DNA of 42,287 nucleotides, from the IMG/VR virus record IMGVR_UViG_3300036852_000161, positions 1 to 42,287 of that record. The stretch is one strand, 5' to 3'. The position numbers and the translations under genes are program-made. The number at the start of each line of letters is the position of its first letter. Within the stretch, counting starts at the first letter, position 1. Positions 1 to 42,287 of this stretch are shown one piece after another. A model generated the notes under the pieces. That model was not told where the DNA came from and did no database searches. It saw only the letters and a list, made by a program, of their open reading frames with translations. Source of the DNA: a virus.

Positions 1-127
1 CCCACGAGCCGAACGGATCATCAACGATTGCAGCGCCGCCCTTACCGTAAAGCTGTCCACCCACGCCGACCGCCACGTAAGCCCCGCCTTGCCGCGTATT
101 CCATCGACCCTTGGCTTGGGAGTCTTC
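1..127. repeat. Terminal direct repeat, left copy (assembly overlap)
   Basis: These 127 bases are identical to 42161-42287. Both copies lie inside the large terminase frame, which continues in phase from one end of the window to the other when the copies are merged. A length of exactly 127 is a common maximum assembler k-mer, so this is most simply the overlap of a circular contig, not a biological terminal repeat. Confidence 0.97.
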
Positions 128-499
128 CGCTAACTGCGTCTCCGGGAAGAGCGCCTGGTATTCCTGCGAGGCAATGCAATTGCGGACATCTCGTCCGAAT
201 CCTTCGGCAAGATCCGCCGTCGCCGACGCTGCAATCACATCACGCGTGGGATCAAGCCCCAGCATGAAAGCCGGCAATCTCCTGGAAACGATCTGACTCT
301 TTCCATGCTGCGGAGGACACAGCAGCATCAACCGATCGATGTCACCTCGAATCACTCGCTCCGCTTGTTCACAGATCTCTCGGTGGATCTTTCCAGCGAG
401 CCAGCGGGGAGTGGTGTACTCAGTGAACGCTAGAAGCGTCCTGCGGGCCTTCCGACGTATCAGAAGCTCCCGCGCCGCTTCCTGTGGCGATACGCTCAA
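1..499 (-). CDS. terL: Terminase large subunit, N-terminal part (ATPase domain)
   Basis: First 166 codons of a roughly 473-residue protein whose remainder is at 41238-42160; the gene crosses the circular join. It powers DNA packaging into the procapsid and cuts the concatemer. The ATPase Walker A motif CPPQHGKS is at residues 61-68, and Walker B (AAIVDD, about residues 156-161) lies just past the join, at about 22-37 (repeated at 42182-42197). The start chosen is TTG at 497-499, preceded by GAGGAAGAGC; no ATG or GTG exists between the upstream stop at 512-514 and the conserved region. It overlaps the end of terS by about 80 bases, suggesting translational coupling. TTG start is moderately sure; the family call is very sure. 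Confidence 0.95.
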   Translation of the reverse strand, partial: MSVSPQEAARELLIRRKARRTLLAFTEYTTPRWLAGKIHREICEQAERVIRGDIDRLMLLCPPQHGKSQIVSRRLPAFMLGLDPTRDVIAASATADLAEGFGRDVRNCIASQEYQALFPETQLAEDSQAKGRWNTRQGGAYVAVGVGGQLYGKGGAAIVDDPFGSW

Positions 500-767
500 G
501 CTCTTCCTCGCTCATCTCAGATGCGACATGACGCATCAAAGTCTCGTGATACTCAGTGGGTTTGCCATCCAAGCGATTGGCAATCTCAGCGCGAGCAACC
601 GCATCGCCTGCAATGGCTTGCACAACGCACTGCTCGGCTATCTTTGATAGAGCCTCGCCCTTGGAAATCTTCGCCTCTGGGTTCTCGTACTGCGCAAGAA
701 CGCGACGCAGAGCACTGGTCCAATCCTTACCTTTGCTTGCATTGCGATTGCCTTTAGGCGCAGCCAT
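420..767 (-). CDS. terS: Terminase small subunit
   Basis: A 115-residue protein beginning MAAPKGNRNASKG, a typical opening for phage small terminase subunits, which bind the packaging site and hand DNA to TerL. The middle (residues about 35-70) is helical and resembles the DNA-binding and oligomerisation segments of this group; the C-terminus is acidic, then Ser/Gly-rich. It sits directly upstream of, and overlaps, terL. The ATG is preceded by GGAG at a usable distance. In headful-packaging phages the pac site is often inside this gene; none could be recognised here by eye. Confidence 0.85.
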   Translation of the reverse strand: MAAPKGNRNASKGKDWTSALRRVLAQYENPEAKISKGEALSKIAEQCVVQAIAGDAVARAEIANRLDGKPTEYHETLMRHVASEMSEEELERIATGSGAGASDTSEGPQDASSVH

Positions 768-782
768 TGAGACGACTCCAAG

Positions 783-1085
783 TCATTGTTCAGTAATCCT
801 CACTCGAATGGTCTTATCCAGGGTCCTTCCCCCGGCTGTCACGATACGATTGGTCAGGCGGTAAATCGCTCCACAAGAGCCCCCGCTGACAAACACTGTC
901 GCCGTCGTATCCGTATTACTGCTGCTTACTTCGGTCATTCCGTCGGGGAGTAGAAAGTCGGAGGTTGAGATCTTGTCGCCGTCGAGGCTTGGGGCCCACA
1001 GGAATTCGTAATCCACGGTTGCATCCGGATCTTTCTCCTGATCGATGCGACCGCTCAGTTTCTCAGTCATGCCGTAATCGGTCAT
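783..1085 (-). CDS. Small virion protein, fibre-tail adaptor-like
   Basis: A 100-residue beta-rich protein with the pattern D-x-D-A-x-x-D-Y near the N-terminus, then a G-D-x-I segment, and a C-terminal RTLDKTIRVRITEQ. Proteins of this size and pattern are common in tailed phages and are often labelled fibre-tail adaptor or head-tail structural proteins. Its ATG overlaps the stop of the upstream gene (ATGA at 1082-1085). It lies just before terS in a block of virion genes. The exact role is inferred from resemblance and position only. Confidence 0.6.
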   Translation of the reverse strand: MTDYGMTEKLSGRIDQEKDPDATVDYEFLWAPSLDGDKISTSDFLLPDGMTEVSSSNTDTTATVFVSGGSCGAIYRLTNRIVTAGGRTLDKTIRVRITEQ

Positions 1086-1957
1086 ACCCGAATCTTTCGT
1101 TGGTTGAAGACGATGATTTGCCTATTCCTCGGAGTGGCGACCGCAATGGGCGGCACCACAATGGGCATGAGCGTGACGGTTGCTTGTCGCTGAGTGGGCT
1201 GAATGCTGACCCACTGCGCCACAATCGAGTTCAGGACCGTATATGTCCTGACTGGCGGCGCACTCGGAGCGGCTGGAGCTGGGAATGCGCTAGTCGATAC
1301 AGGTTTCGGTGGTGCAATCCATGGAGGCGTCCAGGCGCGTACAACTGTGCGTTCGTTGACTCTCGTCAGTACCGGCGGTGCATTCGGGATCGGTGCGGCA
1401 GGTAGCGCACTGGTCGAGAGCGGTGCTGGTGGTCCATACCAGAGTGGCACCCACGATTGAGCAATCGTTCGATCGTTGACGCGCGTGACCACCGGCGGCG
1501 GTGTCGGCGCGGCGGGAGCTGGCAGAAATGGCGCACTGTCGCCATAGCCTTGCACTGGAACCCAGGGAGGAGTCCAGGCCGCTCGAATCGTGTTCGAATT
1601 GACCTTCGAGCTCGCAGGCGGCGGATCGGCACTGATGAACGTTGCCGCGAGCTGCGACAGATGCAGCACTGTGACTGCATCTTGATACCACGAGCCAATG
1701 ATGTGCGGCTGCTGAAGACTGGGCGGCGGATTCGATGCAGTGACCGGCAGTGTCGGCGCGAAGTCCGCACTGCCCTGCGCTTGAACGAACGGCGGCTTCC
1801 ATGCAGCAATTAGGACCGCCAGTGTCGCGACGGCGAGCGGTCCTCTTAGAGGTGGCGCTTGATTAGGACCACTCTGAACAAGCCCAAGCCGCGGCGCGTA
1901 AGGCTGGCTCCCTCCTATCCGACTCGGAGGAGGCGCATAGAAGTAGCCAGCCATCAT
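1082..1957 (-). CDS. Proline-rich tandem-repeat protein (W-x-P-P-W repeats)
   Basis: A 291-residue protein built almost wholly of Pro/Ala-rich units of 37-41 residues. Tryptophans recur at about residues 53, 90, 128, 169, 209 and 249. The three best copies open with NTIRAAWTPPW, RTIAQSWVPLW and RTVVRAWTPPW and end with a PP(P)V-x-T-like segment. A hydrophobic stretch lies at about 40-52. The start is the ATGATG directly after the upstream TAA, with no clear SD of its own, so coupling is likely. It sits among probable virion genes, so a fibre-like or linker structural role is plausible. No family was recognised. Confidence 0.7.
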   Translation of the reverse strand: MMAGYFYAPPPSRIGGSQPYAPRLGLVQSGPNQAPPLRGPLAVATLAVLIAAWKPPFVQAQGSADFAPTLPVTASNPPPSLQQPHIIGSWYQDAVTVLHLSQLAATFISADPPPASSKVNSNTIRAAWTPPWVPVQGYGDSAPFLPAPAAPTPPPVVTRVNDRTIAQSWVPLWYGPPAPLSTSALPAAPIPNAPPVLTRVNERTVVRAWTPPWIAPPKPVSTSAFPAPAAPSAPPVRTYTVLNSIVAQWVSIQPTQRQATVTLMPIVVPPIAVATPRNRQIIVFNQRKIRV

Positions 1958-2446
1958 TTAGCCGAGTTCGCTAAAGTTCACACCACATTGCCAATTGCTG
2001 AGCGAACCCGGCGCGACGGGCAAGTGATAGCCGAAGCCCGAAGATGCACCGGCGCCCAAGCGAATGACTTCGGCCGGCGTTGGCACCCACAGATGTCCGT
2101 TCAAGTTGTTGAACGTATCCGAAACAATGTTCGATTTGCTGCCCGCGCCTTCCGCCGAAGCATTGATACCCGCAGTACCGGCAGCGCCAGCCGTGCCACC
2201 GGTAATGCCCGAAGTGGGATCACCGAGCGTGAGCTTCGAGGGTGTCGCGCTCGTGAGCGTCGGGAATGCCGTGACTTGCGTGTTGGTTTGCACGCGCTGC
2301 TGCGCGCTCGTAGCCGTACCGGTTTGACCGGCCCAGCAACGAACCACATCGAAACCAATCGTCGAACTCGGATTGATGAAGACGAGGGTGACGGCTTGGT
2401 TAGCGAGGGTGAGACCTCCGCCTCCCACTGAATACGTACGTGCCAT
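1958..2446 (-). CDS. Putative virion structural protein
   Basis: A 162-residue protein, low in charge and rich in Gly, Ala, Thr and Ser, starting MARTYSVGGGGLTLANQ. This kind of N-terminus (strand, Gly run, then a T/L-x-x-A segment) is common in small phage head or decoration proteins. The central segment GTAGAAGTAG is a flexible Gly/Ala linker. The ATG is preceded by GGAGA at about 8 bases. Neighbours are other small virion genes upstream of the terminase. Function not established. Confidence 0.65.
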   Translation of the reverse strand: MARTYSVGGGGLTLANQAVTLVFINPSSTIGFDVVRCWAGQTGTATSAQQRVQTNTQVTAFPTLTSATPSKLTLGDPTSGITGGTAGAAGTAGINASAEGAGSKSNIVSDTFNNLNGHLWVPTPAEVIRLGAGASSGFGYHLPVAPGSLSNWQCGVNFSELG

Positions 2447-2468
2447 TGCGAAATCTCCAGGTTAGAAA

Positions 2469-2759
2469 TCAGGTGAAGGAGCGACCGTTCCAGACTTTGA
2501 AACCGTCCTTGGTGAAAGCGCGAATTCGGCCGTTCCTTCGCTCGATTCGGCTGGCATAGACGCCAGTATTCTTTCCGTCCCTCAGGACGTCGAAAGCGAA
2601 TTCACCGCGCGGTGCTTCGCCCAATGTGAAGCCAAGTGTCCAACAGGCGCCGGTCTCATCGATTATGCGAAGCGCGGGCGGACTCGAGACATATGATTCA
2701 GTGATGAAGAATTGCGGGACGTCGAGCTTTCGAAAAGCTCGCATCGGATCATGTTGCAA
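2469..2759 (-). CDS. Hypothetical protein in virion gene block
   Basis: A 96-residue protein of unknown function with mixed beta content. The likely start is TTG at 2757-2759, because GGGAG lies 6 bases upstream; an in-frame ATG at 2742-2744 (MRAFRKLDV) lacks an SD. It overlaps the end of the upstream gene by 11 bases, typical of this late operon. No motif was recognised; a minor structural role is inferred from position alone. Confidence 0.6.
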   Translation of the reverse strand: MQHDPMRAFRKLDVPQFFITESYVSSPPALRIIDETGACWTLGFTLGEAPRGEFAFDVLRDGKNTGVYASRIERRNGRIRAFTKDGFKVWNGRSFT

Positions 2760-3273
2760 GGATCACTCCCATTGCGCCGAGTTGTTGCCAAGGTTCTGTG
2801 ACGGAGCCACCGCCGGTCGCGCCATCCACTCGGATTGAAATCGCGCCATTGCCGCCCTGGTTCGCGGAGGTAATAGTTCCAGGCCACGTCGCGAACGTGC
2901 CGTCTTGCGTGCAGTCTTTGAATCCCGTGTTGTCGGCGTTACACCACGCAGTATTGCCGTTGACGTAAGCCCGGAGCTTGTATGTGAGACCCGAGGTGAG
3001 CGTGGGATTAGTCGTGAGCGAGATCGTGAGATTGCCTCCTACGGCAGTGGAGTCAGACGCCTGACTCGTCTCTGCAAGGAGAGACGTGCCTGTCGAGTCG
3101 AAGACACCCATCTTGTATGTCAGGCCCAACGGAGTGTTGATGCCCATGGTCATTGTCTGCGCGGTACCGGTCGCACTCGCTACGAAATCAGATCCGGCAA
3201 TACACTGATTCGCGCCAGGCGATCCCAGGACTGCACCCGTGGCGGTAGATAAAGCCCCAACGAGCGTCGTCAC
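2749..3273 (-). CDS. Putative virion protein, beta-rich
   Basis: A 174-residue Thr/Gly/Ala-rich protein resembling a beta-sandwich virion protein: alternating hydrophobic strands separated by Gly/Ser turns, four cysteines (two in a short CNADNTGFKDC segment), and a hydrophobic C-terminus. Start is GTG at 3271-3273, overlapping the TAG of the beta-helix gene (TAGTG), with GGGAG about 9 bases upstream. It is probably translated together with the upstream spike-like gene and might form part of the same appendage. Function not recognised. Confidence 0.6.
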   Translation of the reverse strand: MTTLVGALSTATGAVLGSPGANQCIAGSDFVASATGTAQTMTMGINTPLGLTYKMGVFDSTGTSLLAETSQASDSTAVGGNLTISLTTNPTLTSGLTYKLRAYVNGNTAWCNADNTGFKDCTQDGTFATWPGTITSANQGGNGAISIRVDGATGGGSVTEPWQQLGAMGVILAT

Positions 3274-4712
3274 TAGAAGTCACTCCCGATTTGAGTGATC
3301 GTTCCATCCCATGCGCCGATGTTGCACACAGCCCCTCCAGTCGTTCCGCCCGTGCGGCCTGTCTGGAATGCAAGTCCGCTCGTCGTCGTGTATTGCAGAG
3401 CTCTAGCACCGACATTCGTAAACGTGGCGGCACCCGTAGCTGAGTGCGCCTCTGCACCCGTCGATCCGGCCATCGCCGTGCGCCAGTTCGCGAGCGTCGT
3501 ATAATTCGTTGTGCTGATCGTGGTAGTGGCACCGTCGGGTACGGTGGTCCACGACAATCCCTCGTACAGGTTATAGTCGATAACTCCGCATGCACTCGCA
3601 GTGATGCAGAGATTCCCGTAACCGCCGGCCGTTCCCTTATGGAGATTGTTGTAGAACTTGAGCGATCGATTGTTTGCGGAGTCAGCGAAGAAGCTGAGTC
3701 CCGCTCCAATGATGTTCCCAACTATCGTGTTGTTGTAGAACTCGCAGTTTGTCGTCCAACCACCGGCATCGAGATTGTCTCGAAGATTCGCGCCCGCGTA
3801 GCTGACGAGAATGTTGTTGCGGAAGATCGACGTATCTGTGAGCCCCGCAGTTGGCGCTCCCGCAAAGTCGTAGATCTGTCCCTGATCGCTCGTGAGCGAG
3901 CTGATATCGAGATAGCAGCGCTCGACCGTTGTACCCTGATTGACCGTCTCCTTGCCGTAGACGCCGTATCCAGTGTTAACGCACGTCGTCTGATGAATCC
4001 ATGTGCCGCGGCTCAACCAGACGATGACGCCGCTTAAATGATCTGCACTGCCGGAGGTGTGCCCCACATTGTCGTGGATGGAGCAGTTATATATCTCTGC
4101 GCCCAAGCAGTTGTTGAGCGTAATCGAAGCGGCATTGCCACCGCCTGACCCCGGTGTATTCCCACCACCCGGATTGCTGTTGAGATCACTGTTACCGGTG
4201 CTCTCGCAGTTCTTGATGATAATTCCGGGAATGTTCGAGGACACGCTATACGTGCCTATCTCGATCATGAGCGTCCGACCGCCCGTCACGTAAAGTCCGT
4301 CTAACGTGATGTAGCCCTGTCGCCGCGCAGGCGTATGGCCAATCATCGCGTTGACGACGTTGTACGGCGTCGCTCCACCCGCCGTGATGATCGCGCCGCG
4401 CGGGTTAACTGCCTTGACGATAACGGGATGACCGACCGTTCCGCCCTCGATGTCCAATGCGGGCGTGTCCCGTACGGTCGTCATCAGGGATGAGATATCG
4501 TACGTCCCGTCCATGAGACCTAGGGTCTTGCCTACACCTGACGGTGAGTAGGTCGCGCGCTTCGTATTGAGCGCCGTAATCGCCCAGGGCGTCGAACTCG
4601 ACAACCCGTCGTTACTGTCCGATCCCGTCGAAGAGATCCAGAAGTCAGGCGTGAACGACCCCGCGCTCACATTCGTTGCGAGCGGCGGGCCGCGATACCT
4701 GAATATCAGCAT
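3273..4712 (-). CDS. Right-handed beta-helix protein, probable tailspike/fibre
   Basis: A 479-residue protein opening with the segment FWISSTGSDSNDGLSSSTPW, the classic start of a pectate-lyase-like parallel beta-helix, followed by repeated strand-turn units with Asn/Gly ladders (for example GIIIKNCESTG, AEIYNCSIHDN, CEFYNNTIVGN). Such proteins bind or cleave host surface polysaccharide. Start chosen at ATG 4710-4712 because GGAG lies 6 bases upstream; a longer frame up to 4874 has no support and runs through the terminator. First gene after the Q-like gene and its hairpin, so it heads the late operon. No virion-anchoring N-terminal domain is obvious. Confidence 0.8.
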   Translation of the reverse strand: MLIFRYRGPPLATNVSAGSFTPDFWISSTGSDSNDGLSSSTPWAITALNTKRATYSPSGVGKTLGLMDGTYDISSLMTTVRDTPALDIEGGTVGHPVIVKAVNPRGAIITAGGATPYNVVNAMIGHTPARRQGYITLDGLYVTGGRTLMIEIGTYSVSSNIPGIIIKNCESTGNSDLNSNPGGGNTPGSGGGNAASITLNNCLGAEIYNCSIHDNVGHTSGSADHLSGVIVWLSRGTWIHQTTCVNTGYGVYGKETVNQGTTVERCYLDISSLTSDQGQIYDFAGAPTAGLTDTSIFRNNILVSYAGANLRDNLDAGGWTTNCEFYNNTIVGNIIGAGLSFFADSANNRSLKFYNNLHKGTAGGYGNLCITASACGVIDYNLYEGLSWTTVPDGATTTISTTNYTTLANWRTAMAGSTGAEAHSATGAATFTNVGARALQYTTTSGLAFQTGRTGGTTGGAVCNIGAWDGTITQIGSDF

Positions 4713-4799
4713 GCGACTCCGGGCAAATAGATGCCGCCCTCTGCCTCGTTCGAGGTAGTGGTTTTCGAGTGTGGTTACGGGAGGGGCGGCGGAAATGAA

Positions 4800-4822
4800 A
4801 GAGCCCGCACGTGGCGGGCTCT
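4800..4822 (-). terminator. Hairpin terminator after the Q-like gene (tR'-like)
   Basis: Perfect 9-bp stem: AGAGCCCGC (4800-4808) pairs with GCGGGCTCT (4814-4822), with a 5-base loop. On the minus strand it is followed by TTTCATTT, a moderate U tract. It sits between the Q-like gene and the first late gene, where a Q-dependent terminator is expected. Confidence 0.75.
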
Positions 4823-4827
4823 GACAC

Positions 4828-4855
4828 AATCTAGACGTTATGTGATTTCTAACAA
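4828..4855 (-). promoter_or_regulatory. Candidate late promoter (pR'-like)
   Basis: Read on the minus strand: TTGTTA (4855-4850), a 16-base spacer, then TAGATT (4833-4828). Each hexamer matches 4 of 6 consensus bases. The predicted start would be just before the hairpin at 4800-4822, giving a short leader RNA that ends at the terminator, as with lambdoid pR'. Position is the main support; hexamers are only fair. Confidence 0.4.
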
Positions 4856-5280
4856 TTCCTGTGGGGTTTCGCAAGCCCCTCCATCACCTCTCGTGCGGTG
4901 AACAGCAATCGAGAGCGTCCTGCACGCTCCCAATCCTTGAACGTATCCTCACAGACGCCGAGTACCTTAGCCTTATCACGGTTCGACCACCACTGTCCGG
5001 TGAGGTTGAACGTATGGCAGTACATCAGCGTTATGGCGTTTCCTTCGTTGTCCGGAAGCTCGAGCACCTTCGCCGAGAGCTGAATAGCGAATGAGGGAAT
5101 GTCTGGTACTGGCAATCGATGGCTCCCGTCACCCCCTCGTCCCATGACGGCGCGATAGGTCGTATCGGAGTTCGGATAGCTGTTATAGAGCCGCACGCGC
5201 TCGCAGATTGCCCCCCATGCCCGTAAGGCATTTCGAGCACCGGCCATCGCATACCGATCGGTAGCCATTACTGCGCTCAT
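4849..5280 (-). CDS. Q-like late antitermination protein
   Basis: A 143-residue protein with LRAWGAICERVRLYNSYP near the N-terminus, like the L-R-x-W-G opening of lambdoid antiterminator Q (PF06530-like), and a C-terminal helix-turn-helix-like part: NRDKAKVLGVCEDTFKDWER (about residues 99-118). It would load RNA polymerase at the late promoter and let it read through terminators. Support from context is strong: it is the last gene before a promoter-like sequence plus hairpin and the whole late operon, and follows replication genes. It overlaps the 3' end of the Fis-like gene by 4 bases (ATGA). Sequence match is partial, so an unrelated HTH regulator remains possible. Confidence 0.6.
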   Translation of the reverse strand: MSAVMATDRYAMAGARNALRAWGAICERVRLYNSYPNSDTTYRAVMGRGGDGSHRLPVPDIPSFAIQLSAKVLELPDNEGNAITLMYCHTFNLTGQWWSNRDKAKVLGVCEDTFKDWERAGRSRLLFTAREVMEGLAKPHRNC

Positions 5281-5543
5281 GCCCGCACCTCCACCCGTCG
5301 TCTAAGCCAGGCTGCGCCTGCGTCTCCACCAATTGGCGGGACACTTTGTTTGCGGTTGCGATCGGAGCCATGCAACTGCTTCAGCAATGGCGTTAACCCG
5401 TAACTGCGAATTCTGTTGTAGAAGTCGGTGCGGTTCATCCCGGCAATCTTGGCCGCTTGTGCTGCGTTCCCTCTCGTCTCTACCAACACTTCCTTGAAGT
5501 AGTTGCGTATCCATTCTCGTTTTGCCTCCATGAAGGGTTTCAC
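5277..5543 (-). CDS. Fis-type helix-turn-helix DNA-binding protein
   Basis: An 88-residue basic protein. Residues about 22-51 (GNAAQAAKIAGMNRTDFYNR and onward) match the Fis/NtrC C-terminal HTH (HTH_8) pattern: G-N-x-x-x-A-A-x-x-x-G-x-x-R-x-x-x-Y-x-x-x. The C-terminal third is Arg/Gly-rich and probably unstructured. Start GTG at 5541-5543 overlaps the upstream TGA (GTGA). It lies directly before the Q-like gene, so a role in the early-late switch is plausible but not shown. Confidence 0.7.
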   Translation of the reverse strand: MKPFMEAKREWIRNYFKEVLVETRGNAAQAAKIAGMNRTDFYNRIRSYGLTPLLKQLHGSDRNRKQSVPPIGGDAGAAWLRRRVEVRA

Positions 5544-6439
5544 AACGTCTTACTCACCACTGGCGAGCAGTCAGAGCGCACGTTCGAGGTGTTTCTCGCC
5601 CGTATGCAAAAATAATACGTATGCCCGAGCGACAATCCGCTCACAACGTACTTGGTCGCCTTCGGGTCGTTTACGTCGATGGATTGCGGCAGAGCTAGGG
5701 TAGGACCGTAGTAGATGACGTAGCCGAAGGGATCGACATAAGCGCTGTTGTCAGTGTTCTGCGTGACCAGCGGCCACGTGAGCGTTACCGATCCGACAGT
5801 CGGGACGGCGTTACTAACCGTGAACGTCGCCGTGATGGACTTCGAACCGCGCGCTTCCAGCGTGTGCGAGCCGTTGGCGACCGTCGCGGAGTCCCACATC
5901 ATCCCATCGCCCAGGAACTCGTACGGACATCCGCTCTCAACATTCAGTTGGACGCCATCGAGAAAGAAAGTCCAGTCGCCAATGACAGTGCAATCGCTGA
6001 GGGCGACATTGACCTTGCCCGATACGGTCGCACCTTGGAGGGGCTTATACGCAATCCCGTACGTGGCAGTGAATTGCAGAACAGTGGTAACGACAGGATC
6101 GGGCACGATGGTCACACTGTCGGTCGTCACAGCGTTCTGACATCGGAACGTCGCGGCAACGGTTTGCTTCTCGCCCAAATCGTGCGCCAGCTTTTTACAT
6201 TGGTAGTGCGCGTCGGCTTCGCTGGTGACTGAGACAACATCCTGAATTTTTGATGTGCCTTTGTACAAGGACTCGGTGTACTTGACGTCGTGCTTAGTCG
6301 CGCCATGAGCATCCCATGCGTACACACAGAACAGCAGCACAGCGATCACCAAAATCCAGCGCAACATGCGCTCAATGATCCGCTGGCGCTCGTACTCCCG
6401 TACTTGGGCGTTGATGTAGTCGCGGGGTTGGTCGGTCAT
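5540..6439 (-). CDS. Membrane-anchored Ig-like / fibronectin type III protein
   Basis: A 299-residue protein. Residues 1-25 are charged, 26-43 form one strong transmembrane segment (RWILVIAVLLFCVYAW), and the rest would be outside the cytoplasm. About residues 135-205 look like a bacterial Ig-like domain (the GKVNVALSDC and FFLDGVQLN strands, the NGSHTLEARG turn); about 215-299 match an FN3 domain (VTLTWPLV, YVIYYGP, YVVSGLSLGHTYYFCIRARN). It has ATGA/GTGA overlaps with both neighbours, so it is coexpressed with replication and regulatory genes rather than virion genes. Surface display during infection or lysogeny is an inference; exclusion or adhesion roles are possible. Confidence 0.7.
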   Translation of the reverse strand: MTDQPRDYINAQVREYERQRIIERMLRWILVIAVLLFCVYAWDAHGATKHDVKYTESLYKGTSKIQDVVSVTSEADAHYQCKKLAHDLGEKQTVAATFRCQNAVTTDSVTIVPDPVVTTVLQFTATYGIAYKPLQGATVSGKVNVALSDCTVIGDWTFFLDGVQLNVESGCPYEFLGDGMMWDSATVANGSHTLEARGSKSITATFTVSNAVPTVGSVTLTWPLVTQNTDNSAYVDPFGYVIYYGPTLALPQSIDVNDPKATKYVVSGLSLGHTYYFCIRARNTSNVRSDCSPVVSKTL

Positions 6440-6855
6440 TGGCGGATCTCCTCGATTTCAAATCCCATCGTGCGCATGATTGCGCGCTTGAGTTTGTAGA
6501 TGTCGGTCTGCCGGCCCTTCGCGTCGATGATCTTCGTCTGCGCGAGCTTCAGATCGAAATACACGAAGTCAGCGACGTACTCCGCATGTCGTCCACTCGC
6601 GTACAGGACTGGTTTGTCGCCAGCGAACAGCGGATAGCGCACCTGCATCTCAAGGCCCGTGATCTCGCCAGCGTTCTGGCGGATCTTGAGGTCCAGGTAC
6701 GTCTGCGCTTCGAGCCGGCTAGCGAAGTCGATGTTGTCTTCCATGGTGCGCTTGTTGCCCATTTTGCTCGGACGGCGATTGAGCGCGTTGTACTCGGCGA
6801 CCGAGAGTGTTCGCGGAAGCTGCTGCGTCGTGTCTGTGCGGCGGGCGTAGGTCAT
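6436..6855 (-). CDS. DUF1064-family nuclease-like protein
   Basis: A 139-residue protein matching the DUF1064 (PF06356) pattern: F-A-S-R-L-E-A-Q-T-Y-L-D-L (about 45-57), then YVADFVYFDLKLAQTKIIDAKG (segment about 95-116, a D...D-x-K restriction-endonuclease-like core), and YKLKRAIMR. Family members are thought to be Holliday-junction-resolvase-like or restriction-endonuclease-fold nucleases. Start at ATG 6853-6855 gives an ATGA overlap with the upstream stop; the longer frame to 6903 would overlap 50 bases. It lies in the replication operon, consistent with DNA metabolism. Confidence 0.75.
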   Translation of the reverse strand: MTYARRTDTTQQLPRTLSVAEYNALNRRPSKMGNKRTMEDNIDFASRLEAQTYLDLKIRQNAGEITGLEMQVRYPLFAGDKPVLYASGRHAEYVADFVYFDLKLAQTKIIDAKGRQTDIYKLKRAIMRTMGFEIEEIRQ

Positions 6856-7064
6856 GGCGCAACTTTCCGCGCGGCTTCGAGCAGCTTCAGACACGGCTTG
6901 CATGTCACTTCAGCGGCTTGATACGTCATTCTTCCCGTTTGCTTGATGCTGTAAGCGCGATCGCCGCTGACACAAGCAGGCCAACCAGCCAAACGCGTGC
7001 TCACGCCACCGCCCTTCAGCGGAATCTCCAGATGATTCGCGTAATGCATCGGGCGGGCGCTCAC
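6852..7064 (-). CDS. Small Cys-containing hypothetical protein
   Basis: A 70-residue protein starting at GTG 7062-7064 (GTGA overlap with the upstream stop). It holds ACVSGD and a later VTCKPCLKLLE, a possible C...C-x-x-C metal site. The start choice restores the 4-base overlaps seen throughout this operon; the longer frame to 7310 would overlap two other genes. No function recognised. Confidence 0.6.
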   Translation of the reverse strand: MSARPMHYANHLEIPLKGGGVSTRLAGWPACVSGDRAYSIKQTGRMTYQAAEVTCKPCLKLLEAARKVAP

Positions 7065-7234
7065 AATCCAATCTCCTTCACGTACTCCGCCAAGCTCTCG
7101 CCGTACCTCAACTGAAATAGCTCCCCATACGTCATCCTTCGCATCTCCCGTCCATCGAAGTGCGCTCGCTCGGTGAGCTCTCCGGCAGGACAGCACAGAG
7201 CGAAGCTGCGCTTGCGGGCGTGGAGGTGCGTCAT
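7061..7234 (-). CDS. Small hypothetical protein
   Basis: A 57-residue protein from ATG 7232-7234, overlapping the upstream stop as ATGA and ending in a GTGA overlap with the next gene. The C-terminus MTYGELFQLRYGESLAEYVK looks helical. Function unknown; its reality rests on perfect coupling on both sides. Confidence 0.6.
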   Translation of the reverse strand: MTHLHARKRSFALCCPAGELTERAHFDGREMRRMTYGELFQLRYGESLAEYVKEIGL

Positions 7235-7479
7235 ATTTTCCAGCCGTGTGCCCGAGCGCCTGCTTGATGCCATTCGAGCCGTCCTCTCGGTCCGCGTCCC
7301 ATCCATTCACAGATTCGATCCACTAGCTCGACGCTCGGAGTTCTTCGGCCGTTTCGCAAGTCGGAAACATATTGCTCGCTGAATTTGATCGCCTCAGCAA
7401 CAACCGCATTGGTATGGAGATCGCACACTTCCGTAAACATTTCGACGAACGTGCTGGCGTGGAGGTGGCGGGAGGTCAT
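7231..7479 (-). CDS. Small helix-turn-helix regulator
   Basis: An 82-residue protein with an XRE/Cro-like HTH: VAEAIKFSEQYVSDLRNGRR (about 27-46) followed by TPSVELVDRICEWMG, the typical spacing of helices 2-5. It could repress or tune the replication operon. ATG overlaps the stop of the upstream gene as ATGA at 7476-7479, and its end overlaps the next gene likewise. Confidence 0.7.
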   Translation of the reverse strand: MTSRHLHASTFVEMFTEVCDLHTNAVVAEAIKFSEQYVSDLRNGRRTPSVELVDRICEWMGRGPRGRLEWHQAGARAHGWKI

Positions 7480-8066
7480 GCGGCTTCTCTCATCTCGCCT
7501 GCGCTTGCGAGCGCCAAAAGCAAGTCGCGAAATGCGGTCGGAGTGCGCTTCGCTTCCTTCTTGCTCAGTCGCGGTAGCGGCGAATTACCGTGGTTCTTGC
7601 AAAAAGAGACTTGCGCCGTCGGGTTAGCTTTCAGCCAATTGATGGCGGGCGGCTTCGGTCCTACGTAATATAGCCAGGTGAGCTTGATCGCTCGATGCCC
7701 GTAGATACCTTGCGAAACCTCCGTCACCCAGCCGCCGCAAGTAGTCGCCTGCCAGGCGCCGCGCCGAGCTCGCGGCAATCCGAACGCCGGCCACGCATAC
7801 GAGAACGCAGGATGCTCAAGCACGCCACCCCAGGTACGAACGGCATGCAGAGCAGAGGCGAAGCAACCGCCGTCATCACCAACCTTGTGGCCGTAGCGCT
7901 TCTGATTGATGTAGGCGAGCTGGCACCAGCGGGAGCAAGGTGGATGCGCGACAACCCGATGCGGACCGCAGTACAGCCGCGCATCACGGTGCTTGTCCCA
8001 TGGGTCAACGTTTTCGAGCCCGAAATACACGCCGTTGGTCTCGACGAAAAGTGCTGCAATGGTCAT
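7476..8066 (-). CDS. Conserved phage protein with PPC and LEHP motifs (possible DNA-modification related)
   Basis: A 196-residue protein from ATG 8064-8066 (MTIAALFVETNGVYFGLENV). Hallmarks are VVAHPPCSRWC (a P-P-C motif like that of cytosine methyltransferases), GGCFASALHAVRTWGGVLEHP, and IYGHRAIKLTWLYYVG. I know this arrangement as a widespread but poorly characterised phage family; no S-adenosylmethionine-binding loop is clearly visible. It sits between the P-like gene and small regulators. A longer frame to 8147 would overlap the P-like gene and is rejected. The biochemical role is an inference at best. Confidence 0.65.
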   Translation of the reverse strand: MTIAALFVETNGVYFGLENVDPWDKHRDARLYCGPHRVVAHPPCSRWCQLAYINQKRYGHKVGDDGGCFASALHAVRTWGGVLEHPAFSYAWPAFGLPRARRGAWQATTCGGWVTEVSQGIYGHRAIKLTWLYYVGPKPPAINWLKANPTAQVSFCKNHGNSPLPRLSKKEAKRTPTAFRDLLLALASAGEMREAA

Positions 8067-8103
8067 CGCATCACCTTCAGCGCCGCCCCGAAGTCGAGGA
8101 GGG

Positions 8104-8649
8104 TCATGCGGCACTCCGCTGCGGTACATGTCGCACACCCATTTCATCAGCGAACGCAGCGAGCATCACATCACGCCATTCGTCTGCCGACGCTTCGCTC
8201 CGATCTCCGGTCGCGCGATAATCAGCAACCAGCCGACGCTTGATCGTCTCCAGTCGCTCGAACTGCTCGCGGTCGAGCGCGGGAACGTCATCTCGAATCA
8301 TGAATCTTGATAGCGTTGCGTTGCCGAGGCCGCTGAAGAAATCACCCTTAGGCGGCGCCGGCAGCGCAAGTCGCTCCGGTGGCGCAGCTCCGCCCTCCTC
8401 GTCGCTCGTGATCTCTTTGCACGCACGGAAGAACTGCGGGAACGTCGGACACGAGCCGTTGCCGCGCATCGCAAGCTTGCGAAAGCCGCGCGCGATCTCG
8501 TGATCCTTCAAGCGTCGAATGCCGTCCGCCCAGATCGGCGGCGCCACCGAACCGAAGTCACGCAGGAAACGCGGACCGAAGGCGTCGGAAAGGTTCTTCC
8601 ACACTTCCGCAGTTCGATCCGTTCTGCTCTGCCACGACTCTGTTTCCAT
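8104..8649 (-). CDS. Phage replication protein P-like (helicase loader type)
   Basis: A 181-residue protein starting METESWQSR. The segment VWKNLSDAFGPRFLRDFG followed by WADGIRRLKDHEIARGFRKL and CPTFPQFFRAC matches the lambda P / phage helicase-loader-like pattern (W-x-x-L-x-x-x-F-G...I-x-x-G-x-x-x...P-x-x-x-x-F). It would recruit host DnaB helicase to the initiator-bound origin. ATG 8647-8649 has GAGG about 9 bases upstream. It overlaps the end of the O-like gene by about 92 bases out of frame, unusually long for this operon. No phage helicase or polymerase gene was seen, so host replication enzymes are needed. Confidence 0.7.
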   Translation of the reverse strand: METESWQSRTDRTAEVWKNLSDAFGPRFLRDFGSVAPPIWADGIRRLKDHEIARGFRKLAMRGNGSCPTFPQFFRACKEITSDEEGGAAPPERLALPAPPKGDFFSGLGNATLSRFMIRDDVPALDREQFERLETIKRRLVADYRATGDRSEASADEWRDVMLAAFADEMGVRHVPQRSAA

Positions 8650-9409
8650 TTTTCTGCGCCTCGTACGCTCTCGCCACAATTTCACCAGGAGACAAATTCA
8701 CAATTGGCGTGATGTCCGGAGGCTTCCACGGCAAGAGGAACGGTTTGTCAGGGCCCAAGAACGTCGAAGCCTGCTTCACGTACTCCGTGCCAACTTTGCC
8801 GGTAGCCTCGCAGAAAGTGGCATAGCGTTTCGCGCCGTCGATGAACTCCTGCGTCGTATGGCCTTCGTCGAGTCGAGCGCTCGCCGCCTTCACTGCGCTC
8901 CGCCATTTCGGATCTCCGGCTCTCTCCGGATACGCTAGCTTGAAATCGAGCAGCCACTCCGGATCGGAGTGATCACGTGAAACATGGGCGCGCGTCATAC
9001 GTTGACGGTTACCTGACGGTTCAGTTGATGGTTCTATGACGGTTATGGGTGCACGCCCTGCGGGGGTTGGGCGCAGCTCCTGCGGGGGTGTGGGCGCAGC
9101 TCCTGCGGGGGGTACCTGCATACGCTGCGGGGGTGCGGAATCTGCGGGGGTGTATGACGTGCGGGGGTGAATCTGGTATATCGTGCTCCGCCCACTGCGA
9201 TCGTGACGTGTGAGATGACCGGCCGATTGAAGCTTTGAGATCGTGCCCTGCACCGTCCGCTCGGACAGTGAGCACTTCTTGACCAAGTTGGCCACTGATG
9301 GAAAGCACGAGCCCTCGTCAGATGCATTATCTGCGAGCGCGAGAAGCACTAGCTTCTCAACGTGCGGCATCTCCAATTGCCAAACGAGCGTCATGATTTT
9401 GATGCTCAT
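8558..9409 (-). CDS. Phage replication initiator O-like, contains the probable origin
   Basis: A 283-residue protein. Residues about 1-75 form a winged HTH (EKLVLLALADNASDEGSCFP, LSERTVQGTISKLQSAGHLT), as in phage replication protein O. A Pro/Gly-rich linker follows (about 80-130), and the C-terminal part (GDPKWRSAVKAASARLDEG, YVKQASTFLGPDKPF) is typical of these initiators. The linker is encoded by the iteron arrays at 9003-9044 and 9059-9168. The O protein would bind these iterons and recruit the P-like loader. As in lambda, the origin lies inside O. Confidence 0.8.
   Translation of the reverse strand: MSIKIMTLVWQLEMPHVEKLVLLALADNASDEGSCFPSVANLVKKCSLSERTVQGTISKLQSAGHLTRHDRSGRSTIYQIHPRTSYTPADSAPPQRMQVPPAGAAPTPPQELRPTPAGRAPITVIEPSTEPSGNRQRMTRAHVSRDHSDPEWLLDFKLAYPERAGDPKWRSAVKAASARLDEGHTTQEFIDGAKRYATFCEATGKVGTEYVKQASTFLGPDKPFLLPWKPPDITPIVNLSPGEIVARAYEAQKNGNRVVAEQNGSNCGSVEEPFRRLRSAFPA
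9003..9044. repeat. Iteron array A: four TGACGGTT-type repeats
   Basis: Copies at 9003-9010, 9014-9021, 9026-9033 (TGATGGTT, one mismatch) and 9037-9044. Starts are 11, 12 and 11 bases apart, one helical turn each. Because the spacings are not multiples of three inside a coding gene, protein repetition cannot explain them. Probable initiator-binding or origin element. Confidence 0.8.
9059..9168. repeat. Iteron array B: six TGCGGGGGT repeats (probable origin)
   Basis: TGCGGGGGT at 9059-9067, 9081-9089, 9104-9113 (one extra G), 9126-9134, 9143-9151 and 9160-9168. Starts are 22, 23, 22, 17 and 17 bases apart. It lies inside the O-like initiator gene. The first copies also share flanking GCGCAGCTCC. 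By analogy with lambda, this is the likely binding array for the initiator. Confidence 0.85.
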
Positions 9410-9489
9410 TAGTTCTCAGGTCGGCGATGTTCCGACCACGGGGGCGGACAGACCGGGTAGGCCACCGAGCTCTGTCCGCGCCTCGAAAT

Positions 9490-9687
9490 TCATCCCATCA
9501 CGTAGCGCGCGTACTTCGACTCGCGTCCCTTGGTCATCACGGTACGAATGGCGAAGCCGGCCTTGCGCAGCTCGCGGATGCGAGGCGCCAAACGCCAGAT
9601 CTTGTAGCGGCTCAACGCCTCGCCCGGCGTTATGGAGTTGTGCTTCAACAGGTGCGCTTTCACCTTGAGTCGCTGTGACTGGCTCAC
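9490..9687 (-). CDS. Small winged-helix DNA-binding protein (HTH_39-like)
   Basis: A 65-residue protein starting GTG 9685-9687 (GTGA overlap). The sequence LLKHNSITPGEALSRYKIWR then APRIRELRKAGFAI matches the small phage HTH family (PF14090-like): helix, S/D-I-T-x-x-E-A, then recognition helix and R-I-x-E-L-R. It ends with YARYVMG as these proteins often do. Probably a regulator or accessory replication protein, as it directly precedes the O-like gene. Confidence 0.7.
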   Translation of the reverse strand: MSQSQRLKVKAHLLKHNSITPGEALSRYKIWRLAPRIRELRKAGFAIRTVMTKGRESKYARYVMG

Positions 9688-9830
9688 GCTGCCCCCTTCT
9701 TGATCTCGACGACGTTGGAGCGCCGCGCCCTTTTGGGAGTTGAGCGCTTCACGTACGCGCGAATGCGCAGCGCGCAGCGATCGAGCCATCTGGCCAGTGC
9801 AAGCAGACGGTCGCGATTCTTCTTGGTCAC
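9684..9830 (-). CDS. Small basic hypothetical protein
   Basis: A 48-residue protein, very rich in Arg and Lys, from GTG 9828-9830. The start is set by a strong SD, GAGGTGA, about 5 bases upstream, which excludes the longer frame to 9998. Basic character suggests nucleic-acid contact. Function unknown. Between its start and the upstream gene (9831-9936) I see no gene, only an inverted repeat CGCCCCGA (9852-9859) / TCGGGGCG (9915-9922). Confidence 0.55.
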   Translation of the reverse strand: MTKKNRDRLLALARWLDRCALRIRAYVKRSTPKRARRSNVVEIKKGAA

Positions 9831-9936
9831 TGAATCACCTCGGAATGGAGACGCCCCGAAGGCTGCGTGAGCAGCACCGGATAGCGACGGGAGGTGTCGC
9901 GGACGGCTCGGACATCGGGGCGCGTAGCTAAGTGGT

Positions 9937-10140
9937 TCACGGCGAGACTCGAGCGCAATCGATATCGAATCTCTCGATGTGTTTCGGGAGATCTTCATAA
10001 CGGCCGAATCGTCCGCGCATATCTTTCGCGGCCTGAAGGTATCCGCGAATCGCTTTCAGCTGCTTCGCCTTTGATGGCGACCCTTCAGCTGTAGCGAGAC
10101 GGATCTCTTCGTCCAGAAATTGGAAAGTGTTGTCGTTCAT
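9937..10140 (-). CDS. Small hypothetical protein
   Basis: A 67-residue charged, helical protein (MNDNTFQFLDEEIRLATAEG). Its ATG overlaps the upstream stop as ATGA. Function not recognised; part of the Cro-to-O gene block. Confidence 0.6.
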   Translation of the reverse strand: MNDNTFQFLDEEIRLATAEGSPSKAKQLKAIRGYLQAAKDMRGRFGRYEDLPKHIERFDIDCARVSP

Positions 10141-10412
10141 TCGATGCTCGCTTGTTCTGGCTCGGGAGGTTTCAGATAGCGCCCCTCGCCGCTGTCATAA
10201 GCGAGCTGGAAGCGCTTCCAGAAACTCCCGTTGTGCGTTACTTCGATGTCGAGTGCATGAGCGGCCCTCGGCCAGCGCGCTATCAGGTCGTAGTCCGTGC
10301 GCTCTACGACGAGCTCACGCACCTCCGGCTTGAAGCGCTCATACCATTCGGCGAGTGGCTTCATTCGCTCAATCACGTCCTGAATCGCCTTGCTGCCGCG
10401 GAAAGCGCTCAT
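10137..10412 (-). CDS. Hypothetical protein of early minus operon
   Basis: A 91-residue protein without recognised motif; the N-terminal half is helical and charged, the C-terminal half more beta-like. ATG overlaps the upstream stop (ATGA at 10409-10412). It is coexpressed with the Cro-like gene. Confidence 0.6.
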   Translation of the reverse strand: MSAFRGSKAIQDVIERMKPLAEWYERFKPEVRELVVERTDYDLIARWPRAAHALDIEVTHNGSFWKRFQLAYDSGEGRYLKPPEPEQASIE

Positions 10413-10636
10413 TTGGAAGGCTTTCCCGAGTCGTCCCGGCTTTTCCCGGTTATTCCCAAGTGCGCCGTCCGCTCCGCAATTACGCTAGCGTCATGAATCC
10501 GACGCTTAAGCTCCCGCACGATCAATTCCTCTACCCACTCGCCGATATCAAGGTGGTCCGCATCGCTAATGACCGCGAGCGCTTCGTGCATCTCTGCATC
10601 GAGCTTGGCGCGCACGTCTTTGCGATCGAGGGCCAC
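10409..10636 (-). CDS. Hypothetical protein of early minus operon
   Basis: A 75-residue acidic protein, MALDRKDVRAKLDAEMHEAL, then DIGEWVEELIVRELKRR. The pattern K-L-D-x-E-x-H-x-A-L...D-x-G-x-x-V-E-x-x-I-V resembles small antitoxin-like or ribbon-helix-helix-type phage proteins, which suggests DNA binding, but this is a weak resemblance. It begins 3 bases after the Cro-like gene. Confidence 0.6.
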   Translation of the reverse strand: MALDRKDVRAKLDAEMHEALAVISDADHLDIGEWVEELIVRELKRRIHDASVIAERTAHLGITGKSRDDSGKPSK

Positions 10637-10639
10637 GGT

Positions 10640-10858
10640 CTAAGCCGCCCTGCTCGATCGAACCTTTTCTTTATGAAGCGCGATGATCGCGGTACCGAGC
10701 GTGAAAGAGGCGCGACCAATTTTGCCGTTTTTCAGCCTATTGATTGTCGGCTGGGAACACTCAATGCCGCGCGCACGGAGCGTCTCGCTGATTTCAGTCT
10801 CGGTAAGGTCGGCTTTGTCGACCAATTCTTGAACCAGCTTCTGTAAATCGACTGCCAT
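10640..10858 (-). CDS. Cro-like HTH repressor
   Basis: A 72-residue protein with a compact HTH: LTETEISETLRARGIECSQP then TINRLKNGKIG, the XRE-type arrangement. As first gene of the leftward unit that leads to O, P and Q, and divergent from a repressor-like gene, it occupies the Cro position. Immediately upstream lies a -10-like TAGAAT only 6 bases from the ATG, so its mRNA may be leaderless. The run GGGGG abuts the ATG and is too close for a normal SD. Confidence 0.7.
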   Translation of the reverse strand: MAVDLQKLVQELVDKADLTETEISETLRARGIECSQPTINRLKNGKIGRASFTLGTAIIALHKEKVRSSRAA

Positions 10859-10864
10859 CCCCCG

Positions 10865-10892
10865 ATTCTATTCACCGCCGTATGAATTGCAA
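10865..10892 (-). promoter_or_regulatory. Candidate leftward early promoter (pR-like)
   Basis: On the minus strand TTGCAA (10892-10887), 16-base spacer, TAGAAT (10870-10865). The -10 matches 5 of 6 bases. The start point would fall on or next to the ATG of the Cro-like gene. The -35 is inside the palindrome ATTGCAAT (10886-10893), a possible operator. Confidence 0.5.
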
Positions 10893-10922
10893 TAGCCTGG
10901 CGCATACTAGTTTGCCAACCAT

Positions 10923-10945
10923 GCTGATTGACTTTAAGAATCAGC
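10923..10945. promoter_or_regulatory. Dyad upstream of repressor-like gene (operator or leader hairpin)
   Basis: GCTGATT (10923-10929) and AATCAGC (10939-10945) form a 7-bp inverted repeat with a 9-base centre, ending 2 bases before the ATG at 10948. Flanks CCAT and ATGG extend the symmetry imperfectly. It could be an operator or a hairpin next to the start codon. Confidence 0.5.
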
Positions 10946-10947
10946 GT

Positions 10948-11400
10948 ATGGCAGCGGACAAAAACAAGCGATTCAGGGAACTGATAGAAGAGGCGGCGAA
11001 GCTTCATCCTGCCCTCTGGAAATCTAACGGTGAACTTAATGTGACGGCCGTCGCGCGCTTCTACGAACTTAAAAAGCGCCCAATTTCACAACCGACCTTG
11101 AAGCGCTTGCTGGATGGGGAGTACGCTCCGAGCAACGAGACCATTGAAGCGACATGGCGTGTCTTCGGAATTCCCAGGGAACTAATAAGAGGGGACGAGG
11201 GGGCGGACATGAACGAACTGCTGAGCGGGTATGGACTACCCACCCTGCTGCTTGCCAAGAAGATGGCAGGGCTCCCTAAAGAGGACTTCGACGCCATCGC
11301 AGTGCTGATCGAGCAGGCTGCTACGCGCGTCGATCGCATGAAGCAGCTCGCGAGCGATGCAGAGAACGTGACGCCCTTCGATCGGAGACGTAAGGGTTAG
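10948..11400 (+). CDS. CI-position repressor-like HTH protein
   Basis: A 150-residue protein (from MAADKNKRFRELIEE). Residues about 30-75 look like an XRE-type HTH (VTAVARFYELKKRPISQPTL, then LLDGEYAPSNETIEATWRVF). There is no peptidase (S24/LexA-like) domain, so it would not be self-cleaved in the SOS response; the C-terminal helices may mediate multimerisation. Divergent from the Cro-like gene and followed by a strong terminator. The start is uncertain: ATG at 10882, 10921 and 10948 are all in frame and none has a good SD; 10948 is chosen because the sequence before it is regulatory. Confidence 0.65.
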   Translation: MAADKNKRFRELIEEAAKLHPALWKSNGELNVTAVARFYELKKRPISQPTLKRLLDGEYAPSNETIEATWRVFGIPRELIRGDEGADMNELLSGYGLPTLLLAKKMAGLPKEDFDAIAVLIEQAATRVDRMKQLASDAENVTPFDRRRKG

Positions 11401-11424
11401 TACATAGACCAAAGGATTAGCGAC

Positions 11425-11448
11425 GGGCCTCTAGGGGCCCATTTTTTT
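11425..11448 (+). terminator. Intrinsic terminator after repressor-like gene
   Basis: GGGCC(T) at 11425-11430 pairs with (G)GGCCC ending at 11440, followed by A and seven T residues (11442-11448). It isolates the repressor-like gene from the downstream operon, which has its own promoter. Confidence 0.9.
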
Positions 11449-11471
11449 GCGCACGTTTATTCATTAGAGTA

Positions 11472-11499
11472 TTGACAATCATGCGGCATTGAATAATAT
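11472..11499 (+). promoter_or_regulatory. Strong sigma-70-type promoter of rightward operon
   Basis: TTGACA (11472-11477), 16-base spacer, TAATAT (11494-11499): a perfect -35 and a good -10. The -35 is within the near-palindrome ATTGACAAT (11471-11479), which resembles ATTGCAAT over the leftward promoter. Predicted start near 11506, upstream of the gene at 11534. Confidence 0.85.
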
Positions 11500-11533
11500 A
11501 GCTCCCGTGGTCGGCAAACACGAGGGCAGGAAG

Positions 11534-11767
11534 ATGAACGCGATTACAGAGATGAGCAAACGCGAAACCTTCACGACGGCCGAAATCGAGGTCCTCCGAT
11601 CTGAGTTTTCTAAGCTGAATACGGTCAACACGGACCGCCTCTCCTGTTTCCGCAAGATCTTCTCCGATTGTGGTGACAAGGCAATCCGCCAGCTCTCAGA
11701 GGCTCGCGTGAAGTTCGTATCTTCTCTCGCGCTCAATGAATGCATTCGTCGTGGACTGGTGTCCTAA
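11534..11767 (+). CDS. First gene of rightward operon, hypothetical
   Basis: A 77-residue helical protein (MNAITEMSKRETFTTAEIEV). Start ATG 11534 has AGGA 4-5 bases upstream and lies after the predicted transcription start; an earlier in-frame ATG at 11489 lies inside the promoter. Preceded by AAACACGAGGGC with a 6-base gap, a cassette shared with the next gene. The first gene of a pL-like operon often antagonises host or repressor functions, but no motif is recognised. Confidence 0.65.
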   Translation: MNAITEMSKRETFTTAEIEVLRSEFSKLNTVNTDRLSCFRKIFSDCGDKAIRQLSEARVKFVSSLALNECIRRGLVS

Positions 11768-11795
11768 CTCCCCATCCAAACACGAGGGCGCAGCG

Positions 11796-12050
11796 GTGCA
11801 GGTAGAGATCACTTCCAAGGTTGAAGTCACTGTCGAACTTCTCGCGCAGTGCTTCGCTGGGCTGGACGATGACAGCCAGTGCAGATTCTTCGTGGAAGTC
11901 GCGCGTATCGCATCGACATGGCCTGGCGGTGGAGATTCTCAGTGGTACTACGTTGGCGGTCACCTTCGTAACTGCGAGTGCTCGACGCCAGAGGCGCGAG
12001 AAATGATCTCGCAAATCCATCACTACATGCAGACGAGCACGCACACATGA
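11796..12050 (+). CDS. Hypothetical protein
   Basis: An 84-residue protein starting GTG 11796, chosen because AAACACGAGGGC precedes it with exactly the same 6-base gap as in the previous gene. Contains a W-Y-Y-V and two Cys in a short NCEC segment. No family recognised. Confidence 0.6.
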   Translation: MQVEITSKVEVTVELLAQCFAGLDDDSQCRFFVEVARIASTWPGGGDSQWYYVGGHLRNCECSTPEAREMISQIHHYMQTSTHT

Positions 12051-12178
12051 CCGACACCATCGAAATCGAGATCCTTCCATTTGCCGATTTCATCATCGAT
12101 CTCGGCTCCATGTCTCCGCCTGCGATACCGGAAGGCGATGGTGGCGGGCAGGGGTTGGTTGAGAACGAGGAACTGTGA
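12047..12178 (+). CDS. Small acidic protein
   Basis: A 43-residue, strongly acidic protein (MTDTIEIEILPFADFIIDLG) with ATGA overlap with the upstream stop. The opening MTDTIEIEI is common among small phage proteins of unknown role. Function unknown. Confidence 0.55.
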   Translation: MTDTIEIEILPFADFIIDLGSMSPPAIPEGDGGGQGLVENEEL

Positions 12179-12357
12179 TGTATCACCAAGGCGCGCGAGT
12201 CCTGAGCAATCCGCCGAAGCGTCTGAAGCTTCCCGAGCGACAGCTCGACAAGATCACCTTCAGTGTGAAGCAAGAAGCCCGTCGGTTGGCAGATGCGAAT
12301 CGTTTGAAAAAGCCATGGGCTCGTCGTTGGCTGAAAGAGAACGGTCACTGGATGTAG
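12178..12357 (+). CDS. Small basic protein
   Basis: A 59-residue basic protein (MYHQGARVLSNPPKRLKLPE, then KKPWARRWLKENGHWM). ATG overlaps the previous TGA by one base; GAGGA lies 8 bases upstream. Alternating acidic and basic small products are typical of this operon. Function unknown. Confidence 0.6.
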   Translation: MYHQGARVLSNPPKRLKLPERQLDKITFSVKQEARRLADANRLKKPWARRWLKENGHWM

Positions 12358-12383
12358 GTCTGAGATTAGAGCGGGAGAAGAGC

Positions 12384-12668
12384 ATGGCTCACGAAATACT
12401 TATGACTCCAGACGATGTTCGTCTTACGCGCGCGGCTTTAGAGGCCATGGAACGCGAGGCGATTCGCACACGCAATATTTGGCAACTTAGATTAGAGCGT
12501 GAAATGTCGTACGGCCCTCACCACGCGCATGCGGATGCCGACTATAAAAAGAAAATTTCAGAGCGTTCTGAATTGGCTAAGAAATGCAGGACGCTACTGG
12601 ACTCGGACGCCTTTCCGGCTGAATACCGCTTTCCGCATCTATATCAGAGCGGTGAACAGCATGAGTAA
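12384..12668 (+). CDS. Hypothetical helical protein
   Basis: A 94-residue charged helical protein, MAHEILMTPDDVRLTRAALE, probably coiled-coil. The ATG is preceded by TAGAGCGGGAGAAGAGC, a leader almost identical to that of the gene at 12926. Function unknown. Confidence 0.65.
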   Translation: MAHEILMTPDDVRLTRAALEAMEREAIRTRNIWQLRLEREMSYGPHHAHADADYKKKISERSELAKKCRTLLDSDAFPAEYRFPHLYQSGEQHE

Positions 12669-12909
12669 ACGAACACAATGGAAGAAGTCCGAGCCGCGGC
12701 TCGTGCGACTTAGACGCGGATCACCGGGGCAATGGAATTTCTACTTCCCCGGCTGGCGGCGAGTGCCGGAAAAAACGTGGACGGTTGAGCGAATCTCGTC
12801 CTTCGTCTATCGCATCACCGCAATAGGCGTTGAGCCGCACGACTGCCGGAAACTCGCGCAGGTACGCGAGTTCATCGCTCAGCAGTACGAATTTTTGCCG
12901 AACACGTAG
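12661..12909 (+). CDS. Hypothetical basic protein
   Basis: An 82-residue Arg/Trp-rich protein (MSKRTQWKKSEPRLVRLRRG) overlapping the upstream gene by 8 bases. Aromatic and basic residues alternate as in small beta-barrel nucleic-acid binders, but no family is recognised. Confidence 0.55.
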   Translation: MSKRTQWKKSEPRLVRLRRGSPGQWNFYFPGWRRVPEKTWTVERISSFVYRITAIGVEPHDCRKLAQVREFIAQQYEFLPNT

Positions 12910-12925
12910 AGCGGGGGAGAAGAGC

Positions 12926-13126
12926 ATGAACAAACCTGCTAAAGAACAGTTCGAGGCGGCCGCGCGAGCGCATCGTTGGGAGTACTCGGCAGCGCACGGC
13001 GGTTGGATTCATCCGGAGGAGTACGACCCGGAACGCGGCTACGCAATCCAGTCTAGCGCGGAGGATGCGTGTTGGTTGCATGAGATCGACGTCCGCGCGT
13101 CACACGACCCTCGGCCGACTCGCTAA
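12926..13126 (+). CDS. Hypothetical protein
   Basis: A 66-residue protein (MNKPAKEQFEAAARAHRWEY). Leader TAGAGCGGGGGAGAAGAGC is shared with 12384. The pattern with W-x-Y and H-P-x-x-Y is seen in small unknown phage proteins. Function unknown. Confidence 0.6.
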   Translation: MNKPAKEQFEAAARAHRWEYSAAHGGWIHPEEYDPERGYAIQSSAEDACWLHEIDVRASHDPRPTR

Positions 13127-13145
13127 CAAATCAGAAGGTAGTCAC

Positions 13146-13517
13146 ATGACGAAGATTGAAAAGTTTCAGCAGGCAAAGGCCACGGCTCATCACATCCGTA
13201 ACGATGTGGCGCAGATCTTGGGGCGCGACAGTCCACAGAACGACAAGCACAGCTTCGACGTGAAGTTCACCGGACTGGCGAGCGAGTCGTGGAATCCAAT
13301 GCTGTTTCAGATCCACGTCTCGCACGGCTACTACGGGAGCTCAAGCGGTTACTCCAATTCGAGCGACCACCTCGGGAAGTATTTGGCCGCATCGATCCAG
13401 CGCCACGCAAGCGCACTCCTCGAGTTCGCTTCAAAGCTCGCTGACGACGATGCGGAGAAAGCGCGGAAAGAAGCAGAAGACGAAGCCAAGGCCGTACTCC
13501 AAACCACGGCGGCATAG
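13146..13517 (+). CDS. Hypothetical protein
   Basis: A 123-residue protein with an SD (AAGGTAG) before ATG. Middle part has a Tyr/Gly/Ser-rich loop (HGYYGSSSGYSNSSDH); the C-terminus is a long charged helix (LADDDAEKARKEAEDEAKAV), probably coiled-coil. It precedes genes for DNA metabolism. No family recognised. Confidence 0.65.
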   Translation: MTKIEKFQQAKATAHHIRNDVAQILGRDSPQNDKHSFDVKFTGLASESWNPMLFQIHVSHGYYGSSSGYSNSSDHLGKYLAASIQRHASALLEFASKLADDDAEKARKEAEDEAKAVLQTTAA

Positions 13518-13542
13518 TTCCGCTCTCACGAACAGAACAGCT

Positions 13543-13818
13543 ATGGACAATCAAGTCATATTGACCCGGAACGACCTGACGCGAGAAGTCTGGACTTTCT
13601 GGATCGATTTCCCTCGCATCATTCTGGATCGTTACGAGATCCAGGGTCGCTCGACGCCGCGCCACAAATGGCGAACGCGCGACTACTACTCACGCACATT
13701 TGGACGAGACGGAAAGATTCAGGAGTCAGAGGTTCCATTTCCGCCGTCCGTCACGGACCTAATTCGCAAGCGCGTAAGCGATCAGTTGACAGTCATCAAG
13801 TGGTCCGAGCGTCGATAG
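13543..13818 (+). CDS. Hypothetical protein
   Basis: A 91-residue protein (MDNQVILTRNDLTREVWTFW) rich in Trp, Tyr and Arg, with a C-terminal PPSVTDLIRKRVSDQL. SD is weak. It resembles its neighbour at 13845 in size and its ILDRY / LERDRW-type segments, so the two may be distantly related, but this is uncertain. Confidence 0.6.
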   Translation: MDNQVILTRNDLTREVWTFWIDFPRIILDRYEIQGRSTPRHKWRTRDYYSRTFGRDGKIQESEVPFPPSVTDLIRKRVSDQLTVIKWSERR

Positions 13819-13844
13819 CTCGGCTCTGGAGAAAAGAACCTGTT

Positions 13845-14168
13845 ATGGACGCCAACAACTTCACCGTCGAATTCTCCCTGAACTCCATGCTCACTATCGA
13901 CGACTGGTCGAAGGAGAACGAAGTGCAAATACGCTGCCGAGCGAAGTACTTCGTGGTCGATTGGCTGTTCCAGATCTCCGCCGTGGAGTACCTGGAGCGC
14001 GATCGGTGGATTCCCTTCGTTCTGCCGCCACCGATTCGCAACCAGCTCTACGAATTCGCCGCGAAGTGGCTGAAGGAAGAGGAGCGCGATCGGTACTGGC
14101 GTCGTGTCGAGGATGAGATCACCAGAGCGGATCGGCGCGAGCTGATGGGGTTGGAGAAGGTGTCATGA
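13845..14168 (+). CDS. Hypothetical protein
   Basis: A 107-residue protein (MDANNFTVEFSLNSMLTIDD) with GGAGAAAAG upstream of the ATG. C-terminal half is a charged helix (AAKWLKEEERDRYWRRVEDE). Function unknown. Confidence 0.6.
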   Translation: MDANNFTVEFSLNSMLTIDDWSKENEVQIRCRAKYFVVDWLFQISAVEYLERDRWIPFVLPPPIRNQLYEFAAKWLKEEERDRYWRRVEDEITRADRRELMGLEKVS

Positions 14169-14329
14169 GCGCCTTTCGCAAACGTGCCGAGATGCTGTCG
14201 CTGCCCGCTATGGCGCCGATCAATACGCCGGCATGCGAGCCGCACTGGCACAAGTACGACGTGCCGAGCTGTAAGAGATTCGTATCTGAGCGCAAGCATG
14301 TGCGACCGAAGACAAGTCGAGCTGCATGA
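14165..14329 (+). CDS. Small hypothetical protein (54 aa)
   Basis: A 54-residue protein starting MSAFRKRAEMLSLPAMAPIN, overlapping the previous stop as ATGA. It has HWHKYDVPSCKRF in the middle, with His and Cys that might bind metal. The coupling and the lack of any other gene here support it; function unknown. Confidence 0.5.
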   Translation: MSAFRKRAEMLSLPAMAPINTPACEPHWHKYDVPSCKRFVSERKHVRPKTSRAA

Positions 14330-14501
14330 GTGCGAGCGCTGGGAGCAGGAGCAGCGCTGGCTGATTGAAGATCCTGCATTTGAACAATGGTTGATCGAGT
14401 ACGAACAGGAGATGAACCCGTGCCATTACCTATCAAAGACAACGGCGGAAAAGACTTCAAGAAAGTCCCAGAAGGCGTGCACATTGCAGTCTGCAACATG
14501 A
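14298..14501 (+). CDS. Small hypothetical protein
   Basis: A 67-residue protein, MCDRRQVELHECERWEQEQR, acidic and helical in its first 40 residues. It overlaps both neighbours (32 bases upstream, 82 bases into the SSB-like gene); the last third looks like out-of-frame sequence. Weak SD. Existence is moderately supported. Confidence 0.45.
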   Translation: MCDRRQVELHECERWEQEQRWLIEDPAFEQWLIEYEQEMNPCHYLSKTTAEKTSRKSQKACTLQSAT

Positions 14502-15025
14502 TTGTGGATTGCGGTGTTCAGCCCGGCGGTCGATTCAAACCGCAGCACAAGGTTTACGTGCGCTGGGAAGTGCCTGCTGAGCGCGTCGAATACGAACGTG
14601 ATGGCAAGCCCTACGAAGGTCCGCTATCCATCGGTCGCTTCTACACGGCCTCGCTCAGCGAGAAGTCGCACCTTCGTAAGGATCTCGAGAACTGGCGCGG
14701 TAAAGCTTTCACACGCGAAGAGCTCGATGGCTTCGATCTGTTCAATATTCTGGGAGCCCCGTGTCAGATCATGGTCACGCACACCGTAGGCGACGACAAG
14801 AAGGTCTACGCGAACGTGACTGGTGTCATGGGACTGCCCAAGGGAACACCGAAACCGAAAGCGGAAAATCCTCTCATCAAGTTCGCGCCCGATGATTGTG
14901 AGCAATGGGATCAGCTCCCGCAATGGCTGCAAGAAAAGGTGGAGAACAGCGAGTCAGCGGATACCGCTGGATCGCCCGCGCCTACATCTGATGATTCTTT
15001 CGACGACGATCAGATTCCATTCTGA
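14420..15025 (+). CDS. SSB-like single-stranded DNA-binding protein
   Basis: A 201-residue protein ending DSFDDDQIPF, an acidic tip very like the DDDIPF tail by which bacterial SSB recruits partner proteins. The body (GVHIAVCNMIVDCGVQPGG, GRFYTASLSEKSHLRKDLEN, FNILGAPCQIMVTHTVGDDK) matches a common phage OB-fold-like protein family. GTG 14420 has AGGAGATGA upstream. It precedes NinB and a YbcO-like nuclease, so it likely acts in recombination or replication of phage DNA. The acidic linker before the tip is Ser/Asp-rich, as in SSB. Confidence 0.7.
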   Translation: MPLPIKDNGGKDFKKVPEGVHIAVCNMIVDCGVQPGGRFKPQHKVYVRWEVPAERVEYERDGKPYEGPLSIGRFYTASLSEKSHLRKDLENWRGKAFTREELDGFDLFNILGAPCQIMVTHTVGDDKKVYANVTGVMGLPKGTPKPKAENPLIKFAPDDCEQWDQLPQWLQEKVENSESADTAGSPAPTSDDSFDDDQIPF

Positions 15026-15028
15026 TTT

Positions 15029-15280
15029 ATGCCACTAGTTGTTAAACGGGAGATGGAGGGGGCAGCGCTCACACGCCGCATCGGTGAATACGTGCAGCAA
15101 TTCCTATCACATTTGGAAAGACCCGATGGTCCTGACGAATTAGGGGTTATCCAGCTGTGGGAAGAACTGCGAAACCAGCACGAGGTTTACAGCGGCGTGT
15201 GGGCGTACCTACAAGGATGGCACCGCGCAATGATCAAGCACATCGTGGACCGCTATGTACGAGATTCTTCCAAAGGGTAA
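15029..15280 (+). CDS. Hypothetical protein between SSB-like and NinB
   Basis: An 83-residue helical protein. The start is uncertain: ATG 15029 has no SD, and ATG 15053 has GGGAG only one base away. It overlaps ninB by 26 bases. Function unknown. Confidence 0.55.
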   Translation: MPLVVKREMEGAALTRRIGEYVQQFLSHLERPDGPDELGVIQLWEELRNQHEVYSGVWAYLQGWHRAMIKHIVDRYVRDSSKG

Positions 15281-15650
15281 TCGATCGCTCACGCGCGTCG
15301 TCGGCAAGCTTGCTTCCTTGCCTAAAGATCGCGCCTGGAAGATCGAAATCAGCGAGCACAAGAGTACGCGCAGCAATGAACAGAATGCTTTCCTATGGGG
15401 AGTGGTGTACGAAACCATCGCCCAACATCTGCCCGGCTGGGATGCGAATGACATCCATGAGTACTTCTTGGGCGAACACTTCGGATGGCAGACATTGGAG
15501 GGATTGGGCCGCAAGCGCCTCAAGCCGCGCAAACGAAGCTCGCGTCTCACGACAATCCAGTTCAACAAGTACATTGAATTCATCCAGCGCCGCATGGCCG
15601 AGCACGGCGTCTACATTCCGGACCCCAACGAGAAACGCCATGCAGCTTAA
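15255..15650 (+). CDS. ninB: NinB-like recombination protein
   Basis: A 131-residue protein with the NinB (PF05772) pattern: STRSNEQNAFLWGVVYETIA, DANDIHEYFLGEHFGW, then RSSRLTTIQFNKYIEFIQRR. NinB binds ssDNA and assists recombination in lambda, where it can act in the RecF-like pathway. Length is close to the family norm (about 140). It is followed by a YbcO-like nuclease, the same order as in lambdoid nin regions and DLP12 (ybcN-ybcO). Confidence 0.85.
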   Translation: MYEILPKGNRSLTRVVGKLASLPKDRAWKIEISEHKSTRSNEQNAFLWGVVYETIAQHLPGWDANDIHEYFLGEHFGWQTLEGLGRKRLKPRKRSSRLTTIQFNKYIEFIQRRMAEHGVYIPDPNEKRHAA

Positions 15651-15948
15651 GATCGAAAAGCTCCGCAAACTCGCACGTGGTCGAGTTTGTCTCATCAACA
15701 CGCCAGAGTGCTGCCACGATCCCGAGCGCACTGTGCTCTGTCACATTCGCCGCGGCAATGTCGGCGGGACGGGCCTCAAGCCGCACGACCTCATTGCACT
15801 TCCCGGCTGCGACATCTGCAATGACATATCGGACGGCGGCAGAAAGAGCAGTTGGTCGCGTAGCGAGATCGATGAAGCGATTCTTGGCGGCTATGCGATC
15901 TGGATTAATTACCTGCTGAAACAAGAAATCGTGGTGGTGTGCATATGA
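15640..15948 (+). CDS. YbcO-like (DUF1364) zinc-binding nuclease
   Basis: A 102-residue protein with the DUF1364/YbcO pattern: GRVCLINTPECCHDPERTV, then LCHIRRGNVGGTGLKPHDLI and GCDICNDISDG, giving C...CC...CH...C-x-x-C metal and catalytic residues of an HNH-like fold. YbcO-type proteins are thought to cut DNA during recombination. One departure: the usual C-x-x-C-H becomes CDICND, so the second His of the family is replaced by Asn. Starts by overlapping ninB. Confidence 0.75.
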   Translation: MQLKIEKLRKLARGRVCLINTPECCHDPERTVLCHIRRGNVGGTGLKPHDLIALPGCDICNDISDGGRKSSWSRSEIDEAILGGYAIWINYLLKQEIVVVCI

Positions 15949-16169
15949 TGGCCGTCATCGTCATGCCAGAACGCTGCGCGAGAGCCTTGCAAAAGGTTCT
16001 CGACCGATTCGTGCTCACGACCAATCCAGACGACTTCATGCCCGACGAGCAGCGCGATATCAGTGAGGGACTTGTGCAGTTCTCGGTGGGACTTCGTGCT
16101 GCACAGAAAGGCCAATCACTCACAAACGCACTGTGTCCATGTGAGCCATGCGAGGGAGATCATGAGTAA
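15945..16169 (+). CDS. Hypothetical protein
   Basis: A 74-residue protein (MMAVIVMPERCARALQKVLD) with ATGA overlap with the upstream stop. C-terminus has CPCEPCEGDHE, a C-x-C-x-x-C cluster that may bind metal. Function unknown. Confidence 0.55.
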   Translation: MMAVIVMPERCARALQKVLDRFVLTTNPDDFMPDEQRDISEGLVQFSVGLRAAQKGQSLTNALCPCEPCEGDHE

Positions 16170-16434
16170 TCAAGAACAGCTTCCTGCTGAGAAACAAGTC
16201 CGGCACGCGTCGCGGCTAGACGACTCGAAACAATCGCTTTGCGGTGAGAGTCCAGGATATTTGACACGACCGCGCGAGACCATTAATTGCCCCACTTGCC
16301 GCGTGATCCTCAATCACGTCAGAGATCGATACGCACAGGACGGATATAGCGATCGACGTCTGACGAAGGATGAGATGCGCCAGGCCGCGCGGGAAATGTA
16401 TGCCGATCTCGTCGGCGGAGATATTGAAGGATGA
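16162..16434 (+). CDS. Small zinc-ribbon-like hypothetical protein
   Basis: A 90-residue protein (MSNQEQLPAEKQVRHASRLD). LCGESPGYLTRPRETINCPTC gives C-x16-19-C-x-x-C, with HVRDRY after it, a likely half zinc site. A pattern of this sort (K-x-x-H...C-G...C-x-x-C) is common in phage proteins read against a whole-genome background of such genes. GGGAG precedes the ATG. Function unknown. Confidence 0.6.
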   Translation: MSNQEQLPAEKQVRHASRLDDSKQSLCGESPGYLTRPRETINCPTCRVILNHVRDRYAQDGYSDRRLTKDEMRQAAREMYADLVGGDIEG

Positions 16435-16610
16435 ACGCGCAACCGTCTGAGCCGATGATGACCGTCAAGGCTCACAAGAAAATTCTCTACGAGATCCGTT
16501 GCAAGGTCGCCGGGGCCAACCTTGATCTAGGCGCCTATCTAGATCCAGATCACACCGGTGAAGAGCTGGACGCCATCGTTGAATGGCTCGACAAAATGGG
16601 TGAAGCATGA
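16431..16610 (+). CDS. Small hypothetical protein (59 aa)
   Basis: A 59-residue protein (MNAQPSEPMMTVKAHKKILY) with ATGA overlaps on both sides (16431-16434 and 16607-16610). Tight coupling on each side is strong evidence that it is translated. Function unknown. Confidence 0.65.
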   Translation: MNAQPSEPMMTVKAHKKILYEIRCKVAGANLDLGAYLDPDHTGEELDAIVEWLDKMGEA

Positions 16611-17044
16611 ATGCTCAGCAGCCCGCAGACACGATGTGCTACGTGCACGAGATCAAGGAAGTACCTCGATATGGAATTCCTGGAACGATCTGGCAAAAGA
16701 ACTTTTGCCCGTACTGCAAGCTCGAGCGCAAAGATGCCGAGCTTGCAGAGCTTCGCGAAAGGCTCGTCATGCTCGAAACCGCCAACCAGCTGAACAAGGA
16801 GACGGCGACTAAGCAGTGCGATGGATTGCGCAAGCTAAGCGATGCGCGCCTGACCTGGGCGATGGTGCACGGCGAGGAAACGTGTTCCTGCTGTGACGCT
16901 CTGGATCAAGCGATTCGAGAATTCACCGCAACTCCGGAGACGATTGCAGCGATGCAGTCCGGCATTGAAACTTGTGACGACTGCGGTATGTCAGGCGACC
17001 TCATCGACTTTAACGGCCGCAAGATTCATGAGGTGTGCCCGTGA
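16607..17044 (+). CDS. Cys-rich coiled-coil protein
   Basis: A 145-residue protein. A CPYC motif (about 34-37) is followed by a coiled coil (ERKDAELAELRERLVMLETA), then CSCC (about 93-96) and CDDCGM with a last Cys near the C-terminus. The layout is metal site, helix, metal site, which suggests a dimeric zinc protein. It starts a run of Cys-rich small genes. No known family recognised. Confidence 0.6.
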   Translation: MNAQQPADTMCYVHEIKEVPRYGIPGTIWQKNFCPYCKLERKDAELAELRERLVMLETANQLNKETATKQCDGLRKLSDARLTWAMVHGEETCSCCDALDQAIREFTATPETIAAMQSGIETCDDCGMSGDLIDFNGRKIHEVCP

Positions 17045-17883
17045 ATGAGCGGCTGCGAGAGATACTCGCCATTGCCCAAGATACCTCCTACGCAGCCGAG
17101 GACCGCATAGAGATGATTCGTGCTGCTTTAGAAGGGACGACAGCGCGCGAACCGGCGAGATTAACGTCTTGCATCTTTGTCGGATCGCCACCGAAAGACT
17201 TTAGCTCGTGGAGCGAATGGTCATCGCGGGCGGTACTATCAGGCGTTCGTATTGAGGCGATAACAGCTCTCGAACCGGCGGCTGTCGACCCCGCTGGGTA
17301 TTTGCATGAAATCATCGAGCCATTTCGGCAGCCGATTCAGATGTACTCGTCGTCAAGTAAAAATCCGTGGTCGCATTGGGTCCAGAATCATCTGGACCAG
17401 TGTGAGTACAAGTGCACGCCTCTATATGCGCGACCCGCTCCACCGCCGGAAGCCGTTTGGTGTTTGTGCCCGCCGACTCGCTGTAATGGGGGGCGAGCTG
17501 ATCAGTGCAGATTCAGAGCCGCCTCACCGCCGAGAGCTTTGCCATTTGATTCAAATGTGCTGACAGCGCCTCTCCCTCCAATCACCTTCGGTCTGCTTGA
17601 TCGGTTTGAAGGGATGCAGCTCCTAGAACTCGGGGATCAGGAGGAATTGAGATGGTCGCAGGCCGCGATCGACTTTGCGGCTCTTGTGAGGACGGATGCT
17701 CCACCACCGAGCGCGTGGCTGATCTTCTACGAGGATCACGTCGTCACTCCCGAAGTGTTCGTCGGCGAGGGAGCCAAAGAAGCCGCGTACAAGCGATTCA
17801 ACCAGGCGCGCGACCACTGGAGTTGCCACCTATTCGCTCGGGTCGCGGATAGCACAGCTTCAACGAAGGCGTCTGAGTTATGA
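17041..17883 (+). CDS. Ea22-like hypothetical protein
   Basis: A 280-residue protein from GTG 17041 (GTGA overlap). It contains TPLYARPAPPPEAV, the P-L-Y-A-R-P segment common in lambdoid Ead/Ea22-type proteins, a Cys cluster (CLCPPTRCNGG), and a C-terminal AWLIFYEDHVVTPEVF / NQARDHWSCHLFARV segment found in the same group. These accessory early proteins vary in sequence and have no clear biochemical role. It is the longest gene of the accessory part before integrase. Confidence 0.55.
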   Translation: MNERLREILAIAQDTSYAAEDRIEMIRAALEGTTAREPARLTSCIFVGSPPKDFSSWSEWSSRAVLSGVRIEAITALEPAAVDPAGYLHEIIEPFRQPIQMYSSSSKNPWSHWVQNHLDQCEYKCTPLYARPAPPPEAVWCLCPPTRCNGGRADQCRFRAASPPRALPFDSNVLTAPLPPITFGLLDRFEGMQLLELGDQEELRWSQAAIDFAALVRTDAPPPSAWLIFYEDHVVTPEVFVGEGAKEAAYKRFNQARDHWSCHLFARVADSTASTKASEL

Positions 17884-18218
17884 GAGACGAATTCTTCGAA
17901 GCGCAGTTCAAGTCCCATTCGGACGATTCGGTCGTGCAGTGCCCATACTGCAAGTACGAATATCAGCCCGAAGCCGAGGACTATTCGGAAGACACGCGCG
18001 AGCATGAATGCAGTGAGTGCGAGAAAAAATTCTGGTTGCACCAAAACTTCGAGGTTTCTCATCACGTGAAGCCGGATTGTGAACTGAACGGCGAGCAGCA
18101 CAAGTGGGACTTCATCAGGAAACGTGGCGGCATCGATACGCAGTGGCAATCGTGCGACGTGTGCGACAAGTGGCGGCGCACGCCTAGCTCAGCAGCGGGA
18201 GAGCGCGATGAGCAATAA
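17880..18218 (+). CDS. Zinc-ribbon protein
   Basis: A 112-residue protein with CPYCKYEYQP and CSECEKKF about 25 residues later, a complete two-knuckle zinc ribbon (about 20-50), and CDVCDKWRR near the C-terminus. Opening MRDEFFEAQFKSHSDDSVVQ is acidic. ATG overlaps the previous stop. Likely nucleic-acid or protein binding; function unknown. Confidence 0.65.
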   Translation: MRDEFFEAQFKSHSDDSVVQCPYCKYEYQPEAEDYSEDTREHECSECEKKFWLHQNFEVSHHVKPDCELNGEQHKWDFIRKRGGIDTQWQSCDVCDKWRRTPSSAAGERDEQ

Positions 18219-18450
18219 GTACACCGTCGAAGTTTCGTTCACGCCAATCTGCTCTGCGTGTGGCGCAGAGCTTGAGTGCGGTCTAACGGAAAGCAGGCCC
18301 AACAAAAGCCATGATCCGTTCTGGCGCGACAACCCGTACGAGAGAAAAGATCGGCGCGTGTTCGTTCGCGCATGCGGTAAGTGCTTCGTCTACAAAGGGG
18401 ACCTGCAAGCATCATCGCAAGAGCCATCAGAGAGCGAGGGGCGGTCATGA
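18208..18450 (+). CDS. Small zinc-binding-like protein
   Basis: An 80-residue protein with CSACGAELEC near residue 15 and ACGKCF near residue 56, an apparent C4 zinc site. Leader and start GAGCGCGATGAGCA are identical, with the same offset, to those at 22010-22023. Function unknown. Confidence 0.6.
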   Translation: MSNKYTVEVSFTPICSACGAELECGLTESRPNKSHDPFWRDNPYERKDRRVFVRACGKCFVYKGDLQASSQEPSESEGRS

Positions 18451-18890
18451 AGCGGTATACGGCCGAAGAGAATTCTCACTGCAACGGCATCGAGCCGGTC
18501 TACGACATGTGTGGCCAGTTCTATCTCGTGTCCGACGTCCAGCAGTTAGCTCGCGAGTGCTTGCCGTATGTGACAGCCATTAGTATCGGCGAATCGATAG
18601 AGCAACACGCCGCAGTCGTACGAAAGCTCCGCGCCATCATCGGCGAGGCGACAGCGCAGGAGAGTGTTGCTCAGCGAATCGTGGAAGCGCAAAAGCAACC
18701 TGGCGTCGCAGCCATGGTCGAGTTGATGGAAAAGGCGGCATGCTCATCGCCGGAAACGAGAGCTGATGCGGTTAGCAAGCTCACCTGGACCTGCGGCGGA
18801 TGCGAGACGCTGAATCATCCAGAAGCCATAACCTGCAAGCACTGCGGCATCAAGCCGTATTCAGGAGCGAACCGGGAAGGTGAGGTATGA
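18447..18890 (+). CDS. Hypothetical protein with C-terminal zinc ribbon
   Basis: A 147-residue protein. The first 110 residues are mainly helical; the end WTCGGCETLNHPEAITCKHC (segment about 115-134) is a RanBP2-like W-x-C-x-x-C...N...C-x-x-C zinc finger. Starts with ATGA overlap. Function unknown. Confidence 0.65.
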   Translation: MKRYTAEENSHCNGIEPVYDMCGQFYLVSDVQQLARECLPYVTAISIGESIEQHAAVVRKLRAIIGEATAQESVAQRIVEAQKQPGVAAMVELMEKAACSSPETRADAVSKLTWTCGGCETLNHPEAITCKHCGIKPYSGANREGEV

Positions 18891-19117
18891 GAAAGACCGT
18901 GAGTTTGCCGCGAGATCACTACAACGCCATCAAGCGAGTGCTGAAGATGACGCGAACATTCATCGCTGCCAACGTTGAGAGCGACACTCTGCACGCATGC
19001 GGCTACGGCTTGATTACTGGCGCTGAGATCGATCAGCACATCTGTGCAGCAATCAAACTCATGCCCACGAAACGCAGAGCATCCGCGCGTCGATCCTCTG
19101 AGCATCAGGAGAAATGA
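18887..19117 (+). CDS. Small basic hypothetical protein
   Basis: A 76-residue protein (MRKTVSLPRDHYNAIKRVLK) with ATGA overlaps on both sides; the C-terminus is strongly basic (TKRRASARRSSEHQEK). Function unknown. Confidence 0.6.
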   Translation: MRKTVSLPRDHYNAIKRVLKMTRTFIAANVESDTLHACGYGLITGAEIDQHICAAIKLMPTKRRASARRSSEHQEK

Positions 19118-19395
19118 AAATGAGAATCTGGAAGTACCAATTGGACGTAACCGAGAAGCAGTCGCTTGAGCTTCCGCAGGGAGCGAAGATCCTGACAGTT
19201 CAAATGCAGCAAGAATCCCCGCAGCTTTGGGCTCTCGTGGACGAGAAGAAGTTTGACGACATGGAGATGCGTCAAATTGCGATCTACGGCACCGGCAATC
19301 CATTTCCCGATGGCGATCTCGGCAAGTACATCGCGACCTTCCAGATGCATGGTGGACTACTAGTATTCCACGCGTTCGAGATCGTCAACGCCTAG
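19114..19395 (+). CDS. DUF7352-like conserved phage protein
   Basis: A 93-residue protein with MRIWKYQLDVTEKQSLELP, GAKILTVQ, WALVD and FQMHGGLLVFHAFE, the pattern of a widespread small phage protein family (DUF7352-like). The family is of unknown function. The start overlaps the previous stop as ATGA; an alternative ATG is at 19120. Confidence 0.7.
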   Translation: MKMRIWKYQLDVTEKQSLELPQGAKILTVQMQQESPQLWALVDEKKFDDMEMRQIAIYGTGNPFPDGDLGKYIATFQMHGGLLVFHAFEIVNA

Positions 19396-19410
19396 CGGAG
19401 GAGCAAGTCA

Positions 19411-19659
19411 GTGCAGAAGTACTACGCCATCGATCTCAGCACACAGGACGGCCCGCTACGGGCGGCTGTATATCGTGCTGACGAAGCCGACGCGCGCATC
19501 GCTGCGGCCGAGAAGATCATGCGCGACGAGCTGCTGATCGACGTGGGCCAGCAAGAGGAGCAAGGATATTGCATGGCCTGCGGTCATCGAGGTCCGACGG
19601 TTGCGACAATTGAACACGCTAACGACTGCGCGTTGAACATATGGCTAGCGAGATTCTGA
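19411..19659 (+). CDS. Small hypothetical protein with Cys/His motif
   Basis: An 82-residue protein from GTG 19411. It has YCMACGHRG followed by H-A-N-D-C, a C-x-x-C...H...C zinc-type arrangement. The leader AGGAGCAAGTC plus one base before GTG is the same as at 21406. Function unknown. Confidence 0.6.
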   Translation: MQKYYAIDLSTQDGPLRAAVYRADEADARIAAAEKIMRDELLIDVGQQEEQGYCMACGHRGPTVATIEHANDCALNIWLARF

Positions 19660-19883
19660 GCATGTTAGACAAATACAAAGAATGGCACGCCTATGTAGCA
19701 ATGGTCATTGGGATGTTAGGTGGAGCTTGGGCAGTGACGTACCTCTTCCATCTGGGTCCCGACATTTCTGCCAGTACCGCCCCATGGTGGAGTTTTCCGT
19801 ACTACTTGACCGCGTTGGTCGGCGGCTTCGTCGTGTTTCTTTTTACGGCCGCATCCCGTCTTGTGGATGCTTCATCGATTTGA
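19641..19883 (+). CDS. Small two-helix membrane protein
   Basis: An 80-residue protein with two clear transmembrane segments: about residues 18-37 (VAMVIGMLGGAWAVTYLFHL) and about 53-71 (YYLTALVGGFVVFLFTAA). It overlaps the upstream gene by 19 bases. In a temperate phage such a protein could be a superinfection-exclusion or holin-like product, but nothing in the sequence decides this. The start could also be ATG 19662. Confidence 0.6.
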   Translation: MASEILSMLDKYKEWHAYVAMVIGMLGGAWAVTYLFHLGPDISASTAPWWSFPYYLTALVGGFVVFLFTAASRLVDASSI

Positions 19884-19909
19884 CGGTACGTCTGAATCCT
19901 AATGGTTAG

Positions 19910-20290
19910 ATGAGCATGAGTGTCGTTGACTTCGACGAATTGTCTAAACTGGCCGCCACCAAGAAGGTGAAAGCGGTAAGTGCGTGGTGCGCTCGCAATC
20001 GCATCAAGACTTGGCGCGATACCAAAGGACGCCCCTGCACTGATTCGGCTGCGCTTCACCGCTCGCTCTTTCGGGACGAACACGAAGAAGCTCCCAATTT
20101 CGAACTACCGTCATGGCAAAACTCAGTTGCGGTCTTGACATCCCTGCCGTCACGGAAAAAGACGGTCGGTACTACAAAATCGTCAAGAACAAGTGGCACC
20201 CGCTCACGCGAATCGACGAAGGCGTCAACGCCCTCCTCCGATTCCTCGAAGACTTCGACCCCTTCCGGCCCGGAACCATCCGAGAGCTGA
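19910..20290 (+). CDS. DUF4224-like protein upstream of integrase
   Basis: A 126-residue frame. Residues 1-55 match the DUF4224 pattern (FDELSKLAATKKVKAVSAWC, then GRPCTDSAAL), a small winged-helix-like protein found directly before phage integrases and probably acting as excisionase or cofactor. The last 60 residues, Ser/Thr/Lys-rich, lie over the integrase gene and look like out-of-frame sequence. The 178-base overlap is far longer than others in this operon; see findings. Confidence 0.65.
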   Translation: MSMSVVDFDELSKLAATKKVKAVSAWCARNRIKTWRDTKGRPCTDSAALHRSLFRDEHEEAPNFELPSWQNSVAVLTSLPSRKKTVGTTKSSRTSGTRSRESTKASTPSSDSSKTSTPSGPEPSES

Positions 20291-21033
20291 TCGCCATGTA
20301 CCGCGCGCTAGGGATGTCTGAGCTCAAGCCCGCGACTGTCGTGGACTACGAGCGCATCCTACTTCGCCTGGAGCACCACTTCGGGCACATGGGAATCGAA
20401 TCTCTGAAGCCGAGTCAGGTTGCCCATTTCCTTGAGCGTCGCAAGAAAGCGGGGCGCGGCGGGACTCGAGCGAACCGTGAAATGGCCGTGCTCGCCGCCG
20501 CCTACAACTTCGGCATGCGCAACTTATATTGCGAATACAACCCCTGCAAAGGGATCGCTCGCAACAAGGAGCGGCCCAAGAAGGGAGCGGTATCCAACGA
20601 GTCGTTCTTGGATGTCTTCAATCGTGCGAACGAGGCGTTCCAGGATCTCATCGCGGCCGACTATCTCTCTGGCGTCCGGCAAACCGACATCATTGGCTGG
20701 CGTCGTACGCAGCATATGAAGCCCGCAGGGATCGATTACGTGCAGAGCAAGACCGATAAGCCTCACCTCGTGGAGTGGTCGCCAGCGCTGCGGTACTTCG
20801 TGGATAGAGCGATCGCACGCGAGCCTGACTCCGAGTTCATCTTCACGAATACTGAGGGTGAACCTTGGACGGTCTCGGCCATTGCGAGCCAGCTCGCGCG
20901 CCTGGACTCCCCTTGGTGTTTCAAGGATCTTCGAGCGAAGGCGCAGACCGACGCGGCGCATTCGGTGCTCGGTCATGGGGCGGCGCTCGAGGCGGTCTAT
21001 CGCAAGAAATTGGTCACGCAACCGGTCCGATGA
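20113..21033 (+). CDS. int: Tyrosine integrase
   Basis: A 306-residue tyrosine recombinase that would insert the phage at a host tRNA-Asn gene. N-terminal arm-binding part contains DGRYYKIVKNKWHP; a SAM-like core-binding domain covers about 55-150. Catalytic residues by alignment: Arg189 (LSGVRQTD), Lys213 (QSKTDK), Lys271/Arg274 (FKDLR, where Lys replaces the usual His, as in many phage integrases), His288 (LGHGA) and Tyr296 (AVYRKK). The attP lies just downstream. The start has no convincing SD, which fits coupling to the overlapping upstream gene. Confidence 0.92.
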   Translation: MAKLSCGLDIPAVTEKDGRYYKIVKNKWHPLTRIDEGVNALLRFLEDFDPFRPGTIRELIAMYRALGMSELKPATVVDYERILLRLEHHFGHMGIESLKPSQVAHFLERRKKAGRGGTRANREMAVLAAAYNFGMRNLYCEYNPCKGIARNKERPKKGAVSNESFLDVFNRANEAFQDLIAADYLSGVRQTDIIGWRRTQHMKPAGIDYVQSKTDKPHLVEWSPALRYFVDRAIAREPDSEFIFTNTEGEPWTVSAIASQLARLDSPWCFKDLRAKAQTDAAHSVLGHGAALEAVYRKKLVTQPVR

Positions 21034-21035
21034 GT

Positions 21036-21230
21036 CTCTAAGAGAAGTAGGAAATCACCGTGTTTTTGACCCCTGTTTCTGATACCTTCTTAGAGGACGC
21101 GCGCGAGAATTTCGGCGAGAAACCGCATTTGACAGAGGGACTGTTAATCCGTTGGTCGGCGGTTCGAATCCGTCCCGGGGAGCCAGTTTCAGGCTCATAT
21201 CCCTCTAAGAATGCACCACAGTCTCTAAGA
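21036..21230. repeat. Four CTCTAAGA sites around attP (arm-type site candidates)
   Basis: CTCTAAGA at 21036-21043, 21203-21210 and 21223-21230 on the plus strand, and inverted (TCTTAGAG) at 21088-21095. Two extend to TCTCTAAGAGA. They flank the tRNA-like core on both sides, as integrase arm-type binding sites do. Confidence 0.7.
21138..21185 (+). other. attP core: 3' part of tRNA-Asn(GTT)
   Basis: The sequence from GGACTGTTAATCC through the T arm GGCGG-TTCGAAT-CCGTC, acceptor strand CCGGGGA, discriminator G and CCA is the 3' half of a tRNA-Asn. No D arm or 5' acceptor strand precedes it, so it is not a working tRNA. It would rebuild the 3' end of the host gene after integration. Confidence 0.9.
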
Positions 21231-21252
21231 GACGCTGCTGGAGCACATAGAT

Positions 21253-21390
21253 ATGAGTGACGACAAGCCCCGCCTAATTCCCATCCCCACTCCCTCCGAC
21301 GTAGAGGCCATGAGAGCGGATCTTGGGCAGCCGTTCCCTATCGAGTACGCAGGTCGCTGGTACGCGGTTTCGTACTCACTCACAGCTTGA
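21253..21390 (+). CDS. Small hypothetical protein (45 aa)
   Basis: A 45-residue protein (MSDDKPRLIPIPTPSDVEAM, ending WYAVSYSLTA). It begins just beyond the last arm-type site and is followed after 15 bases by the next gene. No clear SD. Small proteins of this composition are common in phage accessory operons. Existence is moderately likely. Confidence 0.45.
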   Translation: MSDDKPRLIPIPTPSDVEAMRADLGQPFPIEYAGRWYAVSYSLTA

Positions 21391-21405
21391 GGTAGGAGCA
21401 AGTCT

Positions 21406-21804
21406 GTGAATCCGCCGCCGACAAGAGATGAAATGTTCGCCGCTGTCGAATTCGGTAGCGCCGACGAGGACCACTGGCACAGCTACTTCAGGGCGTTCGG
21501 TGGTGGCGACTGGATAGATGTGGCCATGGAAGGGACAGCCATGCTAGCGCGCGCCTTACACGTGGAGATCGAAGAATATTCCCCGCTCTCTAATGCAATC
21601 CATGCTGTCGCAGCTCAGGGCGGAGCAGTTGCATATCGGAATGTCGCCCAGGTACTGGGATTGGACGGCGATGTCCTGGAGAGAGCGATGGGGCATTTAC
21701 TAGAGCTTGAGCCTGACGCCAGGGGAATGGAGAAATTAATGGAAGCCTACCGTGAAGTTTTGAGCTGGCGAACTGCTCCTCTGAACGGAGCTGACGATGT
21801 GTGA
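21406..21804 (+). CDS. Hypothetical protein
   Basis: A 132-residue helical protein from GTG 21406; TAGGAGC lies upstream in a leader shared with 19411. Contains EDHWHSYFRAF near residue 21. Function unknown. The post-attP position means that in a prophage it lies at the opposite end from the integrase. Confidence 0.6.
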   Translation: MNPPPTRDEMFAAVEFGSADEDHWHSYFRAFGGGDWIDVAMEGTAMLARALHVEIEEYSPLSNAIHAVAAQGGAVAYRNVAQVLGLDGDVLERAMGHLLELEPDARGMEKLMEAYREVLSWRTAPLNGADDV

Positions 21805-22030
21805 CTGCAAAGTCTGTAGCGATGATCGCGCCTTCATTCTAAAGGCGCTGAAGCGGCTAAGCTCTGAGAGGCTCGCGGAGTTGATTGGGGCGAGCAATCA
21901 AGCTGATATTTCCCCAGCCGATTACACATCCGAGCCACCAATCTTGCGTGATCGATATGGATCTGATGAGGCTTGGAGCATAGCGGTACTTGATCGAGCC
22001 GGTCTTAAGGAGCGCGATGAGCATGGCTGA
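21797..22030 (+). CDS. Small hypothetical protein
   Basis: A 77-residue protein (MCDCKVCSDDRAFILKALKR) with C-x-C-x-x-C at its N-terminus. Overlaps the upstream gene by 8 bases and the downstream one by 14. Function unknown. Confidence 0.6.
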   Translation: MCDCKVCSDDRAFILKALKRLSSERLAELIGASNQADISPADYTSEPPILRDRYGSDEAWSIAVLDRAGLKERDEHG

Positions 22031-22250
22031 GGTTGCGCCATGGCGAGATTTCGCCGGCAATGAAATTCATAACGGAGACGTCATTTGCCACCCGTCCGGA
22101 GAACGCGGCCGAGTTGTGTTTCTCGCTGATGAAGTGGAGCCGTCGGATCAATGGCGCGTGGACTATGGCGATGGAAGTCCACTATCACGGCTCTGCCTGC
22201 AGATCGGCGACAAAGGCAGAGCAGCCGTCAACGCCGAAGTTAAGGAGTGA
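22017..22250 (+). CDS. Small hypothetical protein, KOW/SH3-like
   Basis: A 77-residue protein with GNEIHNGDVICHPSGERGRV and a W-R-V-D-Y-G-D-G segment, the look of a small SH3-like barrel found in phage proteins. ATG 22017 has AAGGAG 5 bases upstream; the GAGCGCGATGAGCA cassette is shared with 18208. Function unknown. Confidence 0.6.
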   Translation: MSMAEVAPWRDFAGNEIHNGDVICHPSGERGRVVFLADEVEPSDQWRVDYGDGSPLSRLCLQIGDKGRAAVNAEVKE

Positions 22251-22258
22251 GATAGTCC

Positions 22259-22579
22259 ATGCAACCGCATATTGAGATCCGCATTCAGCTCGATCCCTAT
22301 CGCTCCGATAGTGACGAAAGGATCGTACTGCCGATCGACAAATACCTCGTGCGCGAGGCTGCGCAGATGCTGGACTTTCCGAAACGTGGGACGGACCCGC
22401 TAACTGAAGCAATATTTTGCACGCCAAGGGTTACACGCGAGTCAGTCAGCGAGGACCGCGTAGCGCTGGCAGACGCAGCGGCAAGGCATGTTCGTGCCAA
22501 GTTACTCGAAATGCTCGGGTCGAACGACACCGAAAATGGCTATAAGCGACCAGCTCTCAACACAGGATCAGCTCCGTGA
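22259..22579 (+). CDS. Hypothetical protein
   Basis: A 106-residue protein (MQPHIEIRIQLDPYRSDSDE) with helical C-terminus. No motif recognised. It is coupled to the next gene by a GTGA overlap. Confidence 0.6.
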   Translation: MQPHIEIRIQLDPYRSDSDERIVLPIDKYLVREAAQMLDFPKRGTDPLTEAIFCTPRVTRESVSEDRVALADAAARHVRAKLLEMLGSNDTENGYKRPALNTGSAP

Positions 22580-22833
22580 ACTTCCAACAGTCGGCCGACC
22601 AGTGGCTTTGTTTCAAAGAAGAAGCCGATCCGTCATTCGTCGGGGAACTTCGCCTTGAGCAGGAAGGCGGCGACGACTACCCGTACTTTTACTTCCGCCC
22701 GGCACCCGACCGACTGCTGAGCTGCCGCGATTGTCGAAAGATCATGGAGAAGCTGTCCGAGTTGAACGGCGAATTGGCCTTTAGCGATAGCTCATCGCCC
22801 AGCGCACCAAGCAACACACGCGGTGACGTATGA
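22576..22833 (+). CDS. Small acidic hypothetical protein
   Basis: An 85-residue acidic protein from GTG 22576, with YPYFYFRPAPDRLLSCRDCR in the middle (C-x-x-C). GTGA and ATGA overlaps at its ends. Function unknown. Confidence 0.6.
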   Translation: MNFQQSADQWLCFKEEADPSFVGELRLEQEGGDDYPYFYFRPAPDRLLSCRDCRKIMEKLSELNGELAFSDSSSPSAPSNTRGDV

Positions 22834-23048
22834 AGTTGTCTCTCAGAGAATTTGAAAGGATGCGGGAGCTTCTAGGCGAAGTGAAAGAATCTCTTTTCTG
22901 GCGTGAAGCATTGGGCCGCGACGGTAGCTTCTGCGTCGGATGCAACAGTCTCGATTACCAGGAGCACGAGGAACGCTGCCTTTACGCGCGCATCCAAGCT
23001 TGCTTGAAATCTAGAACAGCGCCCAGCGCAGGAGACCAGCATGGATGA
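22830..23048 (+). CDS. Small hypothetical protein with Cys cluster
   Basis: A 72-residue protein (MKLSLREFERMRELLGEVKE) with FCVGCNSLDYQEHEERC, a C-x-x-C...H...C zinc-type site. ATGA overlap. Function unknown. Confidence 0.6.
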   Translation: MKLSLREFERMRELLGEVKESLFWREALGRDGSFCVGCNSLDYQEHEERCLYARIQACLKSRTAPSAGDQHG

Positions 23049-23274
23049 ACTCGTATTCACCTCACCTATCGGGGATCTGTTGATAACGAGAAAATGTCAC
23101 CCGCCTCTTGACGTCAAGGCGGGTCAGCAATTCAAGATTGAAGTTATCCCTAAAGGTATAAGCCAATCGCATTGGATAAAAATCGCGCGAGAGCGAACTG
23201 CGCGAGGCGATCCAGTGACTGGAATTCTCGAATTGTCGTCGATTTATGGACGAGGCGAGCGGCGCAGCACATGA
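23041..23274 (+). CDS. Small hypothetical protein
   Basis: A 77-residue beta-rich protein (MDELVFTSPIGDLLITRKCH). CAGCGCAGGAG ends 6 bases before its ATG, a cassette shared with the genes at 23449 and 23652. Function unknown. Confidence 0.6.
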   Translation: MDELVFTSPIGDLLITRKCHPPLDVKAGQQFKIEVIPKGISQSHWIKIARERTARGDPVTGILELSSIYGRGERRST

Positions 23275-23456
23275 TTAGTGTCCTACCGAAATGCCTCGAT
23301 GAGTGGCGCCCTTTGGTGGAGGAGCGAAAGCAAGGCGTCACATACTTCTTTCTTGAGGGAACATACGGGTTCGGTAAGTATGAAATATCGCCTTCAGTGG
23401 AAGAGAATTTCTTCTACATTAGACCGATGAGCAGCGCAGGAGCCGACAATGGATGA
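23271..23456 (+). CDS. Small hypothetical protein
   Basis: A 61-residue protein (MISVLPKCLDEWRPLVEERK) with ATGA overlap with its upstream neighbour. Function unknown. Confidence 0.55.
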   Translation: MISVLPKCLDEWRPLVEERKQGVTYFFLEGTYGFGKYEISPSVEENFFYIRPMSSAGADNG

Positions 23457-23655
23457 GTGCGTCCGAATCTACCAAGAAGCGCGCCGACGATTCGACGAAG
23501 ACCAGCAGCGCTACGAGCGTCAACGCCGTCAGTGCGAACTAACGCAGGCTGCGATACAAGCAGCCATCGATCTTTACATGGCGCAGCTCTCAGCACCTTG
23601 GCAGGCTTTGGCTTGGCATATTCGGGCCACCGACAGCGCAGGAGACAATCAATGA
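23449..23655 (+). CDS. Small helical hypothetical protein
   Basis: A 68-residue Gln/Arg-rich coiled-coil protein (MDECVRIYQEARRRFDEDQQ). CAGCGCAGGAG ends 6 bases before the ATG. Overlaps both neighbours by a few bases. Function unknown. Confidence 0.6.
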   Translation: MDECVRIYQEARRRFDEDQQRYERQRRQCELTQAAIQAAIDLYMAQLSAPWQALAWHIRATDSAGDNQ

Positions 23656-23819
23656 CGTGGTCAAAGGATCAAGAGATTATGGGCGGCCAGTTGTGGTCGA
23701 CAATGTCGGATGTTAGGAAAGCTCAGGAAGAAAATGAAAATATGCGGACTCGCATGGAAGCACTGGAGAAACGCGTAGAGCAGCTTGAGTTGCTATTAAG
23801 TAACCTCACCCGCCCCTGA
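23652..23819 (+). CDS. Small coiled-coil protein (55 aa)
   Basis: A 55-residue protein whose second half is a canonical heptad coiled coil (MRTRMEALEKRVEQLELLLS). ATGA overlap; CAGCGCAGGAG lies 7 bases upstream. Likely dimeric or trimeric; function unknown. Confidence 0.6.
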   Translation: MTWSKDQEIMGGQLWSTMSDVRKAQEENENMRTRMEALEKRVEQLELLLSNLTRP

Positions 23820-23868
23820 GCGGATAGAGGGGATAGACTGGAAATAACGGATAGGGAGGCAAACGGAT

Positions 23869-24126
23869 ATGACGTTCTTGGAAGCACTGAAGATGACGTT
23901 CTTCTCACCGCTCATCATCATGGCGGCGGTTATCCTCGTAGGGTTCAGGCGAGAGATCGGGGGAGGCTTGCATAAGCTCTCCCTCCGACTCAAGGCGCGG
24001 TTAGCGCAGCGTCCCCAAGTGAAATCCCCCGCTCGCCACCGAGTTATAGATGATCGCCAAGCCGATCAAGCCGAGCACAACAATGAGCACGATCTTGACC
24101 GGCTGGGGCAACGTCATCTGCGTTAG
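23869..24126 (+). CDS. Possible small membrane protein, last plus-strand gene
   Basis: An 85-residue frame with GGGAGGC about 8 bases before the ATG and one hydrophobic segment (about 13-26, PLIIMAAVILVGF). The last 42 residues lie antisense to the minus-strand gene at 24001-24189 and are polar and His/Asp-rich, like shadow sequence. Either the two genes truly converge and overlap by 126 bases or this one is not expressed. A hairpin GGGAG-GCTT...AAGC-T-CTCCC (23961-23983) lies inside it. Confidence 0.4.
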   Translation: MTFLEALKMTFFSPLIIMAAVILVGFRREIGGGLHKLSLRLKARLAQRPQVKSPARHRVIDDRQADQAEHNNEHDLDRLGQRHLR

Positions 24127-24189
24127 GCCCCAATAAAGGAGCGAAAATGCGGCGATAACGATCAGAATGAGGATGAGGGTGAGGAACAT
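24001..24189 (-). CDS. Small two-helix membrane protein
   Basis: A 62-residue protein with two transmembrane segments (about 3-22 and 31-50), resembling the short Thivi_2564-type membrane proteins of unknown role (LTLILILIVIAAFSLLYWG, then P-x-P-x-K-I-V-L-I-V-V). Last gene of the late operon, next to lysis genes, so a lysis-accessory role is possible. Confidence 0.65.
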   Translation of the reverse strand: MFLTLILILIVIAAFSLLYWGLTQMTLPQPVKIVLIVVLGLIGLAIIYNSVASGGFHLGTLR

Positions 24190-24195
24190 GGCCGG

Positions 24196-24567
24196 TTACG
24201 GCGTCGGGAGTTTCGTTCCGGTCCCGGCGACGACCGCGGCAGACAGCTCTGATGTCTGCGACTGGACCTCGGTACGCACGGCCTGTACTGCCGCGTCGAT
24301 CGCCGCCGAGTCGATGCCGGCGTTATCGAGTGCCGCCTTGACCGCTGCTGCGATCACATCGGGTAGGCCCTGGATCAGCGTCACCGCCGAATTGATAACC
24401 GTACGCTCTTGTGCAACGTCGGCCGTGAGATCAGTGAGTGATTGCAGCATGTGATGTACCTTATGAGAGAGGGCTTGGAAGATTTCGCGGTTCTCGCTGG
24501 TAAGGGCGCAAATCGCCTCGTGCAGCTGTCGGAGTGTGACGGGCGAGTGAAGGTGCTTTCTGGCCAT
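24196..24567 (-). CDS. Hypothetical phage protein, helical
   Basis: A 123-residue protein. Its C-terminal two thirds (LTDLTADVAQERTVINSAVT, then PDVIAAAVKAALDNAGIDSA) resembles a common phage coiled-coil protein with A-V-x-x-E-x-x-V-x-x-A and T-x-x-L-x-x-A-V-x-A repeats, found near lysis or tail genes. Probably trimeric; function unknown. Confidence 0.6.
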   Translation of the reverse strand: MARKHLHSPVTLRQLHEAICALTSENREIFQALSHKVHHMLQSLTDLTADVAQERTVINSAVTLIQGLPDVIAAAVKAALDNAGIDSAAIDAAVQAVRTEVQSQTSELSAAVVAGTGTKLPTP

Positions 24568-24589
24568 GCCCTACAATGCGTGAAATACC

Positions 24590-24787
24590 TCAATCGATCC
24601 GTGCGCTGACCAACGCTGGAAAGCAGTTCCCACACAGACGGTACTGAGGCGGATTGGGGATCTCCTGGAGATCATCCGGATACTTGTCGAGGCCGCATTT
24701 GCTGCGAGCTCTGGGTCTTGGACTTTCCACCGTAACAGTCCACTCGTGGACTTTCAGGGAGCGGCTGTTCTTATCGAACGCTTTCAC
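24590..24787 (-). CDS. Small hypothetical protein
   Basis: A 65-residue basic protein (MKAFDKNSRSLKVHEWTVTV) with RLCGNCF near the C-terminus. ATG overlaps the stop of the Rz-like gene as ATGA, supporting real translation. Function unknown. Confidence 0.55.
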   Translation of the reverse strand: MKAFDKNSRSLKVHEWTVTVESPRPRARSKCGLDKYPDDLQEIPNPPQYRLCGNCFPALVSARID

Positions 24788-25308
24788 GGCGAGCAGTCCA
24801 CCGTCTCACACTTCCTAAGTTCAGCGCTTATTTCGTCGGCGCGTCGGCCAAGAACGTCGAGCATTCCTCGGACATCGGGGTCTGGCTGTCGGACAGTAGC
24901 AATAGCTCCCGCAGACACCGTGAAAACATCTGGGGCGGTGGCGGGCTCAAGGCTTGGACCTTGGGTCGCTCGGGACAGATCGCCGCTCCGAGCGTGGGGG
25001 GATGGGCACAGGCTCCCATGCAGAGGATGAGCGGCAGTGTAATCAACCAGGGCTTGATGCTCTTCATCGCTGTTTCGCTCCGCGGTGGCTGCGATCTTCT
25101 GGAGACGCTTGGATTCTTGCTCGGCATCCCATTTGAGCCGATCGAGTTCCATCTGATCTTGATCACGCTGGGCCTGGATGCCTCTGTCGAAAGCGCGGTG
25201 ATGCCATAGGAGTAATGCGCCAACAATGACACCAGCGGCGAGAAGCTCGAGCAGGAGGCGCGCGAGCTTTGGATTGGTTCGAATGAATATGGCAATAAAG
25301 GAGAACAT
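24784..25308 (-). CDS. Rz: Rz-like inner-membrane spanin
   Basis: A 174-residue protein with a short N-terminus, one transmembrane segment (about 17-35, LLLELLAAGVIVGALLLWH), then a long charged helix (QRDQDQMELDRLKWDAEQES) in the periplasm. This is the i-spanin layout; with Rz1 it fuses inner and outer membranes at lysis. Rz1 is nested within it in another frame. The C-terminal part contains a Pro/Ser-rich stretch and a final CETVDC. Start overlaps the holin TAA (TAATG). Confidence 0.85.
   Translation of the reverse strand: MFSFIAIFIRTNPKLARLLLELLAAGVIVGALLLWHHRAFDRGIQAQRDQDQMELDRLKWDAEQESKRLQKIAATAERNSDEEHQALVDYTAAHPLHGSLCPSPHARSGDLSRATQGPSLEPATAPDVFTVSAGAIATVRQPDPDVRGMLDVLGRRADEISAELRKCETVDCSP
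24828..25067 (-). CDS. Rz1: Rz1-like outer-membrane lipoprotein spanin, nested in Rz
   Basis: A 79-residue protein wholly inside the Rz-like gene, in a different frame. MKSIKPWLITLPLILCMGAC is a lipoprotein signal peptide with the lipid-acceptor Cys at residue 20; the -3 to -1 residues are Met-Gly-Ala, looser than the usual Leu-x-x. The mature part contains a PPPP run, as in lambda Rz1. Nested Rz/Rz1 genes are the classic arrangement in lambda. Confidence 0.8.
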   Translation of the reverse strand: MKSIKPWLITLPLILCMGACAHPPTLGAAICPERPKVQALSPPPPQMFSRCLRELLLLSDSQTPMSEECSTFLADAPTK

Positions 25309-25529
25309 TAGGCCCCTGCCGGCGTCGATTCACGTTGCCGAGAAAACCAGTACGACATGATTTGTAATACCGATGCTGTGAGAACGCTCAAAAGCGTCTG
25401 TAGGACGTCCTTCCATTCGGCTGGCACGTGGATGCGTCCGTCGATGAACTGCCAGAGCACGAAGAAATAGCCGCCCAGAAAGATGATTGTAAGCAGGATC
25501 TGCGCATACGCCGTCTCCTTATGGGTCAA
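25308..25529 (-). CDS. Holin (two transmembrane segments)
   Basis: A 73-residue protein with transmembrane segments at about 9-26 (AQILLTIIFLGGYFFVLW) and about 44-62, and a charged tail, as in small phage holins. The start is TTG at 25527-25529, with GGGAG about 8 bases upstream; no other start precedes the first segment. It overlaps the lysozyme gene by 11 bases and precedes Rz/Rz1. Confidence 0.75.
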   Translation of the reverse strand: MTHKETAYAQILLTIIFLGGYFFVLWQFIDGRIHVPAEWKDVLQTLLSVLTASVLQIMSYWFSRQRESTPAGA

Positions 25530-25995
25530 AAGTATTCTCCCGCAACATCCTGGCTATCTCCTCTGCACGCCTCGGCGAATCCTCACGTGCCCATTTCGAA
25601 TCGAGCGCCTCGTTGGCGACCGCATCCCAGTTTCCAATGTCGATGGCTTCACATAGATCGGGGAACGAGGACGGGAATCCCTTGATCTGGTAGCGCATCT
25701 CAAGGAGCGCGTTCTGCCGCACATCACCAAAGGTGAGCCAGGCGGAGAAGAACATAGAGAGCGCACGTACCGCTTTGTCGATCTCGATACCGACCAGATA
25801 CTGAGCTGCCGCAGGCGTACCGATGAGCGCGATGGAGCCAGTATCTAGCAGAGCTTTCCAATCACTCCCGGACAGCGGATTGGTCTCCAGACATCGGCCT
25901 TCGAGCCACGTCCATAAGCCTTTGGTGTCGCGATAGGGCGCGGCTTTGAAGCCTTCGTGTTTGGCGATAGAGGCCAGCAGTCGTTCTCGGTTCAT
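25519..25995 (-). CDS. Endolysin, T4-type lysozyme (GH24-like, divergent)
   Basis: A 158-residue muralytic enzyme. KHEGFKAAPYRDTKGLWT has Glu14, Asp23 and Thr29 at exactly the spacing of the T4 lysozyme triad (9 and 6). The usual T-x-G-x-G after the Thr is replaced by TWLEGRCLETNPL, so it belongs to a divergent branch. The C-terminus (RQNALLEMRYQI, ALDSKWARED) matches phage lysozymes. No signal sequence, so it needs the adjacent holin. ATG overlaps the upstream stop. Confidence 0.85.
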   Translation of the reverse strand: MNRERLLASIAKHEGFKAAPYRDTKGLWTWLEGRCLETNPLSGSDWKALLDTGSIALIGTPAAAQYLVGIEIDKAVRALSMFFSAWLTFGDVRQNALLEMRYQIKGFPSSFPDLCEAIDIGNWDAVANEALDSKWAREDSPRRAEEIARMLRENTFDP

Positions 25996-26159
25996 CCGCT
26001 CTCCAAATCATCTAAGCGACGTTCGGCCTTGTCTTGCCGTGCATCGGCAATCTTGTCTGCTCGCTTATCCCGCCGGCAATGGAAGAACTGAGTAATACCG
26101 CTCACAATGGCACCACCCAGCGCTACCAGTGCGGTGCTAAAGGTAACGTAGTCCTTCAT
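25992..26159 (-). CDS. Small single-pass membrane protein (55 aa)
   Basis: A 55-residue protein with one transmembrane segment (about 5-24, VTFSTALVALGGAIVSGITQ) and a highly charged C-terminal helix. ATG 26157-26159 overlaps the upstream stop as ATGA, which fixes the start against the longer frame. Possibly a lysis accessory (antiholin-like), unproven. Confidence 0.6.
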   Translation of the reverse strand: MKDYVTFSTALVALGGAIVSGITQFFHCRRDKRADKIADARQDKAERRLDDLESG

Positions 26160-26563
26160 GCGTGCCTCGTGGCGATGATGATGCTGACGATCGCAGAGAG
26201 CGCCCCAATGCCACCCACGATCCACCCGATAATGGCGCCCATGCCCTGACCGCGATCATCTTTGGAATTCATCCTAGACGTGAGATCGTCCAACTTCTCT
26301 GAGAGGGCCTTCGTTAGCTGATCCGATTCCGTGCGCGGCATGTACGTGCGCTGCAACGTCTCGACCGTGTTGCGCCATTCGTTCGAATTCTCGAAACGAC
26401 GCTCGGTCGCCGTCTCAGCCTTCAATACCGCCCGATCTGCCGCCGCCAGAGCTGCAGCCACGGCTTTCTCTTGCGCAGCCAGCGCGGCCGCGACGGCCTT
26501 CTCCTGAGCCTCAAAGCGCTTGTCTGTGTACTCTCGCAGACTGATGGAGTCGGAGGCCGACAT
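26156..26563 (-). CDS. Coiled-coil tail-anchored membrane protein
   Basis: A 135-residue protein. It contains a perfect internal duplication, AQEKAVAAALA twice (about residues 19-40), a long coiled coil, and a C-terminal transmembrane segment (about 110-130, IIGWIVGGIGALSAIVSIII). Similar phage proteins lie near lysis genes and have no agreed function. Confidence 0.65.
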   Translation of the reverse strand: MSASDSISLREYTDKRFEAQEKAVAAALAAQEKAVAAALAAADRAVLKAETATERRFENSNEWRNTVETLQRTYMPRTESDQLTKALSEKLDDLTSRMNSKDDRGQGMGAIIGWIVGGIGALSAIVSIIIATRHA

Positions 26564-26566
26564 ACA

Positions 26567-26764
26567 TCACGGCAATACGCGTCTCGCAATTGCCGTCACA
26601 TAATCGAAATCCTGAAGACTCAATCCGTGTTCGTGCTGAATGCGCTTGAGTTCGGCTTTCTGCGCTTCCGTCACGTCGCTGTAAGACTGCAAGTGATGGG
26701 CAATGCCGTGATAGTCATGAATCACTTTCTTGGCCGTGGTGGTGTCATCGTCGTCGATCGTCAT
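26567..26764 (-). CDS. Small hypothetical protein
   Basis: A 65-residue acidic protein (MTIDDDDTTTAKKVIHDYHG) with several His. It overlaps the upstream gene by 20 bases. Function unknown. Confidence 0.55.
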   Translation of the reverse strand: MTIDDDDTTTAKKVIHDYHGIAHHLQSYSDVTEAQKAELKRIQHEHGLSLQDFDYVTAIARRVLP

Positions 26765-27095
26765 TTGCGCTCCTGTTCAATTTGTCGATGTCGCCCTGCT
26801 GAATCTTCTGCGTTACTTCCAAATCTCTCCAATGGTTTTCGCTCACCTGTAGACGACTATTCACCGCCGTCTCGCGATCATTCTTACTGATGAACATCAC
26901 GATAGTGAGCGTTGCGCATACCGAAGTGACGGCCGTCATCCCAATCAGCAATACCATGATCCATTCGGCAACCTTCTTAACGCTTTTGTCGATGGTTAGC
27001 GTCAGACTGAGCGGGGCTTTGTTCTCGCTCAAGTTCGGTAATACGGTCGTCGTGTCGCTGGAGGGTTGCGTCAATTCGTTGGAAGTCCCGGTCAT
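26745..27095 (-). CDS. Single-pass membrane protein
   Basis: A 116-residue protein with one transmembrane segment (about 45-69) after a Ser/Thr-rich N-terminus and a charged helical tail. ATG 27093-27095 has GAGGA 8 bases upstream. Its first 39 codons overlap the next upstream gene out of frame. Function unknown. Confidence 0.6.
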   Translation of the reverse strand: MTGTSNELTQPSSDTTTVLPNLSENKAPLSLTLTIDKSVKKVAEWIMVLLIGMTAVTSVCATLTIVMFISKNDRETAVNSRLQVSENHWRDLEVTQKIQQGDIDKLNRSANDDRRR

Positions 27096-27273
27096 TCTGG
27101 CGTCCTCGCTCTGTGACGATAGTTTTAGTTTCGATCATTTGCTGATCGATACCGGAAAGCTTAGCAAAGATCCCTAGGATTCCAGCAATAACAAGCGTCT
27201 GTAGGATTCCCAAGACCCAGGCTTGTAGAGCTTTGTTGCCGTTTCCATTGCCGCTTCCACTCGTCGCCGACAT
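26977..27273 (-). CDS. Single-pass membrane protein with coiled coil
   Basis: A 98-residue protein from ATG 27271-27273, chosen because GAGGTGA lies 4 bases upstream; a longer frame to 27360 has no SD. Gly/Asn-rich start (SGSGNGNGN), transmembrane segment (about 16-36, AWVLGILQTLVIAGILGIF), then a coiled coil ending DDRITELEREQ. Overlaps the next gene by 119 bases. Function unknown; lies between tailspike and lysis genes. Confidence 0.6.
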   Translation of the reverse strand: MSATSGSGNGNGNKALQAWVLGILQTLVIAGILGIFAKLSGIDQQMIETKTIVTERGRQNDRDFQRIDATLQRHDDRITELEREQSPAQSDANHRQKR

Positions 27274-27389
27274 GTTCACCTCGCCCCTTAGGGCGGCTTC
27301 TATTTCTTCAGTGATGTCCGTGTCACGACTCGCTGGCGGGCGGGTCGTCGGGCCAGCCATGCTAAGCTCTGACGAAAAGGGAGTTCGAC

Positions 27390-27470
27390 ATGAGCCAACT
27401 GGCCCTCTTCATCCTCATGGTGATCGCACTTGGTTGGGCGGCCTGGCAGATCATCAAGCACAATAAGTAG
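27390..27470 (+). CDS. Tiny membrane peptide on plus strand (26 aa)
   Basis: A 26-residue frame (MSQLALFILMVIALGWAAWQ then a basic tail) with AGGGAG six bases before the ATG. It is a single transmembrane helix. It lies in a gap of the minus-strand operon and ends 2 bases from the tailspike stop. No promoter is clear. Short and therefore uncertain. Confidence 0.4.
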   Translation: MSQLALFILMVIALGWAAWQIIKHNK

Positions 27471-27471
27471 C

Positions 27472-29193
27472 TCATGCGGTGGTCTCGAAAGAGATCACGC
27501 AGGCCACATCGATTGCATTCGCCACAATTCCAAACCCTGTAGCGGCATTCTGCCGCTCGATAATGATAGAGGTACCGCCAGCCGTTACACGCGCCACGCC
27601 GAGTTCGCGCGTACCACTGATAGAGATCACGGCCGAAGTCTGCACGGCTTTTACGGCCTGCGAAGACAGAGGCAGGGCAACAATCAACTGCGTGGGACTT
27701 GCGACAGTGGTCGTGATGCCCGCGAGCGTCAGTGCAACAGTCATCGTCGTTCCGTTGATCGAATACTCGAACGTGGATTGATCGCCGCTATCCACGGTCA
27801 ATGTCGCACCACCATTAGCCGTGAAATTTCCACCGGCATAGGCGACCGTCGTCATCACGCCCAAATTCGCGGCGCGGTTGAATTCATTGAAGCCCTGATA
27901 AACCTTCAGCACGGCCTTGTCGATTCTAAAAAATCCCGGCTGATCCCATACCAGACAGCCACCTGTATTGTTGTATGGCACGACGGGGTTGCCGCCCGAC
28001 AAGATACGGTTAAATCCATGCGCATCGCCCATGTAAACCGATCCGTTCTGCACGAGCTCGTAAGAGGTTGTATTGGCCTCGAAGGTGTTGAAGCCAACAC
28101 CCACGTAGGCATGACCGGCAAGCGCGTATACACCTTTGTCGAATCCCTGAATGTAGGCGAACGACACCGTTGGGCCAGAACAGAGCGCAGATAACTGAAC
28201 CGCCGCGCCTACCGGACCGCCCGTAATATTGCCAAAGAGCCGGCCACCGCGAACGTTGACGCCCGTGCACGAACCCTGCGCATCGACGGCATAGACGACA
28301 CCATTCGAGAAACAATTGAGAATCTCGCCTGTGATGTACGTGCCACCCGTGTCGAGCTTGACGCCCGAGACCAGTGAGCCACTTGCGCCGGTACCGACAA
28401 ATCCGCAGCGGTCGATGATGAAGTCACGAGTATCGGCCGCGAGGATCACGCCCCATTGGGCGATAGTCGGATCTTCCCATGTGCAGCAAATGCCGACGAT
28501 CTCCACTCCCGTCGAAGCACCTGTCGAATGCAGAGATCCCTTGCCGGCACCGGCCGACGCAGCAAGTCGAAAACGAGTTCCACCCACTGCATTTGGGATG
28601 CTGCGCGCCTGTCCTTCGATTCGCACGGGGAAGCGCGTGAAGGTGACTTCGGAATTGAGTAGATAGGTGCCACCACCGGGGTAATCGTCGAAGACATAAG
28701 CATTGGCTTTGATTGCGTTCGCAATGGCCGCAGAGCTATCGGCCAATCCAAGCGGATCTGCGTCGTAGCGCAAATAACTTCCCGGAGGATGGGAATAATC
28801 AACTGGCGTTATGTTCTCTGCGATCTCAGCGGCGGTGCGATCATATTTGATCGCCGCGGATGTCAGCCCACCGGAAGCAATGAGCAAATCAGAAATATTT
28901 CCGGCCGTGAGTGCGAGCGCTGGAACATTGTCATCCGAATATACCAATGCATCATTGACATCAAGAACGATAATCTTGAAGTTGGGATTGACCGCCGGAT
29001 TGATATAGATAGCTGGAAAGATTCCCGAGGAGACGGACTTAACCGGCTGTGTATGAGGCTGCGTGTAGGCGGCGTCTTTCCAGGTAGCGATATCCGTACT
29101 GGTCGTCGGCTGATAGAAAAACGCCTGCGCGCCGACACGCGGAACCCCATTAATATCAACGACAAATTGACGCGGAAACTGGATCAGGCTCAT
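27472..29193 (-). CDS. Tailspike protein
   Basis: A 573-residue protein. The N-terminal about 110 residues (FPRQFVVDINGVPRVGAQAF, AYTQPHTQPVKSVSSGIFPA, NDALVYSDDN) match the head-binding domain of podovirus tailspikes. Then PGSYLRYDADPLGLADSSAA and a beta-helix body with Cys/Gly/Val ladders, typical of pectate-lyase-like spikes that degrade surface polysaccharide, and a C-terminal beta-rich domain. Start at ATG 29191-29193 (AGAGGG 7 bases upstream). A terminator precedes it. Likely the receptor-binding enzyme. Confidence 0.85.
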   Translation of the reverse strand: MSLIQFPRQFVVDINGVPRVGAQAFFYQPTTSTDIATWKDAAYTQPHTQPVKSVSSGIFPAIYINPAVNPNFKIIVLDVNDALVYSDDNVPALALTAGNISDLLIASGGLTSAAIKYDRTAAEIAENITPVDYSHPPGSYLRYDADPLGLADSSAAIANAIKANAYVFDDYPGGGTYLLNSEVTFTRFPVRIEGQARSIPNAVGGTRFRLAASAGAGKGSLHSTGASTGVEIVGICCTWEDPTIAQWGVILAADTRDFIIDRCGFVGTGASGSLVSGVKLDTGGTYITGEILNCFSNGVVYAVDAQGSCTGVNVRGGRLFGNITGGPVGAAVQLSALCSGPTVSFAYIQGFDKGVYALAGHAYVGVGFNTFEANTTSYELVQNGSVYMGDAHGFNRILSGGNPVVPYNNTGGCLVWDQPGFFRIDKAVLKVYQGFNEFNRAANLGVMTTVAYAGGNFTANGGATLTVDSGDQSTFEYSINGTTMTVALTLAGITTTVASPTQLIVALPLSSQAVKAVQTSAVISISGTRELGVARVTAGGTSIIIERQNAATGFGIVANAIDVACVISFETTA

Positions 29194-29196
29194 TAT
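29167..29196 (+). promoter_or_regulatory. Candidate plus-strand promoter
   Basis: TTGACG (29167-29172), 18-base spacer, CATTAT (29191-29196). It would start about 35 bases before the plus-strand membrane gene at 29238. It overlaps the tailspike start, so chance is possible. Confidence 0.3.
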
Positions 29197-29215
29197 CGGC
29201 CCTCTGAAAAGCAAA

Positions 29216-29235
29216 AACCCGCTCGGAGGCGGGTT
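29216..29235 (-). terminator. Intrinsic terminator before tailspike gene
   Basis: AACCCGC (29216-29222) pairs with GCGGGTT (29229-29235), 6-base loop. On the minus strand the stem is followed by a run of T. It lies in the 135-base gap between the ejection protein and the tailspike. Core GCCCGC/GCGGG is shared with hairpins at 4800 and 38005. Confidence 0.8.
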
Positions 29236-29237
29236 AA

Positions 29238-29405
29238 ATGAAATCGTTGCTGAATTTCTATGCGCTCTACCAGCGCTCGATACTTATCATCATTGCCGTA
29301 TTGCTCACGGCCGGCGCTTTCGCCTTCTCTATTGTCTTTGGCCTGATCGTCGGCTATCTGCTTCTGGTGATCCTGATTGCGACCTGGAAGCGGCTGCCGT
29401 CGTAG
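29238..29405 (+). CDS. Two-helix membrane protein on plus strand (55 aa)
   Basis: A 55-residue protein (MKSLLNFYALYQRSILIIIA, then LLVILIATWKRLPS) with two transmembrane segments and basic ends. GGAGGCGGG lies before its ATG and a promoter-like pair lies upstream. The last 77 bases overlap the 3' end of the minus-strand ejection gene, whose C-terminus there is an odd Ser/Arg-rich tail. Could be a lysogeny-expressed moron (for example exclusion), by analogy only. Confidence 0.5.
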   Translation: MKSLLNFYALYQRSILIIIAVLLTAGAFAFSIVFGLIVGYLLLVILIATWKRLPS

Positions 29406-31251
29406 CGCCTATTGAATAGCTCGCCATCATGGCGCGTAGCTGATTCGAGAAGGATGCGACGGTTTGCTGATTCGCTCTTTCGAGTAGGCGCGCCGCCAAC
29501 TTAGGATCTAGCATGGCCTGCGTCAAAATCTGTGTAATCTGATCGTCCGGCGCCTTATAAAGCCATTTGAGCGGCTTCGTGAGCGCCTGAAGTGCGGGAT
29601 GCAAATTGCCTTTCGCGGCGCCCGCACCGATCGCGTTGGCAATCGAAAGATTCTGGAAGGTATCCGAGCCGGGCGCCTTTACGAGTGGACTATTAATCGC
29701 CGCACCGTAGTCGAGATCGGTTTTGATGGCGTTCAACGTATCGATCTGCGGCTGCGTGAGCTTCGTTCCGGGCTGAATGGCTTTTTGTAGTTCGCGACCA
29801 AATTTTGCTGGCGACAGGAAATCACGCCCCGTTGTAATGTCCGCGCCGGCCGCGAGTGCCGAGCGCTGTTGAATCTGCTGCAGCACTTTCATTTGATCGA
29901 TCGGCTGCGACAGTTGCTTGTAACGCGCCAGATATGCCTTGAATCCCGGCGCGGCCTGTTCAATAGAATCGTCAAGCGCGCTCACTACCTTGCCGAGCTC
30001 GCCGCGGGCCTGCGCGAGCGTCGATGTATTAGGAGCATTTTGCGAAGACGGCTGGAGTTTGCCTTGCTGAGCGAGCTGCAAATCTTTGCGGATCTCATAG
30101 AGCGCAGCCGGATCGGTGTTATCCCCAATCTGCTGCTTGACCCATTCCATCGTGCTCGAGATCGTTTGCCGCTTACCCTGTGGAGAGGAAAGAATGGCAT
30201 CGATAGTTTGGCTGACCGGCGCAGTATTAGCCTGATTCCCTGATCCCAATGCCGCTTGTCGCATCGGGGCCGTTGCGGCATCTCTCGCTGCCTTGGCGGC
30301 GGTGATATCGGCGGGTGATCCGGCAATTTGATCAAGCGTCGCTTGCCGCGCGGCGTTCTGTTCGGAATTGCGCACTCCAAAATCGGCAGGCGCTTTCGAA
30401 CGTAGGCCCTTCTCAACCGAAAGTAGCCCCACATCTTCAGATGCGGGGCCGGCGGTAGGTTCAGATCCTGGAATGCGCGGCTGCGCCGCCTTCAAATTCT
30501 GCGTGGCTGATTGCACGTCGGTCGCATTCGAAGCGAGTACATTGCCGGCGATTTCTTCCTGGCCCGCGCGAGTAAGAGGCTTAGCAAGATCTCCCGCAGC
30601 TTGCGTAGCGCGTACCACGGCGCGACCGGCGCCCTCGATCGCCGACGGAGCCATGCCACCAGCCAGGCCAGACAAAAATTGGCCGATGGGGCCAACGCCC
30701 TTCTGGCGCGCGAACTCTGCGGAGGCGCCGCCGCTTGCGCCACTGAGTCCGGCGCGAATGACATTCGGAACCGTATTCATGCCGCTCATCGCGCCGCCGG
30801 TCAGTGCCGAGGCGGTTCCTTCCACGGCTGCGCTCGCCAGTTTTTCTTTATTTGTCTCAGGCACTGGAGCGCCCGCTTCCGTCAGGCCCGCGGAGAGAAG
30901 CTGTGAGAGATTCTCTACCTCAGGGATTTTTGTCCCGAAGGTTTTGTTGAATGACGCGATCTCATGCTGAAAACGATTCTTGCCAGTTTGCGCTTTCAAC
31001 ATTGCGTCAACCGCAACACCCCCCGTGCCCATATCGCCCATGGCCTGGCCGGCGCCAATAATCGTATTGGCAACACCCTGACCTACCGCGCGGCCGGCAA
31101 GCGCCATGTTGCGTCCAGTATCATCTGGCTGTGCGGGCTGCTCTTGCTTCTGCCCAACAAGATCGTTAACGACCGCATCCAGCTGTTCCGGCGAATCGAA
31201 AGTCACTCGCGCCTTTCGACCATCGGGAAGCGTGACGATCGCTTGGCCCAT
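29329..31251 (-). CDS. Internal virion / DNA ejection protein
   Basis: A 640-residue, Ala/Gln-rich, mostly helical protein. The start MGQAIVTLPDGRKARVTFDS is typical of large podovirus proteins carried inside the capsid, followed by a Gly/Ala-rich hydrophobic region (about 50-220) that may insert in membranes. In P22-like phages gp7, gp16 and gp20 leave with the DNA to form a channel. It is third of three ejection-type genes in the usual place after the tail accessory genes. The last about 25 residues are low complexity where the plus-strand gene overlaps. Confidence 0.7.
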   Translation of the reverse strand: MGQAIVTLPDGRKARVTFDSPEQLDAVVNDLVGQKQEQPAQPDDTGRNMALAGRAVGQGVANTIIGAGQAMGDMGTGGVAVDAMLKAQTGKNRFQHEIASFNKTFGTKIPEVENLSQLLSAGLTEAGAPVPETNKEKLASAAVEGTASALTGGAMSGMNTVPNVIRAGLSGASGGASAEFARQKGVGPIGQFLSGLAGGMAPSAIEGAGRAVVRATQAAGDLAKPLTRAGQEEIAGNVLASNATDVQSATQNLKAAQPRIPGSEPTAGPASEDVGLLSVEKGLRSKAPADFGVRNSEQNAARQATLDQIAGSPADITAAKAARDAATAPMRQAALGSGNQANTAPVSQTIDAILSSPQGKRQTISSTMEWVKQQIGDNTDPAALYEIRKDLQLAQQGKLQPSSQNAPNTSTLAQARGELGKVVSALDDSIEQAAPGFKAYLARYKQLSQPIDQMKVLQQIQQRSALAAGADITTGRDFLSPAKFGRELQKAIQPGTKLTQPQIDTLNAIKTDLDYGAAINSPLVKAPGSDTFQNLSIANAIGAGAAKGNLHPALQALTKPLKWLYKAPDDQITQILTQAMLDPKLAARLLERANQQTVASFSNQLRAMMASYSIGATTAAASRSQSGSPEADSRRSGQRQ

Positions 31252-32537
31252 TACTGAATAATCTCAATTGTAGCGCCAGAAGGATGATGGATGACTTGCG
31301 GCTGAGCGGCAGGTTGAGGTGTCTGAGTCTGACCAGGAATCACCACGGAGCCGCCAGCCGCCTGACCGATTTGATCTTGAATGGCATGCTGGCGGATATC
31401 CATTTCAGTGAAGAGGCGATTTATGACACGCTTCGCTTGAGCGGCTGACATGTTTTCAGGCGCCATTGCCTGCACTTCGTGTCGAGCAGAATCGGAGATG
31501 ACACCGTTCATTGAGGGGCCCGATGCGAGCAGGCGAGCGACTTCCGTCTGGAAAGTGCTCATCACAGATTTGAGTTCGGCGGCATCGACATTACCCGCCT
31601 TCGCCTTCGCGCTACGCGTAATGCCCTCAATGAGTGGAATGCCGGTGTCATCTACCAACCCGATGAGATCGAGCACCCGCTGACCATTTGCACGTGCGAG
31701 ATCTTCAGCCGCCTGAATCTGTCCTTGCTGCTTCGTGAGCTGCGCGAGATTTCCAGCCTGTGCCTTTGCGCGCGCGCGCGTCTGGATGAAGTCGCTATCA
31801 CTCATCCCGGTGTCTTTCTTGAGCTGCGTAATCTGTTTATTGATCGCCACCCGCGCGGCCTGACCGGCCTTTCCGAAAGACGCATAATCACGCATGCGAG
31901 CCGGATCTGACGCTACGACCATCGCCGCCGTATGAAGGGTCTCGGGGTCATATTGGGACGAGGGATCTGAGCTAGCCGCCTCAGTCGCCCGATTGTGCCT
32001 AATAGTCTCATCGAGACGTGCCCGCTCAGCGGGGTCAATCTTCTGCGGCGCAGTCACCTGTTGAATGGCGTTCGTTTCTAGGTTGCGCTGGTAAATACCA
32101 GCCTCCGGCTTGTTGAGATCGCCAATCGTCTCGACGCGCGCAGGCTCTGCAATACCGGCCGCGGCGCCGGCCTTCGCCCTCATGGTTTGCGCGAGCGCTT
32201 TAATCTGATTCGGATCGGACGCGAATTGATCCCATGGGACTTGGTGCGTCTCGTTCCACTTCTGCACGAATCCATCGGGAAGCAACGCTTCCGCAGTCGT
32301 GCGCGGGTCTTGCGCCTTCAAAATGGCATCGGCAGTGAAGTAATTTCTCTTCGCTGTAATCAAGTCCATCTGCGCTTGCTGATCCTGCTGCTGCGCGACG
32401 CCCTGGGCCTGCGCATTCTTCATTTGGATGCCAAAGTACTGTTGCCGAAGCTGTTCGGTCGTGGATTGTTGGCGCGCGCCTTTGATGGCTTCGGCGGTTT
32501 GGATGATTCGACCTAAGTCGAGCGGTTCGTAAGGCAT
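31251..32537 (-). CDS. DNA ejection-type protein, Gln-rich
   Basis: A 428-residue helical, Gln/Ala-rich protein (MPYEPLDLGRIIQTAEAIKG, GVAQQQDQQAQMDL), like gp20/gp16-type ejection proteins. No enzyme motif. Start and end abut the neighbouring ejection genes with no gaps. Function inferred from composition and position. Confidence 0.7.
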   Translation of the reverse strand: MPYEPLDLGRIIQTAEAIKGARQQSTTEQLRQQYFGIQMKNAQAQGVAQQQDQQAQMDLITAKRNYFTADAILKAQDPRTTAEALLPDGFVQKWNETHQVPWDQFASDPNQIKALAQTMRAKAGAAAGIAEPARVETIGDLNKPEAGIYQRNLETNAIQQVTAPQKIDPAERARLDETIRHNRATEAASSDPSSQYDPETLHTAAMVVASDPARMRDYASFGKAGQAARVAINKQITQLKKDTGMSDSDFIQTRARAKAQAGNLAQLTKQQGQIQAAEDLARANGQRVLDLIGLVDDTGIPLIEGITRSAKAKAGNVDAAELKSVMSTFQTEVARLLASGPSMNGVISDSARHEVQAMAPENMSAAQAKRVINRLFTEMDIRQHAIQDQIGQAAGGSVVIPGQTQTPQPAAQPQVIHHPSGATIEIIQ

Positions 32538-33476
32538 TTATTCCCTCGGACCTGACCAGCCTGAACTGAGAACAGGAGTAGTCCTCGTGAGAACAGGAGT
32601 AGTCCTCGGCGTATTGGGATTCAGGTAGCGATAGAGTAGGTAATTACTCGCCAAACCGTTCGCGGCATTTCCAATCGTCTCTCCCGTGTTGAGATAGGAG
32701 GAGGCGCGCGCATTCGCGGCATTCATCGTATTGTTGCCAATCGTGTTGGCGGTCGAGATGCCGGCATTCGCCGAAGTGTTGGTGGCATTCGCGCCAAGCC
32801 CCGCTAAAGTAGCCAGTCGATTGATGAAATTTCCGTACTCATTCGAGGCCATGCCGGAGGCATAGCGAACACCTTCGCGCACGCCAGCGCCCGACAAGGC
32901 GCGACCTTGAGCTGCTAGCGATCGATCGATGGCGCGTTGTCCCTCTCCTAAGTTGAACTGATAATCGGGCGAGGTGAAGAACGCCGACATATCGGGGCCA
33001 GCAGCCGTTGCGCTCCCCGCAGCAGGCGCATTCGCATCCGGCGTAAATCGCCCTTGAATGAGTTGATTGATCTGATCGGGGGATAGTCCATTTTGTTGTA
33101 GATAGCGAAATTCCTTCGCGCCCTGGTTCGGTGTAAGCACACCGAGCTTCAGAATGTCATTGATCGACATTCCGCGTTGAAGCATGGCCACAACTTCAGA
33201 GGGCTTGAACCCCCCCGTTCCCACCGTTTGCTCAGGCGCCGCGCCATTTGCGCCCGGAATATTGAATCCATAGAGACGGCCCAAAAGCGATGTTGCACCC
33301 TGACCGAGCGCGCGCTGCGCAGCCGTATCGGAACGAATCGTATCGAACTGCCGAGCACTCTCGGCGTTGGCGGAATTTGCCCCACGCGAGACGGCATTCG
33401 AAGCTTGACGACTTGAGACAACGCTCGCCGCAGTGCCTAAGACTGTTGCACCGACCGCCACCCAAGCCACGCTCAC
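32538..33476 (-). CDS. DNA transfer protein (ejection)
   Basis: A 312-residue protein. N-terminal hydrophobic segment (WVAVGATVLGTAASVV), then SPDYQFNLGEGQRAIDRSLA and GAGVREGVRYASGMASNEYG, a well-known signature of phage DNA transfer/injection proteins. The C-terminus carries a duplication (RTTPVL twice) from a 21-base tandem repeat. Start GTG overlaps the cupin stop (GTGA at 33473-33476). Confidence 0.75.
   Translation of the reverse strand: MSVAWVAVGATVLGTAASVVSSRQASNAVSRGANSANAESARQFDTIRSDTAAQRALGQGATSLLGRLYGFNIPGANGAAPEQTVGTGGFKPSEVVAMLQRGMSINDILKLGVLTPNQGAKEFRYLQQNGLSPDQINQLIQGRFTPDANAPAAGSATAAGPDMSAFFTSPDYQFNLGEGQRAIDRSLAAQGRALSGAGVREGVRYASGMASNEYGNFINRLATLAGLGANATNTSANAGISTANTIGNNTMNAANARASSYLNTGETIGNAANGLASNYLLYRYLNPNTPRTTPVLTRTTPVLSSGWSGPRE
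32567..32608. repeat. Perfect 21-bp tandem repeat
   Basis: TGAGAACAGGAGTAGTCCTCG at 32567-32587 is repeated exactly at 32588-32608 near the 3' end of the DNA transfer gene, giving two copies of a 7-residue unit (TRTTPVL-like). The repeat is in frame, so it changes length but not phase; slippage is the likely origin. Confidence 0.95.
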
Positions 33477-33940
33477 GTGATTACCTCCAATTGCTTCTGT
33501 TCTGGAACAACCGTCGGAGCCTCAGTGAGTCGATCCAATAAAACGCTCAAATCATGTTCGTCATCAGGATTTGCATGTACTGTCTTCCACACGCAATCCT
33601 CAACAATGTAGAGCACCTTCTGTGCCCCGGCCTTTGAAACAAACGTACAGGGCGCAATCAAATCGTGACGTCGCATGTCGTCATCAACGTAGTAACAAGA
33701 ACCGCGCTCAATAATGTTTAAGTGCTCCGTCTTATGCTTGCGTCCGATAACGATCGTCCCCGCCGGCATGAAGATCTCGCGTACATAAATGCCGGGCGCA
33801 AAATGATGGGTCAGGGGGAGAGGCGTCTGCTCGAACTGAGCTAGGGCACGACCGAGCGTTTCTACTTTCTTCTGCGTGAGCACTCGATTGCTTTCAACGA
33901 TCTGCCCATCAGGATGGATGGTCGCGGCAAAATCAATCAT
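33473..33940 (-). CDS. Cupin-like protein in virion gene block
   Basis: A 155-residue protein. HHFAPGIYVREIFMPAGTIV, RKHKTEHLNIIERGSCYYVD and VHANPDDEHDL form a small double-stranded beta-helix (cupin-like) pattern: PAGT-x-x-x-x-x-H-K-T-x-H and a later His. Similar proteins are common beside tail genes in podoviruses; a virion or sugar-binding role has been suggested but not shown. GTGA and ATGA overlaps at both ends. Confidence 0.65.
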   Translation of the reverse strand: MIDFAATIHPDGQIVESNRVLTQKKVETLGRALAQFEQTPLPLTHHFAPGIYVREIFMPAGTIVIGRKHKTEHLNIIERGSCYYVDDDMRRHDLIAPCTFVSKAGAQKVLYIVEDCVWKTVHANPDDEHDLSVLLDRLTEAPTVVPEQKQLEVIT

Positions 33941-34611
33941 GGCTTGGTGGTCCCCAAATCAGTCGTCACGATCGCACCGACATTTGAAATCGTGACGCGC
34001 CAATAATGCGGCGTACCCTGCGTGTCCTTGAGCACGAGGCCCTTGGTGGCGAGATCGAGCACGAGATCATCGGTCGTATCCACGCCCTTCGTCGTGCGGC
34101 TAGAGGCATTCAGACCCGCATAGCCATTTGCGGCATTCTTCTCGCTCTCGAGCTGATAACCCGTATGGGGATCTGTGGCGGCGACATGGGATGCCAGGGC
34201 GGCGGCGGCGGTCGCGACGCTCGCGGCATCTCCTGCTGAAACCTCTGTATCGCGAGCGAGGGTAGCTGGAATGTCGCTATCAAGAATTGCGCCCGACGTG
34301 ATGGTGCCGGCGCGTCTGACTAGAAACTGGTCATCAACGGAGAGCGAAATATCGGCGGGTGTACCCGATGAATTATTGGCACGCCCAATGACCGAACAGG
34401 CGGCGCTATCACGAAGCTTTGAATCCGTGATGGCGCCATCCGCGACGGCAGCAGTATCAACATTTTCAGGGGCGATCTTGTCTGAGGTCACCGCACCCGT
34501 TTGGATCTGCGTATCTCCCACGCTATTCGGGTCGGGCGTCACAGGGACTTGACGAAAGAACCGATCCCAATCGGCCAAATCTCGAGGAATTTGCCTGAAT
34601 GAAACAAGCAT
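33937..34611 (-). CDS. Virion structural / fibre-like protein
   Basis: A 224-residue Ala/Thr/Asp-rich protein. ALASHVAATDPHTGYQLES (about residues 140-160) is a frequent fibre segment, and the C-terminus (GLVLKDTQGTPHYWRV, VTTDLGT) is found in many phage tail proteins. Repeated T-S-x-K-I/D-S-K-L phrases near 45-75 suggest a trimeric shaft. Start ATG 34609-34611 (TGATG overlap with the gp10-like gene). Confidence 0.6.
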   Translation of the reverse strand: MLVSFRQIPRDLADWDRFFRQVPVTPDPNSVGDTQIQTGAVTSDKIAPENVDTAAVADGAITDSKLRDSAACSVIGRANNSSGTPADISLSVDDQFLVRRAGTITSGAILDSDIPATLARDTEVSAGDAASVATAAAALASHVAATDPHTGYQLESEKNAANGYAGLNASSRTTKGVDTTDDLVLDLATKGLVLKDTQGTPHYWRVTISNVGAIVTTDLGTTKP

Positions 34612-35972
34612 CAGCCACCTCGCCAATTGGCTTGTACGAGCGTACGACGGGCTTTATCGGAGATCGCATAGCGAAAGACGCGAGAACGGCCTGCGCCATT
34701 CCTGAGCCAACGACATCGAGTGCGCGTCGCTCCGATTCTTCCTAAGGGTCTCCAGTGTTCGCTGGACCATGTACGTCCGTCATCATCCGACCAATCAAGC
34801 ATGACTTGCGGATTTGGCGTCGTCAGTGTTCCCACGCCCGTTTCAAATTCGAGCTCAAGAGCTGCATGAGAAATCAATCGATTCTCTTCGGCAATGGCAG
34901 GAGCAGTACACGAGGCTCGCAATATTTGCTCGTACTCTTCGAACGTATCGGCATCGAGATATCCAATGGTCCCCGTCTCGATATCGCCCACCAATGTCTT
35001 GTTGTAGCAGTTAAGCGCGAACTGAACACGCCAGCGATCAAAGCCGGTGCTCATGCGCTCATGCCACAATTGTGTTGAGATGTCGTGCACCCAAGTGCCT
35101 TCACTAAAGGACAGGCCGTAAAATTTGTGACCACCTTCAACCCAAGTGGAGCCATAACACGTCTTATCGGCATATCGCTCTATCGCTTGCTCCATGGCGT
35201 GGGTGGAGATCCGCACCGGAGAATAGCCATTGAGCCGATAAATCAATCCGTCATGGCCTGGGAAAAAAATACTGTTGTCGGCCTTCGCGGGACCAAACGG
35301 GGAGAGTAGGCCGATCTCGATGAATCCTGACGGAGAACGGGTGAGCGGAAAATCAGGATCTCCTGAGTTGTAATAGATCTCCGTCGTCTCCCGCCCAAAC
35401 GCGTAGAACTCTCGATAATTAATCAGGCCAGAAACAAGGTTGTCTGGATTGCCTTCTGCGGTGGCAAAATCGAGCGCATTCCAACCTGTTGGTAAATACG
35501 GCGTTTCGTTAATCCACAGCCGACCAGAATTGGGCTCTATGATTGGGAAATAGCCATCGAGAAATCCAACCCATACCGCTCCCGGAAAATCCGGATCGCT
35601 CACCTGAGCGATAGAGGTACCGTTATAAATATAGAGAGTCCTGTTAGCGCAGACGGCAATGTTTGTACCATCCCCGGCGATAAACACGGGATCTGAACCG
35701 GGAATCTCGCCCAATGCACTCGAGGTGCGGTCGGAATTGATACGATAAAGCATGGTGCCCACAACAGCGTATGCAACGCCGTTGATGACTTCTCCACCTC
35801 TTGAGATTCCATCATTCGTCGTACACCACGACAGAATCCCATAACTAGGCACGACATCGACGGGAGACTTTGCCGCAGGAGGGGCAATCTCAAGATAACA
35901 ATTCACCATCCGCTGCGCTGAAATCGGAAGCGATCGGTGCTGATAGGAACCAGAACCGAAACTCAAGCGCAT
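34611..35972 (-). CDS. P22 gp10-like tail accessory / packaged-DNA stabilisation protein
   Basis: A 453-residue protein with the family signature: MRLSFGSGSYQHRSLPISAQ (RMVNCYLE follows), repeated beta-propeller-like blades, the segment AFGRETTEIYYNSGDPDFPL, and PQVMLDWSDDDGRTWSSEHW near the C-terminus. In P22, gp10 binds the portal-gp4 ring, closes the tail and holds packaged DNA. It follows the gp4-like gene, the same order as P22. Confidence 0.85.
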   Translation of the reverse strand: MRLSFGSGSYQHRSLPISAQRMVNCYLEIAPPAAKSPVDVVPSYGILSWCTTNDGISRGGEVINGVAYAVVGTMLYRINSDRTSSALGEIPGSDPVFIAGDGTNIAVCANRTLYIYNGTSIAQVSDPDFPGAVWVGFLDGYFPIIEPNSGRLWINETPYLPTGWNALDFATAEGNPDNLVSGLINYREFYAFGRETTEIYYNSGDPDFPLTRSPSGFIEIGLLSPFGPAKADNSIFFPGHDGLIYRLNGYSPVRISTHAMEQAIERYADKTCYGSTWVEGGHKFYGLSFSEGTWVHDISTQLWHERMSTGFDRWRVQFALNCYNKTLVGDIETGTIGYLDADTFEEYEQILRASCTAPAIAEENRLISHAALELEFETGVGTLTTPNPQVMLDWSDDDGRTWSSEHWRPLGRIGATRTRCRWLRNGAGRSRVFRYAISDKARRTLVQANWRGG

Positions 35973-36340
35973 TAGAAGTATTCCGTCTCTGCCGGCGATG
36001 AAACGTAATTCACCGCGAGCTGCTTGCGAAGTGATTTCTCAGCGTATGAAGGCGGCGTCAGATGCAGGAGTCCGCCTTGCAAGAGTACGTTGCGACGTGC
36101 ATCTATGATTTCGTATTCATTCACGCATAGCGCCGCCACCATCATGACAATCTGCTCGGCGAATTCTTCCGGGACATCTTCGCTTTCAGCCCACGCCACA
36201 AGGGAAAGCGCTAACAATTGTCGATAGAGCGAGCCGTACTTAGTGCCGACGAGTTGGACATCTTCAGGCTGCGCGGATTCACCGGCAGCCTGAAGGCCCA
36301 TCGCCTGCAAGACACGCTGTGCGAGTTCGGCTGAGGTCAT
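35972..36340 (-). CDS. P22 gp4-like head completion / tail accessory protein
   Basis: A 122-residue helical protein (MTSAELAQRVLQAMGLQAAG) that fits P22 gp4-type adaptor proteins in length, in lying directly before the gp10-like gene, and in having YEIIDARRNVLLQG near the C-terminus. In P22 gp4 extends the portal and contacts gp10. Some gp4 proteins have muralytic activity; no such motif is seen here. Confidence 0.7.
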   Translation of the reverse strand: MTSAELAQRVLQAMGLQAAGESAQPEDVQLVGTKYGSLYRQLLALSLVAWAESEDVPEEFAEQIVMMVAALCVNEYEIIDARRNVLLQGGLLHLTPPSYAEKSLRKQLAVNYVSSPAETEYF

Positions 36341-36345
36341 GAGAA

Positions 36346-36371
36346 GAGCCCCACCCTTTCAGATGGGGCTC
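36346..36371 (-). promoter_or_regulatory. Hairpin adjoining the gp4-like start
   Basis: GAGCCCCA (36346-36353) pairs with TGGGGCTC (36364-36371), 10-base loop. On the minus strand it ends 5 bases before the ATG and holds the only G-rich SD candidate, so it may limit translation, or act as a weak terminator (TCTTCTC follows). Confidence 0.6.
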
Positions 36372-36377
36372 CGAACA

Positions 36378-36806
36378 TCAGATGTTCTGACACAGCAGCT
36401 CGAGAATTGCCGTACCGGCCGCTCCCGTCGCCGATGCCGTCGTGCTCTGCACCTGGACCAATTGCGCAGCCGTTCCGGGCGCGGTCGCCGCGAAAGTGGG
36501 AGTTACGGGCGTCCAGCTAGATGCGCCTGTCTGCGCGCCCGTCAGGCCCGTTACCGCATCGACGGCATTGATGGTGACTTTGTGAACGACTGCCGGTGAG
36601 ACATTGGTATCCATGTCGGTCGGATACCAGCCCACAGCAACGACACGCACATTCGGACCGATGTAGCCCGCCTGCATGATGTCGTTGGTCTCGTTGTCTG
36701 TCGAAGCAAAGGTGAGCGAGAATTTGCACAGAAATGCACCCGCACCCTCGACGTCGTAGTACTGCCGCGCTTGAGCGGCTGCTACGGCTGTAGTTTCGCC
36801 TGCCAT
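36378..36806 (-). CDS. Putative head decoration protein
   Basis: A 142-residue Ala/Thr/Val-rich beta protein directly downstream of the coat gene (24-base gap), with AGGAG before its ATG. High Thr/Val/Gly content, few charged residues, and position suggest a capsid decoration or cement protein; no named family was recognised. Confidence 0.6.
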   Translation of the reverse strand: MAGETTAVAAAQARQYYDVEGAGAFLCKFSLTFASTDNETNDIMQAGYIGPNVRVVAVGWYPTDMDTNVSPAVVHKVTINAVDAVTGLTGAQTGASSWTPVTPTFAATAPGTAAQLVQVQSTTASATGAAGTAILELLCQNI

Positions 36807-36830
36807 TTGAATTACTCCTGAAGTGTGAGA

Positions 36831-37964
36831 TTACGGAACAGCCACGTAGCCCGTGACGACGCCGTTTTGTTTGGGAGTTGCGGTGTCTGTCGCGCCTGCG
36901 CCGAAGTAGATCTTCGCGATGCCATCGATGAGTTCCGTACCCGCGCCTTGGCTCGCGCCGTAGTCGCGGACGTTCTCGATCATCTTCGTGCGCTGAGCGA
37001 TCGCATAACCAATGGCTTGCGTGCCGCACAGGAATACGGGCGCTACGGTCGTCGTGCCGCCAGCACCCGGAGTGCCCGGCAGAACACCAATCTCTGGCAC
37101 TTCTCGAATGATCATGCCGTCATAGGTCAGATCACCGGAGGTGAAGAGCGGATTGTCCATCCGACCATTGCCCTGGAGGAGCGGCTGATTCACGACAGTC
37201 GAAAGTGCAAGCTGAGCCGAACGGAATGCGCGCGTGCCGCAGAAGACCACGTACCATTCCTCTTCATCATTCACCTTGATCGGGCGAATCTTCGGGTTTG
37301 CCGATTTCGCCATGTCCTTCAAGGCCTGGAGCGTGGTGGTATTCAGTAGATCGTTAGTCGTATCGCAGGCCGTAATCCCGGTCGCATGCGTGGCGTTGTA
37401 ATTCGCAGTCGTCGAGCCGAACAGCACGCGATCGACGTTATTCACCGTCCAAGTATTCCGATCGGTCGAGCTCGTCGAGGCGTACGCCTGATGCGTACTG
37501 CCATCCGTCGAGAAGGAATTGAGCGCGAGCACGATGCGGTCGCGAATGTTCTCCTTCGACCAATCCATCAGTGTCGCGCGCTTGGCCTCAACCAGATCGA
37601 TCGCAGAGAACTGCTCATCGAGCCGGTCATGCACGACTGCCCAGCGGGTACGATTGACCAGGATGCGAAAATTTCGGATGCCGAGCGCTTCCTCTTTACC
37701 CTCGAGCGTGTTGTATCCGGTAATGCCAGAGACTTGGCCGGAAACGCCGCCCGTTGCAGTATCGAGATTGCCACTCAGGCGATTGACCAACTCAAAATTA
37801 ATCGTCTCGCCGATGGACTTGGTCAGTTCCTCATTAACCTGAATGGGCGAGGACTCGTCCGTGCCCATGTATTTCGAGAATCGGTTGCCGCGAATGTATT
37901 CGCGGAAAAATTCACGCTGCCATTTAATGACCCGCGTGTTTGTAGGTACAGTCGTCGTAGCCAT
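36831..37964 (-). CDS. Major capsid (coat) protein
   Basis: A 377-residue protein of the phage capsid (DUF4043 / N4-gp56-like) type: IKWQREFFREYIRGNRFSKY, IGETINFELVNRLSG, ALGIRNFRILVNRTRWAVVH, LDGIAKIYFGAG-like C-terminus. It has AGGAG 8 bases before ATG, fitting very high expression. It lies downstream of the scaffold gene as in P22-like phages, with a strong terminator hairpin between them. Confidence 0.88.
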   Translation of the reverse strand: MATTTVPTNTRVIKWQREFFREYIRGNRFSKYMGTDESSPIQVNEELTKSIGETINFELVNRLSGNLDTATGGVSGQVSGITGYNTLEGKEEALGIRNFRILVNRTRWAVVHDRLDEQFSAIDLVEAKRATLMDWSKENIRDRIVLALNSFSTDGSTHQAYASTSSTDRNTWTVNNVDRVLFGSTTANYNATHATGITACDTTNDLLNTTTLQALKDMAKSANPKIRPIKVNDEEEWYVVFCGTRAFRSAQLALSTVVNQPLLQGNGRMDNPLFTSGDLTYDGMIIREVPEIGVLPGTPGAGGTTTVAPVFLCGTQAIGYAIAQRTKMIENVRDYGASQGAGTELIDGIAKIYFGAGATDTATPKQNGVVTGYVAVP

Positions 37965-37995
37965 CGAAAGTTCTCCTGCACCTCAAACCGCAGGC

Positions 37996-38019
37996 AATAA
38001 AAAACCCGCACTAGGCGGG
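37996..38019 (-). terminator. Intrinsic terminator between scaffold and coat genes
   Basis: CCCGC (38005-38009) pairs with GCGGG (38015-38019); the stem is followed on the minus strand by TTTTTTATT. It sits in the 81-base gap between scaffold and coat. Antitermination would be needed for full read-through. Confidence 0.8.
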
Positions 38020-38045
38020 CTCTTTGATCGACCTGAAAGACAGTT

Positions 38046-38867
38046 CTAGGCGCGTTTCTGGTTTCCGAATCGGGTTAGTTTGTTCAATGGTTCGTCGTCC
38101 ACTTCCGAACCCTTGGGGGCAGGACCGGACGACACGGAATTGAGTGAATCAGGAACTTCATCGAGCTCAGCTTTTGCGCCCTTGAGCGTTGCGACCTCAT
38201 CCAATGCGGCCTTGAGCTGCTTCTGCGTTTCAGTGAGCTGCGACTTGAGTTCGCCAGTCACCTTGTCGCGATAGGCCACAATGTTTCCGCCGACATCTGC
38301 GAGTTCACGGATTTGAAGACCCACGGAGTAAGCGTATTCGCCCGGGTCATCCGAAGCCCGCAACGACTTCAGGAGTTCCGGATCTTTATCCGCGGCTTCC
38401 GCGAACGCCCCTATGACCTCTTCAAAATCATCACGACCCGCACGCGCCGCTTTCATCGAGAACTTAAACAGCCGCTCATTGAGCGGCGCCAACTGCTCTT
38501 GAATGCGCTCCGCAATAGCTTGGTCGGGATTCTCGAAGAGGTCCGTCTTGGGCTTTTGAGTCTGCAGTTCCTGCAGCTTTTGCTCAGCCGCCTGTCGCTT
38601 TCGACGCTCATCGATAATTGCGGCAACGTCTGGCTTTACCTTCTCCTTTTCTTTCGTAGTAAAGCGGCCTTTGTCGTCGCGATTGTCGGCTTTTGGCTCC
38701 TCTTTAGCTTCCTTCGGCTCCGCCTTCACCTCAGGCTCGGCTTTAACCTCCGCCTTGATGGAATCTGGCTTCACCTCTGCCTTGACCTCGGCTTTCGCCT
38801 CGATCTTCGGCGCTCGCGCCTCATTCAGCACGAGCATGCTCGATAGACCGTCACCCTCATCACTCAT
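38046..38867 (-). CDS. Scaffolding protein
   Basis: A 273-residue, highly charged helical protein. Lys/Glu/Ala/Pro repeats (KAEVKAEVKP and variants) fill about 20-65, then a DDKGRFTTKEKEK segment, coiled coils, and a C-terminal basic end (LNKLTRFGNQKRA) as in scaffolds that bind coat protein. It lies between portal and coat as expected. GAGGTGA precedes the ATG. It would guide procapsid assembly and then leave. Confidence 0.85.
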   Translation of the reverse strand: MSDEGDGLSSMLVLNEARAPKIEAKAEVKAEVKPDSIKAEVKAEPEVKAEPKEAKEEPKADNRDDKGRFTTKEKEKVKPDVAAIIDERRKRQAAEQKLQELQTQKPKTDLFENPDQAIAERIQEQLAPLNERLFKFSMKAARAGRDDFEEVIGAFAEAADKDPELLKSLRASDDPGEYAYSVGLQIRELADVGGNIVAYRDKVTGELKSQLTETQKQLKAALDEVATLKGAKAELDEVPDSLNSVSSGPAPKGSEVDDEPLNKLTRFGNQKRA

Positions 38868-38887
38868 AAATCACCTCAAACGCCCGA

Positions 38888-39346
38888 TTAACTGCGGCGG
38901 CCAGATAACGCCCGAACGATCCCGGCGGCGGATTCTTTGGGATATTCGATCAGCAAATGAATGCGATCGGTCTCCCCGTCATTCACGGCCCAATGCAATA
39001 GGCCGCGATCAATGATTCTGTAGCGCTTGCCTAATTCAAGATGCACAGAGCGATCAGTTCCGTTCTCTTCCCAGCAGATGAAGGAACGATCATTCGTGGA
39101 CACCACGATATGATCAGTATCGAAATGCTCAGTGACTTCCGGCGGATCGCGATGACGATACACGCGCTCGCCGGACGGAATGCGGATGAAGAAGGCGCGT
39201 GCGCAGCCCTTGAGCAAGGGATGATCGATTTGTGTCGCCTCGGCCGTATCGTAGTAACGACCGGGCGGGCGATTCCATTGGTTTACTTGTGACAAAACTT
39301 CCTGTGCCGCCCGATGATCATCGGCGGGGAGTTCAGTCGCAAACAT
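38888..39346 (-). CDS. Asp/Asn hydroxylase-like (2OG-Fe oxygenase/cupin) protein
   Basis: A 152-residue protein with VYRHRDPPEV (H-x-D-like), then HIVVSTNDRSFICWEE, LLHWAVNDGETDRIHLLIEY: a double-stranded beta-helix pattern like aspartyl/asparaginyl beta-hydroxylases, where two His and one acidic residue bind iron and an Arg binds 2-oxoglutarate. Visible candidates are His and Asp of HRD, His of LLHW and Arg of DRIHL. It lies between portal and scaffold, an unusual place for an enzyme, with its ATG next to the portal stop. Activity is not shown. Confidence 0.55.
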   Translation of the reverse strand: MFATELPADDHRAAQEVLSQVNQWNRPPGRYYDTAEATQIDHPLLKGCARAFFIRIPSGERVYRHRDPPEVTEHFDTDHIVVSTNDRSFICWEENGTDRSVHLELGKRYRIIDRGLLHWAVNDGETDRIHLLIEYPKESAAGIVRALSGRRS

Positions 39347-41241
39347 CAGTTTACTGTCTCCGTAATCTTCACGGGATCGGAGGCATGCGAGACCTTGATG
39401 GCAGCATCGATATGATCACCGACAGTCGCCTGCTGAATTTGCTCGGTCTGCGCGACCGTCTTGGCCGTTTCTGCCTGCGTCTTCTCAATTTGATGTTGCT
39501 TGAGTGTCGCCTCGAGCTGCGCCATCTGCTGTTGCATTTGGGCAATTTGCGCCTGCATCGGATTATTGGCGCCGTTCATCTCATCGAGGATGGCCTTTTT
39601 GTTTCGCAGGTTCGAGGCTTCAATCAAAATCTTTGTCGGAATATCGGGGCGCTTCTCGGCCAATGAGGCGAGCTGCTCGAATTGCTCTTGCTGCACCGTT
39701 ACGGTGTCGGGCGATTCGTCAATGACGATATCCACATCCATCTCGGCCACATTGTTCTTGAGCTTCTGCTTACCCCGCTCATCCATTGCCGGCTGACGCG
39801 AGGCTGGATCTTGGGCGAGCTTCTGCAGAATCTGCATTTTCTCCTCTGGAGAGCGGGGATCATTCTTCAACTGCTCGGCCGCGATATCACCGGCCATCAT
39901 GGGCTGATTGAAACCAACAAATTTTGGCTTGTTCTCATCGTTGGTGATGCGCACCCACATCTCCGCACGCCAATATTGCTTCACGCGATTCCACGCGTGT
40001 CGATACATGCGGAGCTTCCAGGATTTAAGCGCGCCGAAGAGCGGACCCACCGTCAACATTCCCGCTTGCTGATCGATTTGCTTGGCACGCCCAGAGGTCG
40101 AGCCGGTATTTCCGAGGAGCGCGGAATTTGGCCCCGTGTCCGACATCGCCAGTGAGGTTTCCTGCAGGAGCTGAAACTGTCCTTGGGCAAGATCGAGATT
40201 GGTATCTATCTCCACCTGAAAGCCTGCGTTGTATTCCACTACCCCATCCGGCTTATGAATCTCCTCGCGCGCCTTGGCAACGTTATCGAAGGCGCCCTTT
40301 TCCGCCTTAATTTGCTTCGTCTGCAGAAGATGCAGGAGCTTGGAGCGGCGTTTGTTCAGTTCATCCTGTAAATCTAGATATCGACGCACGAGACCATAGG
40401 GATTGCCATCGCGATCTCGGTAAAGCGCCTGGAGCTCGATACAACAATCGGGATTGCCGTCCTCATCCTTGTAATTCGAGAGTTTGGGCTCTTCAAGAAA
40501 GCCCGCACGACACCATACCGCGCGCATCCATTTGCCTTTCTGGATGTAATAGTGCGTGAAGATCTGAAGCCGGGAGCGGCCGCGCGCCGTCATGACATAG
40601 CGCGGCTTGTCGTCCGCAGTGGGATTCGGACCCTCTACGGAAGTTGAGGTAATGCATTGACCAATCACTTCGCCCTTTTCAGACCAACGTTCTTTCGCTT
40701 CCTCCTCATCCATCCAGGTGAAGAAGCCGCAATAGCGCTTGTCTTTGAAATCAGGGCGCAGAGAGCGAATGTCGTAGAAGAGTCGGTCCCATCGAATGTG
40801 ATTCATCCGAACGGCCGCATACGTACCGCGCTTCTTCTCGACAATCACCTCACCGCCGCATACACCCTCCACCATGAGATTGTCGCAGGCTTCCTTGACG
40901 GTATCGCTGAAGGTAGAGGAGTCGGCAACATAGCGAAGGCCGTCGGTCGCGGCCTCTGCCGCATCCTCATCCCCGGGATTTCGCGGAAAGGCTTTGGGAT
41001 CGGTGCGCGTCTGGCGCTCGATCCCGAGGAGTGCATCGCACTTGTCTTGAATCTTGTTATCGACAACGACAGGTTGCTTACGCTTCTTGAGAACTTTGAG
41101 TTCTTCTTCCGTCAGCTGATTCCCATCGCGATAGTCGCGCGCTTTCTCGGCCAAGCGACGCATTTCAATCGTGCCGTCGGCGAATTCCTCGAATTGGAGG
41201 CGCAGATCCGAGATGGGATCTTTTTGCTGTTGATCACTCAC
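39346..41241 (-). CDS. Portal protein (P22-like)
   Basis: A 631-residue protein of the P22 portal type: early segments AEKARDYRDGNQLTEEELKV and PVVVDNKIQDKCDALLGIER, the central portion with YIQKGKWMRAVWCRAGFLEE, and a long Gln-rich C-terminal coiled coil (AQIAQMQQQMAQLEATLKQH) like the P22 barrel. It forms the dodecameric channel for DNA packaging. Start GTG 41239-41241 overlaps the terL TGA (GTGA), with AGGTGG upstream; the in-frame TTG at 41253 is less likely. Confidence 0.9.
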   Translation of the reverse strand: MSDQQQKDPISDLRLQFEEFADGTIEMRRLAEKARDYRDGNQLTEEELKVLKKRKQPVVVDNKIQDKCDALLGIERQTRTDPKAFPRNPGDEDAAEAATDGLRYVADSSTFSDTVKEACDNLMVEGVCGGEVIVEKKRGTYAAVRMNHIRWDRLFYDIRSLRPDFKDKRYCGFFTWMDEEEAKERWSEKGEVIGQCITSTSVEGPNPTADDKPRYVMTARGRSRLQIFTHYYIQKGKWMRAVWCRAGFLEEPKLSNYKDEDGNPDCCIELQALYRDRDGNPYGLVRRYLDLQDELNKRRSKLLHLLQTKQIKAEKGAFDNVAKAREEIHKPDGVVEYNAGFQVEIDTNLDLAQGQFQLLQETSLAMSDTGPNSALLGNTGSTSGRAKQIDQQAGMLTVGPLFGALKSWKLRMYRHAWNRVKQYWRAEMWVRITNDENKPKFVGFNQPMMAGDIAAEQLKNDPRSPEEKMQILQKLAQDPASRQPAMDERGKQKLKNNVAEMDVDIVIDESPDTVTVQQEQFEQLASLAEKRPDIPTKILIEASNLRNKKAILDEMNGANNPMQAQIAQMQQQMAQLEATLKQHQIEKTQAETAKTVAQTEQIQQATVGDHIDAAIKVSHASDPVKITETVN

Positions 41242-42287
41242 GCCACCTTCCAAGAATCAATCTCCTCTACGTGCGAATAGCCGTCATTAATGGGCTCAGG
41301 CCGAATGCTGACGCTGATAGCGGGATGCGCTTGATCGATCGCCATACCCATGAGGGCGGCCATATCAACCGCGTCATCGAGCTTGCCGGCCGGGAACTGT
41401 AAGAGCTGATTCAGAATGCGATGGCCGTATTCGGTATCCGCGATCTTCACGCGGCCAGAAGCGGCCATGGCCTGAAGCCCGCGCGCCATCGTGGGCTTAT
41501 CGCTAGGACGCGGGAGCCATTCGAGCCGGCAGTACGTTCTGCGCTCCCGCATTCGGCGCACGAGAAATGGCTCTACCGCACGACGAATTGGCCCAGTCTC
41601 ACCGAAGAAGCACATCGGCCGATGTAATCCAATCTGATCGCACAGCCGATCAATCCATTGGTCCGCACTCGCCTGTCCGTACCAGCCGTCACAGCCTAGA
41701 TAGAGGGTCAGGTCAACAAACTTATGTGTGCCGATCTCAGTGAAATCGCCATCGCCTTCTGTGACCGCGAAATCACCCGTCGTATAGCTATGTCCGCGAA
41801 TCTTCTTGGGGTCGAATAGCTCAAACCATTCGCGCTTGAAGAACGTACCTTCATCAGGCGTCGGATTCTGGAGATACAGCGCTGACCATTGCCGTGGATT
41901 CGTGTTGATCCGAATGCGCTCAAGCGCCGCTGAGTCATACCGTTCCACCCATGGCGGATCGTTGATGAGCGCCGGGAGATTCACGATCTCCCACTTATCT
42001 CCGCCCTGCTTTTGCTTCTCAATCAGTCGGCCGGCCAAGTCATCTTCATGCATGCGATGCTGAATGACGATGATGGGCTGCTTGGGGCGGATGCGATTGT
42101 AGAGCGTGCCCTGATACCAATCCCATACTCGCTCGCGCTGAATCTCAGATTGCGCATCCGCCCACGAGCCGAACGGATCATCAACGATTGCAGCGCCGCC
42201 CTTACCGTAAAGCTGTCCACCCACGCCGACCGCCACGTAAGCCCCGCCTTGCCGCGTATTCCATCGACCCTTGGCTTGGGAGTCTTC
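41238..42287 (-). CDS. terL: Terminase large subunit, C-terminal part (nuclease domain)
   Basis: The rest of the TerL protein that begins at 499 on the other side of the join; 42161-42287 repeats 1-127. The ATPase part here includes the Walker B AAIVDDPF and a coupling motif region (VIQHRMHEDDLAGRL). The nuclease domain has the acidic residues expected of an RNase-H fold: Asp in YTTGDFAV, Glu in FFGETG, and Asp residues in AGKLDDAVDMAA. Overlaps the portal start by GTGA. The window simply cuts the gene; nothing suggests real truncation. Confidence 0.95.
   Translation of the reverse strand, partial: EDSQAKGRWNTRQGGAYVAVGVGGQLYGKGGAAIVDDPFGSWADAQSEIQRERVWDWYQGTLYNRIRPKQPIIVIQHRMHEDDLAGRLIEKQKQGGDKWEIVNLPALINDPPWVERYDSAALERIRINTNPRQWSALYLQNPTPDEGTFFKREWFELFDPKKIRGHSYTTGDFAVTEGDGDFTEIGTHKFVDLTLYLGCDGWYGQASADQWIDRLCDQIGLHRPMCFFGETGPIRRAVEPFLVRRMRERRTYCRLEWLPRPSDKPTMARGLQAMAASGRVKIADTEYGHRILNQLLQFPAGKLDDAVDMAALMGMAIDQAHPAISVSIRPEPINDGYSHVEEIDSWKVA
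42161..42287. repeat. Terminal direct repeat, right copy (assembly overlap)
   Basis: Identical to 1-127. See the left copy. After removing one copy the genome is about 42,160 bp and circular. Confidence 0.97.

What the first reader, a model, noticed from the sequence alone, without database searches (positions are those of the whole stretch)
11516..23644. Five families of duplicated ribosome-binding cassettes before unrelated genes
Within the rightward operon, near-identical leaders recur at fixed distance from starts of unrelated genes: AAACACGAGGGC-N6 (starts 11534, 11796); TAGAGCGG(GG)GAGAAGAGC (12384, 12926); GAGCGCG-ATGAGCA (18208, 22017); AGGAGCAAGTC-N1 (19411, 21406); CAGCGCAGGAG-N6/7 (23041, 23449, 23652). 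This looks like boundary sequences through which gene cassettes are gained, duplicated or swapped, or like sites for a common translational regulator.
Basis: partly seen in the sequence, partly recalled or inferred. Interest (0 to 1): 0.65.

Follow-up and report, generated by a model that had tools for sequence, protein, structure and literature searches.

The report
Repeated start-site leaders between phage genes
In a virus of bacteria, several unrelated neighbouring genes begin with the same short stretch of DNA just before their start; the same is seen in many other phages and is best read as the scar left when small genes are slotted into, or lost from, a gene row exactly at gene starts, an already known kind of phage evolution rather than a new system.

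Summary
All five leader families are present as written, and they exceed chance: among 42 gene starts of the rightward operon, 6 leader pairs share at least 11 nt in register against 0.2-0.6 expected; a gene-call-free count gives 6 against 0.15. Corrections: the E motif has a fourth copy inside a gene (18652), B has a third degenerate member (12661), C and E lie in the coding tail of the upstream gene, and D alone could be chance. Matching leaders sit within three genes of each other in 5 of 6 pairs (P 0.0006). Across 174 unrelated phage contigs, adjacent non-homologous genes share such leaders about 8 times more often than distant ones, with no similarity outside the leader and none in coding controls. 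In related phages, gene-size gains and losses break at gene junctions, and in P22 versus MG40 a gene is present or absent exactly between two 25-nt leader copies. So the best reading is short direct repeats flanking gained or lost gene cassettes. No close relative of this phage was found, so this could not be shown in the window itself. A shared translational regulator is not supported. New member of a known kind.

The parts
11515..11533 (+). Leader A copy 1 (CAAACACGAGGGC-aggaag), in front of gene 11534-11767, first leader behind the putative operon promoter
   Evidence: exact match; promoter-like site 11472-11499
11534..11767 (+). Orphan gene (77 aa) lying between the two A copies; 262-bp start-to-start unit
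11777..11795 (+). Leader A copy 2, in front of gene 11796-12050 (GTG start)
12367..12383 (+). Leader B copy 1, in front of gene 12384-12668
12645..12660 (+). Degenerate third B leader (AGAGCGGtgaacAGC) in front of gene 12661-12909, inside the 3' end of gene 12384-12668
12907..12925 (+). Leader B copy 2 (2 nt longer), in front of gene 12926-13126
18201..18214 (+). C copy 1, GAGCGCGATGAGCA: end of gene 17880-18218 plus first codons of gene 18208-18450
22010..22023 (+). C copy 2: end of gene 21797-22030 plus first codons of gene 22017-22250 (PHROG 19209)
19399..19410 (+). D copy 1, AGGAGCAAGTC, in front of gene 19411-19659
   Evidence: weakest family, may be chance
21394..21405 (+). D copy 2, in front of gene 21406-21804; the two D copies flank integrase plus attP
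20113..21033 (+). Integrase, inside the segment flanked by C and D copies
   Evidence: PHROG 1 integrase E 1.4e-26; Pfam PF02899
21135..21185 (+). Putative attP core, identical or nearly so to the 3' end of bacterial tRNA-Asn(GTT)
23024..23040 (+). E copy 1 (CAGCGCAGGAG-N6), in the coding tail of gene 22830-23048, in front of gene 23041-23274
23432..23448 (+). E copy 2, in the coding tail of gene 23271-23456, in front of gene 23449-23655
23634..23651 (+). E copy 3 (CAGCGCAGGAG-N7), in the coding tail of gene 23449-23655, in front of gene 23652-23819
18649..18663 (+). Fourth E-like copy (CGACAGCGCAGGAGA) inside gene 18447-18890, not at a usable start

Best explanation
The repeated leaders are short direct repeats at gene junctions, left by the gain (or available for the loss) of one- to few-gene cassettes in a mosaic early operon of a temperate phage. 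A gene that enters at the stop/start junction of a resident gene, joined by short homology in the ribosome-binding leader, leaves the same leader before itself and before the resident gene; recombination between the copies can remove it again. Here A flanks one gene, B two, E two and one. D flanks the integrase-attP module and C flanks a larger segment around it (more tentative). Shown here: the repeats, their excess, their concentration in neighbouring genes, the lack of any similarity outside the leader in the pooled set of other phages, and presence or absence of a gene between two leader copies in other phages. Inferred: that the same process made the copies in this genome, and the enzyme (a NinB-like recombination mediator and an ssDNA-binding-like protein are encoded in the same operon; not tested).
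For: Excess and register. Neighbour clustering in the window: 5 of 6 pairs within 3 genes, P 0.0006. General: adjacent non-homologous genes share leaders of at least 11 nt at 6.07 per 1000 pairs against 0.72 for far or opposite-strand pairs (odds ratio 8.5, Fisher P 8e-9), at least 12 nt odds ratio 17, no such effect in coding controls; shuffling gene order within contigs gives mean 5.3, maximum 13, against 17 observed in 2000 shuffles. Identity outside the matching run is background (27-30%) up- and downstream, so it is not old gene duplication. Worked cases: P22 eaF between two copies of CAGCCCAATGAGCAACATCGACAAAC, one copy and no eaF in MG40 and GE_vB_TR; HK97 gp61 between GGGCTGCATGA copies, empty site in HK022, HK106, phi458. 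Breakpoints at junctions in 50 insertions. Leaders are genome-specific: 16 relatives of gene 22017 lack leader C; no listed contig holds two A or two E copies. Literature: a gene insertion with a repeated upstream-gene tail (Island3 gene 68) and a 29-bp repeat flanking four genes (LRRHood), PMC3029335.
Against: No relative of this phage is close enough to show an empty site. In 20 insertions in other phages with both breakpoints at starts the flanking leaders share only 3-6 nt, so most cassette exchange does not leave or need a long repeat. C and D are not neighbours (11 and 5 genes apart). One E-like copy is inside a gene. Breakpoints at junctions are also what selection alone would leave.
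Confidence: 0.6

Rival explanations
1. The leaders are sites for a common translational (or other) regulator, like the Start-Associated Sequences of Cluster K mycobacteriophages: genes with the same leader are co-regulated.
For: Fixed distance to starts and inclusion of the Shine-Dalgarno; restricted to non-structural genes; precedent of start-associated repeats in TM4 (PMC3203893; recovered here as one family of 18 pairs).
Against: Five unrelated sequences of two or three copies instead of one consensus; spacing and length vary within B and E; matches concentrate in neighbouring genes here and in other phages, which a trans-acting regulator does not predict; orthologues of gene 22017 lack the leader.
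Confidence: 0.1
2. Chance similarity forced by the Shine-Dalgarno, the stop/start overlap and codon usage at gene ends.
For: Such constraints raise leader similarity (leader pairs sharing at least 8 nt are 3-4 times commoner than in coding controls); 33 of 174 contigs have at least one 11-nt pair; D is mostly Shine-Dalgarno.
Against: These constraints are in the between-phage null, which still gives 0.2-0.6 pairs against 6; rotation 4 of 2000; neighbour clustering P 0.0006.
Confidence: 0.1
3. Remnants of tandem gene duplications: leader and gene were copied together and the coding parts have since diverged or been replaced.
For: Neighbouring position; P22 eaF and eaD share the first six codons as well.
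Against: In 17 adjacent pairs of other phages identity outside the run is at background on both sides; the window proteins that share a leader show no evident similarity by eye in their translations (not aligned pairwise) and no common family; coding would have had to diverge completely while 12-20 nt stayed identical.
Confidence: 0.08
4. Neighbours share leaders because each block was imported together from a donor phage whose genes all carry that leader (block import, not insertion at a leader).
For: Different families occupy different blocks of the operon (A, B and E); TM4-like genomes with one common leader exist.
Confidence: 0.12

Closest known systems
Short conserved boundary sequences of lambdoid phages (Susskind and Botstein 1978; Clark et al. 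2001 HK620, as cited in PMC3029335)
   Same: Short sequences at gene junctions; gene presence or absence breaks there, as seen here for P22 eaF and HK97 gp61.
   Different: There the same boundary is shared between phages; the window's leaders were found repeated only within this genome and no exchange partner is known.
Island3 gene 68 and LRRHood genes 43-46 (mycobacteriophages, PMC3029335)
   Same: Accessory genes flanked by direct repeats at gene ends, single copy in relatives; in Island3 the repeat is the coding tail of the upstream gene, as in families C and E.
   Different: Repeats of about 50 and 29 bp against 11-19 nt here; relatives available there, none here.
Start-Associated Sequences of Cluster K mycobacteriophages (PMC3203893)
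   Same: Repeats that include AGGAG a few nt before starts of unrelated non-structural genes.
   Different: One 13-bp consensus in 11-19 copies, conserved between phages; here five different sequences of two or three copies, private to one genome.

Membership tests
Start-Associated Sequences (SAS) | A single conserved motif (GGGATAGGAGCCC) in 11-19 copies per genome | tested here: not met
   Five different motifs of 2-3 copies at starts; TM4 positive control gives one family of 18 pairs
Start-Associated Sequences (SAS) | Located 3-7 nt before start codons of non-structural genes | tested here: inconclusive
   Distances 0-7 nt to the start; all in the non-structural operon, none in structural genes; the fourth E copy is internal
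Start-Associated Sequences (SAS) | Motif conserved in related phages | tested here: not met
   Leaders of 16 relatives of gene 22017 lack it; no listed contig with two A or E copies. Only distant relatives were available
Boundary sequences / direct repeats flanking gene cassettes | The same short sequence at both ends of a gene or gene group | tested here: met
   A flanks one gene, B two, E two and one, D the integration module
Boundary sequences / direct repeats flanking gene cassettes | Relatives lack the cassette and keep one copy | tested here: inconclusive
   Met in P22/MG40 and, less perfectly, in HK97/HK022; not testable for this phage, no close relative
Boundary sequences / direct repeats flanking gene cassettes | Repeat limited to the junction, genes on either side unrelated | tested here: met
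   Repeats end at the junction; background identity outside the run in 17 pairs of other phages; window genes sharing leaders have no common family and no evident similarity in their translations (by eye)

The most novel reading that the evidence does not exclude
Phages gain small genes by a biased process that copies or reuses the resident ribosome-binding leader, so that exact leader sharing between neighbours is a general, countable trace of single-gene accretion; in this phage even the integrase-attP module came in this way, between the two D leaders.
Probability: 0.2. Interest if true: 0.6.

Novelty: new member of a known kind. Interest (0 to 1): 0.35.

Why it matters
How phages pick up single small genes without breaking their tightly packed operons is an old question (random joins sorted by selection, or joins at preferred sequences). 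Exact leader sharing between neighbours that are otherwise unrelated is a simple footprint that can be counted in any phage genome, and it points to particular genes as possible recent arrivals. For this window the result itself is ordinary.

Tried and rejected
Close relatives by DNA in GenBank phages: none. Prophage relatives by gene 14420 in GTDB genomes: none. Leader B in IMG/VR: two hits, each with a single copy and one apparently inside a coding frame. Leaders A and E in IMG/VR: 59 and at least 120 stretches, each listed contig with one copy; used as a broad sample of phage contigs instead. Gene-duplication reading tested by identity outside the run and rejected as the general cause. Empty-site searches for L077 and L150 leader pairs in GenBank phages: no match. 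Regulator reading considered against the TM4 positive control and judged less likely. Lambda's own early genes show no leader pair of 10 nt or more.
Full report
WHAT THE WINDOW IS. The window is a complete-looking virus record of 42,287 bases with a 127-bp direct repeat at its ends, so probably a circular map. Structural genes run leftward (portal PHROG 156); a rightward operon of about 42 small, overlapping genes runs from 10882 to 24126 and holds a NinB-like protein, an HNH nuclease and an integrase, plus a protein (14420-15025) some of whose relatives are annotated as ssDNA-binding. Next to the integrase lies a putative attP core, 21135-21185, matching the 3' end of tRNA-Asn(GTT) in contigs of uncultured Gammaproteobacteria and other proteobacteria. 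Most operon proteins tested have no family match.

THE OBSERVATION. Three nulls agree that this is more than chance. Between-phage leader pairs, which carry the same Shine-Dalgarno and stop/start constraints, predict 0.2-0.6 pairs of at least 11 nt per 861; the operon has 6. Rotating the map of starts over the operon gives 0.46 start-to-start repeats of at least 11 nt against 7 (4 of 2000 rotations reach 7). A count that does not use gene calls, only ATG or GTG behind a Shine-Dalgarno, gives 6 pairs in the operon, 0.15 in simulated sequence, and none among the structural genes; the antisense strand of the operon gave one pair among only 14 sites, not followed up. The operon has 49 direct repeats of at least 11 nt in all, so a single 11-mer such as D means little alone. 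Corrections are listed in the observation check: an internal fourth E copy, a third B member at 12661, C and E inside upstream coding tails, D weak. The start list was made by hand and includes small genes an automatic caller skips, so the size of the excess depends somewhat on it.

ANATOMY. Seen as pairs, the leaders flank units: A one gene (262 bp start to start), B two genes with a degenerate third leader between them, E two genes and then one. The C and D copies are nested around the integrase and attP in the order C, D, integrase-attP, D, C. Five of the six pairs of at least 11 nt upstream of the start are within three genes of each other; random gene order gives this with P 0.0006.

THE SAME THING ELSEWHERE. 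With a simple gene caller on 174 non-redundant phage contigs (about 3,300 genes), adjacent same-strand genes without protein similarity share at least 11 nt of leader in 6.07 of 1000 pairs; distant or opposite-strand pairs in 0.72 (Fisher P 8e-9); at 12 nt the odds ratio is 17. Segments taken inside the same genes show no significant effect. Shuffling gene order within contigs gives a mean of 5.3 adjacent pairs against 17 seen, never reached in 2000 shuffles. Outside the matching run identity is at background on both sides, so only the leader is shared. The method recovers the Start-Associated Sequences of TM4. So the window is a clear but not unique case; 33 of 174 contigs hold at least one such pair. 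Some contigs were fetched with the A and E patterns themselves; of the 17 adjacent pairs only the one in L095 is seen to involve the fetching motif.

TESTING THE BOUNDARY IDEA. No relative of this phage is close enough: relatives found by gene 14420 or 22017 share only that gene with the operon, apart from one locus with a second weak match, and GTDB genomes gave none. I therefore tested it where relatives exist. Among 50 distinct gene-size insertions between related loci, the left breakpoint is within -30..+12 of a start codon in 33 and the right in 27, against 8% expected; the events come mainly from two phage groups, so they are not fully independent. The breakpoints fit the overlapping stop codons as well as the starts, which is what selection for intact genes would leave. 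In the 20 cases with both breakpoints at starts the two leaders share just 3-6 nt: long leader repeats are not required.

WORKED CASES. P22 has the 26-nt sequence CAGCCCAATGAGCAACATCGACAAAC before both eaF and eaD. MG40 and GE_vB_TR lack eaF and keep one copy, the alignment blocks ending and resuming inside the repeat; epsilon15 lacks orf45 and eaF, joined at AGGAG/AGCCCA. In HK97 the methylase gp61 lies between two copies of GGGCTGCATGA; HK022, HK106 and phi458 have ninB joined to ninE through one copy of the left leader (GGC(T/G)GCATGA), and lambda has ninC behind the same leader. These show that a leader repeated before neighbouring genes can mark the ends of a gained or lost gene.

MECHANISM AND LIMITS. 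Most likely, then, the window's leaders are short direct repeats left by, and usable for, gain and loss of small gene cassettes at gene junctions. The step from other phages to this one is inference. The direction (gain or loss) and the enzyme are unknown. The regulator reading is weaker: five sequences instead of one, variable spacing, neighbour clustering, and no conservation at gene 22017 relatives.

COMPARISON WITH WHAT IS KNOWN. The idea of conserved boundary sequences goes back to P22 and HK620 work cited in PMC3029335, and that paper reports a mycobacteriophage gene flanked by a repeated coding tail and a four-gene block flanked by a 29-bp repeat. Start-Associated Sequences (PMC3203893) look similar but fail on copy number and conservation here. 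The window is a new member of a known kind. The neighbour statistic may be worth a proper survey; I did not find it reported in six literature searches of an open-access library, which is not proof of absence.

Noticed in passing
window 21035-21232: Candidate integrase arm-type sites around attP: TCTCTAAGAGA at 21035 and 21222, and partial copies at 21088 (inverted) and 21203, on both sides of the tRNA-Asn-like core 21135-21185.
   Followed up: partly
window 21135-21185: attP core matches tRNA-Asn(GTT) 3' ends in 15 contigs of uncultured Gammaproteobacteria or proteobacteria (metagenome-assembled genomes), a hint at the host.
   Followed up: partly
window 18649-18663: 15-nt repeat CGACAGCGCAGGAGA inside gene 18447-18890, shared with the 23631 leader; the protein has a separate zinc-ribbon-like C-terminal part, so this could be a fused former junction.
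   Followed up: no
window 9046-9168: Short tandem-like repeats of 22-23 nt (TGGGCGCAGCTCCTGCGGGGGT) on the left arm.
   Followed up: no
window 1-127 and 42161-42287: Exact 127-bp terminal direct repeat, consistent with a circular or complete genome.
   Followed up: no
L083 1-2740: Another phage contig whose adjacent genes carry near-identical leaders (CAAAGGAGAATCAAGA, TCTACAATTCAAAGGAGAA), a stronger case than the window.
   Followed up: no
L040 (MW202692): Podovirus with TAAATTGTAAGGAGCAAT and related leaders before several distant genes on both strands, closer to a genome-wide start-associated sequence.
   Followed up: no
L262 (P22) 5468-5512: A 32-45 nt island at the ead start is conserved in phages that otherwise do not match there (one search hits H120-H123, H125), a boundary sequence in the classical sense.
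   Followed up: partly
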